Shown here piece by piece: positions 1 through 64,000 of a DNA stretch of 64,000 bases. Position 1 is the stretch's first letter. Each line of letters begins with the position of its first letter. The DNA lies in the NCBI RefSeq assembly GCF_004193775.1, contig NC_041021.1, positions 34,111,718 through 34,175,717 on the forward strand, in the 5' to 3' direction. Both the position numbers and the translations under genes were made by a program. Source of the stretch: Glycine soja (lineage: Eukaryota > Streptophyta > Magnoliopsida > Fabales > Fabaceae). The notes under the pieces are model-generated. The model saw only the letters and a list, made by a program, of their open reading frames with translations. It ran no database searches and was not told the origin of the DNA.

Positions 1-423
1 TGTGTAGCTAAGCTCTAGCTTCTCATCTCAAGGAGGTGAGCTTAGCTACACACACCTCTCTAATAGCTAAGCTCACCTCCTTGAGATGAGAAGCTATAGC
101 TTAGCTACACACCCCCTATAATAGCTAAGCTCACCCCCATGACAAAATACATGAAAATATAAAAAAGTCTCTACTACAAAGACTACTCAAAATGCCTCGA
201 AATACAAGGCTAAAATCCTATATTGCTAGAATGGCCAAAATACAAGGCCCAAATGAAGGAAAAACCTATTCTAATATTTACAAAAATAAGCAGGCTCATA
301 CTTAGCCCATAGGCTCAAAATTTATCCTAAGGCTCATGAGAACCCTAGGGCCTTCCCTTGGATCTTTGGCCCAATCTACTTGGAGTCTTCTATCCAATGC
401 CCTTGAGGGGTAGGATTCCATCA
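1..423 (-). mobile_element. 3' LTR (partial) of a family A Ty3/gypsy element
   Basis: On the minus strand this begins TGATGGAATCC directly after a purine tract (434-424), as a 3' LTR should, and runs off the window's left edge. The same LTR start is seen at 27394 (minus), 43901 (plus) and 50813 (plus). Its distal part carries several GCTAAGC/GCTTAGC words and matches the solo LTR at 26487-27394 better than the LTRs of the full family A element at 43901-51777, so this family has at least two LTR variants. The outer end and target duplication lie outside the window. Confidence 0.85.
2..110. repeat. long inverted repeat inside LTR
   Basis: Positions 2-48 and 64-110 are reverse complements over about 47 bases with one mismatch, separated by about 15 bases. 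The homologous solo LTR at 26487-27394 has the right arm but not the left arm, so the left arm seems to be an inverted duplication special to this copy. The transcript could form a long hairpin. Confidence 0.85.
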
Positions 424-451
424 TTCCCTCCACCTTGGAAAGGATTTGACC

Positions 452-1108
452 TCAAATCCCAAGGTTCTTCATACTCTGGGCTCCTTCCCTCGACACCTGT
501 AAAAGGAACAAAACATATGTATTAGTGGTGTTTGGTATGTTGAAGTAACGTAAGGTCTGAAAACCCATTTCTTGGGCATCTTCCCATGAAGGAACATAGT
601 TCCGCACCAACTCAATGAGTGGTGCTATAAGTATAGAAAAATATGGGACAAACCTTTTGTAAAAGTTTGTTAAGTCATGGAAGCCCCAAATTTTTTTTAT
701 ACTTGGTGGAGTGGACCACTCAGGAATGACCTTTATTCTCTTAGGGTTCAGGGGAACCCCTTGATCACTATTTGAAAAATTAAGAAAAGTAATGCAATAA
801 AACATACCTTTTTCTGTATTTTCATATTGATTATTCCTACCAAAAAGTATGACAAACCTAAGGTGTCCCATATGAGTACCTAAGTTTGTATGGAAACTAA
901 AAATAAGAACAAACCTACCTAATGAGTCCCTATGTACACAAACCATGAAGATGTTGGGTGCATAAGTGATTTTACAAAAGAGGGTTGCACTACTCAAAAC
1001 ATTCATCGTACCACCTATTTTAGGGATTTGGTGACTAATAATACCTATTTTGGGCACCAACAAAGCACAAGGATTTAAGCTCTTGTGAACCAAACCCTCA
1101 TCCAACAA
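452..1108 (-). pseudogene. Family A reverse transcriptase remnant
   Basis: The 218-residue minus-strand frame has the flanks of a Ty3/gypsy reverse transcriptase but not its catalytic core. The N-terminal part holds CALLVPK. The middle holds GRF followed by HMGHLRF, where an intact enzyme has the FDD active-site segment between those blocks. The C-terminal part resembles the RT-RNase H connection (PKRIKVIPEW, then FYKRFVPYFS). RNase H and integrase are absent; the frame runs almost directly into the purine tract. The same deletions occur at 50130-50800, so they were inherited from a common deleted parent. Chromovirus (CRM/Reina-like) assignment is tentative. Confidence 0.75.
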
Positions 1109-1309
1109 CTCCTTTACTTGAGGAATAAACTCAAGCCCAAGAGGTGTGACAATGCTAGCAAGTGTCTTTTTACAAAAGAGAAAATGTGGAGGTTGCCTAA
1201 GAGGGGAAGTTTCTTTTATGTTTGTCTTTATTGTAAAATGAGTTTCCTTCTTAGCTAACCTCTTGGAGGAGACATTTACCTCCTTACACTTCTATTTAAC
1301 CATTAATGA

Positions 1310-1894
1310 TTATCCTTCTTCTTGGGGGTAGATTTCTTCACTAGATTCTTCCCCTTTTGCTTCTTCACTTTCACTAGAGAAAGGTGAAGTAGTAGCCTCA
1401 TCTTGGCTACTATAAATGTCTTGGCCCCTCATAATCATGGTTTTCATGGTGAGACATTGAAAAGTAATGTGTCCTCTTCCAAGACATTTAAAGCACTTTA
1501 TAGAGCTAGCCTTCTCTTGCATACTAGCCTTAGGGGCTTGCTTTTCTATTGTCTTCCCCTTATAATCTTTGGGCTTAGAATGTATCACCCCTAAGAATCC
1601 TTGACCTTGGTCTTTCTTTGGATAAGAGTGAGAGTCATAAGATTTTGAAGTAAACTTCTTTTTAAGTTGTTGCTCTACCCTTATTTCCCAATCTAAGTTA
1701 GCCTCTACATTGTCCTTCCCGTGGAAGTATGGGAGGTTAATGTTAGCCTCTTGAGACTTTCTTTCCTTTTCTCTCCTATGGGAGTGAGGTCTAAGATGTG
1801 ACCTATGCCTTCCTTCGTAATAGTCACGAAGTTCTTCACATAGGCTCTTGCAAGAGTTATGACTATTATATGAGACATGTTTTTCTCTTTTCAT
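1310..1894 (-). pseudogene. Family A gag with internal deletion
   Basis: The 194-residue frame begins within a charged N-terminal region (MKREKHVSY) and contains the start of the gag core (LPYFHGKDNVEA), then jumps to IRVEQQLKKK. In the related copy at 48316-49283 these two blocks are about 400 bases apart. A CCHC zinc knuckle follows near residues 134-147 (C-x2-C-x4-H-x4-C, CFKCLGRGHITFQC), then an acidic tail. The deletion removes most of the capsid-like core, so a working Gag is unlikely. Upstream on the minus strand (about 1895-2095) the charged N-terminal coding region continues in a degenerate form. Confidence 0.8.
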
Positions 1895-2606
1895 TTATTT
1901 CATTATTTTTCTTCTTTCTTCCTCTCTTATTTTCTTTCTTTTATCTTGACTTATTTCTTCCACTCTTTTTTTCCTTTTTCTTTTCTCTCTTGTTTTTCTT
2001 TCCATAACTTGAGGGAACTCAACTCATCTAAGATTCTAGATAAAAGGGTCTTTATGACTAGTACCCTCGCCATTAACACTAGATGAATGATGACTCATGT
2101 TGGTTCTTAAGTTGTGGTTCTTTCTTGTTGGAGGTTTGAAAACAAAAGGTAAAAGAAACTATGTTTGAAACTAGCCGAAGTAATCACTAAAAGAGGTGTG
2201 GAAGATAGGTAAAAACTAATTCGTAAAAGGCAAGCTATCTAGGCGGTTTGACAATGGAAGGTAAAGGAAATAAGTTATGAAAGTAAGCAAGAAATGTAAA
2301 CTAGGTAAATCCTAAGAGTGTTTGGATGACCACATTTAAGGTTCCCAACAAAACACTCACAATCATAAGGGAAAATTGCCTAAAATTATTACACACAAAT
2401 GGAAGTAGGGTGACCTATTGGAGGCTCCTAACTTACTTCCAATGAAAGGCCTTCTTGTTACAAAATTTGAAAGCAATGAAGGTAAGTAAATTGGCAATTA
2501 CAGAATTACAAAAGGTCCTCAATTTTGGTGGTTGTTCTCTCTTTGGTGATTCACTCAATTTGGAGTGCTTCTTAGTCCAATAGCTCTTAAGGTGGTTGAC
2601 TTTTGG

Positions 2607-4560
2607 TAAACATCAAACAAGTTCTTAACTAATTCTCCCAATAGATCAACTGCAGCCACTTTATTGCCCCTTTCAGTAGGTCCAACCAAATTCGGCACAC
2701 CCTTCTGCGAATCCTTCATGGTTAATGAAAATAACAATTAAATAATTTTTTTATAATGACAAAAAAGTAATGCATTGAGGGGAAAGAAAAAACCTCATCA
2801 GATACAACTTTTACAAGATGTGTCGCCCATCCGACGAATGTGCCAATGGCTTGCCTCACAAATTGAACCTCTAGCGTCGGAAAAGGGACCTGAGCGTCAC
2901 CGTCATAAACTATGACAACACTCACCCTAAGCACATCATCTGCATAAGGGACATGGTGTATGGTGGATGAATTGTCATACACTTTTTCCAACATCACAAG
3001 GCGAGTACTTTGTTCAGCAACTATGTACCAGCCCATAAGATCCACACAAACATCAGAAGGCTCTTTACCTAATGCATTTGTCTTAGCTTCAACGCAGCTT
3101 CCCTTCATGCTCACACATGCAGCTAAAGGCTATATATCCGATGCCTCAACGGGGGGGTGAGTGATGTGATGCAATTTGGGATAACTTTATTTTTATTGCT
3201 TCTTTTAACTCTTGTTTAATTATCTCCAAACTCCATTTATTTTCCTCTTCTACTTTCCTCGTCCACGCCTCCTGCAGGTGCTTGTTTTCCTCTTCCACCT
3301 CTTTCCTACACTCATCCTTGAGGTTACCGATGATGTCAGCCAATTGTTGTTGGGTGATTGATGGGGACAAAGTGTTGGAGCCACATGAGGCTTGTCCAAA
3401 GTGTTGGGTGATTGTGACACTTGTTCCTATGACACGAACATGACTTGGATGCTCACGTTGGCCAATAGCTGTGTTAAGTATGTCCTCACGACCATGCAGA
3501 ACAAAGCTGCCTTCCATCGTTTGTTCCACTAAAGAATCCTGTGACCAACACAATAAGGATTAACATTTCAATAATCATTGTTTTGAAACAATTATTTGAC
3601 ATTGACTCTGAACAAACAACACATGAACTCACAATTTTGTCAGATATTTGTTGTCCGCTGTAGAGGTCATCTGCCCATAACGCTTTGTGTGGGCCATCTT
3701 CCACTTGACATGTCTTGACACGGGGGATGGAGGGTCCACGGTCTTTGATGAATTTTCAGTAAACTCGGCTTCATGTTCTTGTGTCTTCCTTTTCTCGTCC
3801 ATAAGTTTTTTTTCAAGAATATCATAACCTCCACGAGAAAGTAAGTGGGGGCAGTCATTATATTTTTGAATTTCCTGTGCCTTTTTTCGTATTCCCTTAC
3901 AAAAACAAGCAACAATTTTCATAAATTAGTTAACAACAAAAATCAGACTTAATTCAATTTGAAATACAAATGTACTTAAACAAACTTGCCAATTAGGGGT
4001 TTGCCAGCTTTTTGCAAAATTCGGCCCATGTAGCTGGATCAAGACCATACTTGACGGTAAGATCATGTATTTGTTGACCCTCATTGTCAGCATAAACAAA
4101 TTTAGTCGTCAAGGAAGACTTAAATTGCCTCCACCTAGTTGCGACTGTTCACATCACCTTTTTTTCGCATTGTCACCTTCAGGGATGTCAAATTTTCCCT
4201 GCACATCAAAATTGTCACGCAACAGTAACTGAATGATTAATTTTTAAACAAAGTTAAAGATAATGTTATACATACATGTAGTTAAATGAACTTACCAAAA
4301 ATATCATCCCATATTAGGTTCTTTAGAGACTCCAGAACAACACTCCAATTGGAGTAGACAATAGGAATTTTTTCTCGTGCCACAACCCTGAGATAACTAT
4401 GAAACTTTTCTTTATGGGGGCCTGATCCTCTCCCAATTGCAAGATTGACATTAACAATTAGTCGTGACTGATCCAAGCTTCTCACAGTCAACCTTCTTAG
4501 CCTGGTGGATTGTCTAGTCCTCCTTGATGTAACCTCGGTAGGATTATCTCAATGTGGAGG
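2607..4560 (-). pseudogene. CACTA second ORF (TNPA-like), degraded
   Basis: Several minus-strand frames together resemble the second protein of plant CACTA elements (plant transposase, En/Spm type). From N to C: a segment with GRGSGPHKEKFHSYL (about 4282-4491), a basic helical segment with KKAQEIQKYNDCPH (about 3670-3922), a charged coiled-coil-like stretch rich in EEENK (about 3160-3420), then PFPTLEVQFVRQAIGTF (about 2840-2900) and a final LGELVKNLFDVY segment (about 2610-2660). Frame changes and stops separate the blocks. The C-terminal protease-like part sometimes found in these proteins is missing beyond 2607. Confidence 0.7.
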
Positions 4561-4727
4561 GGAGCTAGGGGGTGTTGCCATAACTCTGTGCAAATAAACC
4601 AAATTCAGTTAGGACATAGTAGTTGGTTTAAACAACATATATGAATTAACTTCTAAATATCAAAATAAATAAATGCATAAAAAATATGCGAGATGCAATT
4701 TGTATACATTACTTTGTTCTTACGTTG

Positions 4728-6768
4728 TTACGTAGGAATGTTCTCCCATAAACCTTCGTCATGATCAGTACAATTTGCATGTACATCATCCTCTTCATTA
4801 TCATCATTAATCGAAGGCATTTGTTGGCAGAAAGGTGGCATGTTGCTTACATCATTTGCTAAACCATCAATATGGCGACCGATAGAAATTGTTCTCCCTT
4901 GTAAAACCACTGACCATCTAGAGTCGCAGGGATCTTGTATATAAAACACCTGCCTAGCTTGCGCTGCCATGATGAATGGGCCATCCTTGTAACCTACCTT
5001 TTGAAGGTCTACTAAAGTAAATCCCATTTGTCTTTATGCACACCGGTATTTCCATTTACCCACTGACACTTGAAGAGAGGCACTCTAAATTGACCGTAAT
5101 CAAGCTCCCAAATATCTTCAATGACTCCATAGTAAGGCATGCATGCTTGAATGGGATTGTTATCTGAAGCACTACAAAAGTGATCTGATTGACCATCAAC
5201 AGCCACCCCACTATTCCGCACACTACTTTTATCATCCTGTGACTTTGTATAGAAGGAATAATGATTGATATCATATCCCTTCCAAGTTGGAACATTCAAA
5301 TTTGGACCAACAGTTAACAATCTTAATGTGTTCAAAGCACTGTCATATGCGAAAATTGTTTGTCCGAACCAGTTGATGAAAGTTCTATTGTGCTCTTGCA
5401 ACAACCTCATCATGTTCATTTTTGGGTGAGTACTGGTGACATGTTGTTTGTGAGCATCTATGTATAGGATGACCTATGTTGTGTTGTTTAATACGTATAG
5501 ATGAGCTTGTGAGAGCTACAGCCAATCCATGGTTACAACATTGAACCCTAGTGTGCCCCTACCTTGAATGGTGCAGTCATGACGACTTTAAGGAACACCC
5601 ACTGCTGTAGCGGTATTTATATACTCTGAACAAAACTCAATAGCTTCTTCAGTAACGTATCTTTCAACAATGCTTGCCTCTGGTTGATATCCATTCTTTG
5701 TATATCCTTTCAACACCTTCATGTAACGTTCAACCGGATACATCAAACGTAAAAAGATGGGCCTTCACAACCGAATCTCCCGTACAAGATGAACAATTAA
5801 GTGAATCATGATGTCAAAAAATGATGGGGGAAAATACATCTCAAATTCACACAGGATAATGGAAGCATGATTCTTCAAATCATCCAATTGTTGAGGGTCA
5901 ATAACCTTGCTATAGATAGCATTAAAGGAAAAACACAAGCGAGTTATGGCAACCTTAACTTTCTCAGGCAAGACACCATGAACGGCCACTGGCAACAGTT
6001 GTTGCATTAACACGTGACAATCATGAGATTTCAATCCAACCAACTTCAAATCATTAACTGACACAAGGCTCTTGATATTGGAAGAGTATCCTTATGGGAC
6101 TTTTACATTTTTCAGACAATGACAAATTTTTTTTTCTCCTTGGTTAACATTGTGTAACATGTTGGGGGCAAATACGTTCGTTGACCTTGTGCTTACGGAT
6201 GCAACTATTCTTGTATACCCATCTTCACCAAATCCTGACGACATTTTAGACCATCATTTGTCTTGCCTTTGATGTTAAGAAGGGTGCCGATTAAACTATC
6301 ACAAACATTTTTCTCCATATGCATTACGTCCAGAGAAAGTCGAACATGTAGATTGCACCAGTAAGGAAGATCAAAGAATACTGACCTTTTCTACCAAATG
6401 TTCTTGTCAGAAAGATCCTTCCTTTGTGTCTTACCAAAAACAGTTACGAGGTCTTTCACCCGATCATACACTTTGTGTCCAACTAAGGGTTTCGACGTAC
6501 CTTCAATCTCATGGGTTCTGTTAAATGCTTTCTTCAATCACCGATATGGGTGATAATGTTTCAAAAATCTTTGGTGCCTTGTATATATTGTCTTCTTTCC
6601 GTGTTTCAATTGGATGTAACTTGTGTTTTTCTCACAGATTAGACATGCATGGTGTCCTTTCACACTATATCTGCTCAAATTCCCATAAGCTAGAAAGTCA
6701 TTAGCGGTGCAAAATATCATCGCATGCAACCTGAAGGTTTGTGCTACAGAACCATCATACACATCAAC
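4728..6768 (-). pseudogene. CACTA TNP2-type transposase, C-terminal part
   Basis: This continues the transposase begun at 21872. On the minus strand: TFRLHAMIFCTANDF and a zinc-binding-looking CLICEKNTSY (about 6538-6762); a DUF4218-like region (about 5600-6064) with KSHDCHVLMQQLLP and, just downstream, MYPVERYMKVLKGY; and a DUF4216-like region (about 4728-5419) with FRVPLFKCQWV followed in another frame by GFTLVDLQKVGYKD. A frameshift near 5015-5027 splits the last domain, and stops and frame changes occur elsewhere (about 5530-5590, 6065-6540). The protein would excise and reinsert the element; this copy cannot encode it. Confidence 0.8.
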
Positions 6769-6773
6769 CCCCT

Positions 6774-8131
6774 TGTTAGTCGCTATTTAGGAGTTAGTTT
6801 TATGTTGAATATTTGCATGGAAATAGCGCTTTACCTCTAAATTTTGCTTCTTTTTGTAGGAATTGTACATATTTTTCTATTTAGTGTGATTTTATAGAGT
6901 AGATACTCCCATTCTATGCATTAATGTTGAATCCAACTCAATTTTAGGCCAAAGAAGAGAAGGTTCAAGTAGCTGATGACTCGCTCAACAAGGCAGATCC
7001 GCTTAGCGAGTGACATCCACAAAGCGAGGTAGACAACTTGCTTAGCGGGTTGGGAAACCCTAGAGGAGGATCAGTTAGAGATGTGCTCACCCAGCATGCA
7101 GCCATCCCGCCCAGCGAGGTCGTTGTCTCTTCTCGCGCTTAGCGCGCCCAGTCTCACTAAGCTAAAATTCACTTACTCTTGCTTAGCGAGCTAGTCTCAC
7201 TAAGCGAGCCTTTGGAAGCTGAAAGGTCCAAGAGCCTTTAAAACACTGAAGTTGGCAGAAATAAAATATAGAGATTTGGAGAGAGCGCACAAGAGGAAGC
7301 TGAGAAGATAGAAGGAAGGTAGCTGAGAGAGCTTAGGTTAGAAGGAGTGAAGTCTAGGGTTTAGAGGTTGTAGGTGACATCCTTAAACATCCTTTGCCAT
7401 TTTCTTTCACTCAAAACTATTCCTTCCTTGTATTAAGAGATTGCATTACTTGTAATCGAAGGCTAAGCCTCTCGGTTGGGGAGTTTTGCTGAAACCTTGA
7501 TGTAACAATCTTTCATTATCCATTTAAGGTTATTTTTATGTGTTCATTGCTTCTATCTATGCTTATTTTACATGCTTGTGGCTTGATCACCCATTTGTAT
7601 GTATAGTTAGGATTTTTAGCATTGGGAAATGCTTTAAAGCCTTAGAACTTGGTAAAGCAAGCTAGAAATCTGTATGTCTAAGAATGAAGTGCAGTGATCT
7701 AGTTCATATTATGTTGTAGACTTAATGCAACTCTTTTAGACTAAGTTTGTTGAGGGATCAAGGACGAAGTTTAAAGAGAGTTAGGCTCATTCACTAGAGG
7801 GATCTTGGTTTGAGTAGTTTCTCAGCTAAGAACACTAGGATAACATTAAATAGAGAAAAATACACATTAACATCAAGAGAAATTCAGTAGAAAGACCCAA
7901 CACTTTTTACTTGATAGTTTTCACTTCCAAAATTCTAGATATTTAGTTTATATTCCAATAGACTTTAGTACAGAATTCAACTTGATATTTACTCTGCTTT
8001 TAATCCATACAAATGTTTGCATACTGAATGTACAATGTCTGAGTGAAACAAATTCTCTGAGGATATGATACTCGGTCTTACCATTTTATACTACTTGAGC
8101 GAATCGGTACACTTGCCGAAGTGCACCAACA
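6774..8131 (+). mobile_element. Athila-1 5' LTR
   Basis: 1358 bp, closely similar to the 3' LTR at 19278-20726; the main difference is a 92-bp tandem duplication present only in the 3' LTR. A cluster of GCTAAGCG-type words lies at about 6970-7205. Downstream comes a stretch (about 7230-7460) repeated almost unchanged in the 3' LTR. The close match suggests fairly recent insertion; a computed LTR divergence would date it. Confidence 0.93.
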
Positions 8132-8137
8132 AGTTTT

Positions 8138-8155
8138 TGGTGCCGTTGCTGGGGA
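8138..8155 (+). other. Athila-1 primer-binding site (tRNA-Asp)
   Basis: Eighteen bases, TGGTGCCGTTGCTGGGGA, six bases after the 5' LTR. They match the complement of the plant tRNA-Asp 3' end except for two C-to-T changes, both where the intact site at 62129-62146 has CpG or C-rich positions. Priming of minus-strand DNA synthesis starts here. Confidence 0.85.
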
Positions 8156-8293
8156 GTTTCTTTCCACTTAGATAGTATAATTCAGTTTGGAAACATTTAT
8201 TCTTTATTCTTTGATTGATTCGGTGAATAGATAGTTAGAATTCAATTTTTTCTCTTGACTTGGTTAACTGCTGCTTTGTTTAGTGCTTCTTGT

Positions 8294-9570
8294 ATGCGAG
8301 GTAATTCTTCAACAGGGAATTTAGCTCCATTAGATTCGGAGATTGAAGCTACTTGCAGGAGAAACAATGAAAAAAGGAGGAGAAAAGCTTTGCAAGAGAG
8401 GACAACACAACCAAGTTCAAGGGGAACAGTTTAAAGACATGGGAAGAAGTAGTAGAGAAATTTCTGAAGAAATGCTTCCCTGAATCAAAGATAGTTGAAG
8501 GCAAGGAAGTTATTTCATCATTCCATTAGTTTCCAGATGAATCTTTGAGTGAAGCGCTAGAAAGATTCCATAGCTTCCTGCTGAAAACACCTACTCACGG
8601 ATTCTCCGAGCCTATTCAGTTGAACATTTTCATTGATGGTTTGAGACTACAGTCCAAGCAATTGTTAGACGCTTCTGCTGAGGGAAAGATTAAGTTGAAG
8701 ATTCCAGAAGAAGAAATGGAACTTATTGAGAATATGGTTGCTAGTGATCATTCCATTTTGCATGATAGAACTCATGTTCCCACCAAAAGAAGCCTGTTAG
8801 AGCTTTCTTCGTAAGATGCATTGTTGGCATAGAACAAGCTGCTAGCTAAGCAGCTAGAATCGCTCACTGAGACACTTAGCAAGTTTCCAACACAGTTACA
8901 AGTGGCTCAACCTTCCCATTCAGCAGTTACATGGGAAATCAAAACAAACAAGGATTCCATTTAGGTGGTTTTCCAGGTTACCAGCAAGGAGGAAATTTCA
9001 ATCAAAATCAGGAGCAAGGATGAAGGTCACATCCAGGAAATCAGTTCAATAAAGACCAAGGAAGACCTTCCGACAGACCTCAGAATCAAGGGCCTAGCTT
9101 GTACGAGAGGACCACTAAGCTGGAAGAAACTTTGGCTCAGTTTATGCAAGTTTCAATGTCTAACCATAAAAGCACTAATCCAACTATCAAGAACCTGGAG
9201 ATCCAAGTGGGACAGCTAACTAAGCTAATAGCTGAGAATTCTTCTAGAGGTTTTGGAGCTAATATAGAGAAAAATCCCAAAGAAGAATGTAAGGCTGTCA
9301 TGACTAGAAGCAAGAGGGAGATCATAGTGTAGGATGAGAGTAAGACTAGTGATGAGAAGGAGTTAGAAGCTGAGGGAGAAAAAGAAAATGAGGGAGATCA
9401 GATGAGGGAGAAAAAAATAAGTGAAGAGAAAGATGAAAAAAAAGAGAAAATGAGGAAGAGAAAAAGACAAAGAGTGAGTTGGCCAGAGAAAAGAAGAAAG
9501 AGGTTGTTCCATGTATAGGGAAGGAAGCACCATATCCCTTGGTGCCATTTGAGAAGGACTAGGAATGACA
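8294..9570 (+). pseudogene. Athila-1 gag, internally deleted
   Basis: The likely start at 8294 opens a short frame rich in Arg/Lys (RRNNEKRRRK) that stops near 8431. Compared with the gag of Athila-3, about 400 bases that encode the N-terminal capsid region are missing before the block GNSLKTWEEV (about 8428). The block SLSEALERFHSFLLKTPTHG (8545 onward) and the IDGLRLQSKQLLDASAEGK region follow, with stops at about 8527 and 8812. Then come a degenerate Gln/Gly-rich region, a coiled segment (9099-9332, KLEETLAQFMQV) and a Lys/Glu-rich linker (9333-9510). No zinc knuckle is visible, unlike Athila-3. Confidence 0.8.
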
Positions 9571-10249
9571 CTTTGCTCGTTTCCTTGATATCTTCAAGAA
9601 ATTAGAGATAAGTATCCCATTTGGAGAAGCCTTGCAACAAATGCCACTCTACTCCAAGTTTCTTAAGGATCTGCTGACCAAGAAGGGCAAATATATCCAT
9701 AGTGATAATATTATGGTGGAGGGAAATTGTAGTGTTGTTATCTAGAGAATTCTTCCACCAAAATACAAGGATCCAGGGAGTGTCACAATCCCTTGCTCGA
9801 TTGGTGTTGTGTTAGTTGGAAAAGCCCTTATTGAGTTAAGGGCTAGCATTAATTTGATGCCTCTATCCATGTGTAGAAGGATTGGAGAGCTGGAAATCAT
9901 GCCAACAAGAATGACATTGCAGCTGGCAGATCTCTCAATTACAAGGCCATATGGTGTAGTGGAAGACGTGCTGGTCAAAGTGCGTCAGTTTAATTTCCCT
10001 GCAGATTTCGTGATCATGGACATTGAAGAGGATGTTGAAATCCCATTTATTTTAGGTCGTCCCTTCATGTTAACAGCTAATTGTGTGGTTGATATGGGCA
10101 AAGGTAATATGGAAATGAGTGTGGATGATCAAAAGGTTACATTTAATCTATTTGAAGCCATGAAGCACCCAAGTGACCACAAGGCCGATTTTAAGGTAGA
10201 AAAGGTTGAACATGAGGTAGACATGGTAGTGAGAGCCATGGTGCTGTAG
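9571..10249 (+). pseudogene. Athila-1 protease region
   Basis: The frame begins with ARFLDIFKKLEISIPFGEAL and leads to the aspartic protease. The position of the Athila active site (DLGASINLMP in the family, DLGANINLMP in Athila-3) reads ELRASINLMP here, so both the Asp and the Gly are changed. A stop at about 9742 also interrupts it. The downstream flap and C-terminal parts (SMCRRIGELEIMPTRMTLQL, IPFILGRPFML) are well kept. The protease would have cut Gag-Pol; this copy is dead by motif. Confidence 0.85.
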
Positions 10250-10279
10250 TCCCCACTAGAAAAAGCACTGACTAATACC

Positions 10280-11197
10280 ATGGAGTGTTTGACAACAGAG
10301 GAAGAAAAAGAATTGCAGAACTGTTTGGAAGAATTAGAGGGTTTAGAAGAAAATCCTTCTAAAAAAGTTGTATTTGAAGAATTGAAGAAGGACACTCCGG
10401 CAGAAAAGGCCAAGGTGGAGTTAAAAACTCTTCCAGAGCATATGAAGTATGTGTTCTTGGGAGAAAATGAAGCAAGTCCAGTGATCATTAGCAATTCTTT
10501 AAGAAAGAAGGAGGAATCTCAGCTAGTGGAAGTTCTGAAGAAACACAAGGCAACTATTGGATGGCATATTTCTGATCTCAAAGGAATCAGCCTTTCTTAC
10601 TGCATGCATAAGATCAACATGGAAGTTGATTATAAGCCTGTAAGATAGCCACAAAGAAGATTAAATTCGGTTATGAAGGAAGGAGTGCGGAAGGAAGTAC
10701 TTAAACTACTAGAAGTAGGTCTCATTTATCCTATTTCGGACAATGCATGGGTTAGCCCTGTACAAGTGGTTCCCAAGAAAGGAGGAATGACGGTAATCGG
10801 AAATGAGAAGAATGATTTGATTTCCACAAGAACTATCACTGGGTGGAGAATATGCATCGATTACAGAAAATTGAATGATGCCACCAGAAATGATCACTAC
10901 CCACTTCCCTTCATGGATCAAATGCTTGAAAGACTAGCTGGACAATCATTTTATTGCTTTTTAGATGGAAACTCTGGCTACAATCAGATTTTTGTGGACC
11001 CAAATGATCAAGAAAATACAACATTCACCTATCCTTTTGGTGTGTTTGCTTATAGGCGAATTCCCTTCGGTCTTTGTAACGCTCTTGCAACTTTTCAGAG
11101 ATGTATGATGGCAATATTTGCTAACATGGTGGAGAAATGTATCAAAGTGTTTATGGATGATTCTCCGTCTTTGGCTCATCTTTTGATTGTTGTCTAG
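10280..11197 (+). pseudogene. Athila-1 reverse transcriptase
   Basis: Two frames (10280-10648 and 10673-11197) cover the linker and the palm/fingers of the enzyme. Visible blocks are GLIYPISDNAWVSPVQVVPK, WRICIDYRKLN, YPLPFMDQMLERLAG, FPFG-type substrate loop (YPFGVFAYRRIPFGLCNA) and the catalytic FMDD at 11150-11161. A stop (10646-10648) splits the linker. A one-base deletion directly after FMDD shifts the frame, which then ends at 11197; the downstream thumb continues in another frame from 11212. Confidence 0.9.
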
Positions 11198-11211
11198 TAA
11201 ATCTAGAGCGA

Positions 11212-12027
11212 GTGTTGCAACGATGTGAAGAGACAAACTTGGTGCTTAATTGGGAAAAATTCCATTTTATGGTTCAAGAAGGAATTGTGTTGGGCCACAA
11301 AATCTCTGTGAGGGGGATTGAAGTAGATAAAACTAAAATTAATGTGATTGATAAGCTACCTCCTCCAGTGAATGTCAAGGGAGTGAGAAGCTTTTTAGGG
11401 CATGCTGGGTTCTACAGGCGGTTTATAAAAGACTTTTCAAAGATTGCTAAACCACTCAGTAATTTGCTCAATAAGGACGCTGTGTTTTTATTCAATGAAG
11501 AGTGTTTGAAGGCATTCAACACTCTAAAGACTAGTCTAGTGTCCGCTCCCATTATTACAACACCAGATTGGAGTCAAGAATTAGAGCTCATGTGTGATGC
11601 AAGTGATTATGTTGTAGGTGTTGTATTGGGCCAGAGGAAAGGCAGGGTCTTCCATGCTATTTATTATCCCAACAAAGTTTTAAATGATGCTCAGATTAAT
11701 TATGCCACTACAAAGAAGGAAATACTTGCAATTGTTTATGCTTTGGAAAAGTTCAAATCGTACTTAGTGGGATCAAAAGTTATTGTTTACACTGATCATG
11801 CAGCCATTAAGTATTTGCTGAATAAAGCTGACTCCAAGCCTAGAATAATTAGGTGGATTTTGTTGCTTCAAGAATTTGACCTCGTGATCCAAGACAAGAA
11901 AGGATCTGAAAATCTTGTGGCTGACCACTTGTCAAGACTAGTCAATGAAGAAGTGACTTTGAAGGAGCTAGAGATAAAAGACAAATTCCTTGATGGATCG
12001 CTGTTCATGGTAAATGAAAGGCCCTAG
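11212..12027 (+). pseudogene. Athila-1 RT thumb and RNase H
   Basis: This frame picks up the RT thumb ([23 protein letters not shown]), the connection ([19 protein letters not shown]) and the Ty3/gypsy RNase H ([53 protein letters not shown]). The acidic residues expected in RNase H (D of CDAS, E of KKEILA, D of YTDHAA, D of ADHLSR) are all present. It is cut off from the upstream RT by the frameshift near 11162. Confidence 0.9.
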
Positions 12028-12087
12028 TTCGCTGATTTGGCCAACTTTAAGGCAACTGGAATCATTCCAAAAGATTTGACTTGGTAG

Positions 12088-13317
12088 AAAAGGAAGAAAT
12101 TCTTGCATGATGCTCAATTTTATGTTTGGGGTGACCCATATTTGTTTAAAATTGGTGCTGACAACCTTCTACGAAGGTGTGTAACAAAGGAAGAAGCAAG
12201 GAGCATATTGTGGCATTGCCATAATTCACCACGCGGAGATCATTACAATGGAGACAAAGCAGCAACCAAAGTCCTACAATCAGGATTCTTTTGGCCAACA
12301 CTTTTCAAAGACGCTCATGAACATGCCACTCAATGTGATCAATGTCAACGAATGGGAGGAATCTCTAGAAGACATGAAATGCCCTTGTAGAATATAATGG
12401 AGGTGGAAGTCTTTGACCGCTGGGGAATTGACTTTGTAGGTCCTCTTCCTCCATCTTTTGGCAATGAATATATCCTTATGGCTTTGGATTACATCTGCAA
12501 ATGGGTTGAAGCAGTGGTTGCCCCAAAGAATGATGCCAAAATTGTAGTGAAGTTCTTGAAGAAAAATATTTTTGCTCGCTTTGGGGTGCCTAGGGTCCTA
12601 ATCAATGATACGGGCTCTAACTTTTGCAACAGCCAACTACAAAAGGTGCTAGGCCATTATCATGTCACACACAAAGTAGCCTCACCATATCACCCACAAA
12701 CAAATGGTCAAGCTGAAGTTTCCAACAGGGAACTTAAGAAGATCTTGGAGAAAATTGTGGCTTCAACTCGGATGGATTGGTCAAGCAAGTTGGATGATGC
12801 ACTATAGGCTTATAGGACTACCTTCAAGACCCCTAAAGGCCTGTCTTCGTTCCAAATGGTTTATGGTAAAGCTTGCCACTTACTGGTAGAAATGAAACAT
12901 AAGGCATACTGGGCTTTGAAATTCTTGAATTTTGATGAGGCTCTATCAGGGGAAAAGAGGAAGTCGCAACTCTTGGAGCTGGAAGAGATGAGATTGAATG
13001 CTTATGAGTCTTCAAGACTGTACAAAGAAAAAGTGAAGGCTTATCACAACAAGAAGCTACTAAAGAAGGACTTTAGGCCAGGCCAACAAGTTCTGCTATT
13101 TAACTCAAGATTAAAGTTGTTTCCAGGTAAGTTAAAGTCTAAATGGTATGGACCATTCACCATCAAGGAAGTCAAGCGATATGGAGCAGTGGAATTATTT
13201 GACCCTCAATCAGAAACTTCGGATAGAACATGGATAGTAAATGGTCAGAGATTGAAGCTATACCATGATGGGAACATTGAGAGACTGACCACCATTCTAC
13301 AATTACAAGACCCTTAG
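12088..13317 (+). pseudogene. Athila-1 integrase
   Basis: The zinc-binding N-terminus is visible (HCHN...H, then CDQC; about 12212-12345). A stop at 12388-12390 precedes the core. The core has FDRWGIDFVGPLPPSFG, VPRVLINDTGSNF and GQAEVSNRELKKILEK, which supply the D, D and E of the catalytic triad. A second stop at 12805-12807 lies where relatives have Trp (AL-W-AYRT). The C-terminal part (12856-13317) includes YGKACHL, HKAYWALKFLNFD and KLKSKWYGPFTIKEV, and ends with a stop at 13315-13317. Confidence 0.9.
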
Positions 13318-13549
13318 AGGTAAAAATGCGTCAAGCTAGTGAAGTTAAAGAAGCACTTACTGGGAGGCAACCCAGCTTTTTCTTTAAGTTCTCAATCATT
13401 ATTTTTTGTTCATCATTGCATATAGTTAGTTTTCAACTTATTTGAGATTGTTAGAGTCATAATTAGCATGTTCTAGTATGATAGAGCGGTTGACAAAAAC
13501 TTCTCTGAAGCAATGAATGAGGAAAGAACTTAGAAAATTTTTTAGTCAT

Positions 13550-14871
13550 CCACTCTCTCAGCGCCCCCTATGCGCTAAGCGAGCCATACCTTATGCACTG
13601 AGCGAGTACCATCTCGCACTAAGCGCACCAACCCCCACCCATTGGCTGAAGGGGTCTCGCCAAGCAAGACAATGGCGCTAAGCCCAAAAACCTCTCTAGA
13701 TTGCATTTAATGGAATTGGGCTAAGTGAGCCATCTCGCTGAGCGCAACATAGTCTCTCGCTAAGCGCGTCTGTGCGCTAAGCACAAAAAGCTCTCTGCCT
13801 AGACCCCCATGTCAATTAGGCTAAACGGGTCATACCTGCTAAGCCCAAAACTCTCTTTGGAATGGCATTGCACTAAGCAAGACCATCACGCTAAGCGTGA
13901 CCCCACTACTGCATCTTGAGGCATTTAATCCGCTAAGCCGGTCATGTCCCACTTAGTGGAAGTTGCAAACCAATCAGAGCTGCATAACTCGTTAAGCACA
14001 CACCCGTGCGCTGAGCCCAAAACCTTCTCAGGTTTTCTAATTTCCTAATTGGGCTAACCGAGTTGGTCTCGCTAAGCGCATGAGTTTAAATCTTGAAAAA
14101 TTCAAATGTCACCGAGTGCTCGCTTAGCGAGTCACTCGCGCTTAGCGAGCAGATCAAAACTGCCAAAAATAAAAAGTAACTGCCTTAGGCAGTTACCATT
14201 TGTACAAAAACATAACTTCCTACTCCCATCATTGGTAGTCATTTGCATTCTGCACTGTGCTTCCATTTGTCTGCTTCTTGCCTTCAATTCTCTCATTTCT
14301 CTGCAATCCAAGTAAGTTCTCTACTCCATTGTCATTTTAATTTTCTGAACCCTAGGATAGATGACATATTACTATGTTGTGATTCTCTGTGAATTGATAT
14401 TGTTTATGCTTCGTAATTAGTTGTTTAGATTGTATGTTTTTAGGGCTTTAGTTTAGCATATAATTTAGGTTCATTTGAAGGGTTTTACTTAGATTTCCTA
14501 TGCCTGAAAGTGGCTAGGGAGTTGAGGCTTCGAAACCCCAATTTTTTTCTGGAAAATTCAATGTACTCGCTAAGCGATATCATCCGTTTTGGATGAATTT
14601 CTGGGTTTTCAGATGAACACGCTAAGCGGGCCCTGACCCATTAAGCGAGTTCATTATTTCTGTTTAAATTTATGCATATATGTATGAACTCACTAAGCCA
14701 CTACACTACGGCTTAGTGAGCATTTAAATTTCAAGTTTTTAATTTCTGAGTTCATATGAACTCGCTAAGCCGGTATACCATGCTTAGCGAGTCAATTTAG
14801 TTAGATCTGAGTCATAGAGACTGTTGGTATTCTGGTTACGGCTAAGTGAGCCACACTCGCTAAGCCACCAT
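13550..14871 (+). repeat. GCTAAGCG/CGCTTAGC word array (Athila-1 spacer)
   Basis: Between integrase and the 3' ORF lie many copies of an 8-10-base word, GCTAAGCG or its complement, often extended to CTCGCTAAGCG or GCTTAGCGAG. They are spaced irregularly by about 15-50 bases in otherwise non-repeated sequence. Many read as pairs of opposite sense. The array continues at 16014-16440 after the solo LTR. I see no ORF with family resemblance here. Confidence 0.9.
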
Positions 14872-15423
14872 TGTTGCACCAACGGCCTCAATAACTTAAG
14901 AGGGATAGGCTTAGAATGCAAAAGAAGCAGCAATCAATTTAATAATGTTCTTTAAACATGCAAGACAAAATTGATTGCAACAAAATAAATGAGATAAGGG
15001 AAGAAAGAATGCAAACAAAATTTTTATACTGGTTCAGCAAAGTCCGTGCCTACGTCTAGTACTCAAGCAACCCACTTGAGATTTTCCACTCCCTTTGTAA
15101 AAATCCGTTTACAAAGTCTAAACCACACAGGGACAACCCATCCCTTGTGTTCAGGAATCCTTACAACTTAAGAGACCGTTAGTCCCTTAATCAATCTCTT
15201 TGAATGAGAAGAAAGAAAGAAGAATTCTCTCTTGAAGAGAACGATATTACAATTGAAGTCCATGGAGAAACTCTTAATGGATTTGCAAGTGCTTGCCCAA
15301 GAGTTTCTTTTGAGAGAGCATTTGGCAATGAAGTTCTCTTGGAATCTCTCTCATTTCCTTTTGAGAGGATAAGACATTTTGAACAAGCAAAACTCTCTAC
15401 CAATTTCGTTCCTAAGTCACTAA

Positions 15424-15429
15424 TTTATA
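15424..15429 (-). promoter_or_regulatory. Putative TATA box of the solo LTR
   Basis: TATAAA on the minus strand. The nearest palindrome centre (15506) lies 77 bp upstream in LTR sense. The equivalent distance in the Copia LTR at 52713 is 81 bp, which supports both as the same promoter layout. Confidence 0.6.
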
Positions 15430-15499
15430 GGCCTTTGATAGCCTTTCAAAATTCAAATGAAAAGCTGACTGTTGGGAATATTTTTCGAAAATCCTCACT

Positions 15500-15717
15500 G
15501 GTAATCAATTACAGCATTCTGGTAATCGATTACACGGTTATAATTTGAAGGGTCATGACTTTTGAATTTTAATTTTAGGAGTTTCGTTGCTGGTAACCGA
15601 TTACAGACATATGGTAATCGATTACATGTTCAAAATTCAAATTCAAAACCCTTTTCAACAACAATTTCTCAAACTTCCCTTCTGATAATCGATTACACTT
15701 CCTGGTAATCGATTACC
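15500..15717 (-). promoter_or_regulatory. Three paired GTAATCGATTAC palindromes
   Basis: Palindrome centres (C of the central CG) lie at 15506/15527, 15598/15619 and 15690/15710. Within-pair spacing is 21, 21 and 20 bp, and pair-to-pair spacing is 92 and 92 bp. Some sites carry single changes (TAATCAATTA, TAACCGATTA) yet keep the spacing. The array lies just upstream of the LTR's TATA box, as an enhancer would. Binding protein unknown. Confidence 0.9.
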
Positions 15718-16013
15718 AGAGCCTTGCATGACTTTGAAACCCTTTGTTTTGAGGCAAGGCTTGGTCTTGAAGAAATCTTGAATCAAGGCTTTGTTTGTTG
15801 AAGCAATCTTGTATTGATCTTGAAGAAAATGTAGCAGCCTAGTTTGATTATTCTTTGGCATCATCAAAAACATCATACATTCACATTCTCCCCCTTTTTG
15901 ATGATGACAATCAAGTGATTTCTTTTTGACATCATCAAGATATGCATGATTCATATTCTCCCCCTTTGTCAAGCAAATTCTTTTTGACATCATCAAAACC
16001 TGCATGATTTACA

Positions 16014-16440
16014 ACCATGCCTCTGAACTTTGAATAAGCCTGGGCTAAGCGAGTCTATCTCGCTAAGCCCAAGGCAATTTAGTTTTGCTGAATTTTGTTC
16101 ATGCGCTAAGCAAGCCATGCTCGCTAAGCGCAAATTCTTCTCTGTTTTAAAATTGGGCTTAACGAGCCTACTTGCTAAGCCATTTATGTTCCAGTAGTTA
16201 AGTTGCGCTAAGCGCCCACTGGCGCTAAGCCCATTTAGTGTGTCTTGCTAAGCACAATTAGCTCTCTGTTGGAGAATAAGGCTTAGCGAGCCATGCTCGC
16301 TTAGCCACTGTGTTGTTTCAGCTAGGTGAGGGTGTCTCACTTAGCCAGAGTCTTTATTTTTCAATAGCTGCACTAAGCACGCTAAGCGTATGCTGATATT
16401 TTCTTACAGCGCGCTAAGCGAGTCTGTCTCGCTAAGCGCC
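16014..16440 (+). repeat. GCTAAGCG word array, continued
   Basis: This resumes the array interrupted by the solo LTR. At least 12 copies of the word or close variants are visible in about 420 bases, for example near 16042, 16105, 16200, 16285 and 16410, in both orientations. It ends shortly before the 3' ORF. Confidence 0.88.
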
Positions 16441-16525
16441 GAGTCCTTTTTCCTGTTTTATTTTTCTGTTATCATTCTTCAATAAAACCTGTCTAACTTT
16501 TTCTATTGCGCTTCTTTTGATGCAG

Positions 16526-17840
16526 ATGGCCTCCAAAAAGAGAAAATCATCCATCTCCAGACCTCAAGAGCCATATGACACGACTAGATTCATTTCCGAG
16601 GTCGCCTGGGAACGGTATGAGCAAAACATGCATTCCAGAAACATCCTCCTTGAGAGGAATGTTGATTTGTATGTGACCCAGTATGATGAGTTCCGTAAGG
16701 AGCTCGAGAGGCAGAGATGGCATAAAACCTTGACCATGCAGCCTGATGGTCACATAGATGTGGCCCTAGTCAAGGAGTTTTATGCTAATTTATACAATCC
16801 AGAGGACAAGTCCCCTCGACAGTGCAGAGTGAGGGGCAAGCTTATAAAGTTTGACGCAGAGAAGTTGAATGCATTCGAGGAGATCCCCGTGTTTTTGGAG
16901 CCAGGGGTGCGCTACTCCACATACTCCAGGTTTTTCCGCACGCACCCGGATCCTCAGGAGCTCACTGCCAGACTCTGTATTCCAGGGCACGGTTTTGTTT
17001 TGAATGCTAAAGAAGTACCCTGGAAGCTCCTGAGGAAGGATCTTACTACTCTCGCCCAGACCTAGAGTATGCTTTCATACTCCAACCTTGCCCCCACCTC
17101 TCATATGTCCGATCTTAACATGGACAGGGTGAGGTTGGTTTACGAACTCGTTATGAAGATGGACATGGACATGGGCTCCATTATTTCCGGATAGATTTCC
17201 CAGGTGGCCCAGTCTAACTCCTCTTGGATAGGATTCCCTGCACTTATCACTGCCTTGTGCATTGCCAAAGGAGTTGTCCCAGATTCCCTCACTTTCAAGT
17301 CCTTGAGCCCTGCCATTAATTTGGAACATATCATAAAGAACTGCTAGAACCCGAATGATCCCACGATCACTTTTCTGGGTACTCACAAGACTCGGGCTCG
17401 GGGAGCTTCTAACGCCTCCACCTCTGCTCCAACTTCTACTTCAGCACCAGCTCCTACTCCTGCACCTCCACAAATCACAGCACCCTCCGGCCCCTCCGCT
17501 CAGAGCTCAGACGTTCTGGTGTCAATGCTGCAGAGCCTCCACCACAGCTTATGCCTGGTGATGCAAAGTATCCACGACCTAGCTCAACATCGGCCCATCC
17601 TTAGCATGGAGGACTTTATGGCCCAGGTGGCCTGGCCAGGAGTCCAACCTTCTCCTACGGGGGGAGGTGAGGCTCCTACAGCCCAAGAGCCACACCTAGA
17701 GTTGGAGGACACACCAGATGAGACACCAGAAGACATTCTTGCTGCCACGCCTTTGGAGGCCACAGAGGAAGGAGATGGTGCTACAGACACTGATTATGCT
17801 GCAAAGCAGCGCAAAGCACCTGGGACCCTTGGCCCACTCT
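16526..17840 (+). pseudogene. Athila-1 3' ORF (env position)
   Basis: The ORF starts MASKKRKSS at 16526. It continues with FISEVAWERYEQNMHSRNIL and VALVKEFYANLYNPEDKSPR, matching the ORF at 57681-56824 and the relic at 52297. A stop at 17063-17065 stands where the relative has Trp (AQVWS). Later frames continue to LSPAINLEHIIKNC-like sequence and a Pro/Thr/Ser-rich, then acidic tail to about 17840. The domain resembles one annotated in plants as a putative plant transposon protein. It occupies the place of the env-like ORF of Athila elements, but I see no clear transmembrane segment. TTTGATGCAG just before the ATG looks like a splice acceptor. Confidence 0.75.
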
Positions 17841-19262
17841 AGCACAGGACACACCACGGCCAGCCCAGGATGCTTCCTCCTCATCTCAGGATGACCAGCA
17901 CCGGCACAGGAGGATTGATGACAGGACACTTATTATATTTCTGTTATTTAGATTCAGTTTTAGTTTTAGTTTATTTACTTATTTAGCATATTTTACAGTT
18001 TTTTGAACAGTTTACAGTTCTTGAACTATGCACAGTGGTTTGGTTTTTAAAACATGTTTTGGTTTAAATTTTTTGGTGTTTGTTGATTGGTTTGAATTTG
18101 GTTGATTGTGTGAATTTAGTGAATTGCGATGATAGATCACATGCCTTGAATAAGTATGCGGTAGTTAGAAGAGAAAGAACATGAATTAGGGGCGTGAGTG
18201 AAAATGTTAGTTTGTTTGACAGGTAAATAGTGAAGGAAATCATTGGCTATATCCCGGTGAGATGTGTGAACTTAAATTGTGAGAAAATGACTAACATCAA
18301 GTATCATTTTTTGCATGAATCTCTGAATACTGAATGAATGCATGATTTGGAAATGATGAAGGCCATGATTGATTGATTTAGCCGCTTAGCCAAATAGCCT
18401 TACCCTGTTCATGAGTGATATAACCCTTGCACCAATTTTGACCTTGAATTTGATTGAATAAGCTGAACCCCAAGCCTGATTAAAATTATAATCTCCGTGA
18501 GACTCCGTCTACCCTTCCTTAGGTTGTAGGAGAGCATTGTGGTTCAAGGCAAATTTGTCCCAAATTTGAGGGAGAATGTTGGGTGTTTTTTATTGTGGTA
18601 AAGAAAGCAACAGCCATATAGACAATTGTTTAAAGAAGCAATAATCATAAACTGCTAAAATAAAAAATTAAAAAAAGAAGAAAATGAAAGTTTCAAGAAT
18701 AAGTAAAGCTTTGTGTGTGTTGTTGCTTGAGATAAGTGTCTTTTATACTTGTGGCATATCAATAGAAGCTGGGAATTAAAAGGAAAAGGTGATCCAAGGA
18801 TGAATGCTCTCCTAGAACCTAAGTATTGCATCCTAGAAAAACCATGAATTGTTTGTAGCCCAAGCTAAGAAACTCCTTCAGATTCAATTTGTGTGTTTGT
18901 GATTGTATGACATGATATGAAATGCAAAAGTTAAGACTTGTGTTGGTTGTTTATTTGAAGAATTCATTAAAACACTTGTGCTTATGAGAGAAACAGTGGC
19001 CATGAGGATTAAGCTTGATGAACCTTCCTTGATACCTGTCTTGCTTGCTAGCTTATTTCATCTGTGTTGCTTAATAAACATGTTCATGTCTTTGAAACAT
19101 TGCATATCTTTATGATGGGCTATTGGTTGAAGCATTGCTAGTTGTCTCCGTTCATGTGATTGAATCATGTGAAACAAACACAATTTTGGCTAACCACTGT
19201 GAATTTTTTCACTTGACGACAAATAAACTGTTATTTCATTGCTTGAGGACAAGCAAAACTGT
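17841..19262 (+). other. Athila-1 3' untranslated region
   Basis: No coding frame with family resemblance. The stretch is partly co-linear in reverse with 54886-56200 of Athila-3 (shared pieces include GGCAAATTTG and AGGAGAGCAT near 18525-18565), so it is a conserved non-coding part of the element. Confidence 0.7.
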
Positions 19263-19277
19263 AAATTTGGGGGAGTT
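19263..19277 (+). other. Athila-1 polypurine tract
   Basis: AAATTTGGGGGAGTT directly precedes the 3' LTR. The same sequence, complemented, lies at the equivalent place in Athila-3 (54869-54882). It primes plus-strand DNA synthesis. Confidence 0.85.
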
Positions 19278-20726
19278 TGTTAGTCTTTATTCAAGAGTTA
19301 GTTTTATGTTGAATATTTGCATGGAAATAGCGCTTTACCTCCAAATTATGGTTCTTTTTGTAGGAATTGTACATATTTTTCTGTTTAGTGTGATTTTATA
19401 GAGTAGATACTCCCATTCTATGAATTAATGTTGAATCCAACTCAGTTTCAGGCTAAAGAATAGAAGGTTTAAGTAGCTGATGATTTGCTCAGCGAGGAAG
19501 ATCTGCTCAGTGAGTGGCATCCACTAATCCAACTCAATTTCAAGCTAAAGAAGAGAAGGTTTAAGTAGCTGATGACTCGCTCAGTGAGGCAGATCCACTC
19601 AGCGAGTGGCATCTGCTAAGCGAGGCATACAACTCGCTTAGTGGGTTTGGAAACCCGAGAAGAGGATCAATCAGAGATGTTCTTGCCCAGTGCATAGACA
19701 GCCCGCCCAACAAGGTTATTGTCTCTTCTCGCGCTTAGCGCGCCCAGTCTCGCTAAGCCAAAATTCACTTACTCTTGCTTAGCGAGCCAGTCTCACTAAG
19801 CAAGCCTTTGGAAGCTGAAAGGTCCAAGAGCCTTTAAAACACTGAAGTTGGCAGAAATAAAATATAGAGAGTTGGAGAGAGCGCACAAGAGGAAGCTGAG
19901 AAGATAGAAGGAAGGTAGCTGAGAGAGCTTAGGTTAGAAGGAGTGAAGTCTAGGGTTTAGAGGTTGTAGGTGACATCCTCAAACATCCTTTGCCATTTTC
20001 TTTCACTCAAAACTATTCCTTCCTTGTATTAAGAGATTGCATTACTTGTAATCGAAGGCTAAGCCTCTCGGTTGGGGAGTTTTGCTGAAACCTTGATGTA
20101 ACAATCTTTCATTATCCATTTAAGGTTATTTTTATGTGTTCATTGCTTCTATCTATGCTTATTTTACATGCTTGTGGCTTGATCACCCATTTGTATGTAT
20201 AGTTAGGATTTTTAGCATTGGGAAATGCTTTAAAGCCTTAGAACTTGGTAAAGCAAGCTAGAAATCTGTATGTCTAGGAATGAAGTGCAGTGATCTAGTT
20301 CATATTATGTTGTAGACTTAATGCAACTCTTTTAGACTAAGTTTGTTGAGGGATCAAGGACGAAGTTTAAAGAGAGTTAGGCTCATTCACTAGAGGGTCT
20401 TGGTTTGAGTAGTTTCTCAGCTAAGAACACTAGGATAACGTTAAATAGAGAAAAATACACATTAACATCTAGTGAAATTCAGTAGAATGACCCAATGCTT
20501 TTTACTTGATAGTTTTCACTTCCAAAATTCTAGATATTTAGTTTATATTCCAATAGACTTTAGTATAGAATTCAACTTGATATTTAGTTTGATTTTAATC
20601 CATACAAATGTTTGCATACTAAATGTACAATGTTTGAGTGAAACAAATTCCCTGAGGATATGATACTCGATCTTACCGTTTTATACTACTTAAGTGAATC
20701 GGTACACTTGCCGAAGAGCACCAACA
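19278..20726 (+). mobile_element. Athila-1 3' LTR
   Basis: 1449 bp; starts TGTTAGTC and ends CACCAACA. It carries a 92-bp tandem duplication (19435-19526 and 19527-19618) that the 5' LTR lacks, which accounts for the length difference of 91 bp. GCTAAGCG words lie at about 19480-19805. Point differences from the 5' LTR look few. Confidence 0.93.
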
Positions 20727-22100
20727 CCCCTCCACCCACAATTTTCTCAAGTCTTCAATCAACAAAGTCAGATAGACATCAATATCATTTCCTGGCTGTC
20801 TTGGATCCGCTATCATCATACACAACATAATGTATTTTTGCTTCATGCACAACCAAGGAGGAAGGTTGTAAATCATCAGCAAAACAGGCCATGAACTGTG
20901 TCTAGTGCTCAAGTTACCAAATGGATTCATGGCATTTGAAGCAAGACCAAGCCGTAGGTTTCTTGGTTCTCCAAATTCAAGATACAAGTCATCAATTGTC
21001 TTCCATTATGGAGAATCAACGGGATGTCAGAGTAACCCATCATTTATTCTGCCATCTGCATGCCATCTAAGGTTTTTTGCATCGTCTGCACTAGCAAACA
21101 ATCGCTTAAACCTTGGTAAAATTGGAAGATACCAACAAACCTTTGTTGGATGCTTGTTGTTTCTAGCTACATCATTACTGCATTCGTCATCATTCACTTT
21201 GTATCGTGATACCCCACATGTCAAGCAATTACGCATTTCCGCAAACTGATTTCTGTACAAAATACAATCATTCGGGCATGCATGAATTTTCTGGTATTCC
21301 ATACCCGCAGGACATAATATCTTCTTTTCCTCATAGTGACTCTTGGGTAACTTGTTATCCTTAGGAAGCATATTCTTCAGCAACACAAGTAACTCAGTGA
21401 AACTTTTGTCACTCCACCCAAATCTGGCATTCAAGTTCACCAAAGCTAGTACTCCGGATAACCGAGTGAAGGTTGTGCACCCCAAGTATAATGGCAGCTT
21501 CGAATCTGTTTGTAATTCTTGATAATAATATGCATGAGCTTGCAAAAAACCCTCTTGGCCAAGATTGCATATCATGTCTTCCATACGGTCTCCGATTTGT
21601 ACATGTATCGCCTCAGTGTGAGGGGCTGCTGACGTGTGTAGCAATTCACCATGTCATATCCAATTTGTATAAGTCGGACTAAAGCCGTCACATATAAGAT
21701 GTGATCTAATGTCATTTAATGAATGATGCCTCCCATTGACACAGTTAACACATGGACATAAATAATTTCCACCTAACACTGGTGCATGTTTTTGTGCAAA
21801 TTGCAAGAAATCTTCAACCTCTTTCTGATACTCATTAGTTATGCGTGGTGCTTCAATCCAACTTCGATTCATGTTTTGTGTTTTGTGATATCGGCTATGT
21901 TATCCCGTATGCACGAAAATCTCACTTTTTCTCATATGAAGGTGAGGTTCTATCCCACTCAGGAACAACCTTTTTTGCTTCATTCGTATGTACAAGTTAA
22001 GAATATTATGGTGAATTTGATGAAATTTTGGCAGCATTTTGTATTGGTCTCCAAGTACACGAAATGAAAGCGGTCACATAAATTGACCACAATCAAGTAT
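20727..22100 (-). mobile_element. CACTA (En/Spm) transposon, 5' half
   Basis: The flank of Athila-1 begins with its CCCCT duplication, then minus-strand transposase coding up to 21872. Beyond the start codon the likely 5' untranslated region extends rightward; I could not recognise a CACTA terminus between 22100 and 24200, so the right boundary is approximate. Confidence 0.75.
20732..21872 (-). pseudogene. CACTA TNP2-type transposase, N-terminal part
   Basis: The minus-strand frame opens MNRSWIEAPRITNEY at 21872. It contains the transposase-associated domain with a Cys motif (CPCVNCVNGRHHSLNDIRSH, residues about 40-59). The next frame (21644-21027) has ARFGWSDKSFTELLVLLKNM, YHACPNDCILYR-like sequence and CLTCGVSRYKVNDDE, typical of TNP2. 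The frame at 20987-20673 has FGEPRNLRLGLASNAMNPFG and DPRQPGNDIDVYLTLLIEDL. Small frameshifts join the pieces (about 21650 and 21000). The protein continues at 6768 beyond Athila-1. Confidence 0.88.
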
Positions 22101-24231
22101 GCACCCGGAGAACAAAGCAATATGCAATAAATTGAAATTTCATCAAATATATCACAACATACTTAACCTATAACTATGAATGAAGTAAAAAAAAAGAGTT
22201 CCCAAACTGTCCGAATGGACAATTTAAGATTCCATAGCACGACTAATCCAAACTATCCATATTAATCATGGTATGGAATCTCAAACGGGTAACTAAGGTT
22301 CACTCAAAATGCACATATTTTTCATGGTAAATAATAGTCATATATGAACAACAAACCAAATCTAAAATAAATGTCAGATTAAGTTACATACCTAGAAAGA
22401 TTTAGTTAACAATAAGCATGACTGTGGTAATGGCAGGTTCAATTAGTATGACTTTATCTTCGGCAGACCAATAAATCGAATTGTCCAAACTCTCTTTAGT
22501 CTTCACCTACACAACTGGTAGAAAATTGACATCCTTAAACCCAATTAACCAAGCTGAAAAGCACCTTAGTTAAACCAAACAGCAGTAGAGGTGAAGCCTA
22601 AATTTAACCAATGTTAAGAATACCATAAACATAAAATATGTATATTATAGTGGGTAAACAATATTGACTAAAATTCTTGGTTTCACAATGATTTTCGTTG
22701 ACCAAGTGTCTAAAGCTTTTCCTACCATTAAACTGCAGCCAGGGCCAATATAAGAATTTCAGTGCTGCGAAGCACAAGAAATGCTACAGAAACATGAGAA
22801 ACTTAGCCATATAAGTAAAAGCTAACATTGGGGACTCAATGTTTCTTACATGGGCATCTCCTCATTACAGAATTCAACCACCAAGTTTTATGGTTTTAAT
22901 ACCTCTAGTAACAATATAAGTCAACTCCTATACTATTATAGACTAACAGGCAACATCAGGGGCATTCACAAATATTAATTTATTTAAACTTACGCTTTCA
23001 GAATTCTCATGCCCCAGCCAGTTATTCATCATAATTGATAGTCCATAAGTCATGTTAGTATTTCAATTTTCACAACTATGCTTAAAACTATAAACCAAGG
23101 TAACAAATCAACCACACAAGATTTTCATCAAACAACATAAATAGGAACTAATAAATAAATTCACAATCAGTGTGGGATGAAATTACATTTTCAATACGAC
23201 ACAAAAGCATGTACCTTGTCAAGTAGAAACAAGCTCTCACCATAATAAGCAGGGTATAGACTAAAAGGATAAACTACCTAGCTGGATGAATTTACTTTTT
23301 CTAAAAGGAACTCCTATATGCATGATTTTGTCATATGATCAAAATGAAAGTTCTTATGAGATGTATATCATGCAGGGTTTTATCACTGATCAAGAAACAA
23401 CAATGGAAGATGTTTATGGCAATGTTGAGAAAACTCATAGATTTAGCACCACCTTCAATACTATGTATATTCTAATAGCTACAGTGTTTGCTTCATTGAA
23501 GGTATTACTCTTCTCTAAAACACAGTACTAGTACAAGGGAGCTCTTTGTCAATGAATTGTAACATCCAATTTTACCGTTGGGGGAGGAAAGATAATAGCG
23601 GGAAGCTGTTTTATTGAAATTTCCTTCTATGTTCTTATATCACTCTTCTTGGTTGTTGTTGTTGTAATCTAGCATTGATATATAGGGATACCAGATAAGA
23701 AGTGCACCCTTTCTACTATTTCTTATTCTTTTATAAATTACATATTTGTTCTGATTATGTTATTGTACTTCAGGTGAGGATTCATAAGTTCCTAGAAAAG
23801 ACTAGAAGTCACCCGAGTAAACCGAGGCTGGTGATCAAGACAGTATGGATAATGATAAACAAAAATTAAGGAAGTATAAAGTTAGCAAGTATAAATTGTT
23901 CTTGTCATGTGAAAGTGTTTTGATGCTCCTTCCTTGGAGCATTGCATCTGTAACCTGCCTAAGAGAGGATCACTCACCGTGTTTGAAGCTTACCGAGTGG
24001 AATCCTTTTATTAGACTTGTAGTTTGAAGCTTCATGGAGTCCTTGGTCACAATAAATGAATAATATGCTTGTTGATTTCATTTCATCATTTTGTGTGAAA
24101 CATGAGATGCTGAGTATTGGGAAGATAATCTTCCATGTTTGCTTATAAGAATGAATCTGATTGAACTCTAACTGAATTTTTTGTCCAAAATTTGTTTATT
24201 TACATTTTTCCAATTTGCTTTTATGTTTCAG
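22101..24231. other. No recognisable gene
   Basis: AT-rich sequence without a coding frame I recognise. It probably contains the CACTA 5' flank and the upstream part (introns or lost exons) of the FYVE pseudogene. I did not find the first FYVE exon, which should encode the Cys pair before HHCRRC. Confidence 0.5.
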
Positions 24232-27200
24232 CATCACTGTAGGAGGTGTGGGGGAATCTTTTGTGGCAGTTGTACTCAACAAAGAATGGTTTTACGTGGA
24301 CAAGGTGATTCACCTGTGCATATTTGTGAACCTTGTAAGAAACTAGAAAAAGGGAACATGGTTTTAGTTGCGACATGGACACAGGCCTGGGAAAGGTATT
24401 TTTATTTATTTTTCTTAATATGTCTTTCAAACTATGCAGTTTTGTTAGACTAACATTCATTTATTTTACTTTCATTATTACTACATGGTTCCATACTTTT
24501 TGAATATTCATTTCAATTTATCCAGGAAGCTTGAAATCAGCACCTAGAGATGAAAATGAAGTTTTGAACCACATTCTTGGTCAAGCCAGTGACAAAGTTC
24601 CCAGCAGACAAAGATCATTTGGCATTTCATCTTCTTCGAGTAATTCCAATTTTGATGAAAACATACGAAAAATTGTCTCAAATGACAAGCCTAATGTTTT
24701 GCGTATTGATTTGAGATCCACCACTCAAGATGAGTTACGTAAGCAAGCTTTGGAGGAGAAGAAGAAGCATAAAATTCTAAAATGAGAGGGGAAATCTGAC
24801 GAGGCGTTGAGAGCTTTGAAGAGAGGGAAGGAACTTGAGAGGCAAGCTGATGCTTTGGAAATTCAATTAAGAAATTCAATTAAGAAAATCTTGTAAGAAA
24901 AGTTTGCCTTCTAGAAACTTGTTTGACATGCTTAAGAAAGGCATTCCTACAGAGTCTGACAGAAAAACAAAGTCACTTTCTCATGTGGGTAGAGTAAAGG
25001 ACGATCTTACTTCCGAACTTAGAGAGCTGGGATGGTCTGATATGGATCTACATAATGAAGACAAAAAGTCATCAAACTTGAGTTTAGAGGGTGAATTCTC
25101 ATCACCGATTGGAGAAGCCTTTACAAAAACTGGTGAACAAAAAGACAACAAGATTGACAAGTCCCAAGTTGTTGCTCTGAAAAAAAAAATGCTCTAATGC
25201 TGAAGCGCAAGGGTAACCTAGTAGATGCCAAAGAGGAATTAAAAAGAGCTAAAATTTTAGAAAAGGAACTGGAAGAACAATAACTCCTTGCTGAAGCTGA
25301 AGATTTTGATGATGAGCTATCAGCATTAATTGTAGCATGAATAATGATAAAGAATTATCAAATATGCACGATCATAGGGATGGTTTTGATTTTGAACACC
25401 TTTTGGCCATTGTTGATGACCTTCATGGTAATTTTGAAGTGACCGATGAGGATATGATGGACCCCGCAATAGCTAGTGCTTTGGAATGAGTAGGTTGGAC
25501 CGAACCTGAAAATGCATCTTCCAAGTCACAAACCTTTGACAAAGAAGAATTGCTTAGTGAAATTCAGTCTCTTAAAAGAAAGTCTCTTAATCGAAAGCGA
25601 GCAGGTAATGTCGAAGAAGCAATGAAATTCTTGAAAAAGGCAAAGTTATTAGAAAGGGGTGTTAACAACTCTGGACCTGAAGATTATAATACTATGTCAC
25701 AAAAATACACTGTTGTAAGGAAAGGTGTGAGTTTTGAAATTGCTGGTACTAGATCAGACTCCATTCAACTAGATAAGAGAAATACTAGTGCCACTAATAA
25801 TGTTGCTTCCAGAGTCGCACCAAAAAGCAGATTGATGATTCAAAGAGAGCTTTTGAGTTTGAAAAAGAAGGCTCTCACATTGAGAAGGGAAGGAAAAATG
25901 AATGAAGCAGAAAAAGAAATGCAAAAGGGTGCAGCTCTTGAATGTCAACTGATGGAGATGGACAAGGCTATGAATGTTACAATATCACTGATAATCTTCC
26001 ACTGATAATGTCCCACATACAACACATATGCAAGCTGATTTCAGTAGAAGTCTGTCACTTGAGGAAGGAAGCGAAGATGACGTAACAGATCAAGATATGT
26101 CTGATCCAACACATCTTTCACTCCTTAGGGACTTGGGTTGGAATGATGACAATAATGATGTTTCTAATTCTCTAAGCAAGCCTTTGAAGAAATATGATGA
26201 TCATTTTGTGCCATTCAATGATGCTTCCTTAAGTAAACATTCTACAAATATCTTGGTTCAAGCGCCAAGAAGTAAAGCTGAAATTCAGAAGGAACTTTTA
26301 GGTTTAAAGAGAAAGGCCCTTGCTTTCAGACGTGAAGGGAAAGTTGAAGATGTTGAGGAAGTTCTTAAAATGGCCAAAGCATCAGAAGCCCAAATAGTAG
26401 AGATGGACACTGCAAAGAGTAAAGCACGGGTTGAGATTGTTGTCATGAAAGACAGACTTTTCAATCCTCTAGTTGATGAAGAAAGGTGATGGAAGCTTGC
26501 TTGTGGGGCTTCTATGGAGGCTGGATCTTTGAGCTTCAATGAGGTCCTTTAATGGTGATTTTCCACCATGGAGATGCAGCAGAAGACAAAAGAGAAGAGG
26601 TGAGAGGAGGCGCCATCCACTAGGGAATAAGCCATGGAAGAAGGAGCTTCACCACCAAGATGTGCCTTGGATAAGAAGCTTGGAAGGATGCTTCAATGGA
26701 GGAAAAGAAAGAGGGAGAGAAAGAGAGATGGGGGGAGCACGAAATTCAAGGAAAAAAAAGGGAGAGAAGTGGAACTTTGAAGTATGTCTCACAAGACTTT
26801 CATTCATCAAAGTTACAACAAGTGTTACACATGCTTCTATTTATAGACTAGGTAGCTTCCTTGAGAAGTTTTCTTGAGAAAACTTCCTTGAGAAGCTTCT
26901 TTGAGAAAACTTCCTTGAGAAGCTAGAGCTTAGCTGCACACAACACTCTCATAACTAAGCTCACCTCCTTGAGAAGCTTCCTTAAGAAGATTCCTAAAGA
27001 AGCTAGAGCTTAGCTACACATACCTCTCTAATAGCTAAGCTCACCTCCTTGAGATGAGAAGCTAGAACTTAGCTACACACCCTCTATAATAGCTAAGCTC
27101 ACCCCTATGACAAAAAACATGAAAATACAAAAACAAAGTCCTTACTACAAAGACTACTCAAAATGCCCCAAAATACAAGGCTAAAACCCTATACTACTAG

Positions 27201-28100
27201 AATAGCCAAAATACAAGGCCCAAACGAAGGAAAAACATATTCTAATATTTACAAAGATAAGCGGGCTCATACTTAGCCCATGGGCTCGAAATCTACCCTA
27301 AGGCTCATGAGAACCCTAGGGCCTTCCCATGGATCTCTAGCCCAATCTACTTGGAGTCTTCTACCCAATGCCCTTGCGGGATAGGATTGCATCAAAAGGG
27401 ACATGGTTATTTTAGAATAGGATATGCATGACCCTACATTGAATTCAATGCTTACTAATCTAGGTTGGAAGGATGATGAATCTGAACCTATGACTATAAA
27501 AGAAGAGCCTGTTAAGGAAGCTACTGTTAGGTGTAAACATATTGTGGATCTATATGCACTTGATTCCTCTTTAGGCATTCCTACTATAGCTTTGAGATGT
27601 AAGGGAGAGATTCAAAGGGAAATTTTAACATTGAAAAGGAAGGAACTTGCTCTTTGGCGCAAGGAAGAGATAGAAGAGGCTAAGGAAATTTTGGGCCAGT
27701 CTAAAACTTTGGAAGGCCAAATAGAAGATTTTGGTAACCAGAACAAGGACTTGTCACTTAATGTTTCCATGTATGAACAATCTGTTTTGTCTTAATCATC
27801 TATCTTGCAGGAAAGGCTTGGGAGTTTAGGAGTAAGTCAAGACAAAGACATCATAGAAGAGATACAACAATCTCAAATCCATATTCCTTTTCTAGTCATA
27901 AACATAGCTACGTAAAAGGGTGTAAGTCAAGACAAAGACATCATAAAAGAGATACAACATGATACATGTGTACTGATTCTTGAATCCTGTTTCTTTGAAA
28001 TTATATAGGTGGGAAGGACAAGGGGCTTATGATAGATCACGAGGAAATAGAAGGAATTGGTAATGTTTTTCAGTGTTGACTGATGAATGTTAACTTCAAC
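24232..28100 (+). pseudogene. FYVE / coiled-coil phosphoinositide-binding protein, pseudogene
   Basis: An exon starting after a TTTCAG acceptor encodes HHCRRCGGIFCGSC, the core of a FYVE zinc finger that binds phosphatidylinositol 3-phosphate on endosomes. Donor GT at 24396 and acceptor AG at 24525 bound a 130-bp intron. Later sequence has repeated helical units of the type LKRKALxxRREGKxxEAE, as in large plant FYVE/coiled-coil proteins of the Arabidopsis At1g61690 type (from memory). Damage: a one-base insertion before 24360, in-frame stops near 24365 and 24783, more stops and frame changes after 25190, and a missing first FYVE exon. A solo LTR at 26487-27394 interrupts it; coding resemblance resumes at 27395 and fades after about 27950. 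Confidence 0.85.
26487..27394 (-). mobile_element. Family A solo LTR in the FYVE pseudogene
   Basis: 908 bp, flanked by a perfect duplication AAAGG (26482-26486 and 27395-27399). On the minus strand it starts TGATGCAATCC and ends TTCCATCA. No internal region remains. Removing it and one duplication joins VDEER to the downstream block so that the FYVE reading frame is continuous across the site. It carries GCTTAGCT/AGCTAAGC words (26925-27105). Confidence 0.93.
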
Positions 28101-28535
28101 ACTGTATAGTGCAGATTAAATAATTTCTTTCTAACATTAGATATTAGATTAATTGACCACAAGTGTAGAAGCAAAGCTTCATGGTGAATCAAAGGTGATT
28201 CAAAGGTGTTTTGATGATAACAATGATAACAAAAGATGATGACAAAGGAGATGACAAAAAGCTCAAAGATCAATCAAAGAACAACTCAAGTGAATCAAGA
28301 ACAGTTCAAGAGTTCAAGATAAGAATCAAGAAGAATTCAAGGCTCAAGAAGAAAGTTTAGAGTCAAGAATCAAGATTCAAGGTTCAAGATCTCAAGAATC
28401 AAGATCAATATTCAAGACTCAAGATTCAAGAATCAAGAGAAGGCTTAATCAAGAAAAGTATGAGAATTTTTTCTCAGAAATTGAGTAGCACATGATTTTT
28501 CTCAAAACATGTTTACCAAAGAGTTTTTACTCTCT

Positions 28536-28773
28536 GGTAATCGATTACCAGATTTCTGTAATCGATTACCAGTAGCAAAATTGTTTTGAAAAAGTTTTCA
28601 AATTGAATTTACAACGTTCCAATTAATTTCAAAAAGTTGTAAATGATTACAATGTTTTGGTAATCGATTACCAGTGCCTTTGAACGTTGAAATTCAAATT
28701 CAAATGTGAAAAGTCACATCCTTTCACATAAAATCCTTGTGTAATCGATTACACTAATTTGGTAATCGATTAC
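28536..28773 (+). promoter_or_regulatory. Three paired GTAATCGATTAC palindromes (B1)
   Basis: Centres lie at 28542/28563, 28644/28665 and 28746/28767: 21 bp inside each pair and 102 bp between pairs. The site at 28644 is decayed (GTAAATGATTAC) but keeps its position. The array lies 136-360 bp upstream of the TATA box. Confidence 0.92.
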
Positions 28774-28902
28774 CAGTGACTGTTTCTGAATAAATCAAAA
28801 GATGTAACTCTTCAAAAGTTTTTTACTTTTTCAAATTGGTTTTGAGTTTTTCTAAAAGTTATAACTCTTCTAAATGGTTGTCTTGACCAGACATGAAGAG
28901 TC

Positions 28903-28908
28903 TATAAA
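28903..28908 (+). promoter_or_regulatory. Putative TATA box (B1)
   Basis: TATAAA within GTCTATAAAAGCAAGG. The same word occurs in reverse at 35913-35918 and 46792-46797, each 135-136 bp from the nearest palindrome centre, so the distance is fixed in three copies. Confidence 0.7.
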
Positions 28909-29091
28909 AGCAAGGCTTTGTTTTGCATTTCAATAATCTTGAACACTTATTTCATACAATCATTTACAAGCCTTGAATCTCTTTGAACCTCTTCTTCTTC
29001 TTTGTACCAAAAGCTTTATGAAGTTTTCTGGTTTTCCAAACCTTGAAAACTTGTGCTATTCATCTTTTCATTCTCTTCTCCCTTTGCCAAA

Positions 29092-29350
29092 AAGAATTCG
29101 CCAAGGACTAACCGCCTGGATTCTTTTTGTATCTCTCTTCTCCCTTTTCCAAAAGAACAAAGGACTAACCGCCTGAATTCTTTTGTGTCTCCCTTCTCCC
29201 TTGTCAAAGAATTCAAAACGACACAGTCTGAGAATTCTTTTGATTCTTCCCATTCCCTTATACAAAAGTGTTCAAAGGACTAACCACCTGAGAATTCTTT
29301 TGTATCCCCATTCACAAAGTATCAAAGGTTTAACAGCCTGAGATCTTTGT
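29092..29350 (+). repeat. Degenerate tandem repeat in transcribed LTR (B1)
   Basis: About five units of 50-66 bases, each starting with a GGACTAACCGCCTGA-like word (near 29096, 29161, 29222, 29278 and 29330), followed by ATTCTTTTGT and a pyrimidine-rich stretch. Both strands stay open over much of it, which gives spurious ORFs. The same tract, reversed, occurs at about 35460-35720 and 46360-46610. Confidence 0.85.
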
Positions 29351-29355
29351 CTTAA

Positions 29356-29474
29356 CACATTGGAGGGTACATCCTTTGTGGTACAAGTAGAGGGTACATC
29401 TCTTGTGGATCAGTTCTAGTGGAGGGTACATCCACTAGGGTTTCAAAGAGAACAAGGGAGGGTACATCCCTTGT
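29356..29474 (+). repeat. Hairpin array with common GGGTACA centre (B1)
   Basis: Four consecutive inverted repeats share the centre GGGTACA. Perfect 8-bp stems: CTAGTGGA with TCCACTAG (29416-29438) and ACAAGGGA with TCCCTTGT (29452-29474). The first (29356-29380) pairs 7 of 9. The second (29383-29406) is a hybrid that pairs with one bulged base and looks like a fusion of two hairpins still separate in copy B3. Confidence 0.9.
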
Positions 29475-29778
29475 GGATCTTTTCTTGTAAAAGGATTTTT
29501 ACAAGGTTGAAAGAAATCCCAAGGACCGCAGGTCGCTTGGGGACTGGATGTAGGCACGGGTTGTTACCGAACCAGTATAAAAACACTTGTGTGTTTGTTT
29601 CCTTCTTCCCTACTCTTTTACTTTCCGCTGTGCATTTAATTTCCGCTTTTAATTTCTGTTAAGTTTCTCTTCTACTCCATATTCTCTTAACAACATAAGT
29701 AAAAGCCTTAGAAGAATAATTTTTTAATTAGTAAAGGTTTAGGAATAATTAATTCAACCCCCCCTTCTTAATGGTGTT

Positions 29779-31196
29779 GTAAGTTAACTTTGAATGTTGA
29801 ACTATAAAAAGATGTTGAACTAATGAACCAAGCACTGAAAAATAATTGTTATCTACGTTAACTTTTTCTTATGATGAAATATATCCATCTGTTGATAACT
29901 TCTAGATAGTGATATGCAAGATTTTATCCATTTTGCAGTTATTCAACATGCATGATGCTTGTGACTTAGCTATATAAACCAATATATATAGGAAAAATGT
30001 ACCTTGGTTAAATTTTCTAAAATCACACTAAAATGGCAATTGTATGTATAACTGATTAACATATGGATAGAACACCCATAACAAGCAGACATTAATTTTT
30101 CATATGGATAGAAACTAATTAACATTAGCATCAATACTCCTATATGTATAACTGACAAACATTGACTTTAATACACTCTATCTAGCTAGCTAGGGGTGAT
30201 GCAATTCCTAAAACAATTAATGATAACCTAGCCTGCAGGTTGCTAATACACAAAATTCATACTATATGATCATATGAATACAAAGTCCATGATTTATAAT
30301 TAACCATGAAGCGTAATAGTACTAGCTAAGGAATAATTAATGGTTAACTTTAATAAACCAATTGACTCTAAGGATGCTTATACAAGTTTCATGATGAATG
30401 GCGTGTGTATGTATGAAGGCATAAAACCGAATCCACGATGTACCTAGCAAAATATTGTCATTGTATCACCATAAAATTATTCTGTTTGTGTGTCTTTCCT
30501 AATATCATAACATGCATTACTCCCAAAGGATCTCACATACTTCTATTCCTATTATTTTAACAAAAAAAACCATCACATGCGTTAAAGTCTTGGTGCTATG
30601 TATGTTTTGTGTCACACACTGTTCATCTCCCTATCCTATATGTTGATTTTGCTTTCCTTTCTCCATTTCACATGCCGTTAGAACATATAACATTCTGTTT
30701 GATATATACTGTTCATTTTTTTCCAATGAACAGTGTACTTTGCATTAAATGCCACTGTCAATATTTTTACCTAGGATACTGGTTTCCATGAGTCTATTAC
30801 TCCAAATAAACATGGAGAAAAAATATATGAATAGTCAAATGAAAAAAGTATTTGTATCATGTAAACCTAGAGACTAAAGCAAAATGCATCAATATGCCCC
30901 ATCGGTGATACACACAACTCCCTTTACTCAGTTCATATTAATTCACTTCATAATTTCAAAAAGTAGCATTTTTCCCCACTTTAATAACATAGATCAATCA
31001 AATCAATTAGTCCACGATCTACACATCTCGAATGAATCAAAACGACAACTTTTATGAAAGGAAAAGTTTCACTTTTTTTCCTTATTATAGCATATGTTCT
31101 ATATCCGCGATATAATTCAAGTTTCACACACGCGCACATAAAACAAAAAAAGAGGTACTATAACCTACCTGATAATTTATCACCTTAATGACCAAA
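29779..31196. other. No recognisable gene
   Basis: AT-rich intergenic-looking sequence. I see no coding frame with family resemblance, no RNA gene and no clear repeat. Confidence 0.6.
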
Positions 31197-31315
31197 CACT
31201 ACTAGGAATTTGTGTTTTTACGATAGGCATCTTACGACGGTTCTTCTGGAACCGCCTTAAAAAATAAGGCGGTGGTATTTTTGTTATTATTTTAGCAAAG
31301 AAACTTTTTACGATG

Positions 31316-31355
31316 CACATTCTAAGACGGTTATTGAAAACCGCCTTAGAATGTG
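31316..31355. repeat. Subterminal inverted repeat
   Basis: Two 17-base arms (31316-31332 and 31339-31355) with one mismatch and a 6-base spacer, built on CACATTCTAAGACGGTT. Related inverted repeats occur at the other end of the element, as expected for transposase-binding subterminal repeats. Confidence 0.85.
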
Positions 31356-31939
31356 TGTTGGTCATAAAAAATTACGACGGGTCATTAAAAACCCGTTGCT
31401 ATCTCAGTTGAATTTAAAAGCCCAATGTATGAGTCCACGCGCAGCCAACAAAAATCTCTCGAACTCTTGAGCTTCCGCGCAGCAAGCTCGATCTCTCGAA
31501 CTTCCGCGGCCACCCTCCGTCAACAAGTTTGCCTTCCCTTGGTGAAGAGATCCGTCGAAGTGCATCATCTCTCTCTCACTTGCGGCATTGTGTGTCTCAT
31601 TGGGCAAAAACCATAGGCCCCAATCCCATGAAGGATAAGAAGCAGAGGCTCCGCTTAGTTCTGTTATGATGTAGAGGTGCGGTAAATCTCTCTTTCTCTC
31701 ACTCACTCACTCACTACTTTGATTTTGTGTTGATGATGTTGTAGAAGAAGAAGAATGGTGGCGGAAACAGCAACAACAAGGAGAACGAAGACTCCACCAT
31801 CACCTAAAGCATTCGAGCATGTTTCTTTATGTGGAGTTGTCTGTGGTATCCATCCCCACATATTCTCATTTCAATTTGCATTTGCATTTGCGTTTCATTT
31901 GGCGTTTTGTTTCCTTCAGGAAGCTTCATTTGGGCATCG

Positions 31940-32051
31940 ATGGCCTCGTTCGATGAAGCTCCTCCCAGAAACTCCAAGAACGGCGAGAAGATCTTCAAAA
32001 CCAAGTGTGCTCAGTGCCACACCATCGACAAAGGTGTCGACCACAAACAAG
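31940..32051 (+). pseudogene. Cytochrome c, captured first exon
   Basis: The frame starts [17 protein letters not shown] and contains the haem-attachment motif CAQCH, then KGVDHKQ, and stops at a GT donor (32052) where plant cytochrome c genes also have an intron. Cytochrome c carries electrons between complexes III and IV in mitochondria. I found no second exon with the rest of the protein (no NLNGLFGR or later motifs) up to 34840. Differences from the usual plant sequence (GVDHKQ instead of GAGHKQ) suggest a decaying copy. It lies between CACTA-like ends, so gene-fragment capture is the simplest reading; a host gene invaded by ends on both sides is less likely. Confidence 0.85.
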
Positions 32052-32361
32052 GTATCTATCGTCACTCATCACCTTCACTTTAAAGTAAAGCTCCTTGATT
32101 TGATGATTCAAAAGTCTTAGTTGTATTGTAATTATTGCAATATCTATGACAAATCCAAAGAATGTATGTAACTAACCAATGAGTTTTGATTTCAACTATC
32201 AACAGTAGCAATAGTGACTAAGACTAATTATGCATGACATGACGAATCTAAATCCATAAAGTCTAAAAGGCTTCATAAATTGTATTATCTCTTAAATTAA
32301 GGTAATTAAGCATCAGAGATCAAATGCCATAACATTGACATAAGCATCAAATAGAATTAGC

Positions 32362-32377
32362 CTACTACTACTACTAC

Positions 32378-32411
<34 letters not shown>
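32362..32411. repeat. (CTA)n-(AAT)n microsatellite
   Basis: About six CTA units followed by about eleven AAT units. Confidence 0.95.
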
Positions 32412-34697
32412 TCAATAAATTAAAAAGAATAATATGGATTAAGTAAGCATACTTCGCTATTAATTTCAAGATTTTGCAACTTTGGGCATGGCTAAAGAGC
32501 TGAAAAGAGGGTTATGACATTTTTAACTGTTTTCCAATCAAAATCAATGCATAGAGTAGCCAGGTTCTCAAATATTCCACCAAAGCTCAAAGTTGTTCCT
32601 TAGATGACATGTACATCAATAAAGTTGATTACATTACAAAAGAAATAGAAAAAAATATCAAACAATAATATCAAGCTCAATGCATACAATAGCTAAGTTC
32701 TCAAATTTACTAGAAAAGCTTGAAGTTCAACCTTGACAACTATGAGGCAATAAATAAATACAACTATAAAAGAAATAGATGAAAATATCAAACAATAATA
32801 TTACACAACCTAAAAGTCATAACCTATGTTTACACTGAATTCAAATAGACTCTTGAGTGTTAGAGTCAGACATATAATAAACAGAGAAAATTTCTACGCC
32901 AAAACGACGATATATAAAAACTATTCATATCTCTTCACTTACTAACAATAACATTTTTCCGAGGTTGCAATTTGTTCCTATAAAAAATGGACTCAAACCC
33001 TACCTAAGTTTTGCCTTCATCAAAGACATATTGTAGGTAATTTACATAGCAGGGGATTTCATTCACTGCTTCTAAGGATGGGGTGGTCTAATATGAAGCA
33101 ATCAAGAAATTTTCATGCTTTGCCGAAAAAGGGATTCAAATTGATTCACGTTGCAAACAATCATGACCAAAGGATCTAGTGGATTTCATCATCTCACATC
33201 ACATATTTTCTATGTCCAGGCACATACCTTCTTTAACACCAAATTGTGACTGGTAACTCCTCAGTTCTTATGAAAGCTTTTTGTTCTACTCCATTATCAT
33301 AACTGTGTTCACGTGTGAGTGAGGATTACTTTACCATTGATAATAACAAATCTTCAGCTTCAAATTCTTCATTCATAGAAAATCTTTATTTTTCAGACAA
33401 CCATTCTTGCAAAGCCTTACAAGATGCAATTGATATTTAATTGAATCGTGTAGATGTTGAAAGAAAAATTGTTGTTTGGGAGTATATTTTGGTCTGGAAT
33501 GATATGGATACATTGTTAAGGCCAAAAAGTAGGAACCACTTCGTTTCCCTTATGTTTCCAATGTAATTATGAATGTCCTTGCATACTTGACTTAGCAAGA
33601 CCAACTACTCTTATGGTGGCAACAAGGGTTGAGGTGAACAATGGTGCTTTCTAGTGTCGAAACCATAACACGGCTGTTGTAATGGTTGCAACTCTGTTGT
33701 TTGTCAAGGCTAAAGGAGTCTTGGTTGAGCTGACACTATCATATTGTTATGGTTTTATGGACAAAAGTGTCAACATGATGCAATAAATTGCATTAGAGTT
33801 TTATGTTCTATTACTTAGAGGAATCAACGCATGTATATGGAGAGGATATGGCTAGAGGGATGGGAGGCAATATCATTATTATCTCTTCTCTGATGAGCAT
33901 AGCTCTGGGGTTACAGGGTTGGTTCTTTTGTAATACATCTAGTTTTCCAATCAACAATACAACTTATATATCTCTTTAATTCAGATTCCTATCACATAAC
34001 ATGGTTTCATAGCTTCCATGTAATATAATTCACAAGTCTAATCCTTATATTACAAACAGAAGAATAAAGTTTGTGGTCTCGAACTCCCACATGTGGGCCT
34101 CTCCTTTAAATAATTAAACATATATAAATTCATCAAGAATCAACTAATATCTTATTTTACCCACTAAACAATACCTAATCCCTTATTCTTTATCTATTTT
34201 AACATAACATGTACGTCTATGAACTAAACTAAGATTAGTTGTATAACTGCACAACAAATTAGGGAGAAATAATTTCCATCTTTGCATCCTGCATAGTTTG
34301 TTCTTTGTGAACTCGTAAATTATAGGTACCATAAAAATTTTAACTCAAAATCCAATCTAATATGTTGATTAAACAAAGAAAATGTTGCGCTGCTTGCTCA
34401 TAATTAATTTTGAAAAAAGTATTAAATAAAAAAATATATGTCATAGTGGACTAACCTGGCTGAAGATGGCCAGAGGCGTGCGACACCAGGGACACAGAGG
34501 AACGCTATTTCAAACTGGGGCACAAGAGGCGCGATGAATATGGAGGCCAAACGTTAGCTCTGAAACACAGTGTAGTGTTTTTTACCTCGCACGCGAGAGG
34601 CGCCACATTAATTAGGGTAACAAAAGCGACGACGGTCCTTCAGCCAAAACCGTCTTCATTTCAGCTTCCCATAATTACAAAAATGTCACACAATTTC

Positions 34698-34812
34698 ATT
34701 CTAAGACGGTTATGTAAAATCGTCTAAGAATGTGCGACGTAAAAACCAAATACATAGCCCCTAATTACAATATCACATTCTAAGACGGTTATTATAACCA
34801 TCTTAGAATGTA
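34698..34812. repeat. Subterminal inverted repeats, right end
   Basis: Two inverted repeats: 34698-34735 and 34774-34812, each built on CATTCTAAGACGGTT with its complement. They mirror the one at 31316-31355. Confidence 0.8.
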
Positions 34813-35293
34813 TGTCGTAGAAGCACCATTTCCAGTAGTGAGTAAAAACATTTTACCTATGATAAATTATTTTTCATAATTTCAACTTATACACTATATG
34901 AAAATTTGTTAGTATCAACTACTAAAAATGTTTAATAACATAGTAAAGTCCATTACGAATTGCACTACTGTTGGATCAAGTGGCCTCGGAATAATTAAGA
35001 AGGGGGGGTTGAATTAATTATTCATAAACCTTTACTAATTAAAAATTTACTCTTCTAAGACTTTTACTATATTGTTAAGTAAATAAAGAGTAGAAAAGAA
35101 ACTTAACCAAAAGTAAAAGCGGAAATTAAAATGCACAGCAGAAATTAAAAGAGTAGGGAAGAAGGAGACAAACACACAAGAGATTTTATATTGGTTCGAC
35201 AACAACCCGTGCCTACATCAAGTCCCCAAGCGACCTGTGGTCCTTGAGATTTCTTTTCCAACCTTGTAAAAATCCTTTTACAAGCAAAGATAA

Positions 35294-35449
35294 AGAAGGG
35301 ATGCATCCTCCCTTGTTCTCTGTGAACAACCTAGTGAATGTACCCTCCACTAGAACTGATCCACGAGAGATGTACCCTCTCTTGTTCTTAGTCAAACCCA
35401 AGTAGATGTACCTTCTACTTGTACCACAAAGGATGTACCCTCCAATGTG
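35294..35449 (-). repeat. Hairpin array with GGGTACA centre (B2)
   Basis: Five inverted repeats equivalent to those of B3. On the plus strand the centre is TGTACCC in three, TGTACCT in one and TGCATCC in one. One stem has a mismatch (CTAGTGAA with TCCACTAG). Stem arms still differ between hairpins but match within each. Confidence 0.85.
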
Positions 35450-36045
35450 TTAAGATAAAGTTCTCGGGCGGTTAAACCTTTGAAACTTTGTGAATGGGGA
35501 TACAAAAGAATTCTCGGGCAATTAGTACCTTGAAATCTTTTGTATATGGGAAAGAGAAGAATCAAAAGAATTCTCAAACTGTGTCATTTTGAATTCTTTG
35601 ATAAGGGAGAAGGAAGACACAAAAGAATTCAGGCGGTTAGTTCTTTGTTCTTTTGGAAAAGGGAGAAGAGAGACACAAAAAGAATTCAGGCGGTTAGTCC
35701 TTGGCGAATTCTTTTTGGCAAAAGGAGAAGAGATGAAAAGAATGAATAGCACAAGTTTTCAAGGTTTAGAAAACCAGAAAACTTTAGAAAGCTTTTGATA
35801 AAGAAAGAAGAAGAAGAAGTTCAAAGAGACTCAGAAATCAATGTGGAAAAATTGCTTGTGTAAAGAATGAATTAGAAAAGATAGATCTTAAAATGCAAAA
35901 CAAAGCCTTGCTTTTATAGACTCTTCATGTCTGGTCAAGAGAACCATTAGAAGAGTTATGACCTTTAGAAAAACTTAAAACCAATTTGAAAAAGTCAAAA
36001 ACTATTTGAAGAGTTACATCTTTTGATTTGTTCAGAAACTATCAC

Positions 36046-36283
36046 TGGTAATCGATTACCAAATCAGTGTAATCGATTACACAAAGCTTTTTTGTGAAAG
36101 GATGTGACTCTTCACAATTTAATTTGAATTCCAACATTCAAACACACTGGTAATCGATTACCAAATCATTGTAATCGATTACAACATTTTGAAATCAATT
36201 GGAACGTTGTAAATTCAGTTGAAAGCTTTTTGAAAACCATTTTGCTACTGGTAATCGATTACAATAATCTGGTAATCGATTAC
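36046..36283 (-). promoter_or_regulatory. Three paired GTAATCGATTAC palindromes (B2)
   Basis: Centres at 36053/36074, 36155/36176 and 36256/36277: 21 bp in each pair, 102 and 101 bp between pairs. The first centre is 135 bp from the TATA box at 35918. Confidence 0.92.
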
Positions 36284-36567
36284 TAGAGAGTAAAAACTCT
36301 TTGGTAAAAGGTTTTGAGAAAAATTCATGTGCTACTCAGTTTTTGAAAAAACTTTTTAATACTTCTCTTAATTGAACCTTCTCTTGATTCTTGAATCTTG
36401 ATTTTGATTCTTGGAACTTGAATCTTGAAACTTGATTCGTTGATTCTTGAGATCATCGTCTTTGTTATCATGAATTGTTCTTGATCTTTGAGCTTTTTGT
36501 CATCACCTTTGTCATCATCAAAACTTCTTTGAATCAATCTTGATTCATCATGAAGCTTGCTTCTACA

Positions 36568-36900
36568 ACTACTACAAAAAAGTCTTATAACGACTGTTCT
36601 AGAAGGATTTCGTCAAAGGTTTTCAACTGTTGTTGAAATGGTCATCGTTAAAAGTCAAAGGATTTTAACAAAAAAATTTAAATCATCGTTAAAAGTAATC
36701 TTTCGAAGACAATTTTTCAAAATTGATGTAAAAAAGGTATCAGAAAAGTCTCTAAGCTACATTTTCAAAGATGATTATAAGAAAAACAGTCTTTGAAAGT
36801 CAAATTTCCATGATGATTTTCCCCAAAGCTATCATTAAAAGTGGTTTTTCGAAGATAGTTTAACAAAAAATCATCGTGGAAATCAAAGACACTTTTTTTG
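36568..36900. mobile_element. Possible CACTA-type terminal fragment
   Basis: With 34963-34968 this reads CACTACTACAAAAAAG, then short repeats such as CATCGTTAAAAG (about 36646 and 36682) that look subterminal. I did not find the opposite terminus, so the element's extent is unknown. Confidence 0.45.
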
Positions 36901-37854
36901 CCACCGATGCAGAAAGTTCAATTTTTTAATATTGGTTTTGATTTGACAAACAAATCCAACCTATAATTTCAAGGAAAATCAAACCTAATTCTTAGTGTCT
37001 CCAACATCTTGTCATTCTTTCAACATCAATATAATTTGTAACAAACATATTTAATTATATTCAAATTATTATCAATCAAAAGCAATAAATTCATAAATAC
37101 AAAAAAATACCAATAAAATGATCCCACATTATCAAATTAACTACATTAAACAAGCAAATTCAACATTTGACATATTTACAATGTTAAATCCAACCTAAAA
37201 CTATTCTAAAATACAATTTTAACTATCCTAGACATTCTCAAACATTGTTCAGTGTTTCATTTCTAACTTAAAAAAAAAAATCTTGTCCATTCTATTCAAA
37301 TTGTTTCCATTCTTTTTGGTTCCAATGGTTTTTTATCATTAAATCACAACAACATACAATAAATAGATGTTAAAGTTAATCACATTAAATCATCAAAAGA
37401 TTAATACATGAAACATGTTAAAGTAAACTAGTATATTTTTTTAAAAATCAGCAAATTATTATATTAAATAATTAGAAGTGTAATAAATGATTCTTGATCA
37501 AGTATATAAAGCATTATATACCATGTCTCATTATTGATTCTTCAAAATCCCCTTGACTATGTCCTTTAGGTAAACGCAATCTCACAATTACCATATTTGA
37601 GCATCTTAGAAAACATTATTAAAAATGCATATTGAAAGAGGTGTGGTAATTAAGATAAACCAAAAAGCAATAAAAGATTTGTACTATTCCCGAGCTCCGA
37701 CACAACTTAGATCTCTATCTTATTAATGACAATATCTTGCTCAACACAAATAATGTTACAAGTGTCATCCCTCCCCTCAAACATATATTTCTTCTATGTA
37801 AGTTTCACAATCATCAGGTCAAACATGCTATACAAACACAATTACCTATAAATG

Positions 37855-37855
<1 letters not shown>

Positions 37856-37886
<31 letters not shown>
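37856..37886. repeat. (TA)n microsatellite
   Basis: About 15 uninterrupted TA units. Confidence 0.95.
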
Positions 37887-37888
<2 letters not shown>

Positions 37889-39790
37889 CATTCCAATAAC
37901 ACTTCTAAATTTTAAAAAGAAACTAAGGCACAAGCAAAATCCATTTATATCAATATATAACAGACATACCTTTGGAATCAGAATTAACATAGACTTAAGA
38001 GTCAGTTCTCTAATAAAAGCATATGTATGGAGAACCCAGTGGCAACATGAGGGTAAATCTAACAATTTCAAAGTACCCACATTGTCAACGTGAATGTTAG
38101 TATATATTGTACAAAAAGGAATTGTCATGAACAAAAAAAATAGAGAAATTGAGTGCATACTTGCTCATCAATAGTTTGCGCTGATAAAGACTCTCCATAT
38201 TGATCAATATGTTGAAGAAGGGCAACTCATATAGCTTAATCATTGGAGGCAAAAAGTTTTACAATTGTTCGAAGTACCTAGATATGAATATCGAAATCCA
38301 ATAAAAGAATAGGACTGAATCCTAATTAAAAAGAGTAAAATAGAGATAAAAGTATGCACTGTAAGAAAGGGAAAAGAAAATCATTGGCATGAAAATATGA
38401 AATTATAACTTACCTTGACATTAAACTAGCTCCGCAATCGAAAGCTAGGAACCCATTTTCAACAATACAATTAAAGCTAAATCAGCAACTGAACCAAATT
38501 CAAAGGCAGAAGTTAATGAAGAAAGTAACTGTGAAAATAAAAAAATGAAAACATAAGAATCATAAAAACTTGAATAACAAAGGTTGATCCAGTTATAATT
38601 TATAATTAGAAATTCCATTGGAATATACCTTATTCAACATTCATTGTTGTTTTCTATAAGCTTTGATGTATTTAATCTACGAGAAGGCATGGAACTCAAT
38701 AGTCGTTGGTAATCTAGAAGTAAAGACTGTAAGACAAAAAAAAAAGTAGCATATAAAGATTAAAACTGATTTTTTTTTCAAAATAATAAAACATAAAAGC
38801 AATTGGAAAACTAAAATGTCCTTTAATTTCTATATATGAAGTCATAAAATAAAATAAATAAAAAAAAGAGAAGTTGTTGACCTTGGGAATGGAACCAATG
38901 TTGCATAACTCATTTATTTTGCCCAACCTCAGTCCAAAGAATACCTCGTAGATTAGGCAACCTATAAAATTATGATTTTTAAATATGTTAGAGAGGTATA
39001 CATAGAAAGGAAAAGACAAAAAGTATTCAGTGAACCTACAATGTTTGTCCAAGTTTACATAAAAACTAAAACGACTCACTATCCCAAAGAAAAGGTAGTC
39101 AAGTTCTTCTAAAACATGAAGAAATTCTTAGAGAAGTTTCACGTGAAAGAAAAGTTTTTACATTAGTAAATATAGCATTGGGAAAGACATCCAAATTTTC
39201 AGGTTCTAATGAATGAGATTATCAGTAAGACAACAACAGTTATGATCCCTTGATTACTCAATTAGCATTATGATCCCTTTCTCAACAAAAAGTGTAAGTA
39301 GAAACATCCCCATGCCCAAAATATAAGAGAGCCAAGGAGGAATTCTTCTAATTACATCCCCACTATGTAAAGAGTGATTAGCAAATTTATAAAATCATAT
39401 ATATACTATATAGACAGAGTAGGACCTATTTTTAGTCATAAATTATTTGGTTATTAAATAAATGTTAAAAATTTAGTTGTTACTTGAGCTAAATATTAGA
39501 TAAAACTGGTCTGATCCAACACTCTTTGTTTCCTTGTTTCTAGTCCATATTTTCCAAATTATCTCTCTTCTATTTCATATTCTCTTTCTCTATCCTTCAG
39601 CTGGATTTATGGATGGTTATCGAATGACATAGTCATAGGTACCAACAGTTCATCCAATGCCCGATTATTGGTCCCTATTACTTTTTCTAGATAAACATGC
39701 TCACTTTAATAACTTTAGTGAATAACAAGCTTTGACATTTAAATAAATAAATTCAATATTAAAATTAGTTCAAATAAAAAATCTTGCATG

Positions 39791-39846
39791 ACTATCACTA
39801 TGAACTATCATCAAAAGGAACTATCACTATGAACTATCATCAAAAG
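39791..39846. repeat. 29-bp tandem duplication
   Basis: Two nearly identical copies of a unit starting ACTATCACTATGAACTATCA, period 29. Confidence 0.85.
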
Positions 39847-41649
39847 AAACAGAAAACAACATACCCATGCCCCAAGAATCAATGGCCCAAGGAAGAGACT
39901 TCTTAATTGCATCCCAGTCTTATTTTGCCAACTCCATTGGTTTGTATTATGATCCAACAAGTCATGCATTTTGCTAAACATGAAGCATGAAAACTTGTGA
40001 CGACAATTTTGGTTTACCTATTCCATATCCTTTATTTTAAAATAAAGAATCCCAACTCAAATCATTACATGGGAGCATCCATGATATCAAATTTTTCATA
40101 AATCTAATTAAAGTCTTATTAAGTTAGAGATGGTCAAAATTTGAGAAGTTTTAGTTGACAAACTCTAGTCTGTCAAAGTTAGCAAGCCATGTCCTTTTTA
40201 ATCTCACACCAAGAAACTTTCACCCTCTAAAGTAAAGTAATTATTTCACTTAATGTAAATTCAAATAGCAATGCCAAAACAAACGAGACAATGTTTTGCA
40301 AACAAACACATAAATTTACCAACATTTGGCCAAAAGACTTTTCACTGCTCCTATCAAACCCCCAAAGGATGTGGAATACTCAAGGTCAGTAAAGAAATAA
40401 GGAAAGAGAAGTGAAAACACATTTTTTTATACTTGTTTGTCTCCACCATTGAGATTACATTCAATTCTTAACAATCCACCAAGTTTCCACTATCTTTCTC
40501 ACAAAGATACAAATATTTTTACACAACCACTTCTAGCTCAACCCAAGTAGTTTTACACTAGCCTCTACAAGCTAATATCCTTAAGTATTGTTTCCTAACA
40601 AACCAATTTTGGCTTTACATAAATCAACTAATATGTTTAAGGTAGGAAGCACATAGACTTAAGCTAACATCTCAAAGACGAAAGCACAAAGTAAGCTTAC
40701 AATCTTTTCTATCAGGATATACAAATTGTTTCAAGAGTATTTTTTACAACTTAAGAATTTTTTTAAATTAGAGAGTTTGAATTCTTGTAAGATTGCTTCC
40801 TTCAAGGTTTATAAATTGAGCACTTCAACTCTTTTGGTATTTATAGGCTTGTTGGAGGAACCTTCGTCTATAAACAATCATTTTTTTAGGTCTATCAATC
40901 GTCTAAAGATAGGGTGTCCATTGAAGCATTTAATTCAACATTTAATTCTTGTCATCTTTCAGTCACTCACGGTTGACAAATTACTCTTCTTATCTTCCTT
41001 AAGTACACTCCATATCGGGATTCAGAGATCAAATCACCTTTTTTTCAATGAAGTGCATTGCATAATGTTATGTTGCGCCTTTTTATGTAGAAAAAGGCTT
41101 TATACTTTGACATTTCTCTTCCTTTTTCATTTTGACAGATCCTATCAAGAATAATCACCCATTCTCTATGCAAGAGATCAACCAAATAGAGATTTAATTT
41201 GGTTTTATATGCTTACAAAATCAATGTTTGTTTGTTATCATTTGATACAGTAGGGCTTAGATGCAACACTATCATCTATTAGCATTTCAGACTCAAACTT
41301 TTTAAACTTAGTATTTATTTGCATCAAATCAAAACCATTGAGGGACCTAATTCATCTTATGACTTAGCAGTTATATTGTTTTTGAAATAGGGGTTTTGCA
41401 ACAAAAGTCTTTTGTATTCAACCACTGTTTAGAAAAAGTTTAACTTACCTTCTAATCATTAGATGAAACTTGCATCTTTAGAAAAAGGTTTTTGAAAAAA
41501 GTTTGAGACATAGCTCAACCCCTTCTTCTACAAGTTAGTTTTCATGTAGTTAATTTTAGGAATGTGTTTTTGCAGACATTTAGTACACTTGGAAGAAAAA
41601 CTAAATACTTGAAGTTGAAGACTGCTTGCTTAACAAGTTAATGTTGCCA

Positions 41650-42205
41650 CTTAGTGAGGAACCTCGTTCAAAAGAGAACACATGGAAACCTAAATTTGGT
41701 GGAGAGATCTTGTAGATGGACATGATATAAAAAATACCTCAATTTGGTGGAGAGATCTTACCCTAGTGTGGGGATAAAAGTGAATCAAAATGGGTTGAAA
41801 AGTGTGTAAAGTGGAGAAGATTTTGGTTGGATAATAAGGGTGGGGAGCATTGTCTTACACATCTATATCCTAGATTATTTTTCATATTTTTACAACAAAA
41901 TGAGATCATAAATAATGTGGGAATATGGGAAAATGGTGAGTGGTGTTAGAAACTAAATTGGAGAAGACTATTGTTTGCATGGGAAGATGAGTTGTATGAG
42001 GAAATGCAAAGGGAACTTGTGCAATTGATAATACAACTAGATGTGTTTGATAGATGGGTTTGGAAACCAGAGAATGATGGTTCATATTCTGCTTATTTGG
42101 CTTGTAAAGAAATTTGTGAACTTAGAGAAGGAAATCAAGCTGACCCATGACTGGCTAGCATTTGGAGTATAAATGTTCCACCTAAGGTTCATTATCTATT
42201 GTGAT
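41650..42205 (+). pseudogene. LINE (non-LTR) reverse transcriptase C-terminal remnant
   Basis: Broken plus-strand coding resembles the region downstream of the RT in plant L1-type elements: KWRRFWLDNKGG, then YPRLFFIFLQQNE, then LNWRRLLFAWEDELYEEM, WVWKPENDGSYSAYLACKEI and SIWSINVPPKVHYLLW, the start of a zf-RVT domain. Stops interrupt it near 41948 and 42148. The match ends abruptly near 42205. A 19-bp word (AATTTGGTGGAGAGATCTT) occurs twice at 41695-41713 and 41741-41759. Confidence 0.75.
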
Positions 42206-43900
42206 TTTTTGTTATTTCTTAGGATAGTTGTGTTTTTATTTTCAATATTAGTGTGCGCTTGCTGTGGATATAAGGTGTTGTGAACAATTTTAGGAATGTC
42301 TTGCATGATTTGAATTGATTGAACTGTTGTGCTAAGGTGCTGAATGTATTTATGAAATAGTCTTTCTGCACTAAGGGCACAAACCCAATGTTATGAGAAT
42401 CGCGCTTAGCGCATGACAGCTTACTAAGCGCCAACGAACCCTCGCTAAGCGCAAACAGTGGCGCTAAGACCAAATATCTCTTTGTGTGTCCATATTTTAA
42501 ATTGGGCTAAGCGCACTCTCTTTAAGGTCGACCACTTGCGCTAAGCCTAAATTCTTCTTTGTCTGAAATTCTTTTGAATTGGGCATAGCGTACCTGTCAT
42601 GCTAAGCCCAAAAACTTCTCTGTTTGAAACTTCCATGAATTGTGCTTAGCACACAGGTGCACACTAAGCATGCACCTACCAGCATGCAAAGCGTAACTGA
42701 CGCGCTAAGCCATTGTGCACCTCTACAACTTCCACCATTTAATTCAGTAAGCATGACATCTCAGGCTAAGCGAGCGACCTATTCTCGCTAAGCGCTCAAT
42801 GGCTCACTAAGCAAAAGTTGCAAGTCAATTTCACCAGCAACTCTCGCTAAACCAACCTAATGTCGCTAAGCCCAAAACCTTCTTGGGTTTGGAATTTCCC
42901 GAATTAGGCTTAACAAGCACGCTCGCGCTAAGCGCAAGTTCTATGTGTAAAAAAATTTGAAATTCAAATAAATTTTGAGGGAGAAGACCAAAGGAAATCA
43001 TCCTTGGTGCTTTAAGCGAGCCACGCTCACTAAGCACGGGAACCATTAAAGCCACTAAAATTATCAGGCCGCGTGCTAAGCGCGAGGACCATAACTGCAG
43101 ATAGTTCGAGAACTACCCAAAAACCTTAACCCCTTCTCCTTCCAATTTTTCTTCCTTTATGGGAAAACCGTTCTCTATCTCCTTGACTTTGCTAGAACTC
43201 TCTCCCTCAGCCTCTCTCTCACGCTACTTCTTCTACAACTCTCAGTGCTCACCCTCAACCCTTCTCTCTCTCAACCAATTCTGCTTTCTCTCTTCTCCCT
43301 CATTCCAGTGCATTAGGTATTATTTTAGTTTTATTTGTTCATACTGCTATTCATCTTGTCAAATTCCTTTTGTGGTATGTTCGTGTCTGTGCGTGTTGTG
43401 CATGTTGCATTCATAGTATCAATTTGTTCAGTGCATTTTATTTTAGCAAAATTTTGTTGAGCTCACTAAGCCTACACCTATGGCTTAGCAAGTCATGCGT
43501 TCCTAGGTAGCCCTTGCATTTCTGGAAATTTTTTATGAACTCGCTAAGCTTGCATTGTGTGCTTAGTGAGTTCATATGTTCTAGGTTTTGGTTATGAATT
43601 TCTTGGTTTTTGTGATGAACTTGCTAAGCCGGCATGCCTCGCTTAGCGAGTTCATGCATTTGTGTGCTTTAGTTCTTGAGTTTCTAGGTTATTTTTTACA
43701 TGTCATGCCTGGGCTTAGTGCCAGCTACGCTCTAAGCCCCAGTGTCTTTTCAGCACCTCATCCATGGGCTTAGCGCGCACTCTCGCGCTAAGCCCTAATG
43801 CTGCTTTAACTCCTATGAGCCTTTTCGTTTTTTGCATGGGCTTAGCGCGTACTCTTGCCCTAAGCCCTATAGTTTCTTTGTCTTCCACGCATGGGCTTAG
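42206..43900 (+). mobile_element. Athila-2 relic, left part
   Basis: A dense array of GCTAAGCG/CGCTTAGC words (about 42400-43895) like the spacer of Athila-1. It is truncated on the left at the LINE remnant. It is interrupted at 43900 by the family A element, whose duplication CTTAG comes from one of these words. Continues at 51778. Confidence 0.8.
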
Positions 43901-44871
43901 TGATGCAATCCTACCCCCCAAGGGCATTGGATAGAAGACTCCAAGAAAATTAGGCCAAAGATGCAAGAGAAGGCCCTAGGGTTCTCATGAGCCTTAGGGT
44001 AGATTTCGGGCCCATGGGCTAAGTATGAGCCCACTTATCTTTGTACATATTAGATTAAGGTTCCATTATTTTTGGGCCTTATTATTTAGGGCTCCATAAT
44101 GTAGGTAGGGTACCCTAGAAGTGTAGGATTTTTCAGCACTTGCATTTTAGGGCACCTAAACTAGTTTTGTATTAGGGGTAGTTTTGTAATTTCACATGCA
44201 TTAAGTGAATATTTAATGTGTGTGTTGGAAAATAAATTTAATTGAATTGGGAGAAGCCCAATCCAATTAAATGTTAGAGGGGGAGGTGAGCATTTGCTTG
44301 CTACACCTCATTGTCACATCATATAGTCACACTTTGTGTTTGTCCTTCATGCCTTATATGCCTCATGACGCCTAAGCACACTTAGTGGAGAATCTTGGAC
44401 TTGATCTTGGATTAGTGGGTTGAACCATAGCTAAAATTCACTAATCATAATTAGTGAAATTTTGGTTCCAAATTTGGCTCCACAAATTCAAATTCAAATT
44501 CAAGTGAAATTTGAATAGAAATTCAAATTTCCCTCCAATTTTGTGTGACACTTAGGCTATAAATAGAGGCCTTGTGTGTGCATTTTTCAACTTTGATCAT
44601 TTGAGAATTACACTTCAAAGTTCAGACCTCATTTGAGGCATAAAATTTCATGCTCCTCTCCTTCTCCCTCCACTCATCTTCTCCTCCCTTCAAGCTCTTA
44701 TCCATGGCTTCCTATGGTAGTGGACTTCTTCTTGACTCATCTTCTCCTGGAAATGGCATCTCCAATAATCTTTTTTCCTTCTCCATTCTGCTGCCATTCA
44801 TCTTCAAGAATCAAAGAATTCCATTGATGAAGAAGATTCAAGGCCTACAAGCTCCACATGGAGCTACGTCA
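43901..44871 (+). mobile_element. Family A 5' LTR
   Basis: 971 bp, TGATGCAATCC to GAGCTACGTCA. A TATA-like word TATAAATA lies at 44558-44565 in GGCTATAAATAGAGG. Only the first 150-200 bases resemble the family A LTRs at 1-423 and 26487-27394; the rest differs. Confidence 0.93.
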
Positions 44872-44873
44872 TG

Positions 44874-44886
44874 TGGTATCAAGAGC
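44874..44886 (+). other. Primer-binding site (initiator tRNA-Met type)
   Basis: TGGTATCAAGAGC two bases after the LTR. It equals the common plant primer site TGGTATCAGAGC with one inserted A. Confidence 0.75.
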
Positions 44887-46190
44887 ATCTTCATCTAGGT
44901 GATGTTATTTTGCTTCCTCTATCTTTTTGTTCGGTCAATTCACTTTAATTCCTTGTTCTTCATCTTATTATCCATGTATATCCTCATTGTCTTGTGGTTT
45001 GGTTCTGTTTATAGTAGATTCAAAAAAAATAAACCGATTAAATCTTAGATCTACACTTGTTCTTGCATCTCTATGGTTCAAATTTTATAGATCTACTCTT
45101 GAATCATTTTTTTGTGTTGATTTTAGGTTCTATCATTTTTCAGTCATAATATTCTTGTGCTGAATCTTTAGATCTAAATTTTCTTCCAAAATATTTATTA
45201 GAAAAAAAACAAAAAAATCTAAGTGTAAATCACTTATTCCATGTTGTCTTAGAGTCATGTTTAGTCATAATAATTGTCACATTATGTACTAAGTTTGTGT
45301 TGAATTTTAATTTTGTTGATTGAATTCAAGATACATTTGTTCAAGTACTTTTGTCATTCTTAGCCTATCTTTTGAATTTTGAGTCTAATTCATGCATGTT
45401 ATTTAGTTCATAACATGTTCTAAATCAATTCCTAGAAGTAGTCTTGTTGTTGAACTTTGTTTTTTTTTTCTAAATGTCCTATATGATGCCTATGAAGACA
45501 TTGAGTTGTAGTGCTGAGTTGTGGCTGGATTTGTGAATCAAAATAAGTCTTAAGCTCTCTTGAATTGTGTTATTCAATATAATTAAGCATAAGCAAACAA
45601 AAATTGTAACTATCCCAGCCTTAAGCAACATAAACACTACTCTTGATTTCTAGGTTGAAATCGCTGGTGCTGGCAGCTTGAACATATGAACATGTATAAA
45701 TTCCTGGGAATTGGTCACTACGAATTTTGAGCTAAAATTTTTACTAAATTTTCTAGACATCTGGACCAAAATTATAAAAAAGAACAAAATGATTTGGATA
45801 AAATTAAAAACTACGAAAAATCACACAAGTTGGAAGAAAAATCAATGTTCAGGAAAAAAAAAGTGAAAGGTGTTGGATCAAGTGGCCTTAGAATAATTAA
45901 GAAGGGGGGTTGAATTAATTATTCCTAAACCTTTACTGATTAAAAATTACTCTTCTAAGGCTTTTACTAAGTTGTTAAGAGAATAAGCAGTAGAAGAAAA
46001 ACTTAACAGAAAGTAAAAGTGGAAATTAAATGCACAGCGGAAATTAAAAGAGTAGGGAAGAAGGAGACAAACACACAAGAGTTTTTATACTGGTTCGACA
46101 ACAACCCGTGCCTACATCTAGTCCCCAAGTGACCTGCGGTACTTGAGATTTCTTTCAACCTTGTAAAAATCCTTTTACAAGCGAAGATCC

Positions 46191-46345
46191 ACAAGGGATG
46201 TACCCTCCCTTGTTCTCTTTGAAACCCTAGTGGATGTACCCTCCACTAGAACTGATCCACAAGAGATGTACCCTCTCTTGTTCTCAGTCAAATCCAAGTA
46301 GATGTACCCTCTACTTGTACCACAAAGGATGTACCCTCCAATGTG
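46191..46345 (-). repeat. Five-hairpin array with GGGTACA centre (B3)
   Basis: On the plus strand every centre is TGTACCC. Left arms: ACAAGGGA (46191), CTAGTGGA (46227), ACAAGAGA (46259), CAAGTAGA (46295), each with a perfect 8-base complementary right arm. The fifth (46321-46345) pairs 7 of 9. Spacing between hairpin starts is 32-36 bases for the first four, then 26. Confidence 0.93.
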
Positions 46346-46926
46346 TTAAGACAAAGTCTCAGGCGGTTAAACCTTTGATACTTTGTGAATGGGGATACAA
46401 AAGAATTCTCAGGCGGTTAGTCCTTTGAATACTTTGGTATAAGGGAAAGGGAAGAATCAAAAGAATTCTTAGATTGTGTCGTTTTGAATTCTTTGACAAG
46501 GGAGAAGGGAGACCAAAAGAAATCAGGCGGTTAGCCCTTTGTTCTTTTGGAAAAGGGAGAAGAGAGACACAAAAAGAATTCAGGCGGTTAGTCCTTGGCG
46601 AATTCTTTTTGGCAAAGGGAGAAGAGATGAAAAGAATGAATAGCACAAGTTTTCAAGGTTTAGAAAACCAGAAAACATTGGAAAGCTTTTGGCACAAAGA
46701 AGAAGAAGAAGTTCAAAGATATTCAAGGCTTGTAAAGGATTGTATAAGATTGATTGGAAAAGTGTATTGAAAGGCAAATCAAAGCCTTGCTTTTATAGAC
46801 TCTTCATGTCTGGCCAAGAGGACCATTTAGAAGAGTTATAACTTTTAGAAACACTTAAAACCAATTTGAAAAAGTCAAAAACCTTTTGAAGAGTTACATC
46901 TTTTGATTTATTCAGAAACAATCACT

Positions 46927-47164
46927 GGTAATCGATTACCAAATCAGTGTAATCGATTACACAAGGCTTTTATGTGAAAGGATGTGACTTTTCACATTTG
47001 AATTTGAATTTCAACGTTCAAAGGCACTGGTAATCGATTACCAAAACATAGTAATCGACTACAGCTTTTTGAAATTAATTGGAACGTTGTAAATTCAGTT
47101 TGAAAACTTTTTCAAATCCATTTTGCTACTGGTAATCGATTACAATAATCTGGTAATCGATTAA
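46927..47164 (-). promoter_or_regulatory. Three paired GTAATCGATTAC palindromes (B3)
   Basis: Centres at 46933/46954, 47035/47056 and 47137/47158: 21 bp in each pair, 102 bp between pairs. The first centre is 136 bp from the TATA box. Confidence 0.92.
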
Positions 47165-48315
47165 CAGAGTAAAAACTCTTTGGTAAACATGTTTTGAGAA
47201 AAAATCCATGTGCTACTCAGTTTTTGAAAAAAACCTTTTCATACTTATCTTGATTAAGCTTTTTCTTGATTCTTGAATAGCCTTTTCTTGATTCTTGAAT
47301 CTTGAGTCTTGAATCTTGATCTCTTGAATCTTGATTCTTGAATTCAACTTTCCTCTTGAATCTTGAAGTGTTCTTGATTCTATCTTGAACATCTTGAACT
47401 CATTCTTTGATTGACCTTTGAGCTTTTTGTCATCACCTTTGTCATCATCTTTTGTTATCATCTTTGTTATCATCAAAACATCTTTGAATCACTCTTGATT
47501 CACCGTGAAGCTTTGCTTCTACAAAAGGAAAGTGTGCTTGTTGTTTTGGCTCAAAATTTATTCTATAATTGGTGCCTATTTTATACCAATCTTAGTTTTG
47601 AAATTTCAATTGAAAATTAGTGTGAATACAAGTGCCAAAACTAGAGGTTTCTTGAGTCTTTTTTTTTAGTTTTTCTACTCTACTCTAGAGTCATTCTAGG
47701 TTTCTCTTTGAGTCCTAGCTTGCTTTTATGTGCTTGTCATTGCTTTAATTGTTGAATAATCCTTAAAAATTTGTCTTGATAAAATTCTATTGGTTTAGCT
47801 TTCATTTCATTTTTTTTTGTCTTTGATTATTGCTTGTCTCTTTGTTTCCTTGTTTTTGAGTTGCCATATAGGGAATTGCAAAGGAGGATTGGTGTCATCC
47901 CTTTAAGAATTTGAGTCAAGAAGCAAGGGGTCAACCACCTTAAGAGCTATTGGACTAAGAAGCACTCCAAATTGAGTGAATCACCAAAGAGAGAACAACC
48001 ACCAATAGGTCATCCTACTTCCATTTGTGTGTAATAATTTTATGAAATTTTCCCTTAGGATAGTGAGTGTTTTGTTGGGAACCTTAAATGAGGTCATCCA
48101 AACACTCTTAGGAACCGCCTAGTTTACATTTCTTTCACTTTAATTTCTTGGTTACTTTCATAGCTTATTTTCTTTACTAGTCACACCTAGCTTATCTTGT
48201 TATTGCATAATACTTTCTTCATGCTTATCACGCTTATCTTGAGTTCTTATGGAACCCTAGCTTTTACCTTTTTTTCAAACCCCCAACAAGAAAGAACCAC
48301 AACTTAGGAACCAAC

Positions 48316-49285
48316 ATGAGTCATCATTCATCTAGTGTTAATGGTGAGGGTACTAGTCATAAGGACCCTCTATCTAGAATCTTAGATGAGTTGAGTTCCC
48401 TCAAGTTATGGAAAGAAAAACTAGAAAGAAAAGAAAAAGGAAAAGAGAGAGTAGAAATAAATCAAGATGAGAGAGAACAAATAAGAAAGGAAGAAAGAAG
48501 AAAAATAATGAAAGAAATGAAAAGAGAAAAACATGTTTCCTATAGTAGTCATGACTCTTGCAAGAGTTTAAGTGAAGAACTTAGCAACTATTATAGAGGG
48601 CACCATAGTTCACATACTAAACATCATTCCCAAATAAAAGAAACGGATAGAAGGCCTCAAGAGGTTAACATTAGCCTCCCATATTTCCATGGAAAAGATA
48701 ATGTTGAGGCCTACTTAGATTGGGAAATGAAGGTTGAACAACTCTTTGTTTGTCATCATATTAACGAAGAGAGAAAAGTTCCATTGGCTACCCATAGCTT
48801 TCAAGGGTATGCCCTCTATTGGTAGACTTCTCCTGTTAGGGAATGAAGGATTCATGGGGATCCTCCAGTAAAGTATTGGAATGATCTTAAGAGTGCCCTT
48901 AGGAAAAGGCACATCCCCTCCTACTATGAAAGAGAGCTTATGGACAAGCTCCAAAGGCTTAGACAAGGGAGTATGAGTGTTGAAGAATATAGACAACAAA
49001 TGGAACTACTCCTTTTAAGAGCTGGACTTAGGAGGAGGAAAGATCAAGCATAGCTAGGTTCCTTAGTGGGCTTAATATGGAAGTGAGGGATGAGGTTGAA
49101 CTCCTTCCATATAGGGACCTATATGAGCTAGTCCAACTTTGTATAAGAGTGGAGCAACAACTTAAAAGAAAGCCTTCTTCAAAATCTTATGGCTTTCACT
49201 CTTATCCAAGAAAGGACCAAGCCCAAGGAATTTTGGGGGCTGCACCTTCAAAACCCAAGGAAGATAAGGGTAAGACCATATAGAA
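48316..49285 (+). pseudogene. Family A gag
   Basis: The frame starts MSHHSSSVNGEGTSHKD, has a strongly charged helical segment (WKEKLERKEKGKE, residues about 33-80), then the gag core LPYFHGKDNVEAYLDWEMKV, typical of plant gypsy Gag. Stops at 48823 (after YALYW), near 48844 and at 49051 interrupt the core. The 3' part (49077-49283) has LVQLCIRVEQQLKRK. The zinc knuckle follows in the next feature. Gag would form the particle; this copy cannot. Confidence 0.85.
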
Positions 49286-49856
49286 ATCAACCCCTAAGAC
49301 TAGTTCCCAAGAAAGGACTAGCAACATTAAATGCTTCAAATGTCTTGGGAGAGGTCACATTGCCTCTCAATGCCCCCATGAAGAAGGTGACCTCCTAACG
49401 GTTAGAAGGCTCCTTAGAGGTCAATCTTGTGATCTATCTCAATCTCAAAGAGAGAACACCTTTCATACAAGATGCAAAATTTTAGATAAAACTTGTTCTC
49501 TCATTGTGGATAGTGGATCTTGTTGCAATTGTTGTAGCACAAGATTAGTTTCCAAGTTGAACCTCACTATCATTCCCCACCCAAAACCTTATAAACTTCA
49601 ATGGCTCAATGAACAAGGGGAAATGATAGTTAACCAACAAGTGAAGGTACCTTTCTCCATTGGGACATATAAGGATTAAGTTAATTTTGATATAGTTCCC
49701 ATGGAGGCAGGGCGTATTCTTTTAGGAAGGCCATGTAAATTTGATAGGAAGATCATTTACAATGACCTAACTAATGAGATTACCCTCACTCATCTTGGCA
49801 CTAAATTTGTGTTGCATCCTCAAACACCTTCAAAGGTGGCCAAAGATTAACTAACT
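49286..49856 (+). pseudogene. Family A zinc knuckle and protease
   Basis: A CCHC knuckle (CFKCLGRGHIASQC) lies at about 49332-49373. The protease active site DSG is at 49509-49517 (SLIVDSGSCCN), followed by ILLGRPCKFDRK. Stops at about 49282, 49678 and 49850 interrupt it. The active-site triad itself is kept. Confidence 0.8.
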
Positions 49857-50799
49857 ATGAAAGATAAGAGGGATAAGGAAGAAAAACTAGAAAACCAAAA
49901 GAAAAAGAAGGATAGTAAGGCCTTGTCTTCAAAGGCCAAGGGGAAGAAAAAAGAGGAAAAGGATTCCTCCAAGAAGATTGTTAAGAAGGAAAATCATTTT
50001 GCAACAAAATGTGATATCAAAAGAGCACTCCTTCTTAAACAATCTTTCTACCTTCTCCTATCAAGGGAAACATCCCTTAGCACCGCCATACCTCTTGAGC
50101 TTGAGGTTATCCCTCAAGTAAAGGAGTTGTTGGATGAGAGTTTGGTTCGTAAGAGCTTAAATCCTTGTGCTTTGTTGGTGCCCAAAATAGGTATTATGAG
50201 GCACCAAATCCCTATGATAGGTGGTATGATGAATTTGTTGAGTGGTGCAACCCTATTTTGTAAAATCACTCATGCACCCAACATCTTCATGATTTGTGTA
50301 CATAGGGACTCATTAGGTAGGTTTGTTCTTATTTTTTGTTTCAATACAAATCTAGGTGCTCATATGGGACACCTTATGTTTGCTGTAATTTTTTGTAGAA
50401 ATAATTAGCATGAAAATAAAGAAAAAGGTATTTTTTATTCCATTACTTTCCTTAACTTTTTAAATAGTGATCAAGGGCTTCCCATGGATCCTAAGAGAAT
50501 AAAGGTCATTCCTGAGTGGCCTGTTCCACCAAGTATAAGGGAAATTTGGGGCTTCAATGACTTAACAAAATTTTACAAAAGGTTTGTCCCATACTTTTCT
50601 ATACTTGTAGCACCACTCATTGAATTGGTGAGGAACTATGTTCTCTCATGGGAAGATGTCCATGAAAGGGGTTTTCAGTCCTTACCCTACTCTAACATAC
50701 CCAACATCTCTAATACATACATTTTTATTCTTTTTACAAGTGTTGAGGAAAGAATCCCTGAGTTTCAAGAACCTTTGGATTTGAGGGCAAATCCTTTTC
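49857..50799 (+). pseudogene. Family A reverse transcriptase remnant
   Basis: A Lys/Glu-rich linker leads into ALLLKQSFYLL and VKELLDESLVRKSLNPCALL (start of the RT). The fingers and palm are largely deleted: GRFVLIF is followed by HMGHLMF with no catalytic FDD. After a stop near 50408, PKRIKVIPEW and FYKRFVPYFS mark the RT-RNase H connection. The frame then runs to the purine tract. All these junctions match the copy at 452-1108. Confidence 0.85.
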
Positions 50800-50812
50800 A
50801 AGGGGGAGGGAA
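50800..50812 (+). other. Family A polypurine tract
   Basis: AAGGGGGAGGGAA immediately before the 3' LTR. Confidence 0.85.
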
Positions 50813-51777
50813 TGATGCAATCCTACCCCCCCCAAGGGCATTGGATAGAAGACTCCAAGAAGATTAGGCTAGAGATGCAAGAAAAGGCCCTAGGGTTCTC
50901 ATGTGCCTTAGGGTAAATTTCGGGCCCATGGGCTAAGTAGGGGCCCACTTATCTTTGTACATATTAGATTAAGGTTCCATTATTTTTGGGCCTTGTTATT
51001 TAGGGCTCCATAAAGTAGGTAGGGTACCCTAGAAATGTAGGATTTTTCAGCACTTGCATTTTAGGACACCTATACTAGTTTTGTATTAAGGGTAGTTTTC
51101 TAATTTCACATGCATTAAGTGAATATTTGATGTGTGTGTTGGAAAATAAATTTAATTGAATTGGGAGAAGCCCAATCCAATTAAATTTTAGAGGGGGAGG
51201 TGAGCATTTGCTTACTACACCCCATTGCCATATCATATAGTCACACTTTGTGCATGTCCTTCATGCTTTACATGCCTCATGACACCTAAGCACACTTAGT
51301 GGAGAATCTTGGACTTGATCTTGGATTAGTGGGCTGAACCAAAGCTAAAATTTAGTAAAATTTTGGCACCAAAATTTGGCTCCACAAATTCAATTTCAAA
51401 TTCAAGTGAAATTTGAATAGAAATTGAAATTTCCCTCCAATTTTGTGTGACACTTAGGCTATAAATAGAGGCCATGTGTGTGCATTTTTTCAACTTTGAT
51501 CATTTTAGAATTACACTTCAAAGTTCATACCTCATTTGAGGCACAAAATTTCGTGCTTCTTCTCTCCCTCTCCCTCCACTCATGTTCTCCTAACTTCAAG
51601 CTCTTATCCATGGCTTCCTATGGTGGTGAGCTTCTTCTTGACTCATGTTCTCCTTAAAGTGGCATCTCCAATCATCTTTCTTTCTTCTCCATTCTGCTTT
51701 CATTCATCTTCAAGAAGCAAAGGACTCCGTTGATGACGAAGATCCAAGGCCTATAAGCTCCACATGGAGCTATGTCA
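50813..51777 (+). mobile_element. Family A 3' LTR
   Basis: 965 bp, TGATGCAATCC to GAGCTATGTCA. A TATA-like word lies at 51470-51477. It resembles the 5' LTR along its whole length. Confidence 0.93.
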
Positions 51778-52712
51778 CTTAGTACGCACCTTCGCGCTAA
51801 GCCCCAGTGCCTTTTGAAGTATTGGTGCATAGGCTTAGCACACGACTTCATGCTAAGCCACCATATTCCTGAGGCTTGTACCTGTTTTGCCTAGGCTCAG
51901 CGCGCCACCTCTCACTAAGCCCAATTTTTTCTCTGCTTTATAATTGAGCTTATAACGCCCTCTCACGCTAAACCCTAGTTCCTATTCCATATTTTTTATT
52001 CTTCTGGGCTTAGCGTGCAGCTTCACGCTAAGTCCAGTTCCCTCTTTGTCACACCTATTACGCCTATTGGGCTTAGCGCGCAACCTCGCGCTATGTTAAA
52101 CACTATGTTTGTGGCATTGGAACTAAGAGCCCACATGGCGACTTAGCACTCACTTTTTTTTCTCTTACACTTGCGCTAAGCGCCCCCATGGTAGCTTAAC
52201 GCCCAGCCTATATTTTGTTCTCTTTTACTTTCTTTCACTTGCACCAATTACTTTTGCTTATTATCTTATGCGTTCCATTTTTGTTTCTTTTTGCAAATGG
52301 CCTCGAAGAAGCGTCATGCTAGGCCCAGTCGACCTCAAGGGAGGAACACGCATGGGATTCCTCCCGGTTTATATTTGAGGTTGCCTGGCTCCCCTATCAG
52401 GACAATGTTCATCTCCGGAACATTCTTCCGGAGAGGAACGTGGAGCTCCCGCCCACATTATATGATTAATTCTATGAAGAGCTGCAAAGGAGGTAGTGGC
52501 ACAGACGACTCACCTTTCTGCTAAAGAAGCAGATTGACGTGGCATTGGTGAAGGAGTTCTACTCCAACATCTATGACCCTGAGTCACTTATGACTCCTTG
52601 ATCTTTGAGTCGTTGAGCCCTGTGATTAACTTGGCCTATATCCGGAAGAATTGTTGGAATCTAGCAGATCCTTCCATTGTCTTTCTGGGGCCAAGGTGGG
52701 TTAGGACCTGAG
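51778..52712 (+). mobile_element. Athila-2 relic, right part
   Basis: The GCTAAGC word array resumes right after the family A element (51780-52200), then leads to a relic of the 3' ORF. It ends at 52712 where the Copia LTR begins. Confidence 0.8.
52297..52712 (+). pseudogene. Athila-2 3' ORF relic
   Basis: The start (MASKKRHARPSRPQ) matches the 3' ORFs of Athila-1 and Athila-3. A frameshift soon follows, and an internal deletion joins the ALVKEFYSN region (about 52540) to a block with SLSPVINLAYIRKNCWNL (about 52612-52665). The splice-acceptor-like CAG before the ATG in the other two copies is CAA here. Confidence 0.8.
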
Positions 52713-52944
52713 TGTAAGTGCATATGTTGTATGAAGATTTTGATGAAGCCAAAAGATTAAAGCTATTCAAATGTTGATTCAAGTCAAGATCAAGAAATCA
52801 AGAGAAACGATTTATAAATAGTCCTTTATATGTTAAAAGAATCTCTTAAAGAGGTTGCAAAGGTTTGGCCTTAAAAGTTAAGCTTTCAAATATCTTATAA
52901 AGTTTTAAGTAAATATTTCATTTTTGAAAAATATGTTTCTCTCT

Positions 52945-53161
52945 AGTAATCGATTACAGAGGCAGTAATCGATTACCAGAAGCAAAAATGGTTTTAACAG
53001 ATTTCAGAAAAGTTTAAATTTGAAATTTAAAAAGCTGTAATCGATTTCCACTATTGTGTAATTGATTACGAGTCACAAAAAGTTTTAAAATTCAAACTGA
53101 AGAGTCATAACTCCTCAAAATAACTGTGTAATCGATTACCTCATACCTGTAATTGATTACC
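52945..53161 (+). promoter_or_regulatory. Three paired GTAATCGATTAC palindromes (Copia LTR)
   Basis: Centres at 52951/52970, 53042/53063 and 53133/53154: 19, 21 and 21 bp in the pairs, 91 and 91 bp between pairs. Three sites are decayed, two of them by a central C-to-T change (53063, 53154), but stay in position. TATA box 81 bp downstream of the last centre. Confidence 0.9.
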
Positions 53162-53234
53162 AGTGATGAAATTTCAAAAATAACTCTGAAAAGTCACAAC
53201 TCTTCACAAGTTTTTCGAAAGGTCACCAAAGGCC

Positions 53235-53242
53235 TATAAATA
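53235..53242 (+). promoter_or_regulatory. Putative TATA box (Copia LTR)
   Basis: TATAAATA within GGCCTATAAATATG, placed like the TATA box of the solo LTR at 15424. Confidence 0.65.
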
Positions 53243-53482
53243 TGTGACTTGTATTCGAAATTCCTTAGAGTTTTTCAGAACATTCATTGTCCTATCCTCT
53301 CACAAGAAAACCTTTGCCAAACACTTGCAAAATCATTAAGGATTCTTATAAGTTCTTCAAGTTGTATCATTCTTCTCTATAAGAGAGAAAAACAATTTTC
53401 TGTACTATAAAGCAATCAATTATTAATCAAGAGACAATGGGTCTCTTGATTTGTAAAGTTCTTTGAACACAAGGTAAGGGTA

Positions 53483-54868
53483 TGTTCGCTTCCAACAAGT
53501 GCAACGGATTGCACAAGTAGTATAAAACGGTAAGAAGCGAGTATCAAACTCTCGGGGAACTTGTGTTACTTGGTAAGCTATTTCAGTTAATAGGTGTCTG
53601 GTGTGAAAATCTAAGTGTGAATATGAACAGGTATGTAAACTATCTACGCAAAAAGGAAAATCACGCGAGAGAAATGATGTGTAAAAATAAGCAAAAAACA
53701 CGTTGGTCTTCCTAATAGGTGTCTGATGCTAAAAGGATATTCTCTATCTAACAATGCTCATGTGTTCGTATGGTGTCTCCTGAGATGCTAAACCTCAATT
53801 CCTCATGATAGTTTAGCCTAATCCTGATCAAGCATCGTCCTCAGATTCCTCTTGTTGGACTAAACTCAACCAGGACCGCATTAAGACAAACATATTACTA
53901 CTAAATTATCGCACCCCGATTCCTCGTGATAGTACGACAGCTTAGCCCTGTCCTATCAAGGTCATCAGAATCAAACCAGTTTCCACTGTTGAATGACCCT
54001 AACAAAGCATGCATCTACATGATCAAGGTAAAGGCATACTAGAATGAAAAGCTGATAGCACAGAGAACAAACAAAATATCATTAAACAGATAAAAATATA
54101 TTTACATCAAGTACCTACAAGGAAGATCCAACAGAGGATTTTAGCTTTCCATAACCAGGAAGCCTCCTTTACAACAAAGAGAAGAACAAGATGAAAAAAA
54201 TACAAGTGGTGAGGATGTCTCCTTCACCTCTAGGATCTCACAACCACTCACAAACTCATCTCAAGCTCTCAAAACAGCTTCCTCTTCAAGCTCTGGTCTC
54301 TGCAGATCTTCACAAAGCAAAATCTCTCAAAACTCTCTAGAACTAGGACCTTTCTCTCTCTAGAATCACTAGACATGCAAAGCTTCAGCTCTCAGCCCAA
54401 ACTCCCTTCACAAAATCTGATTTCAGGCTTAAATAGGTGGCCTTGTTCGTGCTCGTGCGCTTAGCGCAATTCTGGACCGCTTAACGCACATTAGTGAATT
54501 TCGGCTTAGCACGTGCCTTTCTCGCTTAGCAGATGGACTGAAGCGGTGTGCTTAGTGAACCTATACAACTCATCTTCTTCTAGATTCTTCCTTGCACTTA
54601 GCCAATGATTGTTGCACTTAGCAGACGCTCGCTAAGCCAGCGGATTGGCTTAGCAAGAATGTGAAAAACAACACTTCAAAACTTGCCTAATTAACCTGAA
54701 ATTGAGAGAAAATGATTATTAACCACACAAAACAGAATTACTAAGTATTTATTAGCTATCTTTAACTAAAAGAACTTTTAACACTACAAAATAACCATAA
54801 ATTGGAAGAGTTTGATACAATTTACACAATTTTTATTGACAAAAGTTAGTCGTATTCACCGACTAACA
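53483..54868 (-). mobile_element. Athila-3 3' LTR
   Basis: 1386 bp, plus-strand TGTTCGCTTCC to GACTAACA. Very similar to the 5' LTR. GCTTAGC words lie at about 54450-54660. Its sense end (CACTTGTTGGAAGCGAACA) is related to the Athila-1 LTR end. Confidence 0.93.
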
Positions 54869-54882
54869 ACTCCCCCAAATTT
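54869..54882 (-). other. Athila-3 polypurine tract
   Basis: Complement of ACTCCCCCAAATTT, next to the 3' LTR; same as in Athila-1. Confidence 0.85.
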
Positions 54883-56195
54883 ACAGTTTTGTTTGTCCTT
54901 AAGCAAAAAGAGAACAGCTCACTTTTCCTCAAGTGATAATAACATGAGTGATCATGTACAAAGGTGTATGCAGCAAAAATTACTAATTGCATGATAAGAG
55001 AATGAAGTAAAATGCCATCATCACTTGTCTTTCACAAGGTATGCAGTTATCGAAAGAGAAGAATAAAATGTAACTTGAACAATTAGATGGAGTTAGGCAT
55101 AAGACAGATATCAAGGGAAGTAGCTTAAACCACAATCTCATGGCTACTGTTTCACTCAAGCACAAGTGTTTAAGCTATTCATTAATAATAACTAACAAGA
55201 GATCCAATCTTTGCACTTCATCTCAGGCCATAAAGTCAAAAATGTATAACCAGAATCAGAAGGACTTTCCCAGGCTTGTAGTGAGGCTTGGCTACAAAAA
55301 TTCATTTGTTTTTCTAGGATTCAAAAGCTTAGATTCTAAGAGAGCATAAATCCTAGACTTATCCCAATGGTGTTTTTAATACAATTGGCTTGCTCACTAG
55401 CTTTTCACTTTCATTTGCTTTTGACCTTGTTACATCAGCACACTTTTCTCTTTTTTTTTTTTAACACACAACTTATGTGTTGTGTGTGCTGATGCTTTAT
55501 CTCTTTCTTTGCATCCCAATTAGTTCCACTCCCCAAATTTGGGGTAAATTTGCCTTGAACTATATGCTCTCCTAGAATCTAAACAAGGTATATCTGGAGA
55601 TAATTATTTAAGTTCAGGGTTCAAATTTTTTACAATATCATTCAGCTCAAAAAGGTGCAAAGGATATAATTATCATTCAAGGTAAGCTTTTTGGTCAAAA
55701 GGCTTGTGTATGTACAATCATGGCTTTCATCATGTCCTCATTTATATATTTTATTCTAAAATTCAGAGATTGATGCAAAGATTATTACTCACAGCTAGTC
55801 GTTCACTCACAGTTTAAGTTCACACTCTCAACGATTTTGGTTCAAGCTTTTCTTTCTCAATCAATATGTCTACTGACTAACAATTCTAAACACAAGTTCA
55901 CATTCTTGTTCTTTCTTTGTCTAACATACACACTTGTTCAAACTCATGAAAAGAAACACAAACTCCATTACAATCATGCATTCAATTCAAAATAAAAGCA
56001 TACAACCATTTTCATAAGTCAATAAAAGTGCTTCACTGCCATATCATTAAAAGCCAAGTTAAACTATTAAAAATGCTTCAGAATAAGCAAACCAATTATC
56101 CAAAAATAAAACTAGTAGTGTATATAAACATAAAATAAATACTATACTAAAATTATAATTAAAATAGTAATAAACCAAAAAGGAAAAAGTGTCAT
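54883..56195 (-). other. Athila-3 3' untranslated region
   Basis: No coding frame recognised. It matches parts of 17841-19262 in reverse. Confidence 0.7.
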
Positions 56196-57681
56196 CAGGA
56201 ATAAAAAATTCCTGTGACTGGTCCTGGATGTCCTGTGTCTGAACATCCTCCTAATCTGTCAGATGCAATACTGGAGTAGCTGGAGGAGAAGTGTCCATAG
56301 CCAGGACTGATGTAGTCGGGTCCTCTTGCATCTCTAGAAGAGGAGTGGAGGGGTCTGCTGCAGGCTGAGGTGAGGGTATGTCCTCCCCTTGTGCAGAAGG
56401 CTCTGAAGTAGCCTCAAGGGATCAATCAGGTGTGGCAGCAGCTACTTGTCTCACCTGTGTCTCCTCTGCCTCTTCTCCTATAACAAATGGCTCTGGGATG
56501 GTGGCCTCAGATGACTCATCCTCCACATGCTGAGGTACCTGGGTTGTGGGACTTTCATCTTCCCTGTGAAGAAAAGGTTGGGTTCCGGGCCAGGCTACCA
56601 TCTCAGTGAACTGCTCCACTGAAGGAATAGATCCTGGAGGCGCCACCACCTGTAAACTCTGTAATAGAATGATCTGTCCCTAATGAATGCTCTGAAGCAT
56701 GGCTTCAAAGCGCTGAGAATTTGTTTGAGCTGGGACAGAAGGGGATGCTGAAGTGGATGCTGGAGTACGAGCTGTAGAAGTAGAAGGAAGCTCAGCTAGC
56801 CTTGCCCTCGCCCTCTTAGCCCCTCAGATAGAAACTGTTAGATCCTCAAGGTTCCAACAGTTCTTCCTGATGTAGGCCAAGTTAATGATCGGGCTCAGGT
56901 GCTCAAAAGTGAGGCTATCAAAGACAACCCCTCTGGCTCTACATAATGCGTTGATTAGAGCAGGGAACCCAAGTCTAGAAGTGTTAGACTGGGCTATAGA
57001 GGTCATCTGGCCAGAGATCAGCGCTCCTATGTTCATATCCAAGTGAGAGACTAGGCCAAAGATCAGCCTAGCTCTATCCACTATCAAGTTAGAAGTATGT
57101 GATGTGGGGGCCAAGTTGGAGTATGAGAGGACACTCCATACCTGAGCTAGTGTAGTCAAATCCTTCTTGAGAATCTTCCCAGGATGGCCCTTTAAGTTCA
57201 AGATGAACCCTCGGCCAAGTATGCATAAGACAGCCTCTATCTCTCTATAGTCTGTAGGCAACCTGTAGTATCTGGAGTAAGCGGGTAAGGTCTCCCCCTC
57301 AGTTAATACCACGGGTGTCTCCAAGAATGTGTTGAGACGGTCAGCATCAATCTTCACCAAATGACCTCTGACTCTGGACTGCTTTGGTGAATGGTCCTCA
57401 GAACTGTATAAATTTGCATAGAATTCTTTCACCAAAGCTAGGTCTATGCTCTCATCAACTAAATTGGTGAGGCGTTTATGGAAATTACGCCTCACCAATT
57501 CAGCCTTAAACTCATCTAGCTTAGAGTGATATATCTCTACTTTCCTCTCTGCTAAAATGTTTCTCCCCAGGACATTATTTGTGTATCTGGTCCAAGCATC
57601 TAAGAAAGAGAATCTCCTTGTGTCATATTGCGCTATAGGTCTTGAACCAATACTTTTATGTTTCCTAGAATCCATCTGCAA
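56196..57681 (-). pseudogene. Athila-3 3' ORF (env position)
   Basis: The 285-codon frame (57681-56824) starts MDSRKHKSIGSRP and contains SLDAWTRYTNN-like sequence, LALVKEFYANLYSSEDHSPK, DLTTLAQVWSVLSYSNLAPT and LAYIRKNCWNLEDL. It is the most complete of the three copies. A stop follows near 56824; the rest (to about 56200) is a Ser/Pro/Thr-rich and acidic tail with further stops. No clear signal peptide or membrane span is seen. ATTTGCAG directly before the ATG resembles a splice acceptor, as in Athila-1. Function unknown. Confidence 0.8.
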
Positions 57682-57719
57682 ATAAAGAAACCAAACAATT
57701 AATCAGGACACAATTTATT

Positions 57720-59270
57720 AAAAATCAAAACTGAAAAAGACAATGGCCACTTAGCGAGACATGGTCCGCTTAGCTGGCCTTTGCAAAAAAAAAAACACAC
57801 TACTGCTTAGCGACATGTGGAGCCACTTAGCGGAAGCTACAGAAATTCAGCTTCTGTAGAATTGGCTTAGCTGGAAAGTGCCCACTAAGCTGAACATCTG
57901 CTGCAGGGATATGCGCTAAGCTCCTTAAAGGCTGCGCTTAGCGGCACCAACTCCTCAAAAAATTCACTAAGTATTGGGAGCTTAGTGAGCGAAGATCGCT
58001 TAGCTCAGCGGATGCCGCAAAAAATTGCGTTTGGCCTAGGAAAGCTCGGCTTATCGCGCGGCTATCAACAAAAATTTGTCTAAGTTACCTGGGCTTAGCG
58101 ATTCAACCTCGCTTAGCCACAAGTAGTTCAGGAAGAGGATGAGTGTTCATCCTCAAAGGATGAACTCACTTAGCGCAATAAGCGCGCTTAACGAGTTCTT
58201 CAGAGAATGCCTATATACAATGGGTACTGATGAACTCGATTAGCGCAGCATGCTTGTTTAGTGAGGTTCATCGCATTTTCCAGAAACTGCAAAAAACGTA
58301 GTTCATTTTCTTTCACTTTTCAAGCCTCTAAAAGGCATATCAGATATGCAATATGTGCATCATACTCAATACAGTATACAAGCGTATATAGTCCTAATTT
58401 TAAACTAATTCTTACAAAACATTAAAACCCTAAAAATATAAAACTACAAGTGAAGTCTTTTATCCTAAAGTTTAGACAAGAAAAAAAGAAAAGGAACCAA
58501 GGAACTTACTTGGATGGTGTATGGTTGTTGCTTCGAAGTTGATAATGCAAAAAAGAAAGCACAGATGCAAAATGTGCAAATTTTTGGAGAAAAAGAATGC
58601 AGAGACGAGGTTTCCAAAATCTGGCAAATGTGAGTGTAACTGCTGTTACACTCACTTAAGCAGTTTTCAATACTCTCGCTTAGCGGACCGTTGCGCTAAG
58701 CGAGCCAGAGAGACGTTTGGTTTCTCAACGAGGCTCGCTTAGCGGACCCGCGCGCTTAGTCGATGTTTCAAATTCAAAATCAGTTTTTTTTTAGCACACA
58801 GGCTTGGCTTAGCGTGAGGATAAGACCGCTTAGCGAGGTTTGCATATCGGAAAAGCTGCAACTCTCGCTAAGTCAAGCTCTGGTCGACTTAGCTAAAATG
58901 ATGCATCTTAAATACAGGGGAGCATGCGCTTAGCTAATAAGGACTCACTTAGCACTCATATTGCTGCAAGGAATTCAGCTTAGTTGCCATGACTGGTGCT
59001 TAGCTTCATGAACCTCAGTTCAGGCCGTAAGGAATTTAGCTTGGTGACAATATGTCGTGCTTAGCCAAGGATAAGCTGTCGCTTAGCGATCAGGCTACAG
59101 CTTAGCCAAATTCAGATCGAATTGAAGTTGGCTTAGCTCAGCCTTGGCTAGCTTAGCGAATCAAATCAGCCTCAGATGCAAGGGTTGGGTGCTAAGTGCT
59201 TGAGACTCTTGGCTTAGCGCATGACCAAAGATGCGCTTAGCGCGAAGCTGGCGCTTAGCGAAAGGACTAT
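57720..59270 (-). repeat. GCTAAGCG/CGCTTAGC word array (Athila-3 spacer)
   Basis: In the 600 bases from 58670 to 59270 I count about 20 copies of the CTTAG/CTAAG-centred word, many with full CGCTTAGCG. Spacing is irregular. It occupies the same place as in Athila-1, between pol and the 3' ORF. Confidence 0.9.
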
Positions 59271-59500
59271 TTTTCAGAAAATGTTTTCTGAGTTATTTTT
59301 CAATCCCTTCCTCAACAACTTGAAACCCTTATATCTAACATTCAAGGATAAGCTAATATACTTCAATGTACAGATTAAAAAGCAAGTTCCACATGATATA
59401 TGCATGAAAAACAAAGATAGCAGGAAATAAAATTGGGTTGCCTCCCAAGAAGCGCTTCTTTAATGTCATTAGCTTGATGCATTTACCTCACTGGGTGATC

Positions 59501-60106
59501 TTATGTTTTGGTTCTTACCTTCAGAACCTCTTGACCTCCTTCCATTACCTGTAAGCAAACATTTTGTTCTGAAGCAGGCTTGTCTTCAACAAATAAATCA
59601 AAATCAATTTTTTGATCTTCAAAACCTAACTCCAGCTTCCTCCTACCCATATCAATTATGCAGCTTGCAATCAACATGAATGGCCTTCCCAATATTACAG
59701 GAATGTCAGTATCTTCGCAGATATCCATTACCACAAAATCTGTCGGGAAGATAAAATGTTTCACTCTGACCAACACATCTTCTATTACTCCATATGGCCT
59801 GGTAATAGAGCGGTCAGCTAGTTGTAAAGTCATTCTAGTGGGTATTATCTCCAACTCTCCCAATCTTCTGCACATGGAGAGTGGCATTAGATTAATGTTG
59901 GCTCCCAAGTCAATAAGTGTTTTTCCCATAGTGACTTCTCCAATTGAACAAGGAATAGTTACACTCCCAGGGTCTTTATGCTTGGGTGGAAGGATCTTTT
60001 GAATCACTGCACTAAAATTTCCTTCCACTATGATGTTTTCCTAGTGAATATACTTATGTTTCCCTGTTAACATATCCTTCAAGAATTTGGAGTAGAGTGG
60101 CATCTG
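59501..60106 (-). pseudogene. Athila-3 protease
   Basis: The frame starts MEGNFSAVIQKILPPKHKDP (60028) and has the active site DLGANINLMP, then SMCRRLGELEIIPTRMTLQL and IPVILGRPFML. The catalytic Asp is kept. Upstream the coding continues into gag, with a stop near 60045 (before ENIIVEGN). Downstream the frame ends at 59501 and the RT never appears: the GGGAGGCAACCC word found after integrase in Athila-1 (13360) is already at 59435-59446. Confidence 0.88.
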
Positions 60107-61960
60107 CTACAAAGCTTCTCCGAAGGGCATGGTTATTTCCAGTTTCCTGAAAATATCTAAAAATCTTGCCAAATGACGATCTTTTTCCTTCTTGGAAGGT
60201 ACCATAGGATATGGTACTTCCACACCTTCATCCACAACTTTTTCACTTCTACTTTTCTTTGCATTCTTATTATTTTTTTCTTCTTTTTCATTTTTTTCAT
60301 TTTCTATTCCTTTTTCTACTTCTTTTTCTTTTTCTTGGTCCTTCAATTCTTTATTCTTGACCATTATTTGTGCCTCTTTTTCTTGATTACTTTCACCTCT
60401 CACCTCATTTTTCTTGCCATCAATACCTTTATTGTCAGCAGTTTTCTTCTTATGCACAACACTATCCTCATCCTCAACCTCCACAAACCTTTTACTCCTT
60501 GTCACCACAGCTTTGCATTCCTCCTTGGGATTATGTTCTGTATTTGTCACAAAACTGTTGGATGACTTGTCAGTTATCTGCTTGGCCAGTTATCCCACCT
60601 GGACCTTAAGGTTCTTCAGTGTTGACTCAGTGCTTTTATGATTTGACATTGTCACCTGCATAAACTGAGTCAAGGTCTCCTCCAGCTTAGTAGTCCTCTG
60701 GAATATGTTAGGTCCTTGTTGGATTGGCCTGTTTGAAGGCCCACTCTGGTCTTTATTGAACTGGTTGCCAGGGTGTGTCCTCCCCTATCCTTGTTGATTA
60801 TAGGGACCCTGCTAGAAGCCTGAAAATCCTCCTTGAGTATACCCTTATCACTGTTGATTTCCCATATAATGAATTTCTTGAGTGTTTTCTTCAGTGGGAA
60901 TACATTGGCTTGTTTCATGAGCCTCACCACAAATAGTACAACCTGTAACTTGCAAAACAGAAGAGTGTGTAGGTTGACCAATAGACAACTTAGTTGGTAG
61001 CTTATCGAGTGTTTATGTTAAAATCTCAAGTTTCTTAGAAAACAACTTGTTCTGTGCCAATAAAGCGTCATGTGATGATAGCTCTAACAAGCTTTTGTTC
61101 ATGGGTTGATGTGTTCTGTCTCGTAGAATGGCATGATCACTAGCTGACATGTTCTCAATTAGCTCAGTTGCTTCTTCTAGGATCTTCAGTTTTATCTTTC
61201 CCCCTGCAGAAGCATCTAACAGTTGCTTGGTTTATGGTCTCAGCCCATCTATAAACATATTCAATTGAATTGGCTCAGAAAACCCATGGGTGGGAGTTCT
61301 TCTCAATAAACCTTTGAACCTCTCCAATGCTTCACTCAGAGATTCATCAGGGAACTGATGAAATGAAGGCATTGCAGCTTTCCCTTCTATAGTCTTTGAC
61401 TTTGGGAAGTATTTCTTTAGGAACTTTTCAATAACTTCTTCCCAGGTTTTCAGACTGTTACCTTTAAATGAGTGAAGCCACCTTTTGGACTCTCCTGCCA
61501 ATGAGAATGAGAATAGGCTGAGTCTAATAACTTCATCTGGCACACCGGCAATCTTAACAGTGTTGCATATTTCAATGAACGTTGCCAAATGTGCATAGGG
61601 GTCTTCATTAGGTAATCCTTGAAATAAATTCCCCTGTATTAAATGAATTAAAGAATATGGGTAGTTGATGTTGTGAGCTTGCACTTTAGGACGTGCAATG
61701 CTAGTAAAGAATTGTGGTACTGAGCTGCTTGAATAATCCTCAAGGGTGATCTTCTGGTGCTGCTCATCTTCCATGCTGGCTGTTTCAAGCAATTGAGTAG
61801 TGGATTCCCTTGATGATGGTGAATCAGGTGATAATGAATTAGAAAAAAGAGTTTCTTCCTCAAGAATGGATGCAACTGTTCTGTCTTGCAGAAGTTTCCT
61901 TACCCTCTAGGCCCTGCTCCCTCTCAATGTAGCTTCAATTTCTAAGTCCAGAGGAACTAA
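60107..61960 (-). pseudogene. Athila-3 gag
   Basis: The main frame (61792-61232) contains LIHLIQGNLFQGLPNEDPYA, IRLSLFSFSLAGESKRWLHS, TWEEVIEKFLKKYFPKSKT and FSEPIQLNMFIDGL, the Athila Gag core. A zinc knuckle C-x2-C-x4-H-x4-C (CTICGEAHETSQC) lies at about 60902-60940, in a broken frame. A Lys/Glu-rich linker follows (60200-60440) and leads into RFLDIFRKLEITMPFGEAL. Stops occur near 61230, 60840-60850 and 60590. Unlike Athila-1, the N-terminal capsid region is present. Confidence 0.85.
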
Positions 61961-62128
61961 ATTACCTGTGGGAGATCTATGCCTATAAAATACTAACAGA
62001 CACAACGGTTATCCAATCCGATAAGAGAAGAAAAAATATGAATTAAGAACAACTATTAACAAAATCAAAGAATAACTAATAAAGAATAGACACCTAAAAA
62101 TGATCTAACTTTTCAAATAAAAAGAACT

Positions 62129-62146
62129 TCCCCGGCAACGGCGCCA
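62129..62146 (-). other. Athila-3 primer-binding site (tRNA-Asp)
   Basis: The plus strand reads TCCCCGGCAACGGCGCCA, identical to the 3' end of plant tRNA-Asp including the CCA-side bases, so the element strand is its exact 18-base complement. Six bases separate it from the 5' LTR. Confidence 0.92.
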
Positions 62147-62152
62147 AAAACT

Positions 62153-63567
62153 TGTTCGCTTCCGGCAAGTGCACCGGATCGCACAAGTAGTATAAAATGG
62201 TAAGAACCGAGTATCGAACTCTCGGGGAACTTGTGTTACTTGGTAAGCTATTTCAGTGAATAGGTGTCTGGTGTGAAAATCTAAGTGTGAATATGAGCAG
62301 GTATGTAAACTATCTACGCAAAAAGGAAAATCACGCGAGAGAAATGATGTGTAAAAATAAGTAGAAAACACGTTGGTTTTCCTAATAGGTGTCTGATGCT
62401 AAAAGGATATTCTCTATCTAACAATGCTCATGTGTTCGTATGGTGTCTCCTGAGATGATAAACCTCAATTCCTCATGATAGTTTAGCCTAATCCTGATCA
62501 AGCATCGTCCACAGATTCCTCTTGTTGGACTAAACTCAACTAGGACCGCATTAAGACAAATATACTACTACTAAATTATCGCACCCCGATTCCTCGTGAT
62601 AGTACGACAACTTAGCCCTGTCCTATCAAGGTCATCAGAATCAAACCAGTTTCCACTATTGAATGACCCTAACAAAGCATGCATCTACGTGATCAAGGTA
62701 AAGACATACTAGAATGAAAAGCTGATAGCACAGAGAACACACAAAATATCATTAAACAGATAAAAATATATTTACATCAAGTACCTACAAGGAAGATCCA
62801 ACAGAGGATTTTAGCTTTCCATAACCAGGAAGCCTCCTTTACAGCAAAGAGAAGAACAAGATGAAAGATTGCAAAAATTCAAGTGGTGAGGATGTCTCCT
62901 TCACCTCTAGGATCTCACAACCACTCACAAACTCATCTCAAGCTCTCAGAATAGCTTCCTCTTCAAGCTCTAGTCTCTGCAGATCTTCACATAGAAAAAT
63001 CTCTCAATACTCTCTAGAACTTGGACCTTTCTCTCTCTAGAATCACTAGACATGCAAAGCTTCAGCTCTCAGCCCAAACTCCTTTCACAAAATCTGATTT
63101 CAGGCTTAAATAGGTGGCCTTGTTCGTGCTCGTGCGCTTAGCGCAATTCTGGACCGCTTAGCGCACATTAGTGAATTTCGGTTTAGCTCGTGCCTTTCTC
63201 ACTTAGTGGATGGATTGAAGCGGTGTGTTTAGTGTGATGAAGCGGTGCGCTTTGTGAACCTATACAACTCATGTTCTTCCAGATTCTTCCTTGCGCTTAG
63301 CCAATGAGTGTTGCACTTAGCGGACGCTCGCTAAGCCAGCGGATTGGCTTAGCGAGAAGGTGAAAAACAGCACTTCAAAACTTGCCTAATTAACCTGAAA
63401 TTGAGAGAAAATGATTATTAAACACACAAAACAGAATTACTAAGTATTTATTACCTATCTTTAACTAAAAGAACTTTTAACACTACAAAATAACCATAAA
63501 TTGGAAGAGTTTGATACAATTTACACAAGTTTTATACACAAAAGTTAGTCGTATTCACCAACTAACA
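62153..63567 (-). mobile_element. Athila-3 5' LTR
   Basis: 1415 bp. It differs from the 3' LTR mainly by a short duplication of a GATGAAGCGGTG-like unit near 63214-63255, absent at 54538-54560. The two LTRs look very similar, so insertion seems recent. Confidence 0.93.
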
Positions 63568-63880
63568 AGGTATCCCTGGGTAAGTTAGTGGAAATCTCAA
63601 GTAAATTACTTGAGGACTGGACGTAGGCACAAGGTTTGGCCGAACCAGTGTAAAACTGAGTTTGCAATTCTCTCTTCCCGAAACTCTTTTACTTTATTGC
63701 AGTTTAATTTTAGTTTTCATATTTAAAGAAGCATCAAGTAAATTGTTCATTACTTATTTTCTGCATATTAAGTCTGCATATTCCTTTTAAAGAGAGAATT
63801 AAAATTTGTTAGGAAAAAATTTTTAAACTTAATTCACCCCCCTCCCCCCCTCTTAAGTTATTGAGGTCACTTGTTTAACA
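63568..63880 (+). mobile_element. Copia 5' LTR, right part
   Basis: The LTR resumes after Athila-3. It contains the conserved block GGACTGGACGTAGGCAC (near 63616) and GCCGAACCAG (near 63639), shared with family B and the solo LTR at 14872, then a C-rich tract and CTTAAG, and ends TTTAACA. Confidence 0.88.
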
Positions 63881-63882
63881 AG

Positions 63883-63894
63883 TGGTATCAGAGC
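63883..63894 (+). other. Primer-binding site (initiator tRNA-Met)
   Basis: TGGTATCAGAGC, exact plant initiator tRNA-Met type primer site, two bases after the LTR. Confidence 0.92.
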
Positions 63895-63933
63895 TTAATT
63901 CTTGTATAAGGTTTATTAACTTCAAGAATAGTC

Positions 63934-64000
63934 ATGGCCTCATCAAACTTATTATTTCCCGAAAGGAACTCTATAAATAGACCTCCTATATTCAATGGTG
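63934..64000 (+). CDS. Copia gag start (partial)
   Basis: The ATG at 63934 opens MASSNLLFPERNS, then NRPPIFNG, and runs off the window. The RPPxFNG segment close to the N-terminus is typical of Copia Gag (usually followed by a Tyr/Trp-rich segment). Whether the rest is intact cannot be seen. Confidence 0.75.
   Translation, partial: MASSNLLFPERNSINRPPIFNG

Follow-up and report, generated by a model that had tools for sequence, protein, structure and literature searches.

The five arrays of palindromes described here lie in five long terminal repeats (LTRs) of a 64,000-nucleotide stretch of Glycine soja DNA (NC_041021.1, positions 34,111,718 to 34,175,717; hereafter the window), and we read them, with a probability of roughly 0.7, as promoter-proximal cis-regulatory arrays in the U3 region of Sirevirus-type LTRs, composed of sites for a dimeric protein that are phased by whole turns of the DNA helix. 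Each palindrome, whose full site is roughly TKGTAATCGATTACMA, would be bound by a symmetric (dimeric) sequence-specific DNA-binding protein. With two turns between the members of a pair, and mostly three, five, seven, eight or nine turns between pairs, bound dimers would align on one face of the DNA, where they could interact with one another or with a shared partner beside the TATA box; they may bind cooperatively and control LTR transcription, and the arrays might then be called enhancers. A protein of this kind would account at once for the conservation of the sites, their symmetry, their 10.25-bp period and their position by the TATA box, whereas an RNA stem would explain the symmetry alone, and common descent would explain the sharing of the arrays and not the whole-turn differences between dissimilar spacers.

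Searching the window for the 12-bp palindrome with up to three mismatches gave 42 matches, compared with 21.1 +/- 5.1 in shuffled sequences, none of 100 of which reached 42. Thirty of these matches make up five arrays, one per LTR with six sites each, and comprise 21 exact sites, eight with one mismatch and one (at 28639) with two. The arrays, assigned to a family B and to two further LTRs, A1 and A2, are as follows.

28537 to 28773, forward strand: array B1, three pairs (28537/28558, 28639/28660, 28741/28762), all at 21 bp
28903 to 28909, forward strand: TATA box of B1
36048 to 36283, reverse strand: array B2, six exact palindromes in three 21-bp pairs
46928 to 47164, reverse strand: array B3, three 21-bp pairs
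15501 to 15716, reverse strand: array A1, three pairs at 20, 21 and 21 bp (LTR orientation)
52946 to 53160, forward strand: array A2, three pairs at 19, 21 and 21 bp

An earlier note on this DNA, made from the sequence alone, had described five LTR arrays of three palindrome pairs each, and this is confirmed: the spacing within a pair is 21 bp in 13 of the 15 pairs, the two exceptions (20 bp in A1, 19 bp in A2) being the first pair, in LTR orientation, of their arrays. Its figures for the distance from pair to pair (101-102 bp in family B, 91-92 bp in the A LTRs) were likewise reproduced, as were those from the last palindrome centre to the TATA box, which lies downstream of the array in all five LTRs (135.5-136.5 bp in B, 77.5-80.5 bp in A). 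The intervals between pairs are 81 and 81, 80 and 81, and 81 and 81 bp in the B arrays versus 71 and 71, and 72 and 70 bp in the A arrays, so that both intervals differ by about 10 bp between A and B. Within the window, the 9-bp spacers inside pairs do not have clearly fewer indels than other parts, and the window alone is therefore no proof of a constraint on spacing.

The LTRs that contain the arrays, together with the signals adjoining them, are given below.

28164 to 29771 (end approximate), forward strand: LTR B1, Sirevirus-type, truncated at its 3' end, starting TGTAGAAGC, 88% identical to B2 and 93% to B3
34969 to 36567, reverse strand: LTR B2, a solo LTR flanked by a perfect 5-bp target-site duplication, GTAGT
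45871 to 47523, reverse strand: LTR B3, a solo LTR flanked by a perfect 5-bp target-site duplication, CCTTT
14870 to 15885 (left end approximate, by eye), reverse strand: LTR A1, 3' LTR of a Sirevirus fragment, inside a Ty3-type element
15888 to 15895 and 15958 to 15965, reverse strand: two AGGGGGAG polypurine tracts adjoining LTR A1, two of the six matches of this octamer in the window
52713 to 53482 (start by eye), forward strand: LTR A2, first part, cut by a nested Ty3-type element
63587 to 63894, forward strand: LTR A2, second part, with the poly-C signal and then CA / AGTGG / primer-binding site TATCAGAGC (the latter at 63886 to 63894)

These LTRs carry hallmarks of Sirevirus-type (Ty1/copia) elements, a class assignment drawn from the features present in the window, where no part of these elements coding for reverse transcriptase was found. 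In the excerpts of Bousios et al. (2010, PMC2829016) used here, the hallmarks are a polypurine tract AGGGGGAG 10 bp before the 3' LTR and present in several copies, a junction of 5' LTR and primer-binding site reading CA / A(T or G)TGG / TATCAGAGC, a TATA box near the middle of the LTR and a poly-C signal at its 3' end. The polypurine tract can be looked for in only one of the five LTRs (those of family B being solo or truncated, and A2 having no 3' side in the window), and there, at A1, it is present; the nearer copy is followed by AA/TG, versus AT/TG in PMC2829016. The junction is found at A2, the one LTR in which that part is preserved, in the form CA AGTGG TATCAGAGC. The TATA box is placed about mid-LTR, as in that account, in all five LTRs; a poly-C run is present in B1, B2, B3 and A2 and, by eye, none was seen in A1. 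The homology of B1 to B2 and B3 ends past the poly-C signal. We considered B2 and B3 as the two ends of one element and rejected this, each having a target-site duplication of its own. The Ty3-type element that hosts A1 has LTRs at 6773-8131 and 19277-20726, and the one that splits A2 at 53483-54869 and 62153-63568. In both, which may be Athila-like, the two LTRs share about 94-95% identity along most of their extent; open reading frames of the first (6773-20726) match RVT_1, RNase H and PF20167, and those of the second (53483-63568) Retrotrans_gag and PF20167.

The sites are conserved across LTR families that have otherwise diverged. In the five-array alignment 63 of 72 palindrome columns are invariant versus 64 of 187 others (31 with gaps, 156 gap-free), and between families the palindromes are 93-96% identical against 50-61% for the intervening DNA. 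A1 and A2 (94% in palindromes, 58% outside them) are as distinct from one another as either is from B. This disposes of recent tandem copying with equal conservation throughout, which the earlier note had set against its own reading, and supports its suggestion that the palindromes are kept across LTR families. Family B by itself shows little contrast (94-97% versus 88-95%), with lower divergence in the palindromes than in the rest of the LTR in two of three LTR comparisons (p 0.013 and 0.028) and no such lowering in the third (p 0.65), as would be expected if selection acts on active elements and their copies, once dead, decay neutrally. Spacers at the same position in different families (B1, A1, A2) resemble each other with z of 1.8-6.6 over nine comparisons; spacers compared with other units of the same LTR give 0.6-3.6, also over nine comparisons and overlapping the first range, and spacers at non-matching positions between families give -0.3 to 3.8. 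Since spacers are on average closer to their counterparts across families than to their neighbours within an LTR, the three-pair layout is probably older than the LTR families.

We scanned the whole genome (1,013,641,977 bases, 1.01 Gb) for exact palindrome pairs, pooling sites inside and outside LTRs and counting pairs that enclose a further site; all counts are lower bounds for repeats. There are at least 36,286 pairs at 19-23 bp, at least 15,848 at 24-53 bp (at least 566 of these at 33-48 bp), at least 1,677 at 54-69 bp and at least 32,959 at 70-85 bp, and the reversed-pattern control gave zero in seven of seven genome searches. Exact distances come from the matches listed, which lie on contig C1 and, for the 33-48-bp search, also on C2. 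Among 50 places listed at 19-23 bp, 16 are at 20 bp and 34 at 21 bp, so that the genome-wide 21-bp peak anticipated by the earlier note is found as a 20/21-bp peak. The 50 listed at 24-53 bp, near-copies included, fall at 29 (3), 31 (7), 50 (3), 51 (17) and 52 bp (20). Among the 50 listed at 33-48 bp, judged by eye, 35 are at 40-43 bp (18 at 43, 11 at 42), many of the listed 42-bp distances being two 21-bp steps; a preference for about four turns thus shows even in this thinly populated bin. Many composite distances of 64 and 69 bp occur among the places listed at 54-69 bp, and a few off-phase values (77, 78 and 83-85) among those at 70-85 bp. Four- and six-turn spacings (the 33-48 and 54-69-bp bins) are thus rare, though pure phasing would permit them.

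Another way to view the spacing is through individual arrays, for which we drew on 49 sources: the window, L130, L132 and L134-L179 (L131 and L133 were dropped as repeats of L130 and L132). L134-L153 are blind stretches taken at 20 Mb of each of 20 large contigs (L148 being all N), and in seven of these 20 there are two or more sites carrying no more than one mismatch; L154-L169 were picked from the listed 19-23-bp pairs and L170-L179 from the listed 24-53-bp spacings. Sites were accepted with up to two mismatches within 130 bp of an exact site, and distances of 110 bp or more were excluded. Of 219 adjacent distances, 123 are within pairs, at 19 (1), 20 (26), 21 (95) and 23 bp (1), and 96 are between pairs. 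Ninety of the latter fall at 29-31 (11), 50-52 (21), 70-73 (35), 80-81 (21) and 91-92 bp (2), and the other six, once each, at 35, 57, 62, 68, 83 and 85 bp, of which 35, 57, 83 and 85 are out of phase. The secondary peaks guessed at in the earlier note extend to a series near 30, 51, 71, 81 and 91 bp. After dereplication at 70% spacer identity, 23 of 27 distances deviate by less than 0.2 turn from an integral number of 10.25-bp turns, where about 40% would be expected to do so, a value that no jittered set reached (0/3000; p 0.012 without the 69-74-bp class). All-pair distances, from 28 distinct spacing vectors among the 36 arrays with at least four sites, give a sharp peak at 10.25 bp, and none of 1,000 sets with jittered inter-pair distances reached the observed value. 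Together with the genome counts, this quantisation supports the proposal that the sites share one helix face. Families share ancestry, so the effective sample size is small. CTATAAW within 300 bp is absent in 12 of 26 rows of sampled arrays, some of the stretches being short. Arrays in L152, L154, L167 and L176 hold 10 to 12 palindromes and mix inter-pair spacings of 31, 51/52 and 70/71 bp.

A variant of the same explanation would place the sites on one face of a nucleosome, the period of about 10.2 bp being a rotational setting and not the result of dimer contacts on naked DNA. The twist of nucleosomal DNA is nearer 10.2 bp per turn and that of free DNA nearer 10.5, and the mean cosine of the all-pair distances is 0.70 at 10.25 bp, clearly above the 0.33 at 10.4 bp. 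However, because the distances take only integer values and may include an offset, the fitted period is no independent measure of twist, and we consider this variant rather unlikely.

The period also bears on the rival view that one ancestral array was copied, with spacing devoid of function and selection acting on the sites alone or on nothing. All arrays may be homologous, and descent is consistent with the rarity of four- and six-turn spacings and with the unremarkable frequency of indels inside pairs in the window. Moreover, the significance fades under harder dereplication of spacers: at a 65% cut p is 0.008 (n = 17), or 0.10 without the 69-74-bp class, and a first, smaller sample gave p 0.002 at the 70% cut (0.48 without that class, n = 13) and 0.38 at a 60% cut (n = 9). 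Against it, the spacing classes of different families (about 30, 51, 71, 81 and 91 bp) differ by approximately whole turns while the spacer sequences are dissimilar, both window intervals shift by about 10 bp between A and B, and jittered nulls do not reproduce the period. We therefore regard descent alone as improbable.

A further possibility is that the palindromes act as structure, in the U3 RNA at the 3' end of the transcript or as cruciform DNA, and are templates for small RNAs, as has been proposed for Sireviruses of maize, whose palindromes are small-RNA hotspots in the excerpts of PMC5311732 and PMC10760457. The B1, A1 and A2 arrays do fold far better than shuffled sequences (z -10.5, -5.2 and -7.4), although good folding is automatic with repeated self-complementary words. 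In 13 of 18 B sites, versus one of 12 A sites, the flanking bases are symmetric at -1 and -2 alike; over 190 sites, however, symmetry exceeds expectation only slightly at these two positions (101 vs 85.7; 108 vs 87.5) and falls below it at -3 and -4 (54 vs 64.5; 53 vs 60.5). Similarly, in each of the three B LTRs the inner spacer of pair 1 is complementary to that of pair 3 (p 0.009-0.016, uncorrected), which is not so in A1 or A2. What is conserved in the site is its sequence, beyond its symmetry, and an RNA stem does not predict quantisation at 10.25 bp. A structural role thus appears very doubtful, and the spacing data favour dimers of a protein bound along one face of the DNA over a hairpin in RNA. 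The symmetric B flanks come in different versions, TG/CA, TT/AA and GT/AC.

The 190 sites, which do not include those of L170-L179, also delimit what such a protein would read. Of these 150 are exact. Position -1 has G (103) or T (78) in 181 and C in none; at +1, 179 sites have A or C, and at -2, 124 have T. GGTAAT is a GT-2-type half-site, and the frequency of T at -1 led us to reject it as a requirement. The CpG positions carry 19 of the 43 mismatches, so dead copies decay fastest there, which suggests that they are methylated. In family B the palindrome CpGs are kept in 17 of 18 cells versus 35 of 51 elsewhere (p 0.03, or 0.18 with majority-CG sites only); given the excess of mismatches at CpG over all sites, we do not claim that palindromes are protected from methylation.

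The earlier note had likened the palindrome to homeodomain/HD-Zip sites, and the binder might be a known HD-Zip III (or I/II) factor on a relaxed site, which would be compatible with the dimer explanation and concern only the identity of the factor. The half-sites GTAAT and ATTAC agree with the HD-Zip III consensus GTAAT(G/C)ATTAC (excerpts of PMC10598176). That consensus, however, has one central base where the palindrome has two (CG); paired HD-Zip III 11-mers gave no matches genome-wide, a zero that alone is no proof of rarity, against the tens of thousands of 12-mer pairs at 19-23 bp; and position -1 is constrained as well. The palindrome is therefore not a standard HD-Zip site, and a known HD-Zip factor seems a poor candidate.

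Many arrays contain a second dyad box, RM2, which has the following occurrences in the window.

53098 to 53117 and 53187 to 53206, forward strand: RM2-like copies of the second dyad box, TGAAGAGTCAYAACTCTTCA, four mismatches at most
15546 to 15565 and 36095 to 36114: further RM2-like second dyad boxes

RM2 is present in 29 of 39 sampled arrays. At up to four mismatches it has 49 matches in 20,328 bp near arrays versus four in 262,464 bp elsewhere, an enrichment that denotes association and not independent origin, the motif having been derived from such arrays and its copies being related. It is conceivable, and we put it forward tentatively, that a previously undescribed regulatory code is common to many Sirevirus families in this genome, consisting of a 16-bp dimer site repeated at intervals of whole turns together with the second dyad box. 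One factor dedicated to this code, encoded by the host or by the element and perhaps acting against silencing or binding nucleosomes, would then read it and, over tens of thousands of copies, coat the LTR promoter along one of its faces.

Sireviruses are already known to carry palindromes in several copies upstream of the TATA box, the repeated motif (RM) boxes (PMC2829016); what is new is the present motif, its helical quantisation and the second dyad box. Like the arrays here, RM boxes in the excerpted account are palindromic and multi-copy, form clusters in the LTR on the upstream side of a conserved TATA box, and stay conserved while the surrounding LTR diverges. All but one have a CGG-CCG core and most have CpG islands, whereas the present palindrome has neither: its core is AATCGATT, and CpG observed/expected is 0.35-0.46 in the B LTRs and 0.38 in the window. 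RM boxes are palindromes repeated upstream of a TATA box, as here, in at least eight copies per element; the window LTRs have six each, and sampled arrays reach 12 (L167, L176). The only non-CGG RM in Table 3 of PMC2829016, that of tobacco Tnd-1, ACAATCGATTGT, shares the central AATCGATT and likewise has no CpG island; its outer bases differ, and paired Tnd-1 motifs gave no matches in this genome, although zero matches alone is no proof of rarity. Since our motif, like that of Tnd-1, lacks both the CGG-CCG core and the CpG island, we call it a variant of the RM boxes. The excerpts of PMC2829016 say nothing of helical spacing between the boxes, their RM table does not include soybean SIRE1-1, and their authors were unable to name a common binding factor. 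Maize Sirevirus palindromes also cluster in the LTR regulatory region but are highly variable in the excerpts of PMC5311732 and PMC10760457, whereas here one 12-mer is fixed across families. Tnt1 box I is a symmetric regulatory box in a copia-type LTR too, though of a different element (excerpts of PMC2829016).

Neither the motif in a plant LTR nor helical phasing of LTR palindromes was found in the literature as judged by titles and the openings of abstracts, a search in which subscription papers were mostly not covered. We know of no helically phased pairs of Tnt1 box I.

The function of the Sirevirus palindromes was left open in 2010, with a call for promoter tests (excerpts of PMC2829016). 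The significance of a 10.25-bp spacing code is that it makes function directly testable, predicting recognition by a protein and not by RNA, a dimer, and sensitivity to half-turn changes in spacing. The palindrome pair is moreover a single bait sequence, present in great abundance, with which to search for the factor, and with so many exact pairs in one genome, whatever reads them could influence much of its repeat-rich DNA.

Palindrome pairs gave no matches in IMG/VR, where two single-site patterns matched 2 and 8 contigs. The same 12-mer is paired at no fewer than 119 loci in prokaryotes, where 86 of the 121 spacings counted are 30-32 bp, and is there probably an unrelated bacterial operator. 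All 80 titles listed are bacterial or archaeal, many of them Enterobacterales by title, and one such pair (L040:6567-6609) lies at the upstream end of an open reading frame for a nucleoside H+ symporter.
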